Part shown: positions 1 through 64,000 of the stretch, piece after piece
Layout: every line of letters begins with the position of its first letter
How positions within the stretch are numbered: the stretch's first letter is position 1
Source of the DNA: Pyropia yezoensis
Taxonomy: Eukaryota > Rhodophyta > Bangiophyceae > Bangiales > Bangiaceae
Assembly (NCBI GenBank): GCA_009829735.1
Contig: CM020620.1
Location: 29,110,951-29,174,950 of the forward strand
DNA length: 64,000 nucleotides
Direction: 5' to 3'
The notes under the pieces: generated by a model
The model's database searches: none
What the model saw: the letters and a program-made list of their open reading frames with translations, nothing else
What the model was told of the DNA's origin: nothing
Made by a program: the position numbers and the translations under genes

Positions 1-2315
1 GTCCGGCTGAAGTATCCTACCGGACGTAGGTCCGGGATAACGTTATCGGTACCGATCAACGTCTCCCCCTGTAGCAGGGTGCATCCCACTTGGGTGTCGC
101 ACGCATCGACATCGATGACGAAGGTACCCCGTCGGTGCGGTAACGCAAGGACGGGTGGGGATAGTAGGGCTCGCTTCAGCGACTCGAATGCCTCCTCTTC
201 GCTAGGCGAAGGGGGTTGGAGTACCTTGGGCAGGGTACTGCTCGTAAGAACCGTTAACGGTTTAGCTATCCGAGCGAAGTCCTTGACGAACCGTCGGTAT
301 ACATTGCACATTCCCAGGAAGCTTTTGAGCTGCGTCTGGGTGTTAGGGAACCGGGCATCCCGGAGTGCCCGGGTACTGGCTTCGAGTACCCCTAGTTTAC
401 CAGGGGTTATCTGGTGGCCCAGATACTCGACCGTCTGTTGGAAGAAGGCGCACTTCTTCAGACGCAGGGTTACCCCGGCGTTCCTCAAGAGGGTGAGTAC
501 CTCGTCAACATGTTGCACATGGTCATCCATGTTACGCGAGAAGACGATGACGTCATCGAGGTACACTAGGCAGTTACGCCACTTCACCCCCGACAGTATA
601 ATGTCGATAGCCCGCTGGAATGTAGCGGGGGCATTGGACAATCCGAAGGGCATCCTTAGGAACTCGTACACTCCACTGTGACAGACGAATGCCGTCTTGG
701 GGATATCCTCGTCCGCCACCGGGATCTGCCAGTATCCGGCATTGCAGTCGATGGTGGTAAACACCGTAGCTTCCCCCAGGGAGTCGATGCATTCATCCAT
801 CCTTGGTAAAGGGTATGAGTCCTTCTTGGTAACCAAGTTGAGGCGTCGATAATCGATGCAAAACCGAGGGGTTTGATCCTTCTTCGGTACAATAACGACT
901 GGGGCACCCCACTCCGACATCGAAGGTCGGATCACCTTCGCTTCACTCATCCTCTTCACTTCTCCATCAACGATCTCTCGTTGCATAGGTCCCGCTCGGT
1001 GCGGTTGTGACCGGGCGGGGCGTGCGCCTGGTACCAGGTCAATACGATGTTGGGTTGCCCCAATGGTACCCAGGGCTCCGCCTGTCCACATGACGTCATG
1101 CTTTCTTAACATCCGTCGTACCCCTTCGGCTACGGAAGAAGGAAGGTGGTCGAGGTCAGCCTCGGCCAGTGCCTTCAATGCTTCTTGGTCCTTCGGCGGA
1201 ATATCCGCCGGTAATGATGGTCGACTAGGCTTCCCGTCATCGGGTTGCTGTTGCTCGGTGGTCTCGGCGACCGCCAGCACCTCAAGTGGGTCCACTTGAC
1301 CTTCCTTGTCAGGGGTAAGGATATCTCCTTCGTAGAGCTCGGCAATCCCGAGGATAGTTCCCTTCGGGAGGGTGACTGCCTTACGGCGATAGTTCGCCAT
1401 CACTAGGAGGGACGACCCTCCTGATGGGAGGTCTATGAGACCGTTGGCCATGGTCAACCCATGGCGCTTGTACGTCCGCAAGTTGGACTTGACTCTACAG
1501 ATGCCTGCGAGGTCACAGTTAACCGGGAGGACTGTCTCCGACAACGGCTCAAAGCGAGTTCGCTTTGCCAACCGAAGTGTCTTCGGCTCGACACTTGCGT
1601 ACACCTCAGCCACGTTAACGTGGCTCCCTTGTAGCGTCAGGTCCCTGACGATAGCCGTGTGTCCTCGCTTCGTCCCGTCGGCTTCTTGAAGCTCGACGGT
1701 CCTCCGGCCTGGCCGGATTGCATCAACGTGAACGTTGATGAAGGTGCACCCCAGTATGCAGGGCACCGATAGGGTCTCACACACCAGGAAGTCGACTTCC
1801 GTAGTGAGTTCCCCGATGGTCACCCGCAGCGACATCGCTGCAGTCGTACGAATGAGGCGACCATTCGCGTCCTTGATGGTGGGTCCCCGAGTCACTCTGA
1901 CTCGCGGAAGCCACTTGTCCGGGAGGGTATCCTTCCGGATAAGGTTGGGTCCAGCCCCTGTATCCAGTACAGGGTAGTACGATCGTGTCGACTGGGGGTC
2001 AACCCCCAGTGTGGCTGATACCTTGAAGTTCTCCAAGGTGAACAGTACGTGGCCTACCCCGATATCCGGTGTAGCTCGGGCATCCTGGACAGGGCCCTTG
2101 GCTGGTTCAACTTGACGGGACATCCCGTCCTCTCCTCCCAACCTTGGTGGTTGGTCATCAATCCCCTGACGCCGTGTCGTCGGGGCCGGAAGGTGTACCC
2201 GGGGGTTGATGCGGCGTCGGCTCAACCGCGCTCTCCGTGGGGCTTTCCCCGCGGTACTTCGGAGTGGCTTGCCTGGGTTACCCCAGCGCCCCCCGGTCAT
2301 CCTTCCTCTTACTCG
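1..2315 (-). CDS. pol: Pol polyprotein of element A, 3' part off window
   Basis: Ty3/gypsy pol reached by -1 frameshift from gag. Reading triplets from 2315 down to the window edge I found no stop. The aspartic protease motif LDTGAGPNLIRK is near 1945-1975. Reverse transcriptase follows, with FCIDYRRLN near 850, MPFGLSNAPATFQ near 640 and an intact YLDD box near 565. The tether and the start of RNase H (FVIDVDACDTQVGC) reach the left edge. The first in-frame ATG is at 2123, so internal initiation cannot be excluded. The order protease-RT-RNase H and the similarity to pol of element C (56950-60777) make the call secure. RNase H remainder, integrase and 3' LTR lie outside the window. Confidence 0.93.
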
Positions 2316-4492
2316 TTTCCCGCCCTTGGTAGGGTGCTGTCCGCCAGGCCATCCGGCTGAGGAGGTGCCTCCTCGACGGCCAGTACTCCACCTGGAGCTG
2401 GCTTCCTGCCCGGTGCGGGTCCGGGTGCTCTGGCGGGATACCCCCCTGTGGATGCCTTGCGTTGCGCCGCTGCCCTCCGAGACTCCTCGGGGATGAGTGG
2501 GCAGGAAGACACCCAGTGCTGGGGATCCCCACACAACATACATCCGGACGTGCCGGTCCCCCCTTGAGTTCGCATCGGGGTAGCCCCGTAGCTGCGGTTG
2601 CCTCCCTCGGGCGCCCGAGTGCCTGCTCCCTGGTAGGCCTTGGGTCCTTTGGTCAACAGGAACATGGACTCCCCCAACCGGTTGGGTCGGCCCGCAATCT
2701 GCGGAGGTGCCTCCGTGCGCACCGCCCATGTTGGCAAGGGTTGGTGAGGGTTACCCGTCACCGGGGAATACCCCGTAGTCCGCACATACGGGACGAGCCG
2801 TCCCGTTCCCTCGTTGACCTGGAACTGGGTCCCAGCCGGGGCGATGTACGCTACCGTACCGTGCTCATCAATCACCGGCGTCGCCGGTAGCAACAGGTGG
2901 CCCTGTTGGTCAACTAGAGGTTCATCCTCGCCCGTAGGGGTATGTTCGGTCGCCACCAGTACTGGTGCGGCCTTACGTTCCACCTTCTCTTGCCTCGGTA
3001 CCGGGGTAAGACTGGGTTTGCCTCCCTCACCCTTGGGCTTCGGGGCCAAGGTACATTCCGGGTGTAGCACCCTGTAGGCGTCCCCTAGGAACTTGTACAT
3101 GTGCATCAGTCGACTGAAGTTGGTCCGTGCCGTATTGGCTCCCCGTGCGGATATCCGCACGTAGTTGGGTACTCCTGCGAACAGGATGGCCCGTAGTTCC
3201 CCTTCACCGAGGAGCTTCCCCAGCTCGTAGTCGAGCTCTTGGATCCGGCGTCCAAACATCTCCTCATCCTCCCAGCTCTGGGCGGTGGCAGTGCGCAGGG
3301 CCCGGTAGTGGTCCTCGCACTTGTCCTCACTGAGGTAACTACTCAGCAGCTCCTTGAGAATCCCACGGTAATCCATGGGGGTGGCTGCGACCCTCATTCC
3401 CGGCATCGGGGATGCCTGGCGAAGAAGGCCTCGCACCCGTTCATCAACAAAGAACGGGAGGATCTCCAGCGCCAGCCCCTCGTTGACGAGCGCCTTGTCT
3501 GCGGCTGCCTTGAAGCTAGTCAAGAAGCCGATGACTGCCAACGGGTGTCCGTTTGGCCCCCCGAACATAGGGACTCCCTTCATAAGGGTCTGCATAGAGC
3601 GGATCGCCCGATGCGACGTATTACGCATCGATTCCGATGCGGTGGTAGAGCGGTCCTCCAAACGATAACGTTCGGGAGTCAAAACCGACCGGAAGACCTC
3701 GTTGGCGATCTCCGTGTCGGCGTCCTGGATATCCAGTCGCTTAGCTAGTTGATGAGCAAACTCATCGGACTCCATCCGCTTCAGTAGGCTCGCAGTTACC
3801 TGCGCGGTCATAGCTTCCACCACTGAAGATGGTACTTCAGGCGTCGGCACCTCGGGAACCCGAGTTGCCTGGCCTCCTTCGTCGTGGGGATACTGTGAGA
3901 GGGTACCCCCTCCGCCAATAACCGACTCTCCACCGGCGTAAGTATCCGCCGGGTCGTGTCCACGGAGTCCGCTTCGGGTGCTCCGAGCGTATTGCCCCGT
4001 GTGACTCCGTTCCAACTCTGCCGACGAGTCGGATCCATACCCCATTGTGTCCGGGGGTTGTCCAGGAGTAGCAACACCGGGGTTGACCCTGGTGGACTCC
4101 GAAAGTAGTCCGACCGTTTCGAACCGTACCGGTGTGCGAGGAACACGTCGGGGTCCCGTCGTGTGGCGTGTTGACATCAACACTGCCATTGCGTCCTCTG
4201 TCCGATCTTGACGGGCGTCGAGTCCGGAGAACCGGGCCTCGATGCGGGCCAATGATGCCATCAGGGAATCCCCTGGTGAAGGAGGCGGCGGAGTGAGGTC
4301 GGTCGATGACAGTTGAGGCGGACCCCCGCCTCCTGCCGTCCGAGCCGTGCCAAACGTCGATCCGGCACCGGAAAGCATTGGCGTCTCAATGTTGTCGATC
4401 GGGTTCCCGATCTCGGTTCCCGTAGTCACCTCCGGGGTCGGCGTCGACGCCGATCCGTCATCTTGAACGTTCCCCGTCTCTTGGGTAGACAT
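2309..4492 (-). CDS. gag: Gag polyprotein of element A
   Basis: Structural protein of a Ty3/gypsy element, expected to form the virus-like particle and bind the RNA. The ATG is at 4492; the frame stays open to 4498, but that upstream codon is GTG. A capsid-like block in the middle of the protein (FGGPNGHPLAVIGFLTSFK and onward) matches the gags of B, C and D. A CCHC zinc knuckle with C-x2-C-x4-H-x4-C spacing (CMLCGDPQHWVSSC) lies near residue 650. The N-terminal third is Ser/Thr/Pro-rich and low complexity. The frame ends in Gly-Asn-Glu and TAA, with the slippery site GGGAAAC across the last sense codons. The closest relative in the window is gag B (50171-52217). Confidence 0.92.
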   Translation of the reverse strand: MSTQETGNVQDDGSASTPTPEVTTGTEIGNPIDNIETPMLSGAGSTFGTARTAGGGGPPQLSSTDLTPPPPSPGDSLMASLARIEARFSGLDARQDRTEDAMAVLMSTRHTTGPRRVPRTPVRFETVGLLSESTRVNPGVATPGQPPDTMGYGSDSSAELERSHTGQYARSTRSGLRGHDPADTYAGGESVIGGGGTLSQYPHDEGGQATRVPEVPTPEVPSSVVEAMTAQVTASLLKRMESDEFAHQLAKRLDIQDADTEIANEVFRSVLTPERYRLEDRSTTASESMRNTSHRAIRSMQTLMKGVPMFGGPNGHPLAVIGFLTSFKAAADKALVNEGLALEILPFFVDERVRGLLRQASPMPGMRVAATPMDYRGILKELLSSYLSEDKCEDHYRALRTATAQSWEDEEMFGRRIQELDYELGKLLGEGELRAILFAGVPNYVRISARGANTARTNFSRLMHMYKFLGDAYRVLHPECTLAPKPKGEGGKPSLTPVPRQEKVERKAAPVLVATEHTPTGEDEPLVDQQGHLLLPATPVIDEHGTVAYIAPAGTQFQVNEGTGRLVPYVRTTGYSPVTGNPHQPLPTWAVRTEAPPQIAGRPNRLGESMFLLTKGPKAYQGAGTRAPEGGNRSYGATPMRTQGGTGTSGCMLCGDPQHWVSSCPLIPEESRRAAAQRKASTGGYPARAPGPAPGRKPAPGGVLAVEEAPPQPDGLADSTLPRAGNE
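2315..2321 (-). promoter_or_regulatory. Predicted -1 ribosomal frameshift site G GGA AAC
   Basis: The minus strand carries GGGAAAC set in the gag frame as G GGA AAC, followed by GAG TAA. This is a canonical X XXY YYZ heptamer, and pol is open in exactly the -1 frame from here through the protease ATG at 2123 with no stop. Element C has the same heptamer at the same place (56941-56947). A downstream pseudoknot was not tested. Confidence 0.8.
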
Positions 4493-4698
4493 AGTCACAA
4501 TCAGTCAACCGACGTAACAATCACCACGAATAAGAGAGCGAGGGGGTAGATTGGGGAGAGTAACAGTAGATCACAGTCAAAGGTAAAAACTCAACACAAT
4601 CGATCAGGTCGCAACACCACGAGTACAAGAAAAGGACCGGATCCCTATCCGTGTGCCAGGGCCGAAGACGGCGTCACCACAAGGGTGACGGAAACCCG

Positions 4699-4716
4699 TC
4701 CCCTGCTGCTCCACCA
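4699..4716 (-). other. Primer-binding site of element A
   Basis: The minus strand reads TGGTGGAGCAGCAGGGGA, which is complementary to a tRNA 3' end finishing in CCA. The same 18 bases follow the LTRs of elements C and D, and a matching site follows that of B. The primer tRNA was not identified. Confidence 0.85.
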
Positions 4717-4717
4717 A

Positions 4718-5080
4718 TGTAGCACAATAGGGATCCGTCGCACGTCCACTCTCAGGGAACACTCACCAAGGGGGATCGGCACCAACGTCACCGGGAGGCC
4801 AAGGTTGCTGTCCTTGGAGCGCAAGCCACGGGACCAAGATGGGAGCCCAAATGGGAGGGGTTTGTTGTTCTACCTTGGCCGGCGGTGGATTCGCCACCGG
4901 CCCCCTCGTTATAAACCCTCGGAGACACTACTAACTACCCTCCACCCCAAGATGCAAGTCCCTCTGGTCATACGTAACTTATAGATACCGTGACCAGTAC
5001 GGACTCTCAAATTGAAAGTTAAGGGTGAGAAGTAGCCCCCCTAATATTAGGGTTACAATACGGCCAACCATATTGCTACA
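4718..5080 (-). repeat. 5' LTR of element A (363 bp)
   Basis: On the minus strand the LTR begins TGTAGCAATATGG and ends in GCTACA, giving a six-base terminal inverted repeat TGTAGC/GCTACA. It is collinear and highly similar to the LTR of element B at 52444-52805, including the blocks around 4750-4840 and 4910-5000. The primer-binding site lies one base beyond its 3' end. Confidence 0.9.
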
Positions 5081-5244
5081 CCGACGTCCGCAAAATGTCA
5101 GGGATACAGCGTGGTGTCGCCCAGGGTAGTGGGGAATTGATGTGTCTTGGGGGGAGTTATCGGGGCCGGACATGTAAGGAGAGGTCCCAGTCCATATCCC
5201 CTGGGTTCCGGGTGGCGATTTAAGGGGCAAATCTTTAAACCTCC
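5081..5244 (-). repeat. 3' LTR stub of element E1
   Basis: Direct copy of 11491-11655 with few differences, lying directly after the pol frame and its purine-rich tract. The rest of this LTR has been displaced by element A. Confidence 0.85.
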
Positions 5245-5250
5245 CCCCCC

Positions 5251-8200
5251 TTAGGACGCGCGTCGAAGAAACGCGTCTAAAACTTCAGGGGCGTTCACAA
5301 GGCCTTGCTTTGTCAGCCAAGAGTTCTCGCTGATGTCGCAGCCTTTCCATTTGACGAGGTACTGCAGTCGTCCACGGCGCTTTCGTGACCGTATAATGGA
5401 GTCCACTTCATACTCGACCGAGCCATCCGGAAATGCAACCGGGGGTGGAACGGGTGGATCAGCGCGGCACGGCTTCAGGAGGCTGGCATGGAAGGCGCTG
5501 TGAACTCTGCGATCGAGGACAGCTTGAGGAAGATCGAGACGGAACGTGACGTCATTGATGCTCTCCGTGACTTTGTAGGGTCCGGAGTATTTTGGCATCA
5601 GCTTACGAGCGCCTTGAAAAGCGTCGGGCAAGAGGTTGTCGGTGCTGAGGAGTACGTGGTCGCCCACAGCGATTGTGCATGGTCGGCGATGACGGTTTGC
5701 GTACGCCGCGCGCGTCTCATTGGCGCTCTTGATGGCGGCGATAGCCGTCTTTTGAGCATCGTGGAGGCTGGATAGCCAATCCGACACAGCAGGAAGATTT
5801 GAGTCCCTGCTGTCGAGGATGTCCATAGGCACGGTCCTTGGGTCAAACCCGTAGTTCAAGAAAAATGGGGAGTACGTGGTTACGGCATTAGGCGACCGGT
5901 TGTACGCAACTTCCGCGCCAACGAGGAGAAGATCCCAGTCGCCTTGATGATGGTTGACGAAGTTTCTGAGGATTTCTTCAATTTTCTTGTTCATAATCCC
6001 AGTTTGGCCGTCCGTCTGCGGGTGGTAGGCCGATGAGGCTTTGATCTTGACCTTGAGGATCTTTGTCAGTGACCGCCAGAAGTTGGAGAAAAAGATGGGG
6101 TCGCAGTCACCGACGACTTCTTGAGGTAGGCCGTGGTTGTGATAGACGTGATCGTGGTAAAGCTGGGCTGTGACCGGCGCTGTACATTCCGGCTTCATTG
6201 GTGCCAGGCGAATCATCTTGGTGAGTCGGTCAACAACGACATAAATGCCGTTGTGGCCTCGTGGTGTCAGTGGCAGTGGGGTGATGAAGTCCATGGAGAC
6301 ACTTGCCCATCTTTGGCTTGGGGGTTAGAGTGGTTTGAGATGACCCAGAGGTGAATGAGTGCTAGCCTTGTTCCGCTGGCACGAATCACATGATTGTACG
6401 TATCTTTGGATGTCCTGCCGCATAGACTTCCAGTACTAATTGGAAGCAACGGCCTTGGTGGTTTTCTTCACTCCCATGTGCCCTTGGCACGGGACGTCGT
6501 GGTAGTCGTGGAGGAGTCTTTTGCGTAGAGTACCAGCGGGGATGCACGTACGGTCACCTCGTTTCAACAACTTCATATGAAACCGGTAGGGAGATACCGG
6601 GTCCTTGGCTAGGTCGGCAAATTCGGGGTCCCCTTTGTACTCTTGTTCTAGGGTGGCAAGGTCTTGATCACTTTGGTTGATGGTCATGAGGTTGTTGATT
6701 TCAGTTTTCTTGAGGGTTTCGTCAATGGTCTTGGTCAGCACGCGACTAAGGAGATCTTGGTTGGGTTCGTGCTTGTCAGGGGCATCTTGGGGTTGCCTGG
6801 AAAGGGCATCAGCTACGGCGTTGGAGATGCCTTTGATCGGGACAATCTTGAACTGGAATTGGTCCAGAAGTTCAAGCCACTTGACTTGGCGGTCGTTCAG
6901 CCTTTCTTGGGTTCGCAGGTATCTCAGGGACTCGTGGTCGGTATGGACCTCAAAGGGTCTTCCGTGGAGGTAGCAGCGCCAGTGCCGGATGGCTTGGACC
7001 ACTGCGAGCAGCTCACGTTCGCGGATGCTGTAGCGTTGTTCGTGGATATTCAAGGTCAGGGAGAAGAATGCCACTGGACGCCGTCCCTTTCCGTCGTCTT
7101 GTTCGAGGACTGCGCCAATAGCATACCCGCTGGCATCAGTAGACACGTAGATGGGATATCGTTTGTCAAAAGGCCTTAGTACCGGTGCACTTGCTGTCGG
7201 AGTCCGCAGCTGCTCGAAGGCTTTTTGGGCGTCCGGCGTCCACTCAAAGTCGACCTTCCCCGTCAACCTCGTAAGAGGGGTAGCAACTGCGGCCATTCCC
7301 TTGATAAATCGGCGATAGAAGATGACTATACCGAGGAAGGACTGCACGTCCTTCTTGCTCTTGGGGATTGCCCACGTCCGAATGGCTTGGACCTTCTGGT
7401 CCTCCATGGAAAAGCCTGCGTCAGATATGACGTGGCCGAGGTAATCGACAGTGGTTCGAGCGAATTGGCACTTACTTGCCTTGGCGTAAAGCTTGTGGTC
7501 TCGTAGCTTGGCCAGGGTTTTTCTCAGGTGCTTGAGATGATCCTCGTAGGTTTCGCTGTAGACCAAAATGTCTTCTCAGTAGACGAAGATGAAGTCGTAC
7601 AGGTAGGGTCTGAACACATCGTTCATTAAGTTCATGAAGACTGCGGGGGCGTTCGTCAGTCCGAAGGGTAGCACAGTAAACTCGTAGAATCCATACTTGG
7701 TCCGGAACGCCGTCAATGGGATGGTGTCATGGTCCAGCCGGATCTGGTGGTAGCCAGAGCGGAGGTCAATCTTCGTGAAATACTTGGCCTTTCGTAGTTG
7801 ATCAAAGATGTCATCGATACGTGGTAGAGGATACGCATTCTTGATGGTGGCCTTGTTCAATGCTCGGTAGTCGATGCACATCCGCCAGCCGCCGTCCTTC
7901 TTTGCCGCAAATAGAACGGAGGAGCCCCTTGGTGAGGCACTTGGCTGGATGAATCCCTTCCGAATCAGGGTCGCAAGTTGCGTCTTGAGTTCATCGAGTT
8001 CCCACTCGGAGAGGCGGTAAATACCGCTGCGACGTGGTTCAGCGTCGTCGGTCAGCTTGATGCTAAACTTGTGACTACGCTCGGGAGGGAGTCCGTCCGG
8101 AAGCTCAGCCGGGAAGACGTCAGCGTACTCCTTGAGAATCTGTTGGACTTCATTTTTGTCTTCAGCTTCTCCCATAATGATGGAGTTGCTGTCAAAGCTT

Positions 8201-8679
8201 CTTGAGGGGTCTTCAGACTGCAGGTAGATGGCGAATACAGGGGTCCTTTGGATGAGGTCACGTGCGAGTCGTTGCCGGCTAATGAGGCCCTCCGGTTTCT
8301 TGAGGGAGGCGGTGATAGAAATATTCTTGTGGTTGAACTTAAAGGATATCTTGTTCTTCTTGTTGTTGATCTTGGCGCCCTTGTCATCGCGCCATTTCTT
8401 ACCGAGGATAACGTCGTACGCACTGAGGTCGCATACGGTGAACCGTAGTCGTTCTTGGTAAAGGCCGATGTGAATCTCTAAGGGTTCAATGGTTTCAGCG
8501 AGTACATGGGAACGTCCATCGGGCATGTTTGCCGCGAAGTCCGTTTCAGTGGTCTTGACATTCAGGGTCTTCATGAGGCGCCTGGAGACGACGTTGATGG
8601 GAGACCCGTCGTCGAACAGCACCTTCACAACATGGCCATTGACAGAAGCAGTAGAAAGCAGTAGCCCGAGACGGGGCCT
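5251..8679 (-). pseudogene. pol: Pol of chromovirus E1 (protease, RT, RNase H, integrase, chromodomain), inactivated
   Basis: One minus-strand frame carries all domains. Protease has [11 protein letters not shown] where DTG/DSG is expected. RT has MCIDYRALN and [13 protein letters not shown], but the YxDD box is broken: a TGA at 7576-7578 replaces the residue after Tyr and the first Asp is Glu. RNase H has YVSTDASGYAIGAVL, HTDHESLRYL and NAVADALSR. Integrase has MDFITPLP and the second Asp (VGDCDP), but the catalytic Glu of DD35E is Gly (HPQTDGQTG). A chromodomain with YLVKWKG follows at the C-terminus. More stops lie at 8680-8682 (TGA), 6436-6438 (TAG) and 6325-6327 (TAA). Clearly a dead copy. 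Confidence 0.93.
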
Positions 8680-8749
8680 TCAAAGGGTGACGATTTGTTT
8701 TCCGGAACCAAAGGAGCATCTTTCACCGTTGTTGACGACGGTTGCTGCT

Positions 8750-9628
8750 TCAGTTCCGCTGGCATTTTGGGCAGTCCTTTGCCAGGTGCCCCTTTTCGCG
8801 ACAGCGGAGGCAGAGTCCCTCGCGCATACAGCGCTGGCGCTCCTCGGGCGTGAGCTTCTCGACCTTGATGCTGGAAATGTCCATGGGGACGACACCCGTC
8901 GCAGACGGCTTCCCAGAGGTGCTGCTGAGGTTGTTCGTGAAGCGCGAGGCTCCAGCCTTGGCAGCTTCTACGCGCAGGGCGTCTGTCATTAGAGGCTCGA
9001 GTTCAGTGTAGTTCTTGAGGCACAGTGCCTGCCAGATGTCCCGCTTCAGACCTCGCGTGTAGCGGTCAATCTTTTCCGCTTCAGTGATGTCTGGGATGTC
9101 CACGACGACGCTCAGGAAAGCCTTGTTAAACGTCCCGACGTCCTTAATCTGTCGCCATGCGTGCAGCTTGTCCCGTGCCGCCTGCGTCTTGTTCAGGGGA
9201 CTGAAGCGCCGGATGAGTGCAGCACGGAAGGCGTCCCAGCTCGAAACGTCTGTAGTCTGACTATAGGTATGGCACCAGTTGAACGCTTCTCCATCGAGAT
9301 AGGTGCAAGCGACACGACACGCTTCGGCGGGTTCACTCAGCCGGACGTAGGAGTCCATGTGGGAGCACCACGCTTCAATGGTCCCGGGTTTGTCAGAGAA
9401 CAGCCCGGGCTTGTTCGGCCGCGCGGGTTTTGCGGTCTCGCGGGCTGCTTTCGCCTTGGTCTCGGCGAGCTGCTGCTTCGTGTCTTCCAATTCCACCTTG
9501 TGTGCCTCGAGCTCGACACGCATTTGCGTCACAAATGTCGTAAGCTGATTCCATGCCTCGACACTGGGGATGCCGGATGTCGACCCAGAAGTGACCGGGG
9601 TCCCGCCAGCAATACTCGAGGGGTCCAT
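8750..9628 (-). CDS. gag: Gag of element E1
   Basis: The frame starts with ATG at 9628 and runs 292 codons. An N-terminal Glu/Lys/Gln-rich helical stretch (about residues 45-70) is followed by a retrotransposon capsid domain (AWCSHMDSYVRL through RFSPLN and WRQIKDVGTFN) and a C-terminal CCHC knuckle CLRCREKGHLAKDC. The E2 gag is a clear but diverged homologue. The pol frame overlaps the gag end in the +1 frame (open back to about 8895), so a +1 shift, as in Ty3, is the likely link. Gag has no stop and is the best preserved part of E1. Confidence 0.9.
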   Translation of the reverse strand: MDPSSIAGGTPVTSGSTSGIPSVEAWNQLTTFVTQMRVELEAHKVELEDTKQQLAETKAKAARETAKPARPNKPGLFSDKPGTIEAWCSHMDSYVRLSEPAEACRVACTYLDGEAFNWCHTYSQTTDVSSWDAFRAALIRRFSPLNKTQAARDKLHAWRQIKDVGTFNKAFLSVVVDIPDITEAEKIDRYTRGLKRDIWQALCLKNYTELEPLMTDALRVEAAKAGASRFTNNLSSTSGKPSATGVVPMDISSIKVEKLTPEERQRCMREGLCLRCREKGHLAKDCPKCQRN

Positions 9629-9926
9629 CGTTTCCAGGAGTTAACTCCAGGAGTTACAATTTCACCGGACAGAGCGACCTGGACTTACAAGAAATGCCCA
9701 GTCGAACTCCGGATAGATTTGAGTAAGAAATTTGGTCAAGCAACGTAGTGGCGCGCGACAATTGGTCAAGTGCCGAGGGATCGCGGTGACGAGATCAAGA
9801 GCGTGCAACACTATTTCGTTAAATCCAATCACAAGCAAATCGCTCGAGGGCGCGCAATCGGATTTTCGGTCGGCTTCCGCGCTCGGGCCCGAGTCGGTCT
9901 CGTCGGATTCTCACGCGGGGGGGAGA

Positions 9927-10388
9927 TCAGAGGGGGAAAATCGGGCTCTCGCGGTAGATCAATGGAGGTTGGCAATCGGTGCCCCGCGCCAGCTGGCGGT
10001 GGTGCGCCTTGCCACGCAAGTGGCTTTCAAATTGAATCACCGAATCAAATTCACGCCCACAGGGATCGCAGCGTGGGAGAGTGGAAGGGCGGTTGACAGT
10101 ATTGCGATGCCGACGTGAGTTGCGATGGTCGCGCAACACCGATAGGCTGTTGCACGTCACACCGCAGGGCTTACACTGGTGTGTGCCCAGTGGGATGCGG
10201 CGGGCCTTGGCGATTCGGCGCTGTTCGCGCTGTTCCACCGCCCGCGCGGTGGTCGGCTGCGTGCCCCCGGGTGGTGGTGCCCTCCCACGGGGCCGCGTGC
10301 CGACGGACTGCCGCGTGCCGACGAGCCGCGCGCTGTACCAGCGCCGCGGATCGTCGGGGGTGCGCGGGTCGTCGGGGGTGCGCGGGTC
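9927..10388 (-). CDS. Double C2H2 zinc-finger ORF upstream of gag in E1
   Basis: The frame encodes two fingers with identical C-x2-C-x12-H-x5-H spacing, starting CKPCGVTC and CDPCGREF. That spacing is typical of U1/matrin/JAZ-type fingers, which in known proteins often bind RNA, including double-stranded RNA. Basic residues precede and separate the fingers. The frame is open from 10388 to the stop at 9927 but contains no ATG, so translation needs an upstream spliced exon, a non-AUG start or a frameshift, or the frame has decayed. It lies 5' of gag on the same strand, and element E2 has a homologue in the same place. No such ORF is part of standard Ty3/gypsy elements; its function is unknown. 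Confidence 0.7.
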   Translation of the reverse strand, partial: DPRTPDDPRTPDDPRRWYSARLVGTRQSVGTRPRGRAPPPGGTQPTTARAVEQREQRRIAKARRIPLGTHQCKPCGVTCNSLSVLRDHRNSRRHRNTVNRPSTLPRCDPCGREFDSVIQFESHLRGKAHHRQLARGTDCQPPLIYRESPIFPL

Positions 10389-10714
10389 TCAGGGTTTCCA
10401 CGTGACGTGGCCACCGTGTTGCGGGCCGTCGTGCCGGAGGATGCCGACGCGGCCGCCACAGCCGAGGAAGAATATTCGGAACCTGATTTGGAACTCACTG
10501 GGATTCAACAATCGGTTGACCAAAAAGAAAAATTCCGTGACATCAAGCGCGATGGCAGTGTCAGGGAAATATTCTTTCGGTTTGATTCGTGGAACCCACT
10601 GCGTTTGTATTACAATGCCCGTGGCAAGCCGAACGCAGGGGGCAACACGACGTCACAATCGCAGGGAGGTCCAAATCACGCACGGAATCGCAGTCACCGC
10701 CAGGTAGAAAGTCG

Positions 10715-10732
10715 AACAATCGGAAGCTACCA
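10715..10732 (-). other. Candidate primer-binding site of element E1
   Basis: The minus strand reads TGGTAGCTTCCGATTG after the LTR, complementary to a tRNA ending GAAGCTACCA. Element E2 has TCGTAGCTTC at the matching place, one base different in the first ten. This is a different primer from that used by elements A-D. Confidence 0.5.
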
Positions 10733-10734
10733 CA

Positions 10735-11655
10735 TGTGAGGACCCACCTAAAACCGGGGAGCCCTCAACGTACTCGTGGGGGTGTCATCGGGCCCTGCGA
10801 GCCAATGGGGCGGCGGGGCACGGCGAAGAGGACAGTGGTCTCGACGGGGGTGGGTCTGGGGAAGAAGATGGGCGCGACGTCGGTGGGGATCGAGGGTACA
10901 AAAGGTAAACAGTGTCTTTGGTCTGTGTCTGTGGTTGCCCCTCTCGTCTCCCCCGGTGGCGCCGACACCCACGCATTATATACTCGCGTCGGGGCACCCG
11001 AGGTGCCCCAACGCATGCGTTTCCCCATCGCACCGCCGGTAGGCACAAAACGGCCCAAGAACAAAGCATGGCTCTCAGAACAAAGCATGGGCGGGCGTGC
11101 GCACTAAAGGAGTGCAGCCCCAGTTTGCCCGAAACGAAGGGGGTCCCGTGGATGGCGCCCAGCGCGCCCCACCAGCCGGCTCCACACGCCGATCGGCCAG
11201 AAGGTCCGACTGGCTGTAAGGGCCAGCAAGGCCAAATTCAATCAATCCAAAAGCCGGCGAGCCAGTCATATCGCACTCAGCCGCCAGCGAGGATGTGCGG
11301 TGTCCTCAGTGTCGGTGAATCATGTGACTGGTCCTTGATGCCAGCTTTCAAGCAGCGCAGGGAATAAAATTCAGGCAGCACAAACGGGGATGTCCGCCCG
11401 TGGTTGGTCGACGATGTCACTCGCTCCTCGTTGTCGAGTTTCGACGTCCATGACAGGGTTCCGACAGTGCGTTGACGGCGGCTTTCGTGCGGTCGGCCGA
11501 CGTCCGCAAAATGTCAGGGATACAGCGTGGTGTCGCCCAGGGTAGTGGGGAATTGATGTGTCTTGGGGGGAGTTATCGGGGCCGGACATGTAAGAAGAGG
11601 TCCCAGTCCATATCCCCTGGGTTCCGGGTGGCGATTTAAGGGGCAAATCCTTACA
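10735..11655 (-). repeat. Probable 5' LTR of element E1
   Basis: On the minus strand it begins TGTAAGGATTTGCC and ends in CTCACA. The first 164 bases match the 3' LTR stub. The part from 11108 to about 10761 is shared with a partial LTR at 15521-15881 and, more weakly, with the LTR of E2. A TATATA box lies at 10977-10982. The left boundary is inferred from the terminal ACA and the adjoining primer site and is less certain than the right one; an unrelated insertion inside it is possible. Confidence 0.6.
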
Positions 11656-11666
11656 CGGATCCTGCT

Positions 11667-12500
11667 TCAGTTCCGCCTCGCTTTTGGGCAGCTCCGAGCG
11701 AGGTGGCCCTTCTCCCGGCAGCACAGACGAAGTCCGTCGCGCATGCATCCCTTTCGCTCCTCGGGGGTCAGACGCGTCACTTGCACAGCAGAGATATCCA
11801 TCGGAGTCGACTCGGCCTTCGATACTGCTGCCTGGTACGCGTTGCTTTGAGCGCTGCTACGATAGCTTCCGAGTTTCGCCGCTTCCACCTTCAGCGCATC
11901 CAGCATGAGAGTCTCCACAGATTCGTACTGCTTGGTGCACAGGACTTCCCAGATGTACGACTTGAGTCCACGGCTGTACCGATCAATCTTCTCGGGCATG
12001 GTGATGCTCGGGATGTCCAGGACAATGGCCTGGAAAGTCTTGTTGTATGCTGTCACGTCCTTGATCTGCCGCCACTTGTGCAGGAGGTTCCGCGCCGCTT
12101 GTTCCTTGTTCAGGGGGTTAAACCGATGCGTCATGGCATCGCGAAGACTTGGCCAATCCGCTACAGCGCTTGAGGCCGCATAAGACTGGTACCATGCAAA
12201 CGCCTCACCTTGAAGATAAGTCTTCGCAATGGACAGGGCTTGGCCCGGATCCGTCCCAGCAAGATACTGGTCCATGTGGGATACCCATGCATCCACGGTC
12301 CCCAGCTTTCCAGAGAACGTGTTTGGCTTGTTCGGCTTGGGTCCACTTGGAGGTCGCACAACGTGTGCTTGCGTCGCCGTCAGCTGCTCCTTCAGTCTCG
12401 CCGTGTCGGCCAATAGGCTTTGGACATAAGAAGTAATTTGAGTCCATGCCTCAGGCGTCACAGTTGCAGAGCCTCCACCGCCGGCGTTACCGGACTCCAT
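11667..12500 (-). CDS. gag: Gag of element E2
   Basis: ATG at 12500, 277 codons. Same layout as E1 gag: helical N-terminus, capsid domain (AWVSHMDQYLAG, WYQSYAASSAVADW, RFNPLNKEQAARNL, WRQIKDVTAYN) and a C-terminal knuckle. The knuckle reads LCCREKGHLARSC: the spacing is kept, but the E1 residues C-L-R-C are here R-L-C-C, so the first zinc Cys is replaced by Arg. The frame ends about ten bases before the E1 insertion boundary, so the stop may be supplied by original E2 sequence or by the junction. Confidence 0.88.
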   Translation of the reverse strand: MESGNAGGGGSATVTPEAWTQITSYVQSLLADTARLKEQLTATQAHVVRPPSGPKPNKPNTFSGKLGTVDAWVSHMDQYLAGTDPGQALSIAKTYLQGEAFAWYQSYAASSAVADWPSLRDAMTHRFNPLNKEQAARNLLHKWRQIKDVTAYNKTFQAIVLDIPSITMPEKIDRYSRGLKSYIWEVLCTKQYESVETLMLDALKVEAAKLGSYRSSAQSNAYQAAVSKAESTPMDISAVQVTRLTPEERKGCMRDGLRLCCREKGHLARSCPKARRN

Positions 12501-12506
12501 GGCTTA

Positions 12507-13058
12507 GGCCTGCTTATGTACTGTCTTGATGTGGGAAAGGCCGCGCAGGTGGCGATAGTAGTGGGCGTCACTCTCAAACTCGCGCTTGCAGTCCACACAA
12601 TAAGAAAGACGAGGAGGGCTGACCTTGTTCTTGTGCCGGCGAGAGGCGCGGTGGTCACGCCAGTTGGATTCGCCGTAACAGGTCACGTGACAGTAGCCGC
12701 ACTTCAACTTGGGCTTCGCGATCCGTCCACTCGGGCCACGGCTCTCCACACGAAGGGCGCGTCGTTCCACGGCTCGCACGGTACGAGGCTTGACCGTGCC
12801 CACTTGGTGCGGTGCCGCCTTTTCTTGGTCCGAGGCAGGGCGACGAGGAAGAGGCGGAAGAAGTAGGCGACGTCCAGCCGCCGCGTCTGCTACACGGGGG
12901 GGTTCAGAGCGGGTCCCCTCCCCGGTCTTGGTATTCTTGTTCTCTGGTTCCACTGGTGATTGGGTAAGAACAGTAACGAGATAAGCATACAAGCACCCTT
13001 GCTGTGCCAGATCAACGCTCCTGCTCCTCGCGTCCCAAAGAAGACTGCCTTGATCCAG
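12507..13058 (-). CDS. Double C2H2 zinc-finger frame fused in phase to gag of E2
   Basis: Open from 13058 to a TAA at 12504-12506. Two fingers with C-x2-C-x12-H-x5-H spacing (starting CGYCHVTC and CVDCKREF) lie in the C-terminal half, as in E1. The N-terminal half is Arg/Pro-rich. There is no ATG in the frame. The gag ATG follows three bases after the TAA and is in the same frame, so zinc-finger and gag domains form one reading frame interrupted by a single stop codon. Stop readthrough, reinitiation at the gag ATG, or a once-continuous polyprotein with a nonsense change would all fit. Confidence 0.7.
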
Positions 13059-13559
13059 TTACGGGCACACGGCCACTGGACCAAGGGAGGCTGCTCTGAA
13101 GCGCTACGACCAGACTCGCTGTGCACTCCCTTGTAAGGGAAGGCCACTGGAGTGGGAGCTTACCAAGGCTTAGCCCGGGAAGGTCCACAGTCCAGTCACC
13201 TGCGGCCCTGTGGGGGACTGACCCGGTTCAGTTAGGGAGCACGAACCTCCCGGACCGAGCAAGCCTGCACAGAGACGCGTCGCAGAGGAGTCCAACCGTC
13301 AACCCACAGTAGTTACCCGCCCTGCGCGCGCGCGATGGTGCGCCCCGTTGGAACCGAACTGACCCCCCCCACCAGCAGCACGCGGAAAACTGGGGTGACG
13401 GGACGAAGGGAGCCCCGTGAGGGAAGACCCCACCCCGAATGGCACGATGGCCCGGTGGTTAAAGGCCAACCCGAAGACAGTGGGGCCTCGCGACAGACCC
13501 GGGGAGAGGCCGGCGAGCCCGAAGGCTGCCTTACCGCGCAAAAGCGCTCGGTATCGGGG

Positions 13560-13586
13560 GCGCACGCACGCACGCACGCACGCAGG
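13560..13586. repeat. CGCA microsatellite
   Basis: About six copies of the tetranucleotide CGCA/GCAC in tandem, just beyond the E2 LTR end. Confidence 0.85.
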
Positions 13587-13612
13587 GTAGGAAACTACCT
13601 GAAGCTACGAAA

Positions 13613-14101
13613 TGTAAGGTGAAGCGCAGCGAAGCGCCGTCCGCGACCGCACACTCGTGCTCGCACGGTCCCTCGCTCGCCACCTTACGCCCACCCTCAA
13701 CGCACGCGCGGTACGACGGCGGATAACCTACTCAGTGTCGGTCGGTCGCGCGCAACACGTGCGCGCGAAGAAGACGTCCGCGAAGAAGACGGGTGCGAAG
13801 GGGATGAGCTTGACGTCGGTCGTTCTCGGGTTCTAGGATTCAAAGGTGTTTATGTCGATGGGCTTGAGTCCTCCCTCCGTTCTCCACCCTCGGTCGCAGG
13901 CACGCACGCTTTTATACCCTCTGGCACACCCCTCGGGTCGCTCACAGGGCCCTCGGCGTAGTCCCTCTTGTTTGCCACACCAGGTGGTCCGAAAACGCAG
14001 GTCAGCACTCGTCGCGGCACACCCCCCTCTCAAAAGGGTCAATCCGAGGGGGTGGGCTACTTGCAAGATCGTTCTTGCATACTATTGGTAAGCACGTTAC
14101 A
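13613..14101 (-). repeat. Probable 5' LTR of element E2
   Basis: On the minus strand it starts TGTAACGTG and ends CCTTACA (inverted repeat TGTAA/TTACA). A TATAAAA box lies at 13916-13910. The stretch after the box (ACCTTT...GACGTC...TTCTTC) is similar to the E1 LTR and to the copy at 15.5 kb. Boundaries rest on the terminal motif and the adjoining primer-like TCGTAGCTTC at 13610-13601. Confidence 0.55.
13910..13916 (-). promoter_or_regulatory. TATA box in E2 LTR
   Basis: TATAAAA on the minus strand, followed by GCGTGCG. The related copies have TATATA at 10977-10982 and 15741-15746, so the position is conserved among three LTR-like copies. Confidence 0.55.
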
Positions 14102-14932
14102 CGCTCCCAAACGCTGTCCCAGAGGCTGGGAACGGGATATGCGATACTATTGGTTCCCGTCGAGCTATGGCAATTCCAGCACCATTATTGGCCTTCCATA
14201 ATGGGCCCTCTGGAGGGGTCCCAGGGCCACTGTAAGCCACGCATCCTGCCACGTGTCAAAATATATTGGTGGAAGATCTTTGGGGGGTTCAAGGTTCATC
14301 CGGAAGGCGTTCGAAGCTTTCTGAAGAATCTAGAATCCACAGGATGCGGTCCGAAGATCACAGATCAAGTACGGTTGTAGTTAGCATGACATCAGTGGCT
14401 TGACGACCGAATTGGATCAAGTAAGGGTCGAACCCTTACAGGAGCAGGGGGCAGTCACTTGGTGTGGGTGGGGGGAGGGGAGTGGGGGAACGTGCCGTGG
14501 CCGGCATGGGCGACCACGTGAACGTCTGATGGTGTGCCGAGGTGTGAGGCGAGTGACCAGGAGAGTGGAGGCGTCCATTGAAGGGGGGGGCCGATCTTGC
14601 TGATGACTACCACGCGTGACGGGGGCGGCAGTGCCTGCTGTGCGACCGGCCGCTCGGCGGTCGCGCTACAAGAAGACTCGGGGACAACCGCCGCCCGTCG
14701 GTCCATCTCTTTCCGCTCTTTTTTTGCACTGGCCGCCCTACACTCACGTTTGTATATATGTCGGGCCGCTGACTCTATCATGGCGCACTGCTTTCAGGAC
14801 GCTGGCGCTCTTTTATACTTTTGTACTATGATGCCCCAGCTCTGCGGTACGGCGAAGTATTCCAAGGAAAAAAGAAAACCTGGCCAAAGGGGATAAAAAG
14901 CCTTTGCTCTTGTACCATGTTCACAATAAAAC
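14102..14932. other. Intergenic DNA without a supported gene
   Basis: Contains a short hairpin at 14421-14439 (arms GTAAGGGT/ACCCTTAC). All frames are short or compositionally odd. It lies between the E2 LTR and the Harbinger remnant. Confidence 0.6.
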
Positions 14933-15520
14933 TCAAAGGTAGTGCTCCAAAAGCGCTGCGCGCTCCTTGAAGATGTCGGCTGCCAGGTAATTGCGCAAAT
15001 CCACGTGCGCGGTCTGGGTCCGCACCTCCCTCCACGCCTGCGCTGCCCGCAAAAAAGAGTCCTCAGGCAGCTGCCCCAGTGGCTGAACAGCTGGGGGAGG
15101 GTGCGCCAGAGGGTGAAGCCCCCCGTCAGCCCCACCGCCGGGTGACCCAACCCCGGCAGCAGCACTACCGGTTCCCCCCATCACCGCTCCCCCCCCAGCA
15201 TCTCTCATGCGCGCTCGCCGACGAGATAAACACCCGCCTCGACGTACCTTCGTAACCATGTTGTGCAAGATGGCAACGGCCTGCGCAACGACCATAACGA
15301 TCGATCTGCGGTTCTGAAAGGACTCCTGCATGCCCTTCGGGCACGCCCGCCACTCCCAATGCGAGCAGTCAAGCGACCCAATACAGCCTGGTACGCCCCG
15401 CTCCGCGCTCCGCTTCAGCAAGATCGTCAGCTCCTCCGGGTTCGGCTGCCGCAAGTAGTTTGGCCCAAGGATGCCCACAATGTAATACACCAGGTCTGCG
15501 AGGGACCACCCACACTTGGG
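14933..15520 (-). pseudogene. PIF/Harbinger transposase remnant with internal deletion
   Basis: The minus-strand frame contains GVPGCIGSLDCSHWEWRACP, the hallmark first catalytic block of the PIF/Harbinger (DDE_Tnp_4-like) nuclease, with the catalytic Asp in SLDCSHWEW. Shortly after, the frame jumps to AVAILHNMV, which in full-length family members comes after the second and third acidic residues, so the middle of the domain is missing. An Ala/Gly-rich tail of about 60 residues and a helical C-terminus follow. The N-terminal side is cut at 15520, where a partial LTR begins. The protein cannot be catalytic. Confidence 0.8.
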
Positions 15521-15881
15521 CAGCCCTCAACGTACTCGTGATGGTCTCAGCGACCCGTGCCAGCCAGTAGGGCGACAGGGTGCGGGGAAGAGGATGTAGA
15601 TGGTGGCGGTGGTGGGTCTGGGGAAGAAGACGGCGCGACGTCGGTGGTGATCGAAGGGGGTTCAAAGGGTTAATGTCGTCTTTGGTCTGTGTCTGTGGTT
15701 TCCCGTCCGGTCTCCCCCGGTAGCGCCGACACCGACCCACTATATACTCGCGTCGGGGCACCCGAGGTGCCCCAAAGCATGCGTTTCCCCGTCGCGCCGC
15801 CGGTAGGCACAAAACGGCCCAAGAACAAAGCATGGCTCTCAGAACAAAGTATGGGCGGGCGTGCGCAACGAAGGAGTGCAG
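15521..15881 (-). repeat. Partial LTR related to that of E1
   Basis: Strongly similar to 10761-11108, with the same TATATA box (15741-15746), the same CTCGCGTCGGGGCACCCGAG block and the same 16-base doublet containing AGAACAAAGCATGG. It interrupts the Harbinger remnant. Orientation is inferred from the E1 LTR. Confidence 0.75.
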
Positions 15882-15908
15882 CCTGTGAAATAACGAGAAA
15901 GTAGATAT

Positions 15909-15982
15909 CGGAGAGTCGGAATCGAACCCGGGCCCTTGAGAAGTATGCGGAATGGCGCGCTCAAACCACTGGGCAACCAGAA
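15909..15982 (-). tRNA. tRNA-like sequence, probably a tRNA-derived repeat or pseudogene
   Basis: The minus strand has a perfect box B (GGTTCGATTCC, 15928-15918) and a box A-like TTGCCCAGTGG (15976-15966) at normal tRNA spacing. The flanking bases do not form an acceptor stem and the T stem is poorly paired, so it is unlikely to be a working tRNA. It could be the head of a SINE. Confidence 0.35.
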
Positions 15983-17901
15983 CGGCTCCAGGTGGGGGGT
16001 GCGGCGGAGGTGGGGCCGCCGTGCGAGGCCATGGGAGCCGGGCGGGGGGCGGTCGGACGGGAGGGTGCCCCAGAACGCAGCAGGGCCGCCGGGTGCGGCG
16101 TCTGGGTGTCGAGGTTGCGCGGCCAATAGCAGGAGAGTACATGCACCCTGAAGATTTGCGGGGAACGCCTGTGGGCCATACGTTCATTGCTGGTGGGGAA
16201 AGTTAACCTGAAGGGTGGGACGGACTGGGGAATCGGGGGGGTCTAGCTCCACAGAAGGGTGGCACGGACTGGAGAATCGGAGGGGTCTAGCTCCACAGGG
16301 CGGAGTGCGTGCCTCGTTGTTCCTGTGGGTGGCACACGAGGCCAGCAATGAGGCTACCGTTGCAGAAGAACGTTGCAGCGTCGTCAGGCGAGGGGGCACC
16401 ACTGAGTGCCGTTGTCGACCCGATTCTCACGTGTGACTGGCACAGTGCTGGCGCTTGAAGGTGGTACCAGGCGATGACGTCACGTCCAGAAACGCCACCT
16501 TGGGCGCCCATTTCTTGCCACACGGTTGCTTCGAACTTATCTTAGTCGAAGAAAACATACGACTTCGTGCAGAGAGTACTGTTCTGCAAACGAAGCGCGA
16601 ATATGTGTCAAAATGCCACGTGTGAAGGTCGATTCGGGCTGAAATGAATAGTCCATTGACTATCGGCGTGACTAACGGGGCCTCCGTTGGTCACGCCGAT
16701 AGTCAATGGACTGTCGGAGAGCCATACGAGCGCCCACGAGGCACCGATGACTTGACATAAATATTACAAACTACACTCGCTACAAACGACGTTTTTGGAC
16801 CGTTTTAGTCATCGTGACGTTGCTGAAGAGCTCACTCTGTGCCACGTTTAGTTCCGAGCGCCACGTGTTGCTCACGTGGCACGATTATGGGAAGACATGC
16901 GCCGTTGGTCACGTTGGTGGGTACGCCCTCACCCGTTGCGTTTGCGAGCTGCTGGCGACGCTCGCTCACCCCCAGTTAAGCCGGCCTGAGAGCGGACTCA
17001 AGGGTTCAGAGCGATTTCGCGTCAACCATTGGCCCATAGCTCGGAGTCAGGAGGAAACTTGCCATATACTGAACATGTATAAACTATTCCAGGCTTCGTA
17101 GCACGTGTCACAAGGAAATCGAGCATGGTCGCAAAGAGCATCATTGGAAAAGGACTCAGGTTGCAAATATACATCAGAATGTGGCCTTTTCTCACTGTGA
17201 TGGCTCCAAATCTACTGCTTGTAGCACTGATTGGAGCGCACGGTCATCAACACTATGAAAACAATTGTGAAACACATATATGCTCTGAACCAACGCTGAA
17301 CCAACGAGAATCATCAACATGTCTTATATGCTTAAAACAGCGCTCATAATGGTGCAGGTTATGGTGCTCGCAAAGAACGCGAACAGGCGCTTCCTCATCT
17401 GGCATGTAATGGTCTGTACTCGTTGTTCCATATTGGTTGCCTTGGAGATGTTTGGTTATCCAACGGAAATATCTGATCAAGCCAGAAGTCGTTTGAATGC
17501 TGTACGTGTCTGATGTAATCCATATTCGCCGCTGAACCCTGGTGTCCACTCTATGGGTGCGCTGCCAGCCCCTTCGATTGCGTCTGCTGTCGCCTCCGCG
17601 AGTTGTCCTCTGCCTGCGCGGGCGTCCGCGCGCGTCCGCGTGCTGCCCCCTCCAGTGGCTGCCACCCCCCGTCCACCACAATTGTGAGATGCTGCACCCA
17701 CCCCCCCCCCCGCCGATTCACTCACGACATGCTGCTGCGCGCCTGTGAAGGCCCCGTCTTCTTAGTGCTTACGTTGCGGGTCCCTGCGCTCCGCTCCATC
17801 GCGCTGTGTGCGTGCCGGCTTCTTTCATGCGAGACCCTACGACAACGTCTAGACTCCGCTGCGTCTATCGTCGTTAAACGCCATCCGCTCGGGCCGCGCA
17901 G
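15983..17901. other. Intergenic DNA; no supported gene
   Basis: Holds a near-identical tandem of about 55 bp around 16214-16300 (repeated CGGACTGG and GGGGTCTAGCTCCACA) and the hairpin at 16650-16712. Base composition falls to about average around 16.5-17.5 kb. No frame here shows a recognisable domain. Confidence 0.6.
16650..16712. repeat. Perfect 23-bp inverted repeat (hairpin)
   Basis: Left arm 16650-16672 (from AGTCCATTGACTATCGG) is the exact reverse complement of 16690-16712. Five more pairs (AACGG/CCGTT) inside the loop extend the stem after one mismatch, leaving a five-base loop. It could be a fold-back element, a small-RNA precursor or a transcription-stop structure; no coding region overlaps it. 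Confidence 0.9.
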
Positions 17902-20900
17902 ATGGCGGCTTTCGGCGGCGTACCTGCGGCATGGGGCAGAGCCCCAGAGGTGGCCATGATTCAATTGTCGCGTGCTTGCACCAACCGTCGTGCTGGGGTG
18001 TGTAGCAGTGATCAGTACCACCGGCGTCTCCTCTTGCGCGCGTCGGGGCTAAATCTGGGGTGCTACAAGCCGCAGCAGTCACCTTTTGCTGGCGCACGTC
18101 TCTACTCTTCCTCTATCAGTGTACCTCAAGCTGCTCTTTTCGCACCATGCGGCCCTGTCCCCGCTCACGCTGCTGGCCTGCCGAATTTTTGGTGGGATAG
18201 CATATCTCTATCTGAGATTGGCGCCCAGTCCAAGGGTAGCGCCCCAAGGGCTTCTCAAGACGCCGTCGATTCGCTGGCGGAACAGTTGGAGGGTGTCAAG
18301 TTGGCCAGGCTGAGGCTGCCGGTGCAGGCAATCCAAGCCAAGGCCGATGGCGATGACTACCCACAGCTGCTCAAGATGGAAGCCAACATGGAGTCGCGCG
18401 AGCGAGAGCTGTCGAAGGCGCTCGATGCTTCTCGGTCAGTAGGCCCTGTGCGGCGGGTGTTGGCGCGGATGAAGGCGCTCCGCTATCCGCTCGAGGGGCG
18501 AGGTCGTAGCCCCCCGGACTTTGATGGTGTCTTTCAGCCTTTCCCGTACCGACCAGAGGTGAGGCTTCCATCTGTGCCCGGCTTTTGGGAGGACCTGGTG
18601 GGTGTCGTGGAGGAGGCTTGCAGCGCACTTTCCAAGGACGCACAGCATCCCTGGATTTCTCCTGGACGTCTACCTCTGCTTTACATGGTGTCGTCGTTTG
18701 GGCGGGGCAAGACACTTGCGCTTCGTGAGGCAGCCCGCTACTTGTACAAGGTCACTGATGTTGGGCCCCCGGTGCTCAAGGCGAAGCAGGTGGGCGGCGC
18801 ATCGGACGCTGACGACCCTGAGGCGGGGGTTCTGGCCCAGCCCAGTCGCATAGCCTCCGGCCGAGGAGTGGTTGTTCTGGCAGCGAACTTTAACGGCTCT
18901 TACCGTGTGGACATCATGGAGCAGATTGGGCTGAGCAGCCGTCCGGACGAGGCAGAGTACAATTACTACCTCTTGCTGTATGTGCGTATCCTGTTCAACG
19001 AGCTGGTCGACTTGTCTGACCCTCGCACGTCGCCATCGGGTCTCTTCACGGCGCTTCTTGGCAAGTTTATGAGGACTACCAGGAGAAGAAGTTCCGCTTT
19101 AAGGACGTATACGAGGAGGTGACCGCTCTGGTGGAGTCACGGGCTGGTCATGGAAGTGACAATGACGTCGTTGCTCTCCTAGTTGACGAGATTGGTAAGC
19201 TCCGGACTGGCATCGGCGGCCAGATCTGTTCGGACAAGGTCTTGGACCTGCGGCTTCCCATTCGCTCGGAGGCTTGCTCAATCGTTGAGGCCGGGTCGGG
19301 GCTAGGCGTGGCGTACTTTGTAGCCACGGAGTCCTCGCTGATGCTTGCCGAGCGCTCGGCATTAGGGCGGGCAGCCGAACCACTCATGGCACTCCCGCCA
19401 GGTGACCTGATCGCACAGACAGTTCGTCTTCTCGACGCAATGCGCGCGGGTGCCGGAGAAGCAGCCGGAGTCTATCCAGCTGTGAACACGTCCATGTGGC
19501 GGCTGCAATTGGACACCGAGACCGAGATCTTTATCGACCGCTTCCACGTGGCCGAGGTGTACGCGCTGTTGGGTGGCATGCTCTGGCGCTTCGTGGAGCT
19601 CTTTGCCGAGAAGCTACTGGTTGCTCCCAAAGCCGACCTGGTCAAGGTTCTGATGGCGGTGGACAGTCGGCTGGTGACAGACTCCGTGGGTGACGACTTC
19701 TCGTACTCGTCATTCTGGGAGCACTGCAACTCTGTTTTTCGCGACAACGTGCTTGCTGCTGCGCTGCTACCGGTCGAAGTGCTTGAGGAAGACCTCGTCA
19801 TACGTCCAGACGGCATCGGGGTGTGACCGGATGTAGCGTCTAATGCCGTCACGGACCCCTCAGACTTCTCAGAGTTGTCCCGCAAGGAGATTTTGGAGTT
19901 GCGAACGGAGCTGGCGCGGGAGGCCTATTTGCGCTTCACGAAGCGCACGCTTGCACAACTCACGTGGGGCAATGCGCTCTCTCTCGGCTTCTTCATGGCA
20001 GATCGTGGCAGCTCGTTTCGGCCGTCGGTGATCCCTGCCTCGTTGTTGGGTGCGTTGGTCTAGTACAACGCCTCGTCATCTTCCGCCTTGTGGAAGGCTC
20101 TGCGCGCTATCGTGCAAGTGGTTGTCACGACGAAGAACGATCAGTACGACCGTAACGACAAGCAGCTGGAGGAAACCAAGTTCGCTTGGTGTGGCTGGGA
20201 GCTGTTTATGCTTCATTGGGAGGTCCTGGTGTCTGCTGCTCGTACGCTACGCACGGCCCATTGGACTTCCGTCAGGTACTCGGACCTGTACGGGAGGAAA
20301 GCGGCTTTCAAGGGGTCAGGCCAGCTGCTGTCCGACGTCCGCATAGACGCTACCGTGGAGCGCACCGGTGTGATCTACTTGGCAGGAGCAGGTGCATCTA
20401 CGGGTGGGTGGACGATTAACGACCTGCTCGGCGGTAAGGTTCCCGAGACCTTACCAATCCATGTTTAAACTGCCCCATTCTGCTCCTGCTGTTGATGGCA
20501 TTGGCTTTCGCCGTGCTCTGAACGACGTTTCAGGAGTTGTCTCGTGGCGAGCTGGTTGCGGAATGGTATCAGGAGAAGCACTCCAAGCCTACGGCTGCGA
20601 CCGTCCTGAGCGCGAGCGATGTGAAGAAGTCGCTGGACAACATGGGGTGGGTGGGCAAGGACGCAGCTGCAACGCAGTTCTACGGCGGTCAGCACGGCTA
20701 TGGCGACTGGGGTCGACGGTCCATCTTCGTGTATGCGGGCTTGCGCAAGGTGTCTGTGAGAGCTGTGAACCATCCTTTGGCGGCCAACGCGTTTGTGCTC
20801 GATGAGAGCGATCTGTACGCGTTGCTTGGACACACAATGTACTGCTTGGCACGTGCTCTTTACCTCCTGCTTCCAATGGATGGGACTTCCACGACGGCCG

Positions 20901-21006
20901 CGTCGCCACGAGCGGTGATGCCATCAACGAGCGACCCGTCAACGATGGTCACATGAGCGTCGCCGTCAACTCGTGGTCGCACAAGACGCAAGCGCTCGAA
21001 GCGTAA
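17902..21006 (+). pseudogene. Large P-loop NTPase gene, Crinkler/RHS-like (tentative), broken
   Basis: Fragments of one long protein follow each other on the plus strand. The ATG at 17902 opens 389 codons, with a Walker A-like SSFGRGKT near residues 264-271. Near 19066 the frame moves by one base, and the continuation carries a Walker B-like VVALLVDEIGKL. In-frame stops lie at 19824 (TGA) and 20061 (TAG), further frame changes near 20466-20530 and 20880, and the last frame ends with TAA at 21004. The frame change at 19066 and the one near 20880 are both mended by one extra base in a T or G run, so assembly error is possible alongside decay. The P-loop plus VDEIGKL arrangement resembles the NTPase of Crinkler and retrotransposon-hot-spot families; without a search this is a guess. 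Confidence 0.6.
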
Positions 21007-21942
21007 GCGCCAGGCTCGTCGTGCGGGAAAACGTGGATGAACGGGTCTATGCGCAACACATTCGACGGGATTGATGGAGGGGGGGGGGGTTGGCGCTTTG
21101 TCACGGCGATGGGCAGTCGCAGGCCGCCCCATGCCACGCGACTCTGCCATCAAAGGTGGCTGTTAGATGTGTGGGCGTCACACCCCCCGTTCTTCACGCG
21201 CTCACCTACCCCTGGCTGTGACGTAGCGGTCGCTGGCGACAGTGGTGCCCCTGGCTCGCCGCTCGGCGGTGATGCGCGCGGTTGCGGTCGCGGGCGGGAC
21301 GTTAGTGGCAGCTTGCGTGGCGAAGAGGGGCGAGTCAGCCGGTTATGCGGCCAAGTACCTCGTCCTCTACGGCTGGCGGGACGCGTTCTTGCTTGTTTTC
21401 CGGTTTTTGTATGGGGGAGGCTGCATGGCATTTCTGCACGGCTGTGGTTGGTGTGGGCATCGGCCTGGATAGCGCCATAGTTGGGACAAACCACCCTACG
21501 TGCCAAATGAGCTCTGCGTCACACGCGCCAGGAGCGTCGTCGCTTGCGCAGACCGCGGCGGACATCGCTGCCACGGGCAACGCACCTGCCGCTCGTTAAA
21601 GGGGGGATAGGCGGGGCTCCTTTAACTTTGCCAGATGCAGCTCTCTCATCCAGACAAGAAGTGGATACATTTGACCAGCGGGGCCGCAGGGCTGGCCGCG
21701 TACGTAGCCCACGACAGACCACATCCGCTGTGCAAGTGCGGGTGCGCATATCGCCGCCCAGCCCGCCCACAGAAGACGTCGAGGCGAGAGCCCCCAGGCT
21801 GAACACCTCGTCCACGATCCCAATCGCCGCTTACGTGCCAGGCCCTGCTCGGCCACAAGGCCCTCCACACTTCTGCAGTGCCCACACCCCCAAGCCCCCC
21901 CCCCCAAGTAATACCTTCGCCACCCCTCCACCGGCAACGTAC
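21007..21942. other. No supported gene; expected place of missing RPL11 3' exons
   Basis: The minus strand downstream of the RPL11 exon was read for the next conserved block (YDP..GIYG) and it is absent. Plus-strand frames are short and overlap. Confidence 0.55.
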
Positions 21943-22296
21943 TTTCAGACCGAGAGCAACGTGCTCGTTGATGCTAAAGCCAAATTTGCCCGTGTAGGAC
22001 AACTTGCGCGACTGCAGCTCGTACTCCTTCACCTTCAGGCCACCCTCCAGGATCTCCTCCGCCTTGTCCCCTCGCACGGTCACATGCGTCGATATCTTCT
22101 CGTTACGGCGAATGCCAAAGGAGCGGATCGTCAGCCGAGACTTGGAGAATACAGGCGTCTGGCCGGAGAGCTGCCCCAGCACACGGGCGGCGCGGGTGAG
22201 GCGATCGCCAAACTCACCGACGCAGCAGTTGAGGACCAGCTTGTGGACCTTCAGCTCCCGCATCGAGTTGGAAAGGTTCTTATTACCGCTCACCAT
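21943..22296 (-). CDS. RPL11: 60S ribosomal protein L11 (uL5), 5' exon only
   Basis: ATG at 22296. The 118 codons match eukaryotic uL5: [30 protein letters not shown]-type text ([12 protein letters not shown]), [26 protein letters not shown], and a block ending NEHVALGLK. In the ribosome uL5 sits in the central protuberance and contacts 5S rRNA. The exon ends at AAA followed by GTACGT, a strong splice donor at 21942. The remaining roughly 70 residues of the family were not found in the next 900 bases, so the gene is truncated, has a long intron beyond the NTPase pseudogene, or is misassembled. It starts 38 bp after the stop of the kinase-like gene, on the same strand. Confidence 0.9.
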
Positions 22297-22333
22297 CGTG
22301 ACTGGTGAGGGGGGGAGGAGGGGGGCACACAGG

Positions 22334-23220
22334 TCAGACGGAACCTACAGGATGGGGCAGAAAGCCCAGACAGCCGACGGAACAACCGGTGGGGGTGGAA
22401 CCAGTACGCAACCAGCGTTCAACCTTGGCTAAGCTCTGCCAGTCATTTTCCTCGCAGCTTGTCTTACCGCCATTCCCCCAACCGGAAAGGTTGCCCCTGT
22501 CGATTGGGTCGCCGATCCGCTTGGCCGAGTCAAAGTCAAGAAGCACCGCTGTGTCGCCGCCACCGCCTTTGACCGCAATATTCTGCGGAGAGATGTCGGT
22601 ATGGCAATAGCCAAGGGAACAATGAAAAACTTCAGCGCGTCGCTGACCCCCCTGACGACCTTGGTCACATCAAGCGGTGGCGCGGCCGTGGCCTTGACGC
22701 GGCCGTATAGGTTATCTCCGAGCTTGTCAAGAACGAGGCCTTGAATGAAATCATCCACCACCAGGACGCCGTGGTACCGGACGATGGTAGGGTGCGGCGG
22801 ATGCTCACGAAGCTGCTCAAACACGCGCGCTTCCGCCCCGAGACGAGGCGCAATCTGCGCGCGGCGGCTCGGCATCTCATACACGAGAAAGTCTGGTCGC
22901 TTGACGTAAAATCCATCTGAGGTAGGCGCGCGGGTGAAGACCGTCGCGTCAAACGGCGGGTAGACGAGTGCCGGGTTGATCCACAGCCCCGGCCTGTCGA
23001 GTTCACCGGGGCTGGGGGCGTCGCCGTGGTCAGCGTCACCGACTCGTGCGCCAACTTGTTCAACATCCGCTCGTTCGTCCACGAGCTCTTTCAACTCGCG
23101 GCGGATGTCCCAGAAAGACATGCCTCCACATCTGCGCCGCGCGAGAAACCGGTGCGGCGGCCGTTTGTACTCCAGGAGCGAGTGGTCGTACGTCCTGTCC
23201 TGGTTGATTGTTGGTGACAT
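22334..23220 (-). CDS. Protein kinase-like protein with one-base frame break
   Basis: ATG chosen at 23220 (23121 is an alternative). The N-lobe text [20 protein letters not shown] and [15 protein letters not shown] is followed, after a change of frame at the A5 run 22625-22629 (T5 on the coding strand), by a catalytic loop HTDISPQNI and a metal-binding segment [12 protein letters not shown], where DFD takes the place of DFG. The HxD and N residues of the loop are present. One extra T in the run restores a single frame. The protein is small (about 295 residues) and the region after DFD is short, so the C-lobe is reduced. The subfamily was not recognised. Confidence 0.7.
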
Positions 23221-25579
23221 ACTGGATAGGAGCGGCCTCATCTTGCGTCGCCCCCACCAGATGGCCACTAGACGACGCCGCACGGACACCGGAAGCACCC
23301 CACGCCTGTTGCGCTTAAGGCAAAAGAGAGGGGGACGAGGGAGGGTAGAGGTGAACACAGCTCCCACACATCCCTGGCGGGGCAAAGGGGGCAGGGAGGG
23401 GGACGGGAGAGCACTAAGGTGGGCACGGCGCCAAAACACCACTGCACATGAGGCCCTGGCACGGCCAACGGGGAGTCGTGGGAGAAAAGCGGTAACCACA
23501 GCCCCAACAGCAACCGCCGAGGTCTGGAGCGCGGCGAGCGGTCCACCAGCCTAAAACCTACCGCATCGACCGAAATACCGAAATAAATAATGCGTACGGG
23601 GAACAGCAGGCTGGTTGTCGCTCGACTGGAGGAAAAACCTTACGCCACCGACAGCTTTTGAGTGAATCCACGCTCCTCCCGTCATCGTTCTGCCCCACCG
23701 CCGTCCGCCAGCAGCCGGGTCGCGCACCCAGCCCTGCGGTCCGTATCCGCCGCGACCGCAGTCGCTCCCCGCACCAGCTGGTGGGGAGAGGTCCCCCCCA
23801 CCCCGCCCCATGACCGCTGCTGCCGCCAGCCACTGCAGCCGCCACAGCCGCCGACGACGCTGCCGACGCCGCCGCCGCCACGGCAGCGGCGGCGGCCACA
23901 GCGAAGCCGCAGTGGCGCCGCGGCTGTGACGACGGCGCCTGCGGGCCCTGCCGTCGTCACCACCGTCACCGCCACAGAGCCGATGGCAGGCGCAGGAAAG
24001 GGGTGGGGGGGGGAGGGGCGAGGGGAAGCACGCTACCCGTCCGGGGCCAAACGCCAGGGCCACCTCCACGTACGCGCGGACCACTGTAGCTGCTGCCGCC
24101 GCTGTGGATGAGGTTTGGCCAATCAGGTCATGGCGGTCTCCGCCGCGGCGGCGGCAGCCAACCGCCAGCGCCGTGCACGCATGGCGGAGCGGCGTGGTCG
24201 AGAGGCGGCCCACTTTGTTTACGACCAGTTGCTGACATAATGACGGGCGAGACGGGGGCGGGCTGGACGCGTGGTATGGGATGGTCGCTTGGTATCGTTG
24301 TGAATTGGAGGGGCCCACGTGTTGCGACGGGGGGGGGAGGTGGTTGGGGTGTTGCGCCCGCCGGCAGACCGGCTCGCACCAAGCTCACCGCGGTGCCCCC
24401 TGGCGCTGCGCACCCGCCGCCCCGGACGCCAGCGCACGCAGCCCCCACCACCGGGGGTCCTGCCGCCCAGCGGCACCGCGTCAGGCGGGCCGTCTTGAGC
24501 ACCACCGCCAGCCACCGCCGCCGCCGGCCCTGCCACCACCGCTGCCGCCGCCACCCCCACCGGCGGCGCCACTATAGCGCCCCCACCCGCCCCACCACTG
24601 CCGCCGCTGCCGCCGCGTGCGCCGGCAGCACGCGGGCGCCGCCGGGCAAAGACATCGAGGCGGGGGGGGGGGGGATGTGCGTCGGTGCCAATGCCGCGGC
24701 GCTGTTGGCAGCAACGAGCGCCCCCGTGAGAGGTGGCGGCAGCGCTCGGCCACGGGCCACGCCTGGCGCATCGCTGGTGGGGGCTGCTGCTCCCAGATGG
24801 GCATGAGACCGAGGTGCGGGCGCGTCTCGTGCCGAGTGGGCAGTGTGAGCAGGGATGTGGGAGCTGGTGGGGGATGCCACATGCGGGGAAACCACCCCTT
24901 GCCCGGTTTCGTGACAGCGGGCGTTCACCCTCTCGCAACGCGACCCATTTCCATCTATGCACGCCTTTGCTACGAGGGTACCAACTGCAAAGGTGCTCCG
25001 AGCTGCAAGCAGAGAGGCCTTTGCCCTCGCACGGGCGTGTCCATACCGTACACTGTCACGGTCCCCCGCGCAGGCGTGCCAGATGGGGGGGAAAGCTGCA
25101 CGACGCCCCACACAGGCGCGTGGGAGAGAGGAGGGGGAGGGCGCAGAAGGCGGAGAAGAATGCCCGTTGGTCACCACCGTGGAGTCCCAAGCAGTCGCGG
25201 TGGGACAGGAGGGAGCGGAGGTGGAGAGGGGGGACCAGGGCGGCCGCCGACGCCCACCGGCGCGGCGGCAACGAAAGCGGCGACGGCGGCCGCCGCCGCC
25301 ACGGCAGCGGCGGTGGCAGCGGCGGTAGCAGCGGTGGAGGTGGCGGCGGCGGTGGGGCTGGGGCGGCCGCCACGCCGGCCGGCCGCGGCCGGCTGCCCCC
25401 CCCTCTGCTCTCCTGAAGGGGCACCGCCACCCCCCAGCGTGGCACCGCCGTCGCACCCTCCGCGACGGCCGTGCACCCGCGCAGCCCGTGGCGGGGCGCC
25501 GCCGCCGCCCGTCGCGGCGGCATGGGCGGCGAGCCGGCGGGGGGGGAAAGGGGGCAGCGGCGGGGCGTCAGGCAACGCG
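23221..25579. other. G/C-rich intergenic DNA without a supported gene
   Basis: Long frames exist on both strands from about 23.5 to 25.6 kb, but they consist of Pro, Ala, Gly and Arg runs produced by GCC/GGC repeats in every frame, with no recognisable domain. A Gly/Ala gene cannot be excluded around 24.6-25.5 kb. Confidence 0.5.
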
Positions 25580-26636
25580 CTAGCCCCCCCCCCCCCCGCC
25601 GCCGCTACCCACAGCGTCGTCCTCCGCCCCCCCCTCCTCCTCCGCCTCCCCCCGTGCGCCACTCCCCAGCGCCCGCGGGGCGCCCTCGGGGCCGCCCCCG
25701 CCGGCAGCGCGCGCGGCGACCCAGGCGAGCCAGTCCCCCCCCGGCACCACCACCGCCCCCCGCGTCGGCCACGCGTAGGTGTAAATCCACACGCGCACGC
25801 GCACGCCGCCGCTGCCGGTCATGGTACCATTGGGGGGGCCGCCGCCGTCGCCGTCGAGGGCGGGACGACCCGTCAGGGTCACCACCGCCACCTCGCGGGT
25901 GTACTCGTGCGGCGGCGGCTCGTCTGGCCCAATCCCCTCGTACGCGTCGAGCGTCGTCCACAGCCCCGGCGGTGGTGGCGATGGTAGCGCGAACACGTCG
26001 CCAATGACCCGTGCGGGGGGCGGGGCGGCCATGATGGCGGGGTATGCGCCCAGGTGGAGGAGGACGTAGCCTGCACAAGGATCGGGACCACGGATGCGGG
26101 GAAGAGGGGGGTAAAGAAGGGATGGGGCGTGAAGGGGGGAAGGGACAGGAAGGCGCACGGGCGTCGGCCGAAAGGGGACTCGAGCGAAAAGGCAAGCACG
26201 AGTCGTCAGCGCATTGGCCGCGGCGGATGTTATCGACGTAGCTTCTCACAGTAAGAGCTCCCTCGTTCCACAGACGCGAGGTAGTGCAGCGGCGGTGGTT
26301 TCGCGGCGGCAGTGGCGGCTACGGCAATGGCGGCGGTGGTAGCGGCGGCGGCAGTCGTGGCAGGGGCGGCGAGCCACGGGGGCAGCGCACGCCGCGCCGT
26401 TCCCTCCGTCCTTCCCCCACCCTCTCTCGTGCCACCCTCTTTCACCCCCCCCTCTCTCCCCCACGCTACCCACCCCAACCAACCTTCCAGAGTCGCTTCG
26501 CCAACGTGTGTGCCCGCCTCGTGCAACGCGGTGGGCGGCGTCATGGCCGCCGACGCGCCCGCCATGCGCGCGTAGGCGGGGCGGAGGGTGCCATACACAA
26601 AGAGGTGGGAGGGGGGGGGGGGGGTACGGTGCCCAT
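25580..26636 (-). CDS. Gamma-glutamylcyclotransferase-like (AIG2/GGCT fold) protein, two exons
   Basis: Exon 1 contains LFVYGTLRP, the substrate-loop signature of the GGCT/AIG2 fold. The exon ends at 26484 with donor GTTGGT, the intron runs 26483-26071 (413 bp) and ends TGTGCAG, and exon 2 continues in frame with GYVLLHLGAYPAIM, LDAYEGIG (the catalytic acid is expected in this segment) and a VWIYTYAWP strand. A Gly/Ala-rich tail of about 50 residues ends at 25580. The ATG at 26636 (MGTV) is the natural start but is out of phase with the domain across a 14-base C run (26611-26624); an ATG at 26760 is in phase but adds a low-complexity head. Members degrade gamma-glutamyl compounds such as those from glutathione; the substrate here is unknown. 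Confidence 0.8.
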
Positions 26637-26760
26637 GGCGGGAGGACACGAGAGAGAAGGAGAGAGCGGAGGGGGAGGGGGGACGAGGGGGGGGTGAGGG
26701 GTCGAGGAGGGACAGGTGCAAGATGCCGGGGCAGGCGGAGTCATGGTGGGCAACCGACAC

Positions 26761-28071
26761 GCCTCGGCTCTTCCCGGTCCCACGTCACAAGTTGGTGTCA
26801 TATAAATCCACTTTTCTCGAGCGGTAAAGGCGATCGGCCGGCTTTGTGATCTGTGTGTTTCGGATCAAAGCGGGCCGATCGTCCACTGTCTTCGGACGGC
26901 AGAGATGCCCGAGGGTGCCAGAGACCGTCTCTGAGGGACGCCACCGGCGAGCACAATCCCCCTCTCCCTTCGGCCTCCCGGCGGATGTACAGAGTACATG
27001 TATGTGTACGTCAGGGGGTGGTTGTACTGTGCATGTGGCGGCTTCCTATAGAACTCTCATTCTACTTGAGGTCGGTCGAACGGAGATACAGGCGTCTGAA
27101 GATTGTGTCATCAATAGAACTCCATGGGCAAAGTAGCCGCCCACAGCAGTTGTCCTCGCGCGCTCGTTGGACTATTTGCCTTCTGGAACGCCTTTCCATT
27201 GGCTCGGAGGCGCGAAACAGGTGCGAATCGAGCCAGTTCCGAGAAGGTAGCCCGCCGAGTTCCAAATGTATTTGACATTCTCCGACCGTCCATTGGAAGA
27301 TACGTGACATTTGTCAGAGAGAGAAAGAGGCGTACAACACAGAGACAAGCCGAGAAGGGAGAGAACGAAGAGCACGAGAAGAGAGAGCTCGACGAGCTGC
27401 ATCGATTACTGCCCTCAAAAGACAATCTTCAAGTGCCTCAAATAATGAGAAGTCTAAAAAAAAACGCCACACATAATAATGTTGAGTTAGTTTTCTATTG
27501 TTTCGTACCGTACGAGCTGGGAACCACTTTGCGGCGCACAGGGAGAAAGCACATGAGACGGTCGTATTCGTAAGAAAGGGAGAACAAGAGCAGAACACGA
27601 TGCGTTGCTGCCGCCCACATTGTCTAAAGAGACTTTCAGCAGGTAGGCTGCGAGTAGCTAGATATCCATCTACGTATCATACATACAAGATGTACCTGTG
27701 CTGTGGGTAGTTTCTGGGTAGCTCGGCACCCACATTTGAACGATTCTGGGACCCCCCTTTTAGCCTCAGTACTGGGTCGCGTTATGTCTACTGACTTGTC
27801 CTTGTGTATACGCCACCGCGCCCGGTACGCCGGCGGCGCGCCGCATGGGGCCGAAGAACGACGGCACGGCGCGGTGCGGCGGGATGCCTCCCCCCCGCCG
27901 CCGCCGCCCTCCTCGCTCGCCCACTCCCCCGCTCCCTCCCTCCCCCCCCCCCCCCGCCCTCCCCGCGCCGTCTCCCCACTGCGGCCCCCCCCCCCTCTCC
28001 CCAAACCTTCCCGCCACCACGTGGCCGGGGCGGGCCGACACCTACGCCACCCGTGCGCCGGCGGATTCCCC
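26761..28071. other. Intergenic DNA with a diverged interspersed repeat
   Basis: The part from about 27110 to 27490 is similar on the minus strand to 45.75-46.05 kb (see the repeat entries). The rest has no recognisable frame; the 27.85-28.05 kb stretch is CCG/CCC-rich. Confidence 0.55.
27110..27490 (-). repeat. Diverged interspersed repeat, copy 1
   Basis: On the minus strand it contains TGTGTGGCG, then GATGCAGCTCGTCGAGCTC, a Leu-rich coding-like stretch and AATGTCACGTA. The plus strand at 45.75-46.05 kb has the same landmarks in the same order (GATGCAGCTCGACGAGCTC, AATGTCACGTA). Weak protein-level similarity in one frame suggests a decayed transposon gene; the family was not recognised. 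Confidence 0.5.
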
Positions 28072-28650
28072 CTACGCCCCCCTCGGCGACTCCACCGCGG
28101 CGGCCAGGCCCACCTTCGCGTTGGTCCCGGCCGCGGCGCCGCCACTGGCCTCCCCCTCTGGGTCCATCCCCAGGTAGCGGCGGTAGATGACCTCCCCCTT
28201 ACGCGTCAGCTGCAGCTTGAAGACGGGCTTGACGGGCCGGTGGCCAAGGCGCCCGCCACCGCCCGCACCGCCGCCGCCCTCCCCGGGCACCCCCATCACC
28301 ACCCCCCCCGCGTCCGACGCCGACGCCTCCGCCGTCGTCGCCGCCGCTGCCGCCGCGCGCAGCCGCACCACATTGCCCGGCTCGCGTATCACCCGCAGGC
28401 GGCCCGCGTCGGCCATGGCGCGGAGGACGCGCTTGAAGTGGGTGGCCGACGTGACGAGCCCGCCGTACGCGGGGTCCTCCGTCACGGCCGCGAGCACCGT
28501 CTTGTGCGCAACGGGCGCGGGGGCAGCCGCGAGGAGGGCGGCCGCGATGGCGCGGGATGGCATGTTGATGCCCACCGCCGCCCGGCGGTTGGCAGCAGAG
28601 GTGGCCGCAGCGGCCGCCGCGGATGCAGCAGGACGCATGGGGGGGGGCAT
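28072..28650 (-). CDS. Ala-rich protein with a small helical domain, unknown function
   Basis: ATG at 28650 (28638 is a second in-frame ATG). After an Ala-rich head that may be an organelle-targeting sequence, the text HKTVLAAVTEDPAYGG and TSATHFKRVLRAMADAGRLR looks like a compact helical, possibly winged-helix domain. After an Ala/Gly linker, KPVFKLQLTRKGEVIYRRYL looks like its closing strand and helix. The pattern recalls small ribosomal or ribosome-assembly proteins, but I could not assign a family. It faces UTP23 across a 625-bp shared upstream region. Confidence 0.55.
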   Translation of the reverse strand: MPPPMRPAASAAAAAATSAANRRAAVGINMPSRAIAAALLAAAPAPVAHKTVLAAVTEDPAYGGLVTSATHFKRVLRAMADAGRLRVIREPGNVVRLRAAAAAATTAEASASDAGGVVMGVPGEGGGGAGGGGRLGHRPVKPVFKLQLTRKGEVIYRRYLGMDPEGEASGGAAAGTNAKVGLAAAVESPRGA

Positions 28651-29275
28651 GGTGAGGGAGGAGGGGAGACCAAAAGGGCAGAACAAGGGGGGGGGGGCGG
28701 AAGAAGGGGCGCTGGGAGGTGGGGAGGAGGGAGAAGGGAAGAACAGCGAGTACGAGAACAGAAAGAGGAAGACTGTGCAGGAAGTACGATGAGCGCGGCG
28801 ACTGGGAGCACGGGGAGGGGCGGCCCCGCGCGGCCAGAGCCGCAACAGTCGTCGCGGGCAGGAGGGGGAGGCGGAGGGCGAGAGGGGCTGCGTGTCGACA
28901 AGACTAAACTTTAGGTGCAGGATCATGCGTCCTGCGGGCCACTTGCTCAGAATTTGTGTCCCATTGTTCCTGGCTCTGACATGTTGGAAAGTATGCGAGT
29001 AAAAAAAGGCATTCTAGCCCCGGCGCCTGATCTTGGCTCTCTGCTCGCCGTCTGCGCGACCACCTTCGTCTGCGTCGGCCTCTGTTGCGGCGCCCATCTG
29101 TGTGTGACTGCTGGTGGCTGACCGACGTGCCTTGGTCCCAACCCCCCCGACCCACCCCCCACCCCACACACCCCAGGGCGTCCCTCGGTCGCCACTCCAC
29201 TAGACGTCACACCTGTCTCCATCCCGGCGCTCCCCCCCCTTCCCCCCCCCCCCCACCTCCCACCTTGCTGCCGCG
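28651..29275. promoter_or_regulatory. Divergent intergenic region between the Ala-rich gene and UTP23
   Basis: 625 bp separate the two divergent ATGs, so it should contain both promoters. No convincing TATA box was seen. C-rich runs precede the UTP23 ATG. Confidence 0.4.
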
Positions 29276-29563
29276 ATGAAGCTCAAGCGCAGCAAGGAGG
29301 CGCGCAAGGCGCTCGCCTTTTACCGCGCCTCCTTTGGCCTCGCCCCCCCCTACAGGGTGCTGGTGGATGGGCCCATGGCGGTCATCTCTCTGTCCCGGTC
29401 GTTGTATCTCAAGGAGGGCCTCGCCTCCCTCCTCGACACCCAGTCCCCGGTGCTCGTCACGTCGGCGTGCGTGCGGCGGGAGCTGGCGGCCCTTGCCGCG
29501 ACCCGCGGTGGCCGGCCGCCGGGGGGTGGCGGCGGCGGCAGAGGGGGTGGCGGTGGTGGTGGC

Positions 29564-29595
<32 letters not shown>

Positions 29596-30298
29596 TGGGG
29601 GGGGGGGCGCGGGGTCGACGGGCCCAGACCTGTCGGGCGCGCTGCTCTTCCTCAAGCGCGTCCAGACGGTCAAGTGCGCGCACCCGGGGGGCGGCGCCGT
29701 GCCCGCCTCGGACTGTATCGTGTCGCTGGTGGGCGGCGGCGGCGGCGGCGGCGAGGACCCGGCCGGCAGCGGCGGCGGCGTCGGCCGCGGCCGCGGCGGC
29801 CCGTCAGCGTCCCGCGGGCGGGGGCGTAGGGAGGGGCAGGGGCAGGGGCAGGGGCAGACCACCCGCCCGCCGCCCCCCCCCTCCCCCGCCGCGGGGGTCC
29901 TTGTCGCCACCAACGACGATGACCTTGTCCGTCGGCTGCGGGCGGTACCCGGCGTGCCGCTCATCCGGGTGGTCAACCAGACGGCCCTGCGGGTGGAGAC
30001 CCCGTCGGCCGCGTCGGTCGCCGCCGCGACGGCCGCCGAGGCGGCCAAGGGCGCGCTGTCGCCGGCGGAGCGGGCGGCGCTTGCCGCCATTGGGGGCACC
30101 CGGGGGGGGGGCGCGGGGGACGCGTCGGGGCGGCCCCGCCGGCGGCGGCAGCGAGAGCCCAACCCGCTGTCGGTGAAAAAGGCAAAGAAGAAAAAGGGGG
30201 ATGGGGCGGCGGGGGGGGGGGGGGTGGCGGGGGGGGAGGTGGCCAAGAAGAAGCGCCGCCATGGGAGCCGCAAGGCCAAGGCCGCGGAGCCGCCGTGA
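29276..30298 (+). CDS. UTP23: UTP23 small-subunit processome protein (PIN-like)
   Basis: ATG at 29276, 340 codons, one exon. The N-terminus MKLKRSKEARKALAFYRASF and PYRVLVDGPM matches UTP23, as do VLVTSACVRREL, VKCAHPGG...ASDCIVSLV (the Cys/His zinc-binding part), VPGVPLIRVVNQTALRVETPS and the C-terminal PNPLSVKKAKKKKG basic tail. UTP23 acts in the nucleolus in early 18S rRNA processing and snR30 release; its PIN fold usually lacks full nuclease residues. Two glycine runs (about residues 80-112 and 153-173) and an Arg/Gln-Gly patch are inserted in loops of the fold, encoded by GGT/GGC repeats. Confidence 0.9.
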
Positions 30299-30922
30299 GG
30301 GGGGGGCTTGCCAGAGGTGGAAGGGGGAGGGGGGGGGGGGGGGGTGTCGCACGGCGGCGCACGACGGTGACGTTCCGCCCCCCTCTCTTTTTGGCGCGCC
30401 TCTTTGTTGACCCCGTGGCGGCCGCGGGGCGCCCCGGGGTGGCGGGAGGAAGGAGAGCGCCTGGCGGGAGGGGCTGCGCCTGGTGGGGGGGGGTGCGCTT
30501 GGCGGAAGAGGGGCGCGCCGTGGGAGAGGGGGGGGTGCGCCCGGCTCTGGGTGGCGCGCCCGTGCGTCGCGCACAGACCACTGTCGGGGTGGTGGGGGCG
30601 GGCGTGTCCCGGCGGGGGGGGTGGCCGCGCCCCCCTCAAAAGAAGAGACAGGACCGCAAACCCCGTGCCGCCAGCGGGCGCGCTGGTGTGGCAGTGGCCA
30701 CGGACTCTGGTGGCCGGCCGGCCCCCCTTTGCAGAGCAGCGTCCCACCCAACGACGCGAGCGGGGGCCATCAGGCGGGGGCCGCCAAGCGCCCCGTGGCT
30801 CTCTCCCCAGCAGATGCGCCGTTGGGACGACAACGAAAAGGAGAAAGAAAATAGGGCTCTTTTTGCTTTTTCTGAATGGCTCCCCCCCTCCCATGTGGGC
30901 GGGGGAGGGCCGGCGCGCGGGC
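30299..30922. other. G-rich spacer between convergent UTP23 and LysM-like gene
   Basis: Contains G runs at about 30325-30345 and many GGGG blocks. All long frames here are shadows or low complexity. Confidence 0.55.
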
Positions 30923-32527
30923 TCACGAGCCGAGCGGCGCGCCCAGGCGGCCGGCCAGCCGGCGGCCGCCTTGAAGGGACGCCACCGCCTCCCGCCCCCC
31001 CCCGACGGCGCGGCCGAGCGCCGCCGCCGCCCCGTCCATCTCCTCCTCCACACTGCACAGGGAGGAGGTGGACTCCATCGACGCCGCCTCTGCCACCGCC
31101 GCCGCCTTTGCCCGCACCGCCACCGCTACTGCCGCAGCCGGCCGCTGGGGTGGGGGGGGCGGCGCGGCCGCCGCCCCTGTCACCGCCGCCGCCGCCGTCG
31201 CCATCGTCGTGGCGGCCGCGGCGGCCGGCACGGCGCGTGTAGCGGCACACGACCGCACAGCCTCTGCAGTGGGGGGGGCCGGCCGCAGTGCTGGCACCGC
31301 TGGGGCGGGGGCGGCGGCGGCCGCAACGGCCGCCGCGGCGGTTGTGGCGGCGGCTGCTGCCCGCTGTTGGTAGCGGCAGAGGACGTCCAGCTCCAGTGCC
31401 AAGCAGCGCGCAAAGTCCCGCGCCGCCCGGGCGGCGGCGGTCAATGGCGGCGGCGGCGGCGCCGCCGCCGCCGCCGCCGCCGTTGAAGCTCCCACCTCAA
31501 GGGACGAGCACGAGCACGACGACGAGGACACCAACGACAACGCCGCCTGCGGCGGCGGGGCGGCGGCAGCGGCGGTGGCGGCGGCGGCGGCCTGGGGTGG
31601 GGGCGGCCCCCACAGCAGCGACGCACCACCAGCCACAGAACCGGCAGCGGCGGCGGCGGCGGCGGGCCCCGTTGGGCTGCCCCGGGAGCGAAAGATGGCG
31701 GCCGCGCCGCCGCCGCCCGCGTCGTTGAAGGATGCGAGCACCTGAGCCGCAACCGTGGCAGCGTCCAAGGCCGGGGCGCCCGCGGCGGCCATCACCGACG
31801 CCGTGGTGGTGCCGTGGCCGACCTCTGCCGCGGGGGGGGCCGTCCACGTGCCGCCGCCGCCGCCGCCGCCGACAGGGACTGCCACCAACGGGGCGCGGAA
31901 CGCGGCGGGTACGTGGCGGGCGGGGGGGGGCCCCGCACAGGTGCGGCGGTATCTCAGCTGGGGGGCGGTGGGAAATGCTCGCCGGGAAGGCACAGTCGCC
32001 GCAGCCGCCGCCGCCGCAGCCTCACGCTCCCGCGCCGCAGAGGCGGTGGCGGCGGCGGCGCGCTCGTCGGCCGCCCGGAGCGCCGACGCGAGCGCCGAGG
32101 CCGGGGAGCACGGCGACGACGTGGTGATCCAATTGTCGAGCACCTGCTGTGGGGAGACGCCAAAGCGGATGGCCAGGTCCGTCACGGACGCGTCGGCCTT
32201 GACGGTGACGGTGAAGAGGCGCGGCGGCTGCACCCGGTGCATGATGGACGGGTCGTACGTGCCGGCGGCGGTGCCAGTGGCGGAGCCCGCGTCGACGACA
32301 CCGCCGGCCGTCTCCACGCCCACCGGGACGGAACGGGCGGAGGAGGAGGAGGAGAAGATGGAGGAGGATGAGGAAGAGGAGGAGGAGGAAGAAGAGGAAA
32401 AGAAGGAGGGGAGGGGGGGGCCACGGCGGGCGCGACGGGGAATGGGAACGGAGGAAGACGCCGCAGGCCGGTCCATGGTGCCTTTGGGCACGCCGGCATC
32501 GTCGTGGCCGCAGCCGCACGTGTCCAT
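30923..32527 (-). CDS. Ala-rich protein with a LysM-like motif
   Basis: ATG at 32527, 534 codons without a break. Near residues 105-135 the text FTVTVKADASVTDLAIRFGV, followed by SPQQVLDNW, fits the LysM pattern (a strand, a short helix with xxLAxxFGV, and a closing xxLLxxN-like helix). The rest is dominated by Ala runs with Pro and Val, typical of GC-rich host genes, plus a Ser-rich run near residues 40-60. A short helix DFARCLALELDVLCRYQQ lies near residue 385. LysM domains commonly bind N-acetylglucosamine polymers, but intracellular LysM proteins exist and no signal peptide is visible, so the role is open. Confidence 0.55.
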   Translation of the reverse strand: MDTCGCGHDDAGVPKGTMDRPAASSSVPIPRRARRGPPLPSFFSSSSSSSSSSSSSIFSSSSSARSVPVGVETAGGVVDAGSATGTAAGTYDPSIMHRVQPPRLFTVTVKADASVTDLAIRFGVSPQQVLDNWITTSSPCSPASALASALRAADERAAAATASAAREREAAAAAAAATVPSRRAFPTAPQLRYRRTCAGPPPARHVPAAFRAPLVAVPVGGGGGGGTWTAPPAAEVGHGTTTASVMAAAGAPALDAATVAAQVLASFNDAGGGGAAAIFRSRGSPTGPAAAAAAAGSVAGGASLLWGPPPPQAAAAATAAAAAPPPQAALSLVSSSSCSCSSLEVGASTAAAAAAAPPPPPLTAAARAARDFARCLALELDVLCRYQQRAAAAATTAAAAVAAAAAPAPAVPALRPAPPTAEAVRSCAATRAVPAAAAATTMATAAAAVTGAAAAPPPPPQRPAAAVAVAVRAKAAAVAEAASMESTSSLCSVEEEMDGAAAALGRAVGGGREAVASLQGGRRLAGRLGAPLGS

Positions 32528-35500
32528 GGTGGCGGCGGCGGGAGGGCGCGACCGTTGGTCGGGGGGGTTAAAAAAAGGATATGGAAATCGAGGCGGCCGC
32601 CGAGGGAGTCGGCGTCAGCGCACGGGGGGGCAGGCGTGACAGCGGGGGTGACGGTGACAGAGGTGGTGGCGGCGGTGGCGGCAGGTGGTGGTGGCGGCGG
32701 TGTGGAGAAGGCGGAGTGCCGTGGAGGGCGCGGTGGCAGCGCACACAAGTAGGGGGAGGGGGAGGGGTGGAGGGAGGGGGCGGGGTGGCGGTTGTGGGAG
32801 CGCGCAAAGAGTAGCCAGACAAAGCGGCGGAGCACAGACCGTCAACTGGCCGCCCGGGGGGGTGGGGGATAAGTAGGCGAAGCGGCGCCGCCAGCCGGGG
32901 GGGGTGGGGTCCAACAGGGTCACACGGGCTGGGGTGTTGGCGGGGGGGGGGGGGTTGGGCGGGGTGCCTCCCGTCCCTCGTCAGGAGAGGAGGTCGTGGG
33001 GCGGGGGGGCAGCCCAGCAGCGGACCCCGGGGGGGTCCGCGGCTGGCCCCACCTGCATTGGGGCGCCGCGGGGGGCGGTCGTGCCTGGCCAGCCGCGCCC
33101 CGTCCTCCTCCCTCGCGTGGGGTCTCGGGGGACATGTGGCCTGGCTGCCATCGGCGGCGGCGGCGGCGGCGGACGGAGGCGCCGCCCCCCAACCGGCGCC
33201 TCGAGGACACGCCGCGGGGAGGTGCGTAGGGGGGGGGGGGCGGTGTGCGTGGGGGGCCCAAACTCGGCAAACCACTATGAAGCCGTTTGGCCTACTCTGA
33301 TTGGCTGGCCGAAAAAAAGTGAGGCGAGGGATGGGCCCGGCAGGGGTCGGTCGGTCTGGCGGGCAGGCTGCTGACGGACGTGCTGGGGAGGGGTGTCGGT
33401 GGTGGGGGAACCGCCACCAGGCCAGGAGCCCTCTCGCTTCCCCCCCACGCAAGACAGATAAGCTTGGGTATCACTCCCCGCACGATGGAAGATCACGTAC
33501 GGTGGAAGATCTCATGCGTGATTTAGCACGTGATCACACGTCAAGCCCAGGCCGCAAAGAGGCGTGATTAGGGGAGTGATCTGGCAGTAAGTTGAATAGT
33601 CAAACAGTACAGCAACTACATGACGGCAGGATGGGGTTACAAGCGCAATGGGATGATGTGCATGACGGAGTCCACAGTCCCAGGACGCCCCGTTGAAGAG
33701 GGAACTGGTCCCCGTACATATCGAGAATCGCGCAGGTGCGTTTGGCCTGCGCCGAGAGCGCCCACGAGTGGGCACCGCAGCCGCCCGCCGCGGTGGTCGC
33801 CCCAGCGGCCGCAGCGGCCGCGAAGCGGAGGGCAGAGGTGCAAGCCAGGTGGCGCCGCCAACGCCGCTGCCGCCGATGCCGACGCCGCCACCGCACACAG
33901 GAAGAGAACGGAAACTGGGCCACGTCTCGGCCCCCTATTTTTCCGTACCTGACCCTTCCGCTGGCATTCCCCCGCTGACCGCCTTAGCAGCCCCCTCGAC
34001 TCTGCTCACAAAGACGGCCACGACCTCCACTCCAGTGCCACATGCGGCGCTTGCATAGGCCTTCCTAGCGCGGAAGAAGGGGAAAGGGGGGGGGGTGGGT
34101 GGGTTGAGAATCTCAGGCGCGCAGTGGGGGAGTGCCATAGGGGTGGCCCCGTGTGGGGAGGGAGCAGAGAGGGAGGCTACCCCAACCTTCTTACGCAGGT
34201 CCCCGGCCTTGTCTCCTACCCCCTCGCCAATCAATGGCTGTGCATGCAGCTCGTTGAGCGCCAGAGAGCAGCGGAGAATCCCAGGTGAGGGGGTGAGTGT
34301 GTAGGCCTTTTTGCGCAGGCCTCGCGGTTGCTATGGCGCCGGCAAGCGCTTGGGAAGTCCCGCCCAGCCACTATCGCCGACGCGGTGTTCACAGCCCCGG
34401 TTCCTCTATCCCCGCTTCTGCTGACTCTCATACTGCTGCTGACTCCAACAGCTTTGGCTGCCGTCGCCTCCACCCGCGCTGACCATCACGGCCGCCCCGA
34501 CCACCTACCCCACATATGGACGGCCGCGTCTCGTCGGGGAAGGACTGCGTTAGGTGGCATATGCCGCAGCGGGCCTCTGCTCGCCGCTGAAGTTTTCTGG
34601 CAGCGTTGTGGTTTGCCTGATGACCTACGACGAGGAGAGAAGGACATCGGCAGATGTGGGGCGGAGGACATTGGTGGGACTCGGTAAGGCTGCGAGTCTT
34701 CTGAGGTGTGGCATTGACCCACCAGTGCTACTTAGGACACTGCTACGTAACTAAGTATGTAGGCTCCTTTAAGCGTGACCCTCGGACCAAAGGGCGTGAT
34801 TACGCCGTGATCGGACGTGATCGGGCGTGATCGCACGTCACGCCCCGGTTTTGGGGGGTGACGCATATGTACCCAAGCCTTGACCACGCGCACAGCCGCG
34901 ACGCGACCCTGCCCGCCACCTCGCCGCCTGTCATCATTCTTGGCGGCCCGCGCGTGCACTGGGGGGTGGTGTGAGGCGGGGGCTGGGTCGCGCGGGCACC
35001 GCCGCCTCACAGCCACACCAACCGCGACGGGGTGACCAGCGGGCGTCATCACGCTGTGACCGCACGTGTCGGGGGGGGCCCCCCACGCGGCCTGTCACGG
35101 CCGACTGCTGTCAGCACGTGGGAAGCTGTGGCAGCACCCACCGTCACCGTAGCTGGAACAACAACCATTGGCTGCCAAGCAGCCCATCTCCGGAAAGCTC
35201 GAGGGGGGGTGGCCAGAACTCACCATCCAAAAAACAAGAGAGAAAAAAAAAAAGCCCAGTGTGACCGGGAATGGACGAGCGGCTCTGGACTGCGCTGGCC
35301 GGCGAGAGCGCACTCGAGAGGGACCCACAAGTCAGGTGGCGGTGGGGCTGACGAAACGAGGCCAGTTTGGAGAGGGCAGGGGGGGACGAGGGGGGGGGGG
35401 CGGCGGTTTGTGGGCACACGGCGTGGGGTGGTGGCGGAACTGCCACCGGGGAGATGGGGAGATTGACGATCAGGCGCGCCCGAGATCAAGCGAGGTGACG

Positions 35501-37829
35501 GTTCTCCCAAAAACCTTGCGATTCATCTTTCATGCGCAGCGGAGGGGCAAGGGCGGGGACAGGAGGACAAGAGGCGGGATCCACGACCACCCGCGTTGGC
35601 AGAGGACCACGCGCTTTCACCCCGCCTGCCCAGCGCCGGCGCGCTGCCAGTGTGACGCAGAGAGTGGGGGGCTGGCAGCACGTACCCACCCCACCCCCCA
35701 CCCGCCCTATATACATATTCTGCATGCCCTCCTGTGCGCCGCTCCCACCTCGGAAATGGGGACGAACCCGCGGCAGCGGACGGTGGCGGATGCCGGGGTG
35801 TATCCGCCTCCAACAAAGCCCCACGTGCCGAGCCGTCCGACGAGCCGCCCCGCGCAGACTGCCCCGCCGAGTGTCCGTCTGTACTGTACAAACGCAATCG
35901 CCTCTCCTGGGGTATCGTACAGAATACGACGTTATATAGTTGTTTGTTTACTCCAGGTCTTTGCGCCGCCACGTCGGGAGGCTGTTTTGCAGTAACCTTT
36001 TGGGACGAGGACGGGTCCTGGAGAAGCGCCACCGTCCCCCCCGCTCCTCCCCATCTGTGAGTTCTCGATTGGGAGAGCAGCGCCACTATTCCCGGCGGCC
36101 GTTGACAGAAGGAGAGGAGGGAATGGTCGTTATGGAGAAGGCAGCCGCCACCATGGAAACCGCAAGCGCCTCCATTCAGACCACAAGCGCCACCATTCAG
36201 ACCGAAAGCGCCACCAACCCACCCCATCAACGTGGGGAAGCCCACAACGACCCCCTCCTTTCCGACCGCCAGCAAGCGCCACCACCAACCCAGCCATCGA
36301 GGTCCATGTCGCGACGTGGCAAGCGCCACCACAGAGACCCCCTCTACGCACCTCTGTTTCGGTTTCGTGCGGTGCACCATTTTGCATCAGTCTGTCGCCG
36401 CGTCTGTGGGGCACACGGTTGTGCATCAACGAGTGGCGGCGGCCCAGACCCCTCCCCCTCCCTCGAGGGAATCTATCTTCGGGGTTTTCTTCACTTCATT
36501 GTATTTTTCGTGTTGGGGGGGAGGGGGGGGGGGGGGTGAGGGGCGTCCACCGCCGGAGAGAAAACGATGGGGTACATACATATTTACCGATATCGGTATC
36601 GGACCGAGTTTGGCTGAGGAGCCTCCCACGCCCGCCCGCGCCGGCGCGGGCCACGGACCCGCGTCGCGCGGCCCGGTGCGCGACCGCGCAAGAGGGCGAC
36701 GGGTGAGCGGCGGGAGATTGGCCCGGGACCATGCCCCCCCTCCAACTTTGAAACGGCAAACGCGCCTGTGTCTCTGGGGCACGTGCGGCGACGAAGAGGT
36801 TTTGAGAGGGTCTGGGGAGCGGCCATGGGCAGTGTCCCAGCCTGCGCAGGCGCTTGTGCTCTTGCTATCCTCCGCGTCGGGAGGCTCCCGCACAGCCGGC
36901 GGCACGAGCAACGGCGGAGCGGCAGCCGCTGTGCGCGTCGGCAGGGCTACCTCTAGCCAGAGCACGGCCGTCGTCGTACACTCCACGCATCACCCACCCA
37001 CGCCAACGCCTTTCCTCCCACCCCACCCACCCTCCCTTGCATGGAGGGGCGTGCCCGCCTCTGACAGAGATGGTGGGCATGCGTGTGGGGTTGACGAGCA
37101 CCCGTCCGCCCCCAGCCCCCCCCCCACCCCCCCCCCCCCAACCCCCGCCTTTCATCTCGTCGCGCTCAATGCGCTCCGCCAGTTGTGTGGTTGTGCGCCG
37201 CGGTCGCATCATCAAGCCCCCCGCAGTCAGTCACAAGGCGTTGGGGAGGGGGGGGACGGGGGGGTGGCCCGGGGATGGGGGTGACCGACGGCGGGAGGGA
37301 GCGCCGGTGGGGGAGAAACCGGCCCCGCCGGGGGGTGCAGGTAGCCCGCTAGAGCGGGGCAAAGAACGACCGCTCCACTCGGCGAGGGGAGGGGGGGGTA
37401 GTGCGGCACCCATCACCGCCCCTTAGGCAGCCACGGCGGTGGGGTGTGGGGGGAAGCGCACGCTGCGCGTCGGCGCGCCAGCCTGCAGGGCGGTAAGGGT
37501 GTGACGTGGCTGGCGCATGCTGAAGTGGTGCGTGTACGGGGCGGCGGCCGGCCTCCAACCCCACCCAGAGTGGATGCGGCCGGGTCGGGGGCCCCACCGT
37601 CCACTGCCGTTTGGGATGCCCGTCGACGGGGGGCGGCGCACGGGGCGCCGAAACCCCCCCACCCCCCCGCCGGCTCCACCGACGGGCACAGGCGCGTCGC
37701 GGGCGGCGGCGGCGGGCAAAAAATATGGGCGCACGCCGGGGGGGGGGGGCGCAGGCGGCGTGCGCGGGCGGCGCGCGCGTGCCGCGTGGGGCGCGCGGGG
37801 CCGTCGCCACCCCCGGTGCGGGGCGGGTC
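32528..37829. other. Gene-poor GC-rich region
   Basis: No frame with a recognisable domain on either strand. Notable contents: a CGTGATC-motif cluster at 34785-34850 and related motifs at 33480-33570; a 21-bp tandem (about three units, AAGCGCCACCATTCAGACC-like) at 36150-36215; and many G runs. One minus frame at 36865-37215 begins RPRRTTTQLAERIERDE before turning into Gly repeats and could be the end of a real exon. Confidence 0.5.
34785..34850. repeat. Cluster of CGTGATC motifs
   Basis: Four near-tandem copies of CGTGAT(C/T) spaced 9-10 bases, ending CGCACGTCACG. Similar motifs appear at 33510-33570 and 39115-39125. Possibly protein-binding sites; no adjoining gene was recognised. Confidence 0.5.
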
Positions 37830-38533
37830 TCATGGGGTTCCCCCAGAGGGTGTCCCCACTGCTGGCAGACTCGGGCCGACGCTGGGGCGGCGGCAAGACA
37901 CGGGCAAGGGGGGGATGGGTGGGAAGGGGGGGGGGGGGGGGGGGGTGACAAGGCCCGCGTGGGGGTTGCTGGGCAGGGGGGCTGATGGTCGCCACCCGCG
38001 GGTCTCGGACGACAGGACGGCGCGGGCACCTGCCGCCCGCTGCAAGGCAATGACCTGGCGGCACGGCGGGCACACTGGCCGGTGCCCGTGGCGGCACTCG
38101 AGCCATGGCAGGTTGTGTGGCGTGCCGCCGACACGGCCTAAAAACAAAGCACCAGGACAGAGGGTGCGTTGGGGACGAAGGCGCGAGTGGGCGGAGCAGA
38201 GTGGAACGTCAGGCGCGTCAGTTACCGCCATGCCCGGACTAAGAACTCTCTGCCACAGCACGGTCAATGGCCAGAGCCCCCCACAGGAAAAAGACACCCC
38301 GACGGCACCCACCTCCCCATCCCCCACCCCCACCCACCCAGTCCCCACGATCACCTACCCGTACGACCAACGACCCGTGCAACATTCTGGCTCTCCAGCA
38401 GCACCGGCGCGGCGGGAGTGCCCAGCAGCTCAGCGGGCGCCAGCGCCGGGCTCGCCAGCGCCGCCAGCACCTCGTCCGCGGCGCCCCCTGCCCCGCCCTC
38501 CCCTCCTCCCCCGCCCGCTCGTTGGCCGCCGCC
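37830..38533 (-). CDS. Spliced gene with a Cys/His cluster, unknown function
   Basis: An exon open from 38533 carries ADEVLAALASPALAPAELLG and PVLLESQNVARVVGRTG, then meets a donor GTAGGTGA at 38358. The intron (38358-38138, 221 bp) ends TTTTTAG. The next exon continues in phase as RVGGTPHNLPWLECRHGHRP and VCPPCRQVIALQRAAGARA, with a C-x-H-x-H-x3-C-x2-C cluster that could bind one zinc ion. Splicing keeps the frame, which supports a real gene. The 5' start is unclear: upstream text ending DEAVMDVARHW is separated by a TAG at 38534-38536 next to a poly-G stretch. The 3' end may be the stop at 37830 or an unseen splice. The family was not recognised. Confidence 0.5.
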
Positions 38534-38689
38534 CTACCAGTGTCGCGCAACGTCCATCACTGCTTCATCGAGGGCCGCCAACAGGGACGCACAGCCGGCC
38601 ACGGCCGACAGGGGCGGGGAACGTGCCGTTCGCCCCACCATCCTCCCTCCAAAAGCCGCCGTGCGTGGGGGGGGGGGGGGGGACAGCGG

Positions 38690-39650
38690 TCGTCGGTCGG
38701 GGGGATGACTCTTACGGGGGGGGGCCGTCGCCGCCCGCAGACTGCCGTGGGCACAGACGTGGGGGTGAAGGGGGGCGCTGGCGGATGTGAGGACCCGCGG
38801 TGGATCTCCACGGGGGTTGGGGAGGGGAGGGGGGGGGGGGGGCGGGGGGACGCCAGCCCACAGAGAGGCAGTGCCCGCGGACGAAGCGCCCGCAGTCCTC
38901 CCTTTGGCGGCACGGCGGTGACAGGGGATGAGGGCGGCGGCGGCGGCGGTGGCGCTGGGGGGGTCACGAACGCCGCGGTGAGGGGGATGACAAAGACGAC
39001 GGCTGCGAGCGGGGAGGCCTGGTGATAGGGAGGGGGACGGAGAGACGTGATGTGATTTTGGGTGCGCAGCGCGCGCCTGGGCGATGTGGCATAGTTTTTG
39101 CAGCATGCACGGGGCGTGATCGGTGATACATGCATTTTTAGGACGCGGTTTAGGGCGTGAGCCGCCCTCGAGCCACTAAAATTGAGGAGGCTCGTTCATT
39201 CACTAATCATTGAAGTACACTTTAAAAATATGTCTTCCGCCGTCGCCCATACTCTACGGCCGTCTGGGGGTGTGTGGGCACGTCAGCACCTTTGGCGTCG
39301 CCGGCGCGGGAGGTGACGCCTCTTCCTCATTCCCCACCGCTGCCATCTCCGGTGACGCAATCAAAGCCACCGCCGCCAACCCGGCTCCGTTACGGTAAAT
39401 AGGCGACCACACAAGAAAAATCTGTAGACGACCACACCGACCGTGATGGTCGCTTTGGTGCGCAGGCAGCAAAGGTAGCGCCACGATCCCCGCTGCCCGT
39501 CATATCACCTGTGGCGCCGCGAAAGAGGTGAACGCTCTCTCCGTCGCCTCCAGCGCGATGCTGCGGCTGGACTCTGGTGCCGGCTGTCCGAGGGCAGTCC
39601 GTGGGCTGCGGGTGGCGCACAGCACACGCAGCACCCCGTCTTTCCCTCGG
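38690..39650. other. Intergenic DNA without a supported gene
   Basis: G-rich to 39.0 kb, then average composition. No frame with a recognisable domain. Confidence 0.5.
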
Positions 39651-40463
39651 TCATGGCCCGCACTTGGCTGTGATTCGTTTCTCACCAAAAGCCCCCCGCT
39701 GCGTGGCGATAGCATCGCCGTCAGGCACTTCCCCTGCGCTGGCCTCGGGCAAAGAGCCGTTCTCCTCTGACGGTAGCGGTAGGGGCAGTAAAACGGGGAG
39801 CAGGCCTTCAAGCCTGGCCTTCAATAGGGGCAAGAAGAAGCTTTCAATGTAGGCAATACGGTCATTCAAGGCGTTTTTCGTGACCAGGAGCGCCGCATTC
39901 TCCAGCTCCAGCCGCCACTCTGTTTCGACGACCGCGCGTTGCAGCAGAGCGCTTCTTTCACGGGGGTTCTTGGTTGCCCTGTTCTTGGAGATGGGCTTCT
40001 CCATCGTCCTTGTACGGATCTTGGGTGCTGGGCTGTCGACCTCAGCGACAGTCCGACCGCCCACTAAGCCGCGCTTGTCCCGACCGGCAGCTGTTGAGGC
40101 GAACGGGGTGAGAGGTTGCCGGGCTGCTCCGCCCAGCGACGCACCGGTGCGACACATTCCAGTGTCCCTGTGCGCATGTGCTCGAGTCTGTGGGCGGCTG
40201 CCAGGATATCCCGATGAGACCAATCGGTCTTCATCGGGAAGGCAAAGCCCTAACCTGATCAAACTTCGTGAAGACGGCCAGGAGAACAACTCGGGGTAGT
40301 GCCGCGCCACCTCCCCCAGGCACGTGGAGGGATACTTATTGACGTAGCAGCCATTCCCCAAGCCGCTGGTAGACTGAGAAGAGGCCTTTTCGCTCCATTC
40401 TGCAATGAGCTCCGCATCATAGCTGACCTCGGGTGTCGAGTCCCATTCCGCCTGAAGCGTCAT
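39651..40463 (-). CDS. Hypothetical protein with a basic patch and coiled coil
   Basis: ATG at 40463, 270 codons, with ordinary amino-acid composition unlike the low-complexity frames around it. The basic stretch ISKNRATKNPRERS is followed by a heptad-like helix (LLQRAVVETEWRLELENAAL, then NDRIAYIESFFLPLLKARL). A bZIP protein is suggested by the basic-then-zipper order, but a proline in the basic stretch and the wrong Asn-Arg spacing argue against it. No neighbour helps. A decayed transposon gene is another option. Confidence 0.4.
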   Translation of the reverse strand: MTLQAEWDSTPEVSYDAELIAEWSEKASSQSTSGLGNGCYVNKYPSTCLGEVARHYPELFSWPSSRSLIRLGLCLPDEDRLVSSGYPGSRPQTRAHAHRDTGMCRTGASLGGAARQPLTPFASTAAGRDKRGLVGGRTVAEVDSPAPKIRTRTMEKPISKNRATKNPRERSALLQRAVVETEWRLELENAALLVTKNALNDRIAYIESFFLPLLKARLEGLLPVLLPLPLPSEENGSLPEASAGEVPDGDAIATQRGAFGEKRITAKCGP

Positions 40464-43400
40464 ACGCCCGAATCTGGGCGTTCACCATCGTGCGCTGATT
40501 TCCTCAGTGAGCGCGATGGCTATTGCGAAGGAGACGCAGCGTAGGAAGGAGCGTGACATGCACTCAGCTAGTGCAAGACTGCTGCGCGTCTATGGGGCTG
40601 GATGTCCACCGCCATACCGGGTGCGTTCTTGTAAAGTGCGGCTGCCATGAGATAGATCCAGTCTGACAACTTTCAGGTCGTGCGAGATGTCGCAAATTCA
40701 TAGAAATTGTGGTCGAGCTCGGGCGTCCGCTAGTGAAAGGTTGACAGCAAGAGAGCGCGGCAAACACACCATCTGCGTGGCAAGCCACGGGGCAGCTCGC
40801 TGGAGAGCGTGTTAGGACGTGGAACAGACGGGGTTGACCGCGTGGGTGGGCACCGCCCGCGGATTGATCCAGTTGTGCAGACGATCAGCGCCCTCAGCGC
40901 GCCAAAGAGCGGAAAGGGTGACTGCAACCCACGTCGCGCGAGCGCCCCGGAACGTTCGCAGTTGCCCACAAACAGTCAACCAGCGCCGCTGGTTCTCCTA
41001 CACGCAACGAGCGTTCTGCTTTGGGTCGCCGCGCTTACGGCGCTTGTACAGATGCCATTGAACTGACACGATGACGACTCGGTTGGAGAGTCACCAACAA
41101 CGGACAAAGCAATGAGCCGCTACTTGTCTGCATGCCGCGCTCTACGACAAAACACAAAGATGTATGTAAACCCTCTATTTACCTGACCTCGCGGGAGACG
41201 CGTAGATACAGATGCCAGTACAGCGCACGAGCAGTACCACTTATTGGGTACGCATATTGCTACGTACCCGTGTGGGGCTTCAAGTGCCAGCTCGGTACAC
41301 GAGTGCCTCGGAACGCACAACAATGGGAAGTGCCAGGTAGACAATGAAGGTGCCTCCAAGTGCAGGCAGGCATCGGGGCTCGCCATGCAATAGACCGTGG
41401 CGTGGCAAATTGAGCAGGCTCGAACAAGGTGCCCGTCGTGACGGACGATGACGCCACCGGTCAGGGCACGCACGCACGCTAGCTAAATTACAGTTGCGTC
41501 GAGGTTCATACATATCTAGACATGTACCGTGCGTCTGCCAAAAAAAAAGGCACAGTTTACTTATTTCTTGCCCAAACCCCGACATAGGTATTTAACGCCA
41601 AGCAATCAAGAAGCGCAACTATGCCAAACAACAGCGAATTTAAGTTGCGCCGGTGGCCCACCGCTTAGTTTCATCCCGGCCCCCCCGGCCCACCCGGCCC
41701 ACCTGCGCAGTGGTGCTTAAAGGGTGGTTCAGGAATCGGCCCGAAATCGATTGCGGAGGCCCCGCAAGAATTTGTGGCCCCCTCGGACGGCACCGTCCGA
41801 CCAGTTTTTACGCCCGTTTTTTGCCTACCTCCTGCGGTCCGTGTTACCCTTCGACTGCGGTGCTGCGTACGACCTCGACGTGAAGCGCCATGCCCAGAGC
41901 TGCATGACTATGCATAGCACCAGGACCAGCACCTCAGGAAAGCCTTCTGCGGTGGGACTCCACAGCAGCTGAACAAAAGAAATCCGCAAAACACTGTGGA
42001 AACGTGCAAAACAGTGCGGATGGGGCACGTTTTCCCGCATATCTCCCCGTGAGGCAAAACCAGGGCGTCCACCACTCAGAAGCGAGTGGGAACAGGAAGG
42101 GCAAGCACGAACAACTTGGTGAGTGTTGATCGGCTGACGTTCGCGGCGCTTTTCACGCGAGCGCCAGTGGACTAGCCACATGATGATTGCTGATTGGCTG
42201 CTGCTCCGGTCGACTTGCACAGCAATGGCCGGGAGATTGTCCGGGACCGAGTGCTCCGCAAAGTTTTGCGTGTGAACCTCTGCGGCACCATATTTTTTCC
42301 GCAGAAATTGCCTATTTTGCGCGTGGCCTAGCGTCCTGTGGACTCTGCTGCGGGTCGCCAAACATGTCTAAACAGGCTTTGCGTGAACCACCATTTAAGC
42401 ACCACTGCGCTGGCTGCCAGCGGCGACGGGGACGCGGGCTGTGACGCGCCGGCCTGCAGGCGGGCGCGGGCTGTGACGCTGTGACGCGCCGGCCTGCAGG
42501 CCGGCGCATCACAGCCCGCGTCCCCGTCGCCGCGCCCCCTCCCCACCCCAGGGTTGCGGAGGGGGTGATTCGGTTTCGGCTTCGGTTTTCAAATTAGGGT
42601 GGATTCACCCGAACGCAGGATGGATTCACCCTAACGTGACTTCTACTGAACCCACGTGGCGAAAAGTTCTCCTCGTGTCAAAAACGAAACTACACTTTTC
42701 GATCTTCTTTGTGGACTGCCGGTCCAAAAGGAAGCTCTGTGCTTCTCCAGCCCCTCGTGCGCACAGGAGGAGTCACTCGTGCATGGCACCAGCATGGAGT
42801 ATCAAGGCAGCGGCACTCGCTAAAGGTGGCAACAAGCTGCGGAAGTACAGTGGCGGTGTGAGCAGGCTGCGCATCGTCGTCCAGGTCGTGCCGCCTTGGC
42901 TCCACGAGGGTGCACCGACGAGGTCCCTCTCTCCGCATCTGCAAGCCCTACGAGAGCTCTTCTGCCGTTGGTCAGATTTCGACGGTTGGCCGCAGCGGCA
43001 GCGGCCCACGCAAATCCTCAGCCAGCGAATAGAATGCGGAACGTCGCAGTGGCAGCAGTGAATCGGTCTTCCCCAGCGTATTTTATGTACCGCCCCGCCA
43101 TGAGCAGTCCGGGTGGGTGACGGGATCCACGTTCTCAAAAATTGTGAATCTTCAATATGAGTACACTGTAAGGCAAAACGCACGCGTCGGGTTCCAGTTT
43201 TGGCAATTGCACCCTAATAACCGGAAGATTCGGGCGAAAGTGGCAACCCTGCCCCACCCCCACCGAGGGCGCCAGGCACAACGGAGCGACCACCCCCCCC
43301 CCTCGCCACCACTGGTGCCTTGGAGAGGGCGGCGAGCGCAAACGGGGCTTCCCGCATGAGCCGCCGCCACCACCGGGGAGAGCCACACTCCGCCCGCCGG

Positions 43401-45739
43401 CCACAGCGCCAGCCGCAGCAATGCCGACAGCGTCCATCCCCCCATCGGGGAGCGACGCCGTCGCGACACCTGCCATGGACGGGGGCAGGGCGCGGGGGAG
43501 GGGAGGTGGGGAGGAGGGAGGGGGCTCGCGCCCGCAGCACCGCCCGCTGTTGTCGGCCGTTGAGCGCTGTTATCGTCGGCGCGGTCGGTGGCGGCGGCAG
43601 CAGCGGCGGTGCCCGTGGCTGCCAATGGTGTGGTTCGCCGGGGTGCGTCGGCCGCGGCTGCTGCCGCGGTTGCAGCCGCCACTGCCGCCTCCCACCACTC
43701 CCGGTCTCGGGGGGGGGGTCGGCCGGCGGCCGCCGCCACCCCACCGCGGCGTGTCGGCCCCAAGGGCGGGGGTGCCGCCGCCTCCGCCGCCGCCGCCGGC
43801 AGCCGCGGCGGCGATGGCAGCAGCCCGTGGATCGGCCGCCAGGCCCGCCATCGTGGCGACGACGGCCGTGACGGCAGCGGCGGTGGCGGCCCAGCCGAGC
43901 GACCGGTCTACCGACCAGAGGGCGGCGGCGAGCGCCCGCGCAGTCGGGTCGTCGGCCGGGCGTGGGCAAGTGGGGATGAGCGAGGGGTTCGCCGTTGGGG
44001 GGTGAGGGGGGGGGGCAGCGGCCCTGCCTGCAGCGGCCACTGCCGGTGAAGCTGCCGTTGATGTGGCTGTGGCTGCCACCGGCGGCTGCAGCCGCGGCTG
44101 CTCTGATGTGGCTAGTGCTGCCGCTGATTCCGTTGATACTGCTGCTACTCCTGTGGATACTGCTGTTTCTGGCGTCGGCAAGCGTCCGGGTAAGCCTCCG
44201 CTCGGCCCCGTTGGACCGCAGAGGTGAGATGGGATGGCGTGTCGGCATCCCGGCGGCATGGCGTGGGCAGGCTTCGCCGTGACCGCTGCGGGGGCGCGGG
44301 GTCTCGGCCGCTCGTCCCGCGGCCACCAACGCCGCCGCTGCGTTGGCCGCCCCTGTGGGCGGGAGGCCATCCCCTCGGCCTGTCAACGTGGCCGACGGCG
44401 GGCAGCCGCGAGGAGGTGACGCGGCCGCCAACACGGCGGAGGTCGACGCACCGGGCGTGTCGTCGAGTTGATACCCGCGTTAGGTGGCGGCGGCTACGGC
44501 GACGCAACCGCCGGGAGGTTCGCCGGTGCCGGAGGCGGTGCCGGCGCGCGAAACTGCGCGGACGACACGGGGGCGGCTCGGATTGCCACGCCCGCGGCGG
44601 CCGCGGGAATGTCGGCCGCATCCTCGGCGGCCGGCTGGACGCCCGCCGACGACGCCTTTTCAATGGGCGCCGCGGTGTGGCACGGCGCCAAGAACTGGGC
44701 CCCGTCTGTCACGGCGGGACCGGCAGGGGCGTGGGCGCCCCCGCCCGCCATCTCCGGGGTGTGAGATGGCACTACGCCACTGACACTCGGGACAATCCAA
44801 TGAGGCACCCTCAGAGGGTGCCACGGTTAGTCAACGTGGCGTCCTGTGCCATACTGTCACAAGTGCCGCGAACGTGGCACCATCATCCCACTTTCCCCAC
44901 CGCGACGCATTTCCGTTGCGGACGCTGCACGTCAAGGGCATCTCGCTGCGGGAGGCCGAGCGTCGGGAGCGGGCGCGCAACGTAGGGCGCCGCGCCGCGG
45001 CGGGTGCCAGCGACGCCCGGTCGGCGGCGTGGCTCAGTGTCGACGGTGCGTCCCCATCCGGGGTGGCGCCCAGTGGAAGGGGCGACGCGTCGCCGTCGGA
45101 GGCGGCAGGGGAGGCGGGGGGGGGCTTGCCATCTGCTGCTACGGAAGGGGCCCGTCTGGGATGATATGGGGGGGGGCTTGGTCCTCGTCTTCGGCCACGG
45201 GAGAAGCTTCAAGGGGGTGGTGAGGGGGTGGGAGGACACCACGTTGGGTTGGATTGGACTGTGACCAAAGAGGGGGCCGTGGCCTGAGGGGAGCTCCCGG
45301 GAGCCACCCTCCCTCCGTGCTTCTCCGGAGAATCGGGGAGGAGAGGGAGTTTTGAGTAAAACTACCCCTGGCTCTGGCTTTTGACGATCTCATCCTCAGC
45401 GACGGACGTGTCATCGTCCGTCGCCCCCGCAACCTGGCCAGAGGTCGGGGGTGCGGCGCTGGCAGGGCGGGCTCCCCGCCACCCACCCGTCGGAGCGGGA
45501 CCCATGCCTGCATCGCCAAGGTGGTGGCGGCGGTCCCGCGGGTTGTTCGTTCCAGCCCACGCGAGCTTGAGCGGGTATACGCGCGCCCAACGGAGAGGGT
45601 AGCGTGCAAGTTGCGCGGGGAAATGAGAGACAGAACCAAGTCAAAGAGTGTCACGAGAGTAACAGGTGACAATCTTATCTAGGTATGTCGGTTCACCTCA
45701 TCACCCTATCTGGCGAGCTAGGTAAATAGTAGTACCAAA
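40464..45739. other. Gene-poor region
   Basis: 40.5-43.2 kb has average composition and no recognisable frame; 43.2-45.4 kb is GCC/GGC-rich with long frames on both strands. One minus frame at 43570-44370 contains a possible membrane helix (LGWAATAAAVTAVVATMAGL), weak evidence for a gene. A plus frame at 44874-45164 has a charged helix (LREAERRERARNVG). Neither is supported well enough to call. Confidence 0.45.
42423..42530. repeat. Long inverted repeat with 39-bp arms
   Basis: 42423-42461 and 42492-42530 are reverse complements apart from one C/T change (arm starts GCGACGGGGACGCGGGCTG). The spacer repeats part of the arm (GCGGGCTGTGACG), so the unit also holds a direct repeat. Confidence 0.85.
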
Positions 45740-46060
45740 GCATGTGTGGCGGTTTACTACAAAATAGAAGACTCGTTTTTTGACGGACCCACACGGGCAT
45801 CTCATTTTCATATTAGAGTCGATGCAGCTCGACGAGCTCTTTCTGTTCATGCTCTTGGTTCTCCACCACCGCATCTTGGCTGTCTCTCACCGCCGTTTCT
45901 GTGGAGAAATAAATGTCACGTACGATCCAACGGACACGAGGATAGCGTCCATAACCCGCAGGGAGGGGACCGGGTTGCCCAAAGAACGTTTACGTCTTGA
46001 GTGGTTGGCAAAACTATGCGACAAACAAGTGAAGCGCCGTGCGAAGCGCACGATGCTCGA
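45740..46060 (+). repeat. Diverged interspersed repeat, copy 2
   Basis: Shares landmarks with the minus strand at 27.1-27.5 kb. The frame from 45780 encodes MQLDELFLFMLLVLHHRILA and later RLRLEWLAKLCDKQV, which looks like the remains of a transposon protein; the family was not recognised. Confidence 0.5.
45950..45980 (+). repeat. 31-bp direct repeat, left copy
   Basis: Exact match to 46371-46401 (begins CATAACCCGCAGGGAGG). The copies bracket a 390-bp segment lying beyond the recombinase end of the DIRS-like element. Confidence 0.9.
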
Positions 46061-46370
46061 TCCCTCGAGAGGGGGGAAGAGGTCCCCTCCGTGCGGAGCG
46101 CCCGGGCGGGTCCGGGTAGGGGGGCGCGAGAGGACGGACGTGGGGGGGCCGGTCACGTGACCTGGGGCGACCCCAGGCGGCCCCCCCATATGGGGGCACC
46201 CGGGCAGGTGCGTCCACCGCACCCGCGCGCGTCCCTCCCGCCGCCGCGCCCGGTACCCCCTGGCTGGAGGGTTCCAGACGCCGCTCGCCGCCCCGGCCTG
46301 TCGCGCCCAAGTGGCGCCCCCCCCCCAATAAAGAGTGCTACATTACACCGTCAAACAAATGCAAGCAAAG

Positions 46371-46401
46371 CATAACCCGCAGGGAGGGGACCGGGTTGCC
46401 C
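46371..46401 (+). repeat. 31-bp direct repeat, right copy
   Basis: Second copy of the repeat at 45950-45980, 31 bp before the stop of the tyrosine recombinase gene. DIRS-related elements of the PAT/Ngaro type carry split direct repeats, so this could be an element end. Confidence 0.9.
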
Positions 46402-46432
46402 GCATGATGGAGTGAGCGCGCCCGCGCCGAGG

Positions 46433-47476
46433 CTACGGACGAGGCAGGAAGCGGTCAAAAAACCGGCGGGCCGCCGGGCACGGGTCGACCAACGCGTCGA
46501 TGTAGTGCGTGTGGGCGGTGACCGTGTCCCGGCGCTGGTGGCCGAGCAGGGCCACGATGCGCCCGTCCGGCACCCCGATGGCGTAGGCCGCCGTGGCAGC
46601 CCCGCCACGGGTAGAGTAGGGCGCAAAAAAGGAGCAGAGGGGGGCAGTGATCTTGAGGTCCGCGCAGGCGGCCGCGAGCCACTGCCCCATGGCCTCCCGC
46701 GTGGGCGGGCGTAGATCGCCCAGCGGGGAAAAGATGGGCTGGGTTGGCGGCGCGCGGGCCGCCACCAGCCACGCGAGCCGGTCGCGCAGCAGCGCGAGCG
46801 GCAGGTCCGGGCCGTGCGGGTCGGGCGGCACGGTGTATGTCAGCCGCTTGGCGCCCGCCCGCCGGTCGGCCCCCTTGTGCCAGCACACCTGGAAGTTGAC
46901 GCCGCCGTCCGTGCGGATGGTGACGTCCGCGAGCGTCATGCGCAGCAGCTCCGCCGTGCGCCGGAAGAAGAGGAAGGCCGTCACGATGGTCGTCAGGTGG
47001 CAGCTAGTGGTCGGGCACGTGGTGCGGGCGGCTGCCTGGGCGATCGTCCACGCGGCCTCCGCGGGGAGCTTGGCGCGGGTGACCGGCAGTGCCCCCATGC
47101 GCTCGTGCCAGCGCCGGGAGAAGCCAACGCGGGCGGACGTCACGTAGGCGCCGAGGGCGGGAGGGGGGTAGCCGGCGACGTTGTGCCGGGTGTTGATGGG
47201 GGAGAGGTAGGACTGGAGGCTGGATGGTTGCACTGTGCCGCGACGAAAAACGTGTCCCAAATAGGCGACCACCGTGTATGGCGTCGCCGGCAGGGAGTTG
47301 CGCCCCGTCGCCGCACAAAAAGAGGAGAATTGCCCCCAGTACTGCTCGTACTTGGACGCCGTGTCGGCCGTCACCGACGACATGAGCAGGTCAGCTGCGG
47401 TGCTCGCCGCGGCGTCGCCGCCAAGTCGGTCCACGACGTGGCCGCGCACAAAGGCACGCCAGCGGCCGGTGGCCAT
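46433..47476 (-). CDS. Tyrosine recombinase of the DIRS-like element
   Basis: ATG at 47476, 347 codons, overlapping the preceding polyprotein by 106 bases in another frame, as is usual for DIRS. N-terminal SAM-like part: TASKYEQYWGQFSSFCAATG and LPATPYTVVAYLGHVF. Catalytic part: the first Arg in FFRRTAELLRM; YSTRGGAATAAYAIG, where the usual HxxR is YSTR; then LLGHQRRD and the nucleophile in TAHTHYID. In known DIRS elements this enzyme integrates a circular cDNA without a target duplication. The frame is whole, but the His-to-Tyr change and the broken RT frame make activity doubtful. The open frame extends far upstream of 47476 as an out-of-phase shadow. Confidence 0.88.
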   Translation of the reverse strand: MATGRWRAFVRGHVVDRLGGDAAASTAADLLMSSVTADTASKYEQYWGQFSSFCAATGRNSLPATPYTVVAYLGHVFRRGTVQPSSLQSYLSPINTRHNVAGYPPPALGAYVTSARVGFSRRWHERMGALPVTRAKLPAEAAWTIAQAAARTTCPTTSCHLTTIVTAFLFFRRTAELLRMTLADVTIRTDGGVNFQVCWHKGADRRAGAKRLTYTVPPDPHGPDLPLALLRDRLAWLVAARAPPTQPIFSPLGDLRPPTREAMGQWLAAACADLKITAPLCSFFAPYSTRGGAATAAYAIGVPDGRIVALLGHQRRDTVTAHTHYIDALVDPCPAARRFFDRFLPRP

Positions 47477-49701
47477 GCTCTCCCGCCGCGGCGGAGCAGG
47501 AAGGCCGCCGTCGTCCAGCCGGGGTTGGGCCGGGCGTCCCGTGCCCGTCCGTGGGTGTAGTGCACGACCGCCGAGGGCAGGAAGCAGACAGCGCCGGCGC
47601 GCGCCGGAGCCTCCGCCCACCATGGCTGGGCCCGCCAGACTGGGAGGATGGCGATTGCGTCCGCCTGGTCGGCGGCAATCTTGCGCACCGCGAGGCCCGC
47701 CTGGGAGAACGGGGGATTCACAAAGTTGGACTCGCCCCGCCACGGCTGCCGCCACACGTCCACCGCCTCGCAGCCGAGGTCGCATTCCTTGCTGTTGTAG
47801 CGCGGCAGCTGCGTGTTGTCGATCGTGGCGAAGCGGTCCAAGGTGCACGCTCCCCAGTGCGCGGTGAGGGCGGCAAACACGGCCGGACATAACCGCCAGT
47901 CTGTGCGGTCGCTGTCGCGGGAGAGGCGGTCGGCCTCTGCGTTGGCCAGCGTAGGCAGCCAGGTCGCCTCGACGTGTAGCCCGAGGGAGGCCAGGACGTC
48001 CTGTAGCCGCCGCACCTCGGCCATCAGCGCCGGAGAGCGCGAGCACATGGTGTTGAGGACGCCCATGGTGACGCGGGAGTCCGTCCGCACCGCGAGTCTC
48101 GAGCCCCGCCGGAAGAGAGGCGTGAAGGAGAGCACCGCCTGCCGCACCGCTGCCAGCTCCTTGGCGTTGATGTGCCAGTCCTGCACGTCGGGCTGGAAAT
48201 AGCCGCGCGCGGGAACTAACCGCTGGAAAGTGGCCCCCCACCCATAAGGGCTTGCGTCGGTCGTCACCTCGCCGGCCGACGGCCCGTTCCCGAGAGCCCG
48301 CCCCACGGAGTCGTCGCTCCCCAATGCCTGCCACCAGCGCAAATCCCGGAGGGACTGGGCGTCCAGACGGGCGTCGCGCCGCGGCGCCACGCCACGAAGG
48401 GCGTCGTAAAGGGCGCGCAGGTGGAAGCGGGCGAGGGGCACGGCTTGGAGGGTGGAGACGCCCAGGCCGCAAAAGCGGCGCAGCTGGGAGAAGGGGGACC
48501 AGCGGCAGTGATGGGCCGCGTGGTGGAGGAGGTGTCGGGCGGCTTGCTGGACTTTGGTCACCTGAGAGGGAGGTAGCAGCAGCAGCTGGCGGCGGGTGTC
48601 CAGCACAAAGCCGAGGAGCGGCAGCGCCTGCGTGCCCTTCGCCGTGACCTTGTCCGGCGCCACCTGGAGGCCGAAGGCCGAGAAGATCTTGAGGGCGGCG
48701 GCGCGGCCGGCCGTGGCCGAGGCGGCAGAAGCCGGCGCCAGTCCCGGCGGGGCTGCCGCAAAGTCGTCGATGTATCCCAGGGCGCGAAATCCGGCCGCCC
48801 GCAGGGCCGCCAAAACGGGGCGGCAGAGCTTGGTCCATGCTCAGGGGGCGAGGGAGAGACCAAAGGGCAGGGTCTGCGGCTCGTAAAACCGGTCGCCCAC
48901 GCGGAAGACCATGTACTGCCGCACGTCCCGGTGCAGGGGGAGGTGGTGGTAGGCCGACTTGATGTCCCACGAGACGAGGTGGTCGTGCCGCACCAACTGC
49001 ATCGCAAAGGACGCCAGGGTCTCGTACCGGCACGGCCGCTTGGGCAAACAGGCGTTGACGAGTTTGAGGTTGATAACGAGGCGCGGGTGGTCGGGGATGT
49101 TTGTGACAAAGGCGTCCGCCACCCACGGCGCTAGCCGCGCCTCTGCCCTGGACAGCCGTCGGAGGGACCTCGCCGCCACCATGTCGTCCGCCTTGGCCCA
49201 CGCCCAGGCCTCTCACTGGGGGGCAAGTGGCAGCGGGCGCGCCCGGTAGGGGGTGGGGCGGCTCAGCCAGGGCAGCTTCAAACCGTACCGGATAGAGTTG
49301 ACGTCCCAGGGGGACGCGCCCGCTGCCACCCAGTGAGGGAGGGCGCGGCGCAGGGAGACGTGGGGGGGGGTCGGCGCGGCCGCCGGCGCGCGTGTCCGTG
49401 CGAGGGAGCGGAGGTGCTTTGGCGGCTGCCACGGAGTGCGGACCTTGGGATTTGGAGGCGACCGGCCAGGTCCGTAAACCGGTCGTCCCGTCCGAGGAGG
49501 TAGCACCCCCCGTGTGCGGACGGCCACACGGGGGGGAGCCGCGGCGCTTAGGCTTGGGCAGGCGCCGAGGGAGGAGCCCCCGCACCGCGGCCACCGCCGC
49601 GGCCGCGGCCGTGCTGGTCGCCGTCGCCCGCGCCGCCGGCTGCCCCGCCGCCGCCCGGCTGGCGAGGGGGGCGCTGGGCAGGTTGCGGCGGTTGCGGTGC
49701 C
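47371..49701 (-). pseudogene. DIRS reverse transcriptase-RNase H-methylase polyprotein with two TGA stops
   Basis: One minus-strand frame. RT: VNSIRYGLKLPWL, RLVINLKLVN, VSWDIKSAYHHLPLH and QTLPFGLSLAP lead to the active-site GYIDDFAAAP. RNase H: EVTTDASPYGWGATF, HINAKELAAVRQAV, AVRTDSRVTM and NAEADRLSRD. The methylase-like end has RFATIDNTQLPRYNS and NFVNPPFSQAGLA, with the NPPF motif of the Dam-like domain of DIRS. TGA codons lie at 49213-49215 and at 48841-48843, the latter exactly where Trp is expected in LAPWAW. No ATG was seen upstream of the first stop, and the 5' end runs into an LTR. Confidence 0.9.
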
Positions 49702-50170
49702 TGTGGCAAAAACCTCTCGCACACTCGACACCCAAGTTGGGGCGGTGTACAAGGGCTGCCTCCCGTGTCGGGGGAACCGGAAGAAGTGCAAGTCGCACAC
49801 ACTCTATCCCTGTTGTGGGGCAACCCCCCCACTGACAAACAAGAAGATGGTGTGTGGTCCAACAGTTTCTTGGTCGGGACGGGGAAGCAAGGCCAAGCCC
49901 CGCTGTCCCTCCCCTTATCCCCCGAGGGTCCCCTCAGAATCTCGCCACTCAGAATCTCCCACCCCAGCACCTGCCCACCGGGCCACACGAAAATTCAAGA
50001 CGATAAATGCAGAAAACCCTCAAATCCAAGTTGGATTTACTACTAAGCTAACTATCCCAAACTTTGGGAATATGGACCCAAATGCAGGGAGAGGAACGGG
50101 TCAGGCTAGTGGCCTGCCGCCCCTTGCATGGCACGTGTTGCCCCCCTACCTGGGGGCCAATACTGCCACA
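49702..50170 (-). repeat. Lone LTR of the element C family (469 bp)
   Basis: Reverse complement of 54419-54887 over its whole 469 bp, with the same TGTGGCA/TGCCACA ends. It lies between the truncated gag of B and the truncated DIRS element, with no primer site or internal region beside it. The five bases on either side do not match, so it is not a simple solo-LTR insertion. Confidence 0.88.
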
Positions 50171-52217
50171 CAATGGATGCCTTGCGTTGCGCCGCTGCCC
50201 GTCGAGACTCCTCCGGGATGAGCGGGCATGAGGACACCCAGTGTTGGGGGTCTCCGCACAACATACATCCGGAAGTGCCGGCCGTCCCGGGCGTCCGCGT
50301 CGGGTTGGCTCCATAAGTCCGGTTGCCTGCCTCGGGCGCCCGAATGCCTGCCCCTTGGTAGGCCTTGGGTCCCAGTGCTAAACGGAACATGGACTCCCCC
50401 AACCGGTTGGTCCTACCCGCAATGTGCGGAGGTGCCTCCGTACGCACCGCCCATGTCGGCAGGGGTTGGTGGGGGCTACCCGTAACCGGGGCATACCCCG
50501 GAGTCCGTACGTACGGGACGCGACGGCCCGCACCCTCGTTGACCTGGAACTGGGTCCCAGCCGGGGCGATGTACGCTACCGTACCTTGCTCATCAATCAC
50601 CGGCGTCGCCGGTAGCAACAGGTGGCCCTGTTGGTCGACGAGAGGTTCATCTTCACCCGTGGGGGCATACTGGGTTGCCACCAGTACTGTTGCGGCCTTA
50701 CGTTTCACCTTCTCTTGCCTCGGTACCGGGGTAAGATTGGGCTTGTTCCCCTCACCCTTCGGCTTCGGGGCCCAGGCACACTCCGGGTGTAGCACCCGGT
50801 AGGCGTCCCCCAGGGACTTGCACGTGTGCATCAGTCGACTGAAGTTCGTCCGAGCCGTATTGGCTCCCCGTGCGGATATACGCACGTAGTTGGGTACTCC
50901 TGCGAACAGGATGGCCCGTAGCGCCCCTTCTCCGAGGAGCTTCCCCAGCTCGTAGTCGAGCTCTTGGATCCGGCGTCCGAACATCTCCTCATCGTCCCGG
51001 GACTGGGCGGTGGCGGTGCGAAGGGCCCGGTAGTGGTCTTCGCACTTGTCCTCACTGAGGTAGCTGCTCAGCAGCTCCTTCAGAATACCACGGTAATCCA
51101 TGGGGGTGGCTGCGACCCTCATTCCCGGCATCGGGGATGCCTGGCGGAGGATGCCTCGTACCCGCTCATCAACAAAGAAGGGGAGGATCTCCAGGGCTAG
51201 CCCCTCGTTAACGAGTGCCTTGTCTGCGGCTGCTTTGAAGCTAGTCAGGAACCCAATGATTGCCAACGGGCGTCCGTTCGGGCCCCCGAACATAGGTACT
51301 CCCTTTATAAGGGTCTGCATAGAGCGGATCGCTCGATGCGAGGTAGTACGCATCGATTCCGATACGGTATTGGATCGGTCTTCCAAACGATAACGTTCAG
51401 GAGTCAGTACCAATTGGAAGACTTCGTTGAAGATCCCCGTGTCAGCGTCCTGGATATCCAGTCGCTTGGCCAGTTGATGAGTAAACTCATCGGACTCCAT
51501 CCGCTTCAGTAAGCTCGCAGTAACCTGCGCTGTCATCGCTTGCATCAGTGACGCTGGAACTTCCGGCGTCGGCGCCTCGGGTACCCGAGTTGCTTGGCTT
51601 CCGTCGTCGAGGCGGTAATGCGATAGGGTACCGCCCCCCCCCATAGCCGACTCTGTTCCGGCGTAGGTATCCGCCGGACCATGTCCGCGGAGTCCGCTCT
51701 GGGTGCTCCGAGCGTAGCGCTCCGTGTGGCCACGATCCAACTCGGTTGACGAGTCGGATCCATAACCCGCCGTGTCCGGGGGTTGCCCTGGAGTAGCAAC
51801 ACCGGGGTCGACCCTGGTGGACTCCGAAAGTATTCCGGCCGGTTCGAACCGTACCGGTGTGGGTGGAACACGACGGGGTACCGTCGTATGGCGTGTTAAC
51901 ATCAGCACAGCCATTGCGTCCTCCGTACGGCCTTGACGGGCGTCGAGTCCTGTGAACCGGGCCTCGATGCGAGCCAATGATGCCATCAGGGAGTCCCCTG
52001 GTGAAGGTGGCGGCGGAGTGAGGTCGGCAGAAGACCGTTGAGGCGGTCCGCCGCCTCCGGCCGTCCGCGCCGTACCAAACGTCGATCCGGCACCGGAGAG
52101 CATCGGCGTCACACTGTTTTCGATCGGGTTACCGATCCCGGTTCCGGGGTTCAACTCCGGGGTCGGCGTCGACGCCGATCCGTCATCTTGCACGTTCCCC
52201 GTCTCTTGGGTAGACAC
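50171..52217 (-). pseudogene. gag: Gag of element B, start codon changed and 3' end lost
   Basis: Nearly collinear with gag A (2309-4492). The codon matching the A ATG is GTG here (52217-52215), and the first in-frame ATG comes much later, so initiation is probably lost. The capsid text FGGPNGRPLAIIGFLTSFK and the knuckle CMLCGDPQHWVSSC are intact. After QRKAS the frame runs into the lone LTR, so the last 50 or so residues, including the slippery site, are missing. Confidence 0.9.
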
Positions 52218-52443
52218 AGTCACAATCAGTCAACCGACGTAACGGTCACCACGAATAAGAGAGCGAGGGAGTAGACAGGGGGAGAGTAACAGTAGATCGC
52301 AGTCTAACGCAACCACTCAACACAAACGACCAGATCGCAGCACCACTAGTACAAGAAAAGGACCGGATCCCTATCCGTGTGCCAGTGCCGAAGACGGCGT
52401 CACCACAAGGGTGACGGAAACCCGTCCCCTGCTGCTCCACCAT

Positions 52444-52805
52444 TGTAGCTGAATAGGAAACCGTTGCACGTCCACTCTCAGGGAACACTCACCAAGGGGG
52501 ATCGGCACCAACGTCACCGGGAGGCCAAGGTTCCTGTCCTTGAAGCGCAAGCCACGGGACCAAGATGGGAGTCCAAATGGGAGGGGTTTGTTGTTCTACC
52601 ATGGCCGGCGTTGGATTCGCCGCCGGCCCCCTCGTTATAAACCCTCGGAGACACTACTAACTACCCTCCACCCCAAGATGCAAGTCCCTCTGGTCATACG
52701 TAACTTATAGATACCGTGACCAATACGAACTCTTAAATTGAAAGTTAAGGAACAGAAGTAGTCCCCCTAAACTAGGGTCACAATACGGTCATCCATATTG
52801 CTACA
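52444..52805 (-). repeat. 5' LTR of element B (362 bp)
   Basis: Begins TGTAGCAATATGG on the minus strand and ends CAGCTACA; collinear with the A LTR. The primer-binding site TGGTGGAGCAGCAGGGGA follows at 52442-52425. Confidence 0.9.
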
Positions 52806-53109
52806 TATCCCCCCCTTAGATTCGTCCCGTCCCCGGGTCGATCCGCATTCGGCTTTCCGAATGTACGTTCGTCACGCGACCGTTTACCAGTTGCGCGGGG
52901 CTTTACGCCCGTTCGTCGCAGTAAACCCTTTAAGGGGTTGACTGAGGGGGATGCCCCCCTTTGTGTGGCTCACACTCGATCCGTTATCCGGACAGTTGAT
53001 TCTCCAACGCGGGCTTCGCGTGAACCCTTCTCGGGGTTGACTGAGGGGGGTCCTCCCCTCGGTGCAGTTCACACCCGTTCCGAACCGTCGATTCTGACGC
53101 AGGTTTCGT
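52806..53109 (+). repeat. Two tandem units of about 100 bp
   Basis: Blocks at about 52910-53012 and 53013-53110 share the order ACCCTT..GGGGTTGACTGAGGGGG, then CTCACAC or TTCACAC with CGATCCGTTAT or CGTTCCGAACC, then GATTCT and GCAGGTTTCG-like text. The rest of the stretch shows no gene. It may be the 3' part of a decayed element leading into the gag fragment that follows. Confidence 0.5.
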
Positions 53110-53489
53110 GTCACCCCCCTTGTGGGGAGGGCATCCTGCGGATCTGCCACCAGGTGCCTGGTGGTAGGGGCGGCCGTCTCGAGGGCGGGGCCCCCGCGCG
53201 CGTTGCTGCGGGGGCGGTTGCGGAAGGGGTGGTCCCCCTTGAGGCACCCTGTTGCATGTTGGGCGGGGATCCCCAGCACTGGGTGTCTTCCTGCCCGCTC
53301 ATCCCGGAGGAGTCTCGACGGGCTGCAGCTCAACGCAAGGCATCCACGATAAGGTGGCCCGACAGAGCCCCTGGGCCCCCGCCAGTCAGGCAGCAGCCGG
53401 ACCAGGGAGGAGAACTAGCTGTAGAGGAGGCACCATCTCACTGGAACACGCCGGAAGACGCTAGCAAGCCAAGCGCGGGAAGCGAGTAA
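53110..53489 (+). pseudogene. gag: Gag 3' end fragment of an A/B-type element
   Basis: The plus frame contains GDPQHWVSSCPLIPEESRRA and AAQRKAS, the same as gag A and B, and ends in Gly-Ser-Glu and TAA. The knuckle has CMLGGD where A has CMLCGD, losing one zinc Cys, and the slippery heptamer reads GGGAAGC instead of GGGAAAC. No gag N-terminus precedes it. Confidence 0.8.
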
Positions 53490-54418
53490 GAGAAAGGACT
53501 ACACGGGGCCGCTGGGTTAACCCAAGCGCACCACCCCGTACGGCCGCGGGGAGAGCCCCTCGGAGGGCGCGGCTGAGTCGGCGACGCGTCGATCCCCGGG
53601 TGCACCTTCATACCCCGAAGTCACGGTGACAGGGGAACGACGACCAACTTCCCTCTAAGGGAGGTAAGGACGGGGTGCCCCGACCGACGGAGACACCCAA
53701 GACCCCGACCTAAGATGCCCGCCACCAAGGCGACGCCGCCACCCAGCGGGGCAACCCGGGCGGGCCCAGGAAGAATCACCGGCGCGGGGGGAAGCCCCAC
53801 CGGCAGATGGGCCGGCGTCGCAGGCGCACGGGGGCGAGGAGGAAGAAGAAGGGCGGGCGCCCGCCCGGAGTAGCTCCCGGAGTCCACCGCCATGGGGGAA
53901 GACACGTCTTGACCACCAGTCGCCCGCGGCACCGCGGGAAGAGCGCCGCCGCCACCCGGGCCCGACGAAGGCACAACGGGGACCGAGGGGGTAGACCCGT
54001 CAACCACCCCCGCGGACGGACCACCAACCGGGCGGGAACCCGCGCCGTCTTGACCCGCCGTCTCGGCCGGGGTGCCGCCACGACCGTCAGAAGCACCGGC
54101 TGCAACTTCTTGAGGTAGAGCCACGCCGGCACCGGCGACAGGAGCCATCCGGGCCGCCGGAGGAGTAGGATTAGAGGCCGCCGCACACGGTTGACCGCCC
54201 CCCGACGGAGCCGTCGTGCCGCTGCAAACGGACGACAACCCGCCCGGCGCGCCCGCCGCAGCCACACGGACGGTCATCCGATCCTCGTCGTCCGACGAGC
54301 TCGCCAAGACGCACTCGGCAGCGGTGGAGGAGACGGGAACGTCGTCCTGCATCACATCCTCCTCCTCAAGCAGAAGGTCGTCCTCACCCCCGGGCACCTT
54401 GGGGGTTCGACATGGTGG
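53490..54418 (-). other. Region before element C with one doubtful minus-strand ORF
   Basis: A frame opens with ATG at 54742 inside the LTR of C (antisense), leaves the LTR at 54418 and runs to 53621. Outside the LTR it has an acidic stretch (GGEDDLLLEEEDVMQDDVPV), an SSSDDEDR cluster and then low-complexity Gly/Pro/Ala. It could be a real product read out from the LTR or an accidental frame in GC-rich DNA. The part 53490-53620 shows nothing. Confidence 0.3.
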
Positions 54419-54887
54419 TGTGGCAGTATTGACCCCCAGGTAGGGGGGCAACACGTGCCATGCAAGGGGCGGCAGGCCACTAGCCTGATCCGTTCCTCCC
54501 CCTGCATTTGGGTCCATATTCCCTAAGTTTGGGATAGTTAGCTTAGTAGTAAATCCAACTTGGATTTGAGGGTTTTCTGCATTTATCGTCTTGAATTTTC
54601 GTGTGGCCCGGTGGGCAGGTGCTGGGGTGGGAGATTCTGAGTGGCGAGATTCTGAGGGGACCCTGGGGGGATAAGGGGAGGGACAGCGGGGCTTGGCCCT
54701 GCGTCCCCGTCCCGACCAAGAAACTGTTGGACCACACAACATCCTCTTGTTTGTCCGTGGGGGGTTTGCCCCACAACAGGGACAGAGTGTGTGCGACTTG
54801 CACTTCTTCCCGTTCCCCCGACACGGGAGGCAGCCCTAGCACACCGCCCCAACTTGGGTGCCGTGTGTGCTAGTGGTTTTTGCCACA
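54419..54887 (+). repeat. 5' LTR of element C (469 bp)
   Basis: Starts TGTGGCAG and ends TTTTTGCCACA, giving a seven-base inverted terminal repeat. An inverted copy of the same length lies at 49702-50170. The primer site follows two bases later. Confidence 0.92.
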
Positions 54888-54889
54888 TT

Positions 54890-54907
54890 TGGTGGAGCAG
54901 CAGGGGA
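54890..54907 (+). other. Primer-binding site of element C
   Basis: TGGTGGAGCAGCAGGGGA, identical to the sites in A and D. Confidence 0.85.
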
Positions 54908-55006
54908 CAGAGGTAAACTTTACCTCCGGGTGCACCCGGGTGTAGGGGGCCCTCTGTCTCAGAGGAACGGTGGTCTTGGACCGTGTCATACGGATCGTCA
55001 GCCAAC

Positions 55007-56953
55007 ATGGCTAGCTCGGACCCCCCGTCGTCCGGGGAGTACACGGGTGACGCACGTACTTCAGTGCCTTTGAATACTGGTGAGACACAGGCGGGTTTAC
55101 CTGGGGTCGCAGAGGGACTAGAGGTCCCTCAAGCCAGCAGGACTGGAAGTACGGGCGGGCAACAGGCCACCCCGACTCAGTCGGGAGTTCACTCGGGTGA
55201 CACTTCTGATGTGGGTGGGCCGAAGTCTGGCCACCGTAAGGTATACTCAACGGGAACGTCCCAAGGGGTGAGGACTGTCCCCGCGGGTTCCACTCGGGTT
55301 GGAGCCAACTTTGGCTTGGAGCCGTCGCCAACTAGGCTTTCGGAGGACGGTGGACCTCCGTTGGTCGGCGATGGGCTCGCGCCCATGCCCCCGGTTGAGA
55401 CCCCTGAGGAACGTGGTTACCCCTCAGGTGGACTCCCGGAGGCGGACCGAGACTCAACTGGAGTCGTCAATCCACTCCTCGCGGAAACTGTCCGTCGGGA
55501 GGCGACCAATGTGTTGCGGCAGACTTTGCCGGACCTGGTGGTCACGATGACGAATACTATTCTGAATCAGATTGTGGCGAGTTTGCCAGATGGCCTTAAT
55601 GTCCAAACCGGATTGGGGCTTTCGAGCCCGCAGGCGCAGGGGGAATCCCCCCTTACGCCTATCTCTGGTCGCCCCGAACTGGGGGCGACACCTGTGACTC
55701 CCAACGAGGGAGCCACACCATACTCGGTGGGGCGTACGCCCTTCACGGGGGAGTTCCCCCCGGAAACGCCGGCGGCTACACCAAGCGCGCCGCGCCGGAC
55801 TACAGGCACTGAGAGTGAACTTACCCCAGTGCCACAGCGGCTGTTCCCTCAACGTGAAGTGCCGCCCAAGATCCAGGTAGCCAACCCGGTCTACCAGAGG
55901 ATATTTGACTGTGAGACCTACGCCCTCCACAACAAGTCGGTGGCGTATGGTCCTGACCAGGCCCGAGCCATGGGCCGTGCCAAGAAGAATGCACTTCATT
56001 CTTTTGGGCACAAAGCGGAGTGGGACGGAACTCCCCCCCTCCGTGTCTTTGAGTTCCTACGTCGTTTCACAAAAGCCTGTGACGACAATGCCATAAGTGA
56101 AGGCATGGCTTTTTACATGCTACAGGAGTTTACGAAGGGCGACCTACGGACAGAACTTATGTCCGTCATGCCCAGCTCCTCAAGTGGAGGCGCTGGGGAG
56201 GTGACGTCCTATTTGGAGCTCGTCAACTGGTTGTTGAGAGCCATGGTTGATGAGGCAGCGTTGGCTTCTCAAGTCGAGGAGTTTACGCAAGCCCATCAGG
56301 AAGAGGCGGAGGACGAGTTGTCCTTTGCGGAGCGAGTCCGTAAGCTCAACAATCTTTGTGGGTTTCTTCATCCACAAGCTGTGGTGAAGAGTCGGTTTGT
56401 GGAGGGACTCCATTGGTCAGTCCGGATGGAGACCCGGGAGCATAACACTGCCCGGGCGACCCTGGCCGAGTTGGCCAGGTTCGCCTATCGCAGAGGCGAG
56501 GCCTACCGCAAGTTGCGGGAGGAACAACGCCAGGAGCGTCAGGCCGAGTTGGCCAAGGAACGGGAGGAGGCGCGCCAGGCCAGAGAGTTGAGAGAGGCAC
56601 GCCGAATCCGCAAGGAGAGGGTGGTAGCTGCCGTGGGAACTTCCCAGGGTATCCCTTCGTCTTCCCCAGTTGGGAAGACCCCTCCCGGAACGGACCATCG
56701 GTGTTGGAACTGCAACTCCGATGGTCACTGGGCATATGATTGCCCCAAGTTGAGTAAACGCATCCAACAACTTGTTAGGAATGCGAGTAAAAAGTCGGCT
56801 ACGAACGAAGTACGTTCACGCCGCGAGGGTGGGTCTCGACCGGTCGTTGCGGTCGCCACACCCTCGGCGGAGGAGGCGGACACGTCGTCCTCGGACTCGT
56901 CGTCTTCCTCCCCGCCCTCAGATTCGGACGCCAAGTCGGCGGGAAACGAATGA
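55007..56953 (+). CDS. gag: Gag polyprotein of element C
   Basis: First ATG at 55007; the frame is open further upstream from a GTG at 54983. The element D leader has the same ACATGGCTA context, which supports this start. About 648 codons. A Ser/Thr/Pro-rich N-terminal half is followed by the capsid domain (FEFLRRFTKACDDNAISEGM), an Arg/Glu-rich coiled segment (residues about 510-540), a CCHC knuckle CWNCNSDGHWAYDC and a Ser/Asp tail ending Gly-Asn-Glu and TGA. The capsid is homologous to D and more distantly to A and B. The stop overlaps the pol ATG as AATGA. Confidence 0.93.
   Translation: MASSDPPSSGEYTGDARTSVPLNTGETQAGLPGVAEGLEVPQASRTGSTGGQQATPTQSGVHSGDTSDVGGPKSGHRKVYSTGTSQGVRTVPAGSTRVGANFGLEPSPTRLSEDGGPPLVGDGLAPMPPVETPEERGYPSGGLPEADRDSTGVVNPLLAETVRREATNVLRQTLPDLVVTMTNTILNQIVASLPDGLNVQTGLGLSSPQAQGESPLTPISGRPELGATPVTPNEGATPYSVGRTPFTGEFPPETPAATPSAPRRTTGTESELTPVPQRLFPQREVPPKIQVANPVYQRIFDCETYALHNKSVAYGPDQARAMGRAKKNALHSFGHKAEWDGTPPLRVFEFLRRFTKACDDNAISEGMAFYMLQEFTKGDLRTELMSVMPSSSSGGAGEVTSYLELVNWLLRAMVDEAALASQVEEFTQAHQEEAEDELSFAERVRKLNNLCGFLHPQAVVKSRFVEGLHWSVRMETREHNTARATLAELARFAYRRGEAYRKLREEQRQERQAELAKEREEARQARELREARRIRKERVVAAVGTSQGIPSSSPVGKTPPGTDHRCWNCNSDGHWAYDCPKLSKRIQQLVRNASKKSATNEVRSRREGGSRPVVAVATPSAEEADTSSSDSSSSSPPSDSDAKSAGNE
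56941..56947 (+). promoter_or_regulatory. Predicted -1 ribosomal frameshift site G GGA AAC
   Basis: GGGAAAC in phase with gag as G GGA AAC, followed by GAA TGA. A one-base backward slip enters the pol frame directly. The same heptamer and distance to the stop occur in element A. The ATG overlapping the gag stop (56950-56952) offers termination-reinitiation as the alternative. Confidence 0.8.
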
Positions 56954-59900
56954 CCGTTGGGGCTGGTCGTCCGAAGCTCACAACGGCAGCCTCGGCCAAG
57001 TGGGCCAGGAGGACGAACCAACCGTGCCGGATACTGCGGCGACCTAAGGGAGTCCGCCCACCTCGGGTAGGACTCCCCAAGAACGTAAACCCACGTCGGG
57101 TCATCGCGGTGCTGACGGGTGAGAACTTCCAGGTGGCTGGACGGGTGCAACTTGCCCCCGGCCGTGCATGCTGTACCCGTATCGTACTTGATACCGGGTC
57201 AGGAGCCTCCTTGATACGCAAGTCGCTATTACCAAAGGAGGTGAAGCTCCAATGCTGGAGGTCCAAAGCTGACCATATGATTGACATCAATGGTGGGGTA
57301 CTTCCCATCGTTGGTGCCGTGACCCTACCAACTAGGTTGGGGACCCATGAGGTCGACGTGACCTATGGCGTAGTTGAGAATATATCGGTACCCCTGCTTC
57401 TGGGTACCCCTTATGTTGTTACACAAGTGCCTTTGATTTGTGGCCCTGAGTACTGGGTCAAGTTGATGAATGGGGAGACTATCCCCATCCTTGGTAAGGG
57501 AAAGTCTGTGGCTCCTGTGACAGTCTCACAGTCGAAGGCTGTTTGCTCTGTGAGGGAAGGGTTTACTGCTACCCTGCGTTTAGCCCGCAAAGTCACGTTG
57601 CCCCCCAACTCGGTGGCGCACGTTGATGTTGTAACTGATTTTACGGGGAACGGGTTGGTGCACCCTCACCCCCGTCTTGCTCGCAAGCACCAAGTGCATG
57701 TTGCCCTTGGCATGATGGACTCCAAGGCCGGAGTCCCGTGGAGGATCCAGGTGATGAACCTGAGCCCGACGCCCAAGTACTTCAAGTCGGGAGCCAAGTT
57801 CGGCTATATCGACCAACACGAGGGACCGGTAGTAGCGGTCACCCTCAACGCGGGCGCAAGTAGCGACCCGAAGTCCGGAAAGGAGAAGCATCAAGCCAAG
57901 TCGGCCGCCTCTCCTCGACCCCATGTGAACATGGAGGGTGTCCCCCCCAGGTTGAGGGTTCAAGTTGAACGCCTCTTGGACCAATATCACAAGTTGTGGG
58001 ATGGTCAATTGGGACTCATGAGAGCCACCCAACACCGGATCGAGTTGAAGCCCGGTGCACCCCCTATACGCCAACAACCGTATAGGGGAGGACCTCGTTC
58101 AAGGGCCCTCGTTAAGGAGCAAGTTGCTCGCATGGAGGCCCTCGATGTGATCGAGGCCAGCAACGCCGAGTGGGCGAGTCCGGTGGTTATCGTCCCCAAA
58201 GTTGATGGGACCCCCCGGTTCTGTATCGACTACCGTAAGCTCAACGAGAGCACGGTGAAGGACAGTTATCCCCTACCTAGGATGGATGACTGTCTGGACT
58301 CCCTGGGGAAGGCAAACGTGTTCTCTACCCTGGACTGTAACGCGGGGTACTGGCAAATTCCCATTGCCCCGGAGGACAGGCATAAAACTACCTTTACCTG
58401 TCACTGTGGTACCTACCAGTGCAAGCGTCTACCTTTTGGTCTGTGTAACGCGCCGGCAACTTTCCAGCGCGCTATGGACATGATTCTGGCCGGAGTACGG
58501 TGGCAGATCTGTCTTGTGTACCTAGACGATATCATTGTGTTCTCCCGAAGTCCGGAGGAACACATTGGCCATCTTGGCCAGGTGTTCAAGCTACTTGCTG
58601 ACGCCGGTGTGTCACTGAAGGCGAGTAAGTGCCACCTCTTTACTCAAGAGGTGGAGTACTTGGGACATGTTGTCCATCCGGGGCGTCTCAGTGTTAACGA
58701 GAAGAACTTGAGGGCCATTCGTAAGGCTCAGTACCCCCGGACCCAGACCCAGATGAGGAGCTTCCTCGGGATGTGTAACGTGTACCGACGTTTCACCAAG
58801 GGCTTCGCCAAGGTGGCGAAGCCGTTGAATGAGCTAGTGAGCTCAACGCTACCGAAGAACCTGCCTCCCCCAAGTCGGGTGGAGCAGGAATCCTTTGAGA
58901 CTCTTCGGGACCTTCTGCTGAAGCCCCCCATCTTGGCTATTCCCAGGTTGGGAGGCCACTACATCCTGGATGTGGACGCTAGCTACGACCAACTTGGTTG
59001 TGTGTTGCTTCAGCAGCAGCCGGACAAGGAATACTTGCCGGTGGGATACTTTAGTAAGGGGCTGAACTCGGCCGAGAAGAACTACGGAGTCACCGAGTTG
59101 GAAGGACTCGCAGTGGTGTGGGCGGTGACGTCACTTCGTCACTACCTGGAGGGTGAGAAGTTCCTCATCCGCTGTGACCACCGCGCGTTGCAGTTCATCT
59201 TTAAGACGGACTGTACGAACACTCGTCTCAACCGGTGGAGGGTGCGACTGGCACCCTTCAACTTTGACATTGAGTACCGACCTGGCAGGCAACATGCCCT
59301 TGCCGACGGCCTCTCTCGGGTACCTACCGAGGGGCTGGACACTAACCCAGTCGATGAGGACATCCCCATCGTGGGGGTAGTCCCGCGCTCGGGTCAGGCG
59401 TTGAACCCCGAGGCGCCAGGGAACAAGAAGTACTTGCCCCTGTCCCTGGACGAGGTGGTGAAGGCCCAGGCCGAGGATCCCTTCTGCAAGTCGCAGAGGG
59501 ATACGCTGGATACAGTGGCGGAGACGCGATTCCTTATCGCAGACGATGGCCTCCTCTTGAGGAGGGGGATATTCCAGGGGACCGAACAACTTGTCGTCCC
59601 CGCATCCCTCAAGGACAGTATCCTTGAGAGGGAGCACAACGCTCCCACGGGTGGACACCTGGGGTCTAGTAAACTGTACCAGACCCTGAGGACCAGGTAC
59701 TACTGGCCGTCCATGGTGGTGGACATCTACAGTTGGGTGGCTGCCTGCACAAGTTGTGCACAGAATCGTCTGATGGAACGGCGGCCTACTACGGCTATGC
59801 TATTGTTCCCGGCCAAGGAGCCCTTCGCCGCGTTGGCGATGGACATCCTTGGGCCATTGCCCGTGACCGAGGAGGGCCACCAGTACCTCCTGGTCATCTG

Positions 59901-60777
59901 TGACCGCTTCACGAAACTTACGCGAGCGATCCCACTGGCAGAGATCACGGCCATGTCGGTCGTGTCAGCCTTCCTAGATCACTGGGTTGCCGCGTATGGC
60001 ATCCCAGATAGTACACTATCGGACAATGGACCGCAATTTGCGTCTGTACTGTTTCAGGGAGTGCTGGATATGTTGGGGGTTAAGGCAAACTATGCCACCC
60101 CCTACCACCCACAAACTAATGGGCAGGTGGAGCGCTTCAACAAAACTATTGTTAGGCAGCTGCGCCACTATGTGAGTGAGCACGTGAAGACGTGGGACCA
60201 ATACATTTCTATCCTTACTACTGCCTACAATTCGCAGGTTCACTCATCTACCGGGGAAGTACCCCTCGCTTTTGTGACCCCCCGTCGCGTGCGGTCTATT
60301 GCCGTGCGGCGGTCGCTCCCAACTAGGGAGGATGGTGGCAGTACGCCTACTCCTACTGAGAGTAAGGCGGAGTTCGCCGCTAGGCTTGAAAACCTCATCC
60401 CTAAAGTCAGGGCTGAGATGGACAAAGCACAAAAGCGCTACAAGCGTACCTTTGACAAAAAGGTGCGCAATGCTAAACATGTCCCCGAGCAGGGTGACTG
60501 GGTGCTGGTACACTCGCACACCCCAACTGGGGGTAAGCTGGTATTCCAGACGAAGGGACCGTACCAGGTCCTTCGTACTGATGGGCGGCGCTTCACCATC
60601 GAAAGTGACGATGGGGTCCGCACAGTGAACGGACAGGACGTGGTCAAAGTTGCACCACCGCCTGCAGGCGACCCAGTTTGGGCGCATGCGTTGGAAGCGT
60701 GGCGCCTCCCCTCACTGCCTGCGGCCAAACAGGGCCCGCAGGAGTACGTGTTCGATAAGTTCATCGACCACGGATGA
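56950..60777 (+). CDS. pol: Pol polyprotein of element C
   Basis: 1275 codons without a break. Protease DTGSGASLIR begins near residue 81. RT: FCIDYRKLNES, LPFGLCNAPATFQ and the active site YLDD near residues 524-527. RNase H: YILDVDASYDQLGC, LEGLAVVWAV, RCDHRALQFI, HALADGLSR. Integrase: the HHCC zinc module (REHNAPTGGHLG and CTSCAQN), then the catalytic Asp 965 (AMDILGPL), Asp 1025 (LSDNGPQF) and Glu 1061 (GQVERFN), giving exact DD35E spacing. All catalytic residues are present, so the copy is recent and could be active. The frame ends at a TGA directly before a chromodomain-like segment. Confidence 0.95.
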   Translation: MTVGAGRPKLTTAASAKWARRTNQPCRILRRPKGVRPPRVGLPKNVNPRRVIAVLTGENFQVAGRVQLAPGRACCTRIVLDTGSGASLIRKSLLPKEVKLQCWRSKADHMIDINGGVLPIVGAVTLPTRLGTHEVDVTYGVVENISVPLLLGTPYVVTQVPLICGPEYWVKLMNGETIPILGKGKSVAPVTVSQSKAVCSVREGFTATLRLARKVTLPPNSVAHVDVVTDFTGNGLVHPHPRLARKHQVHVALGMMDSKAGVPWRIQVMNLSPTPKYFKSGAKFGYIDQHEGPVVAVTLNAGASSDPKSGKEKHQAKSAASPRPHVNMEGVPPRLRVQVERLLDQYHKLWDGQLGLMRATQHRIELKPGAPPIRQQPYRGGPRSRALVKEQVARMEALDVIEASNAEWASPVVIVPKVDGTPRFCIDYRKLNESTVKDSYPLPRMDDCLDSLGKANVFSTLDCNAGYWQIPIAPEDRHKTTFTCHCGTYQCKRLPFGLCNAPATFQRAMDMILAGVRWQICLVYLDDIIVFSRSPEEHIGHLGQVFKLLADAGVSLKASKCHLFTQEVEYLGHVVHPGRLSVNEKNLRAIRKAQYPRTQTQMRSFLGMCNVYRRFTKGFAKVAKPLNELVSSTLPKNLPPPSRVEQESFETLRDLLLKPPILAIPRLGGHYILDVDASYDQLGCVLLQQQPDKEYLPVGYFSKGLNSAEKNYGVTELEGLAVVWAVTSLRHYLEGEKFLIRCDHRALQFIFKTDCTNTRLNRWRVRLAPFNFDIEYRPGRQHALADGLSRVPTEGLDTNPVDEDIPIVGVVPRSGQALNPEAPGNKKYLPLSLDEVVKAQAEDPFCKSQRDTLDTVAETRFLIADDGLLLRRGIFQGTEQLVVPASLKDSILEREHNAPTGGHLGSSKLYQTLRTRYYWPSMVVDIYSWVAACTSCAQNRLMERRPTTAMLLFPAKEPFAALAMDILGPLPVTEEGHQYLLVICDRFTKLTRAIPLAEITAMSVVSAFLDHWVAAYGIPDSTLSDNGPQFASVLFQGVLDMLGVKANYATPYHPQTNGQVERFNKTIVRQLRHYVSEHVKTWDQYISILTTAYNSQVHSSTGEVPLAFVTPRRVRSIAVRRSLPTREDGGSTPTPTESKAEFAARLENLIPKVRAEMDKAQKRYKRTFDKKVRNAKHVPEQGDWVLVHSHTPTGGKLVFQTKGPYQVLRTDGRRFTIESDDGVRTVNGQDVVKVAPPPAGDPVWAHALEAWRLPSLPAAKQGPQEYVFDKFIDHG

Positions 60778-60933
60778 GATGAAGACACTGACCGCCTCAT
60801 GTTGAGGGTGCGTTGGTTTGGCTACAAAGCCAAGGATGATACGTGGGAGTATGTGGAGGACCTTCCCGCTGAGAAGGTCCGGGCGTACTGTGCCCGGAAT
60901 GAGATAGGCCCTAACAGCCCTCCCTCAACGTGA
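60778..60933 (+). pseudogene. Chromodomain-like tail of C pol, separated by TGA
   Basis: In the same frame as pol, directly after TGA (60775-60777), the text LRVRWFGYKAKDDTWEYVED and LPAEKVRAYCAR fits the second half of a chromodomain (strands, then the W-E pair and C-terminal helix). Pol upstream of the stop ends VFDKFIDHG, which fits the first strand. Either the stop is read through or this copy has lost its chromodomain. In chromoviruses this domain guides integration to marked chromatin. Confidence 0.65.
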
Positions 60934-61044
60934 GGGAAGGCCGAGCAACAGTGCCAAGAGAGTGCTTCAAGTCGAAGTGGTACGCAGAGTGGCTTTTAAC
61001 TACAGCCCTAACCCTCGCACTCTCACAACAAAGGCAGCTACCAA

Positions 61045-62277
61045 CTAGGCACGCATGCTAGACTCTCCCACTCCACGGCCCTCGCCCTCACGTGGAGGCG
61101 AGCGGCGAGACTTACGCCGATAACGGTCTCCACTCGTTGGAGGGGGCGGCGGCTCCAAGTCGGAACCGTCGCGCCCCTCACGGTCGCGCAAGTGGCGCCG
61201 ACCGTGGCCACTCTTCTGCCTGGTCTTGCGCGCAAGTTTGCGACGCAGACGCTGGACAGACTCCGTCTCCGACGGGGTAGAGGACTCCGAAACGGAGTAA
61301 GACAACTCGTCTTCCGATACGGAAGGAGAGCGCCGCGAGTGTCGGCGACGACGGCGAGGAGGCGAGTATGCCCGGCTCGCGCGACGTTTGCCACGCCCAA
61401 GTGGGGCTGGCTGGGGCATAATAGCCCCAATGCGAGCCAACTCGGCTGTCATAAACTCCGCCACCGACTCGCAACTCGCGGTCGCCACTGCAGTACGAAC
61501 GCGCTCCTCAAGTTGAGGAGTCTCGGAACTCTGTAGGGTTGCGGTCGACGCGGCCAACCAGGAAATGGTGCGCACCAACGTGGTGATCATCATCTCTGAG
61601 GTTAGAGGCGTGGGCGGCAACGCCAACTTGGGGTATACCGTCAGGAGGGTGGCCCCCAAGTTGGGGGACACCGGGGTGGAAGACTCCACGGCCACGCTGA
61701 TCGGGATGTTCCCGTGAGGTTGGAAAGGAACAGGAGGAAGCGGAGGGGCCCGCCGAGGTGGCGGTACCCGGGTGTAATTGCGACCCCGACTTGGGGCCCC
61801 CGCAGTGGGTTGAGTCATATGGTCATCATAGGACGGCACGGCCATAACTATGGGCTTGTCCGGGGGTGGCGCAGTGTGGCGATCCACCCCCGGGGCATAC
61901 GGGTAGTCCCCGATGCCCAACCCCTCTCGTAGGACCACACGGCCGTCGTGAAGTTCACGAGCGACCCACACGAACTGGCGAAGTGCGCCATCGTCCTTGG
62001 GCCAACGAGTGGGGCGGCGCAACTTGTGCTCAATGCTCTCCCACTCGAAAAACTTATGGAGCCGGAGCATCTCCTCAAGTAGAGTGAGTTGTCCTGATGA
62101 GCACCCCTCAGCAACTAGCTGAGGGGTGAGCTGTTCCAAACCTTGGAGGAGCCGGAGGGGGAGATGCCAGAGCATCCCCCGCCGCTGAACACAGGACACC
62201 CAGGTCGACATGACCTCGAGGAGCCACTGGGTGGCCAACATGGCCCACACCAGGTGATCAGAAGCAGCCGTCAACAT
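61045..62277 (-). CDS. Antisense ORF at the 3' end of element C, unknown function
   Basis: The frame is open from 62373 (GTG) to 61045; the first ATG is at 62277, giving about 410 codons without a stop. The N-terminal part is helical (LLQGLEQLTPQLVAEGC, LLEEMLRLHKFFEWESIEHK) and has ordinary composition. The middle is Pro-rich. The C-terminal 120 residues are an Arg/Ser region with acidic serine clusters (SPPRRRRRHSRRSPSVSEDE and onward), like SR-type RNA-binding tails. Antisense ORFs between pol and the 3' LTR are known in some plant Ty3/gypsy lineages; homology to those was not seen. Confidence 0.55.
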   Translation of the reverse strand: MLTAASDHLVWAMLATQWLLEVMSTWVSCVQRRGMLWHLPLRLLQGLEQLTPQLVAEGCSSGQLTLLEEMLRLHKFFEWESIEHKLRRPTRWPKDDGALRQFVWVARELHDGRVVLREGLGIGDYPYAPGVDRHTAPPPDKPIVMAVPSYDDHMTQPTAGAPSRGRNYTRVPPPRRAPPLPPVPFQPHGNIPISVAVESSTPVSPNLGATLLTVYPKLALPPTPLTSEMMITTLVRTISWLAASTATLQSSETPQLEERVRTAVATASCESVAEFMTAELARIGAIMPQPAPLGRGKRRASRAYSPPRRRRRHSRRSPSVSEDELSYSVSESSTPSETESVQRLRRKLARKTRQKSGHGRRHLRDREGRDGSDLEPPPPPTSGDRYRRKSRRSPPREGEGRGVGESSMRA

Positions 62278-62381
62278 GACGGAGCCGAAGTGGTCAAGCA
62301 ACCTGTAGCATCCCTGGCCCCGACTTGGCGCCGACCCGGGACTACAACCAGAGGGCACCAGGTGCCAGAACACGCCCGCCG

Positions 62382-62874
62382 TGTGGTGATGGTTGGCGGC
62401 CGTGGCCCGTGCCCGGCATTGGGATGCGGTGGACTACGCTATCCACACGTGAGAGAGGGATTTCTGATGGGTTTTTGCATACTTGTGAGGGACTTGATTA
62501 GAGAGAATTTGAGTGTGAGATTAGTGAGTGGGAATAGAATTAGTAGTGATAGTGGCCCCCGACCTGACGAGGTTAGACTCGGGTCGGGGCCACTCGGGGT
62601 TATGGGGGGGCTACCTGGCCAGCGTGCCGAGGCTCCCCCAGATGCACGTTAAGAGGGACAGCGAGGCGCCCTTGGCCCGCGCCCTCAGGAAAAGGACAAC
62701 TGCGCGTTTGCTTTCCTCTTCCCCGTGTGCACTACCGTGCGTATCTGTTTGCTCTGCGAGCAGGCACGTGAGGCAACAGGCATACCATTCTCGTAGTTCC
62801 CCTTTCTGTGTTACCTGTCCCTTTCCCCCGAGGGATATAGACACGTGTCTGAGAGGATCGAGTTTTATACCACA
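62382..62874 (+). repeat. 5' LTR of element D (493 bp)
   Basis: Starts TGTGGTGATGG and ends TTTTATACCACA (inverted ends TGTGGT/ACCACA). Its sequence is not similar to the LTRs of A, B or C. It precedes a primer site identical to theirs. Confidence 0.75.
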
Positions 62875-63086
62875 TATTTGGTGGAGCAGCAGGGGATGAT
62901 TGGAGTGTTTGAGAAGAGACATTTGGGAGCAGCGGTTGGGTTGTTCCTGTTCTGTCTTTTTCTGTGGTTTGGGAATTATTTGCACCCGTTCACGGGAATC
63001 CCATTCCTGGCTCTCCAACCCCTCTCTTGTGGTCTGGCGATCTTTGGACACGCAGGCAACTGGACTGTGGCTGTCAAGAGACCAAC

Positions 63087-64000
63087 ATGGCTACCTCCCT
63101 GGCACGACGGTGCCCGAAGGGGTAGACCCCCGCGTCCCTTGACGCATCCCTGGTCACCGCGGGGGACGGTGCCCAACCCGGCGTTCTCCCTACGGGTGAA
63201 GCAGACCTGGGTGTGACATCCGGTAGCGGACTGGAGTCCACAGGCGGCCAAGCACCACCTGCTCCCGTTCCTCCGGCTGTTCCTCCTGTGGGAGCCACCC
63301 CGGGGTCCAACGGCGTTTGAGTCCGCTCGCAGCAGACGTCTCCCTCCTGTCGGTTCTACTCCTCAACCTCCAGGGATAGCCCCTGGAGAGTTTACTCCTG
63401 GACCCACACATGGCAGCTGGGTGTATACACCTCTTCCTGTGGGCACTAGCGATGCCAGAGGCACCGTTGTGACTGGTTCTACGGGTCTCCCTGAGACCTC
63501 GACTCCTGGGACCGGCCAAGCTTTTCCTCCCCTTGCATCCTATGGGCGGGGAGCTCCAAGACCGGTAACCGGAGCAGCCGTAGGCGTCGGCGTCGTCGCC
63601 GTCGCTCTAGCACCAGCGAGACCAGTTCCTCCAGCTCTGAGGAGGGATATGATTGGGATGCATCCCCCGGTCCCACCCGGCGCAGGCTAGTCGAGTTTGA
63701 CTTCCCTTCCCACCAAGTGGGAGATGCCACCCTGAACAAGGTCACGTATTGGGGGTAACTACCGGCTGGAGAACCAAGACCAAGGTTACACCTGGAAGAT
63801 GGCCAAGAAGATGGCGTCCCTGAACCGGCGAATGCAGCCGAGCTTCGGGGGACATCCTAAGTTTTCCGGGAAGAGACCGGCGCTTATCTTTGCCTTCCTG
63901 CGTCGGTTTGTCAAGGCATGCAATGACAACGATGTGTCCGAGGGCAAGGCTCTCTACCTCCTGGTTAACTTCATGACCGGAGAAGCGGAACAGCGGTTTG
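63087..64000 (+). pseudogene. gag: Gag of element D, several frame breaks
   Basis: The ATG at 63087 has the same context as gag C, but a TAG follows at 63123. The same frame then continues with a Pro/Gly-rich N-terminal-like text to a TGA near 63318, and later parts are in other frames (an Arg-run and Ser/Glu cluster near 63570-63640). The last part, from about 63770 to the edge, is a clean capsid segment (FAFLRRFVKACNDNDVSEGK) homologous to gag C. The copy is degenerate. Confidence 0.8.

Follow-up and report, generated by a model that had tools for sequence, protein, structure and literature searches.

A conserved double zinc-finger gene upstream of gag in Ty3/gypsy elements of Pyropia yezoensis, with a start codon predicted to be assembled by splicing

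Can an open reading frame without any ATG be a gene and, if so, how would it be translated? The question is raised by a 64,000-nucleotide stretch of Pyropia yezoensis DNA (hereafter the window; GCA_009829735.1, contig CM020620.1, positions 29,110,951 to 29,174,950 of the forward strand), in which a preliminary description noted two Ty3/gypsy elements, here E1 and E2, each with a frame for two C2H2 zinc fingers 5' of gag and neither frame with an ATG. Here, we show that the finger frame is an accessory gene conserved across several families of Ty3/gypsy elements, one or more of which have a chromodomain, and we predict that its start codon is assembled by splicing. If true, this would give elements that are mostly described as having gag and pol alone a further, conserved accessory gene, whose product probably binds RNA, in a little-studied branch of eukaryotes.

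Both frames are present on the minus strand in the ORF listing of the window, without a methionine, at 9927-10388 in E1 (153 aa) and 12504-13058 in E2 (184 aa). All four fingers have the identical spacing reported for them, exactly C-x2-C-x12-H-x5-H by pattern check, and were also found with Pfam (E1, fingers 1 and 2 at 10107-10175 and 10002-10070; E2, at 12633-12701 and 12531-12599). A Retrotrans_gag ORF follows 3' of each frame, at 8750-9628 in E1 (ATG at 9628; Retrotrans_gag E = 2.4e-13, Ty3_capsid 2.9e-11, zf-CCHC) and at 11667-12500 in E2 (E = 1.1e-12), where the gag ATG, in the context GCCATGG, adjoins the finger stop (12504-12506) in the order stop-GCC-ATG. The finger blocks of E1 and E2 are 42% identical, and identity between E1-family gag copies and the E2 gag piece is 55-58%. 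The E1 pol region (5251-8679, minus strand) consists of three separate open pieces with protease, a stop-interrupted RT, RNase H, integrase and chromodomain. E1 thereby has the Ty3/gypsy chromovirus layout of Ty3-type gag, protease, RT-RNase H, integrase and C-terminal chromodomain in order (Chromo 1.7e-13; RVP_2 protease 24.1 bits against a cut-off of 20.3; integrase core rve under its cut-off, at 23.2 bits against 32.6), an order that was tested on E1, with gag at most covered for E2 and the other families. A 5' LTR and a primer-binding site are seen in E1, and no 3' LTR was found in window positions 1-16000.

The E1 copy in the window is defective. About 217 nt inside its finger ORF are absent relative to other copies, so the frame (9930-10388) is broken, and its end lies 15 residues beyond that of the 249-aa frame typical of E1 copies. 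Hence, the preliminary frames exist, but the N-terminus given for E1 is, judged against the other copies, not the native one, and in E2 the predicted translated part is limited to 12507-12952, a putative coding exon with an in-phase AG/TG at its start (slashes mark predicted splice junctions). The predicted finger protein of another copy of the E2 family (L021) has 149 aa and a computed pI of 10.2.

The finger frames are not chance open frames, because finger DNA and protein recur at many places and in several families. The E1 finger DNA has 40 scored places (out of 193 candidates) at 97-100% identity and the E2 finger DNA 14 at 95-100%, each including itself, plus one at 69% for E2; the two finger proteins as queries each give at least 150 scored places and bring in several further families. 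Seven families were compared (E1, C, D, K, E2, E and F). Most intact copies have an open finger frame of 176-261 aa, and the matched block is free of stops in 141 of the 150 finger matches listed (counted by hand), an apparent TAG in one family's match being the normal stop of the frame. A further trait of the protein is a conserved LLLPP and basic N-terminal block. The frame also keeps its place: among 150 gag matches listed, 126 have a finger nearby, 123 within 1.6 kb and three from a second finger list. These three are among the 27 gag matches without a finger in the main list; two others have an exon-2 start about 1.2 kb upstream and stand outside the count of 126, and the remaining 22 were unreadable. 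Over the best 34 gag matches, with one group A match left out, the pairing is 28 of 33. From the side of the fingers, 3 of the first 65 E1-type and 9 of 37 E2-type fingers have no gag in the lists compared. The genome search that had been suggested thus returns many copies and several families with the frame, and the frame is not a captured host fragment confined to the window.

Between families, the finger gene is under purifying selection. Whole-ORF dN/dS (NG86) ranges from 0.13 to 0.41 within the family groups (E1-C 0.35, E1-D 0.41, E1-K 0.15, C-D 0.30, C-K 0.13 and D-K 0.17; E-F 0.24, E2-E 0.39 and E2-F 0.29), and the finger block alone gives 0.18 for E1-C, 0.26 for E1-D, 0.15 for C-D and 0.22 for E-F; gag was not included in this comparison for families E and K and one E2 copy. 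The values, from the dN/dS test proposed earlier, are well below 1 and bear out the proposal that the frame was retained as the families diverged. Codon periodicity starts at the predicted splice junction, with E1-C mismatches by codon position of 47, 45 and 93 in the ORF and a flat 12, 20 and 11 in the predicted intron. Alignment gaps support the frame in E-F alone (1 of 1 a multiple of three, against 3 of 12 in the predicted intron), because other ORF gaps are mostly not multiples of three (2 of 11 are in E1-C and 5 of 19 in E1-D). A functionless, decaying host exon would fit the broken E1 copy and the near-identical pairs, in which no selection is visible (dN/dS 1.50 for E1-E1b and 0.98 for E2-E2b), but the spread over several families, the stop-free finger blocks and the low dN/dS between families make it extremely improbable. 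For annotators, the warning is that lack of an ATG does not rule out a real gene where the frame is conserved.

The preliminary caveat on the missing ATG holds for both window frames, and the finger frame is without methionine in 43 of 54 distinct copies. ATG scarcity is a property of the whole leader and is strong in group A. Counting damaged copies too, the 25 in group A whose gag ATG was located have 33 ATG in 27,429 nt between frame start and gag, where 11-13 per copy are expected from acceptor to gag; 11 of the 25 have none, and the others carry 1-8. With one copy per family, chosen from among the better ones, the count from acceptor to gag is 0 against 12.8 expected in E1, 0 against 11.5 in C and 0 against 11.4 in D, with none of 2000 shuffles as low, and gag itself has a normal ATG count. 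Depletion is weak in E2 (0 against 2.5 expected, P = 0.08) and in E and F (P = 0.12-0.37). No ATG occurs in the 150 nt preceding the donor in any of eight copies. L013, L014, L024, L025, L029, L030, L043, L066, L067, L071, L073 and L074 have no finger-pattern match and are absent from the copy tables; the splice and ATG counts used a slightly wider pattern.

Conventional starts were considered and rejected. Intact E1 copies have an ATG 5' of the frame, but a stop intervenes, and family C has no such ATG. Were the ATG of the LTR/PBS junction (ATG-TGG-TAG) spliced to the acceptors, the phase would be wrong, as checked by hand. An N-terminal extension of Gag was dismissed since finger and gag frames differ in 8 of 11 copies (window E1, L038, L057, L058, L060, L062, L031 and L075; the same frame is used in E2, L063 and L070).

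In all seven families, an in-phase YAG/TG stands where the conserved frame begins and a donor-like A/GTRNGY lies upstream in U5. The 54 distinct copies have a donor in 41, an in-phase acceptor in 41 and both in 31. The donor pattern was written after the alignment had been seen; it leaves the last exon base free, and this base is A in 41 of 41 donors, whereas positions -2 and -3 vary. In group A, A/GTACGT is the only conserved GT with A before and RxGY after in all five aligned copies, an alignment without L069, whose donor is changed; when L069 is included, the donor column is not listed. Group B donors are A/GTAGGT, A/GTGCGT and A/GTACGC; in the group B alignment the E2 donor stands three columns out of line, and two other conserved GT, not preceded by A, fit RxGY in each of the five copies. 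The 13 copies without a donor-pattern match include four that differ in the flank only (L022, L023, L026 and L075) and five with a changed donor (L033, L046, L057, L069 and L072). In group A the predicted intron is rich in T, at 28-32% against 18-21% and 11-15%; in group B its T content is barely above that of exon 1 in F, and its G+C is no lower than in exon 1. Within the F family, L076, an apparent E/F mosaic, is the sole copy with an in-phase acceptor; in L062/L081 and L082 the acceptor is out of phase.

On the minus strand of the window, the predicted E2 intron spans 779 nt (12953-13731; donor A(13732)/GTAGGT, acceptor CACCAG/TGG) and holds the primer-binding site (13601-13610), which was assigned from position and likeness, reads TGGTAGCTTC in most relatives and has one mismatch in the window copy. 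A TATA-like box, GTATAAA, aligns with relatives in the E2 LTR (13911-13917). The predicted E1 intron, 276 nt, is at 10498-10773 (donor A(10774)/GTACGT, acceptor CCCAG/TG) and holds the primer-binding site at 10723-10732; its acceptor was read by comparison with other copies, and the broken frame keeps it out of phase.

From these features, we infer a splice and a junction AUG, and consider it moderately likely that the start codon is made by splicing, with spliced RNA encoding a basic, probably RNA-binding regulator and unspliced RNA encoding Gag. Exon 1 would be the R-U5 of the LTR, ending in A directly before the GTRNGY donor, exon 2 would begin with TG directly after the YAG acceptor, and splicing would create A/UG as the opening codon of the conserved frame. 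The spliced RNA, without the primer-binding site, would yield the double-finger protein; on unspliced RNA, which would also be the genome, the gag AUG would be the first substantial AUG and give Gag(-Pol). If true, this would be a clean solution for a transcript that serves as genome and messenger, and one that is readable in DNA. No description of such a device in a retroelement was found in the open-access literature searched.

A somewhat unlikely alternative is non-AUG initiation without splicing, in which a small share of ribosomes initiates at the conserved GUG, or at another near-cognate codon, and the rest reach the gag AUG by leaky scanning. The leader is AUG-poor in all frames, and an upstream ORF without internal AUG or competing leader AUG is found, strongly in group A and weakly in E2, E and F. 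GTG stands at the conserved frame start in the seven families with a readable start, which AG/TG would explain as well; three near-identical E copies (L034-L036) have CG for the acceptor AG and keep GTG and the open frame, which fits decay of the cluster but also a GUG start. GTG is a weak start codon, the -3 position matters for initiation, and by this general rule the context is poor in most families (CCA, TTA). A GUG start would also leave unexplained why the other copies have YAG ahead of TG, why a T-rich stretch comes before it and why there is a U5 donor with an invariant A. The closest precedents are RTBV and the badnaviruses, with long ORFs without internal AUG upstream of the main ORF (ORFs I-II in RTBV); there, ORF I starts at AUU on the same RNA, whereas here an AUG is predicted by splicing (described in part in PMC5902531).

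What the product would do is suggested by its fingers. Of the U1/matrin/JAZ assignment made earlier, zf-met and zf-C2H2_jaz stand, both above their curated Pfam cut-offs of 21.2 and 22.6 bits in E1 (49.1 and 43.5), E2 (24.1 and 31.3) and five further families, but zf-U1 does not (7.2 bits in E1 against 22; E2 is not listed). A seven-family profile matches ZFa (PDB 1zu1), whose fingers bind dsRNA, at E = 3.1e-5 over the whole chain with one stretch per finger, each weak singly (E = 0.06 and 2.7); the protein here differs in having just two fingers, in belonging to a retroelement and in its own N-terminal block. The top PDB profile match is to the DNA-binding PRDM9 fingers. Foldseek with an AlphaFold model (pLDDT 74, 2 sequences) gave no matches at E <= 0.001; a fold search is unable to tell RNA-binding from DNA-binding fingers. 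The protein is small and basic (pI 10.2-11.8 in four copies) and probably binds RNA.

An RNA-silencing suppressor that hides or sequesters element dsRNA, by either expression route, would suit a small, basic protein and the jaz family, which is named for double-stranded RNA binding; such a role alone needs no splice-dependent start, and we regard it as unlikely. Action at a later step, as a packaging factor, nucleocapsid-like chaperone or DNA-binding guide of integration, would suit the match to DNA-binding C2H2 arrays but is more doubtful still, given that Gag already has a CCHC knuckle (above cut-off in E1, below in E2), E1 pol already has a chromodomain, and the finger frame is no Gag extension. 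Of the possible roles, regulation of the element's own RNA is rated somewhat higher than packaging, reverse transcription or anti-silencing, since the mRNA predicted for the gene is a spliced form that lacks the primer-binding site. By analogy, and with less weight than the splice itself, the protein may be a JAZ/ZFa-like RNA-binding regulator that, in the manner of Rev and CERV, promotes the export of its own unspliced RNA or holds that RNA back from splicing; this Rev/CERV-like function is a guess.

Cer1 CERV of C. elegans is made from spliced mRNA and needed for gRNA export, an accessory nuclear regulator of an LTR retrotransposon whose Cys-rich loop may be an RNA-binding zinc finger (sections of PMC10309623). 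CERV differs in being large, with other predicted domains and no known relative (same sections), whereas the gene here precedes gag within the leader and encodes C2H2 jaz-like fingers, with a start predicted to be splice-made and a function suggested by analogy. Rev-type retroviral regulators are likewise small, basic RNA-binding proteins from spliced RNA that act on unspliced RNA (PMC10309623, in part), a likeness predicted here from sequence, with a different fold and gene place. Splicing also separates two uses of retrotransposon RNA in BARE1, where the splice at the gag end gives Gag only (PMC3735527, in part). Plant LTR retrotransposons too can carry an extra conserved gene (parts of PMC7264820 and PMC9289625); the review sections concerned cover ORFs between pol and the 3' LTR, and the terms 'zinc finger' and 'upstream of gag' are both absent from the main text of that review (PMC7264820). 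It is possible, and we propose it tentatively, that the whole Ty3/gypsy group uses the splice-assembled start as a switch, with the two-finger JAZ-like product feeding back on unspliced RNA (export, splicing or silencing protection) in an independently evolved Rev/CERV-like circuit.

Among relatives sought in IMG/VR, 21 pattern matches were obtained and none was confirmed. Two junction patterns (E1/C/K and D) yielded no spliced genomic copies, the matches with 2 mismatches (3 and 25 places) being read as unspliced exon-2 starts. One junction-pattern match, C3:6579373, has a genomic ATG at the exon-2 start.

The two Ty3/gypsy elements of the window, E1 and E2, lie on the minus strand, with gag at 9628-8750 and 12500-11667, respectively, and with E1 pol pieces, including a chromodomain, extending down to 5251. 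As the preliminary description had claimed, an open frame 5' of gag carries two C-x2-C-x12-H-x5-H zinc fingers in both elements, and the fingers of both score above the Pfam cut-offs for zf-met and zf-C2H2_jaz. The window copy of E1 is damaged: ~217 nt are missing inside its finger ORF, which breaks the frame and shifts its end. Its RT (minus strand) is broken by a stop at 7575/7576, near the active-site region, which makes pol, like the finger gene, defective in this copy.

Further copies, for which a search had been proposed, were found across the genome (107.5 Mb in 11 contigs, three of them large at 43.6, 34.3 and 29.4 Mb). One phycobilisome-family match on a large contig agrees with a Pyropia/Neopyropia red alga as host. 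E1 finger DNA matches at least 40 places, window included (the best 40 of 193 candidates were scored), and E2 finger DNA 14 near-identical places, again with the window, plus one distant place. Each finger protein query gave at least 150 scored places (of 248 and 276 candidates), and among the listed matches of one of them the matched block is free of stops in 141 of 150. The finger matches examined represent at least seven families, namely E1, C, D and K (group A) and E2, E and F (group B); an eighth, G, is present as fragments only. Most listed gag matches have a finger beside them: starting from an E1 gag piece, one lies within 1.6 kb at 123 of 150, and three more gag matches pair with a finger from the other finger protein query; starting from an E2 gag piece, a finger is near 28 of 33 matches.

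The finger frame is a gene. Its conserved protein block of ~120 aa comprises LLLPP, a basic stretch and the two fingers; an alignment of seven family representatives has 23 columns without variation, all eight zinc ligands among them. The dN/dS check suggested earlier gave ORF values of 0.13-0.41 for pairs inside each group, in keeping with selection on the frame. For the finger block dN/dS is 0.15-0.26 in E1-C, E1-D, C-D, D-K and E-F, 0.35 in E2-E and 0.43 in E2-F, with E1-K and C-K saturated; gag gives 0.11-0.14 in E1-C, E1-D and C-D. Across groups the values are 0.21-0.57 or saturated, and near-identical copies carry no selection signal (0.98 from 16 differences and 1.50 from 12).

Methionine is absent from the stop-to-stop frame in 43 of 54 distinct copies, with one in nine and two or three in two. 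Between the predicted acceptor and the gag ATG (976-1125 nt), 11.4-12.8 ATG would be expected, but the single copy chosen for each of E1, C and D has none, a result matched by none of 2000 shuffles. Gag itself has a normal ATG content, and with the exception of TAG the other permutations of A, T and G occur commonly between acceptor and gag. When all 25 group A copies whose gag ATG was located are pooled, damaged copies among them, their combined 27,429 nt contain 33 ATG: 11 copies have none, seven have one, four have two, two have five and one has eight. E2, E and F show a weak depletion of the same sign, with four ATG in six group B copies. In the best-preserved group A copies, the gag AUG would thus be the first in the unspliced RNA, with two exceptions: a two-codon ATG-TGG-TAG, located at the LTR/PBS (primer-binding site) junction of most group A elements (window 10727-10735, minus strand), and one short uORF in E1. 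Aligned group B copies mostly have ATT where group A has the junction ATG, and the E2 window copy has one leader ATG, absent there from two aligned copies.

A start codon could be supplied by splicing. The donor-like U5 site is A|GTACGT in E1, C, D and K, A|GTAGGT in E2, A|GTGCGT in E and A|GTACGC in F and G. Among the conserved GT of five aligned group A copies (L069 left out), only A|GTACGT is preceded by A and followed by RxGY throughout; the five group B copies share two further conserved GT that satisfy RxGY but have no A in front. Wherever a donor was found (41 copies), the exon ends in A, with variable bases ahead of it; 13 of 54 copies do not match the donor pattern. Where the conserved peptide begins, YAG|TG stands in the same phase in seven families: CCCAG|TG in group A, CACCAG|TGG in E2, CCTTAG|TGG in E and TTCACAG|TGG in F. 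The F acceptor is in phase only in L076, apparently an E/F mosaic; the other two F places carry a 25-nt duplication. Two E2 copies (L022, L023) have two extra CCAG|TGG upstream of the predicted acceptor, possible alternative acceptors.

Joining the predicted sites creates an in-frame ATG, opening MSSKSGSEY in E1, MGAKSGSEY in D, MEPENKN in E2 and MAPNQTT in E and F. Predicted intron lengths are 259-279 nt for group A and 753-779 nt for group B. The predicted introns of group A contain more T than either exon, a difference that is less clear in group B. Mismatches are periodic by codon position downstream of the junction and not upstream of it; gap lengths agree with this onset only for E-F. 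In each of eight copies, the 150 nt ahead of the donor are free of ATG. An in-frame TGA lies three codons ahead of the GTG in group A, L070 excepted. The main rival is GUG initiation, by which the finger protein would be made without splicing: in three near-identical E copies (L034-L036, C3:27.76-27.82 Mb) CG replaces the acceptor AG and the frame is still open. Splicing is nevertheless the predicted route, given sequence evidence that is jointly hard to explain otherwise, although no single fact proves it.

Transcription from the LTR would then yield one RNA; its splicing would remove the PBS, add the AUG and allow a basic finger protein to be made (computed pI 10.2-11.8, 149-259 aa, four copies), and the unspliced RNA would give Gag. 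The E2 gag AUG lies three bases past the finger stop, so spliced E2 RNA could also yield some Gag by reinitiation. The closest studied case is CERV of Cer1, to which the finger protein is likened by its predicted spliced RNA origin; CERV comes from a spliced RNA and is required for gRNA export (passages of PMC10309623). Because of this parallel and of fingers matching jaz and, weakly, ZFa, we favour a role in regulating the RNA of the element itself over the main rival, silencing suppression. PRDM9 fingers top the profile search by summed score, a Foldseek structure search gave no significant match, and methods based on sequence do not tell RNA-binding fingers from DNA-binding ones in this case. 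In the literature of one open-access library, we found no split or splice-made start codon, and no such fingers, in retroelements. Passages of a review of extra ORFs in plant LTR elements cover the stretch from pol to the 3' LTR (PMC7264820), those on BARE1 describe splicing that yields Gag alone (PMC3735527), and those on RTBV describe leaky scanning through AUG-free upstream ORFs (PMC5902531).

The E2 gag region includes 160 nt that occur twice in the window, at 5081-5240 and 11497-11656 (98% identity, 6416 bases apart), a distance close to the spacing of 6447 and 6459 between neighbouring E2 copies on contig C2; E2 elements seem to form head-to-tail arrays, with E1 between the pieces in the window. 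On the minus strand at 2309-4504, a 731-aa open frame bears a CCHC-like motif (CMLCGDPQHWVSSC) close to its C-terminus and seems to encode a gag-like protein from a different retroelement. The open frame at 14933-15526 (minus strand), which looks like a Harbinger-type transposase by its motif, adjoins an LTR-like copy at 15497-15883 that is 74-90% like the E1 LTR.
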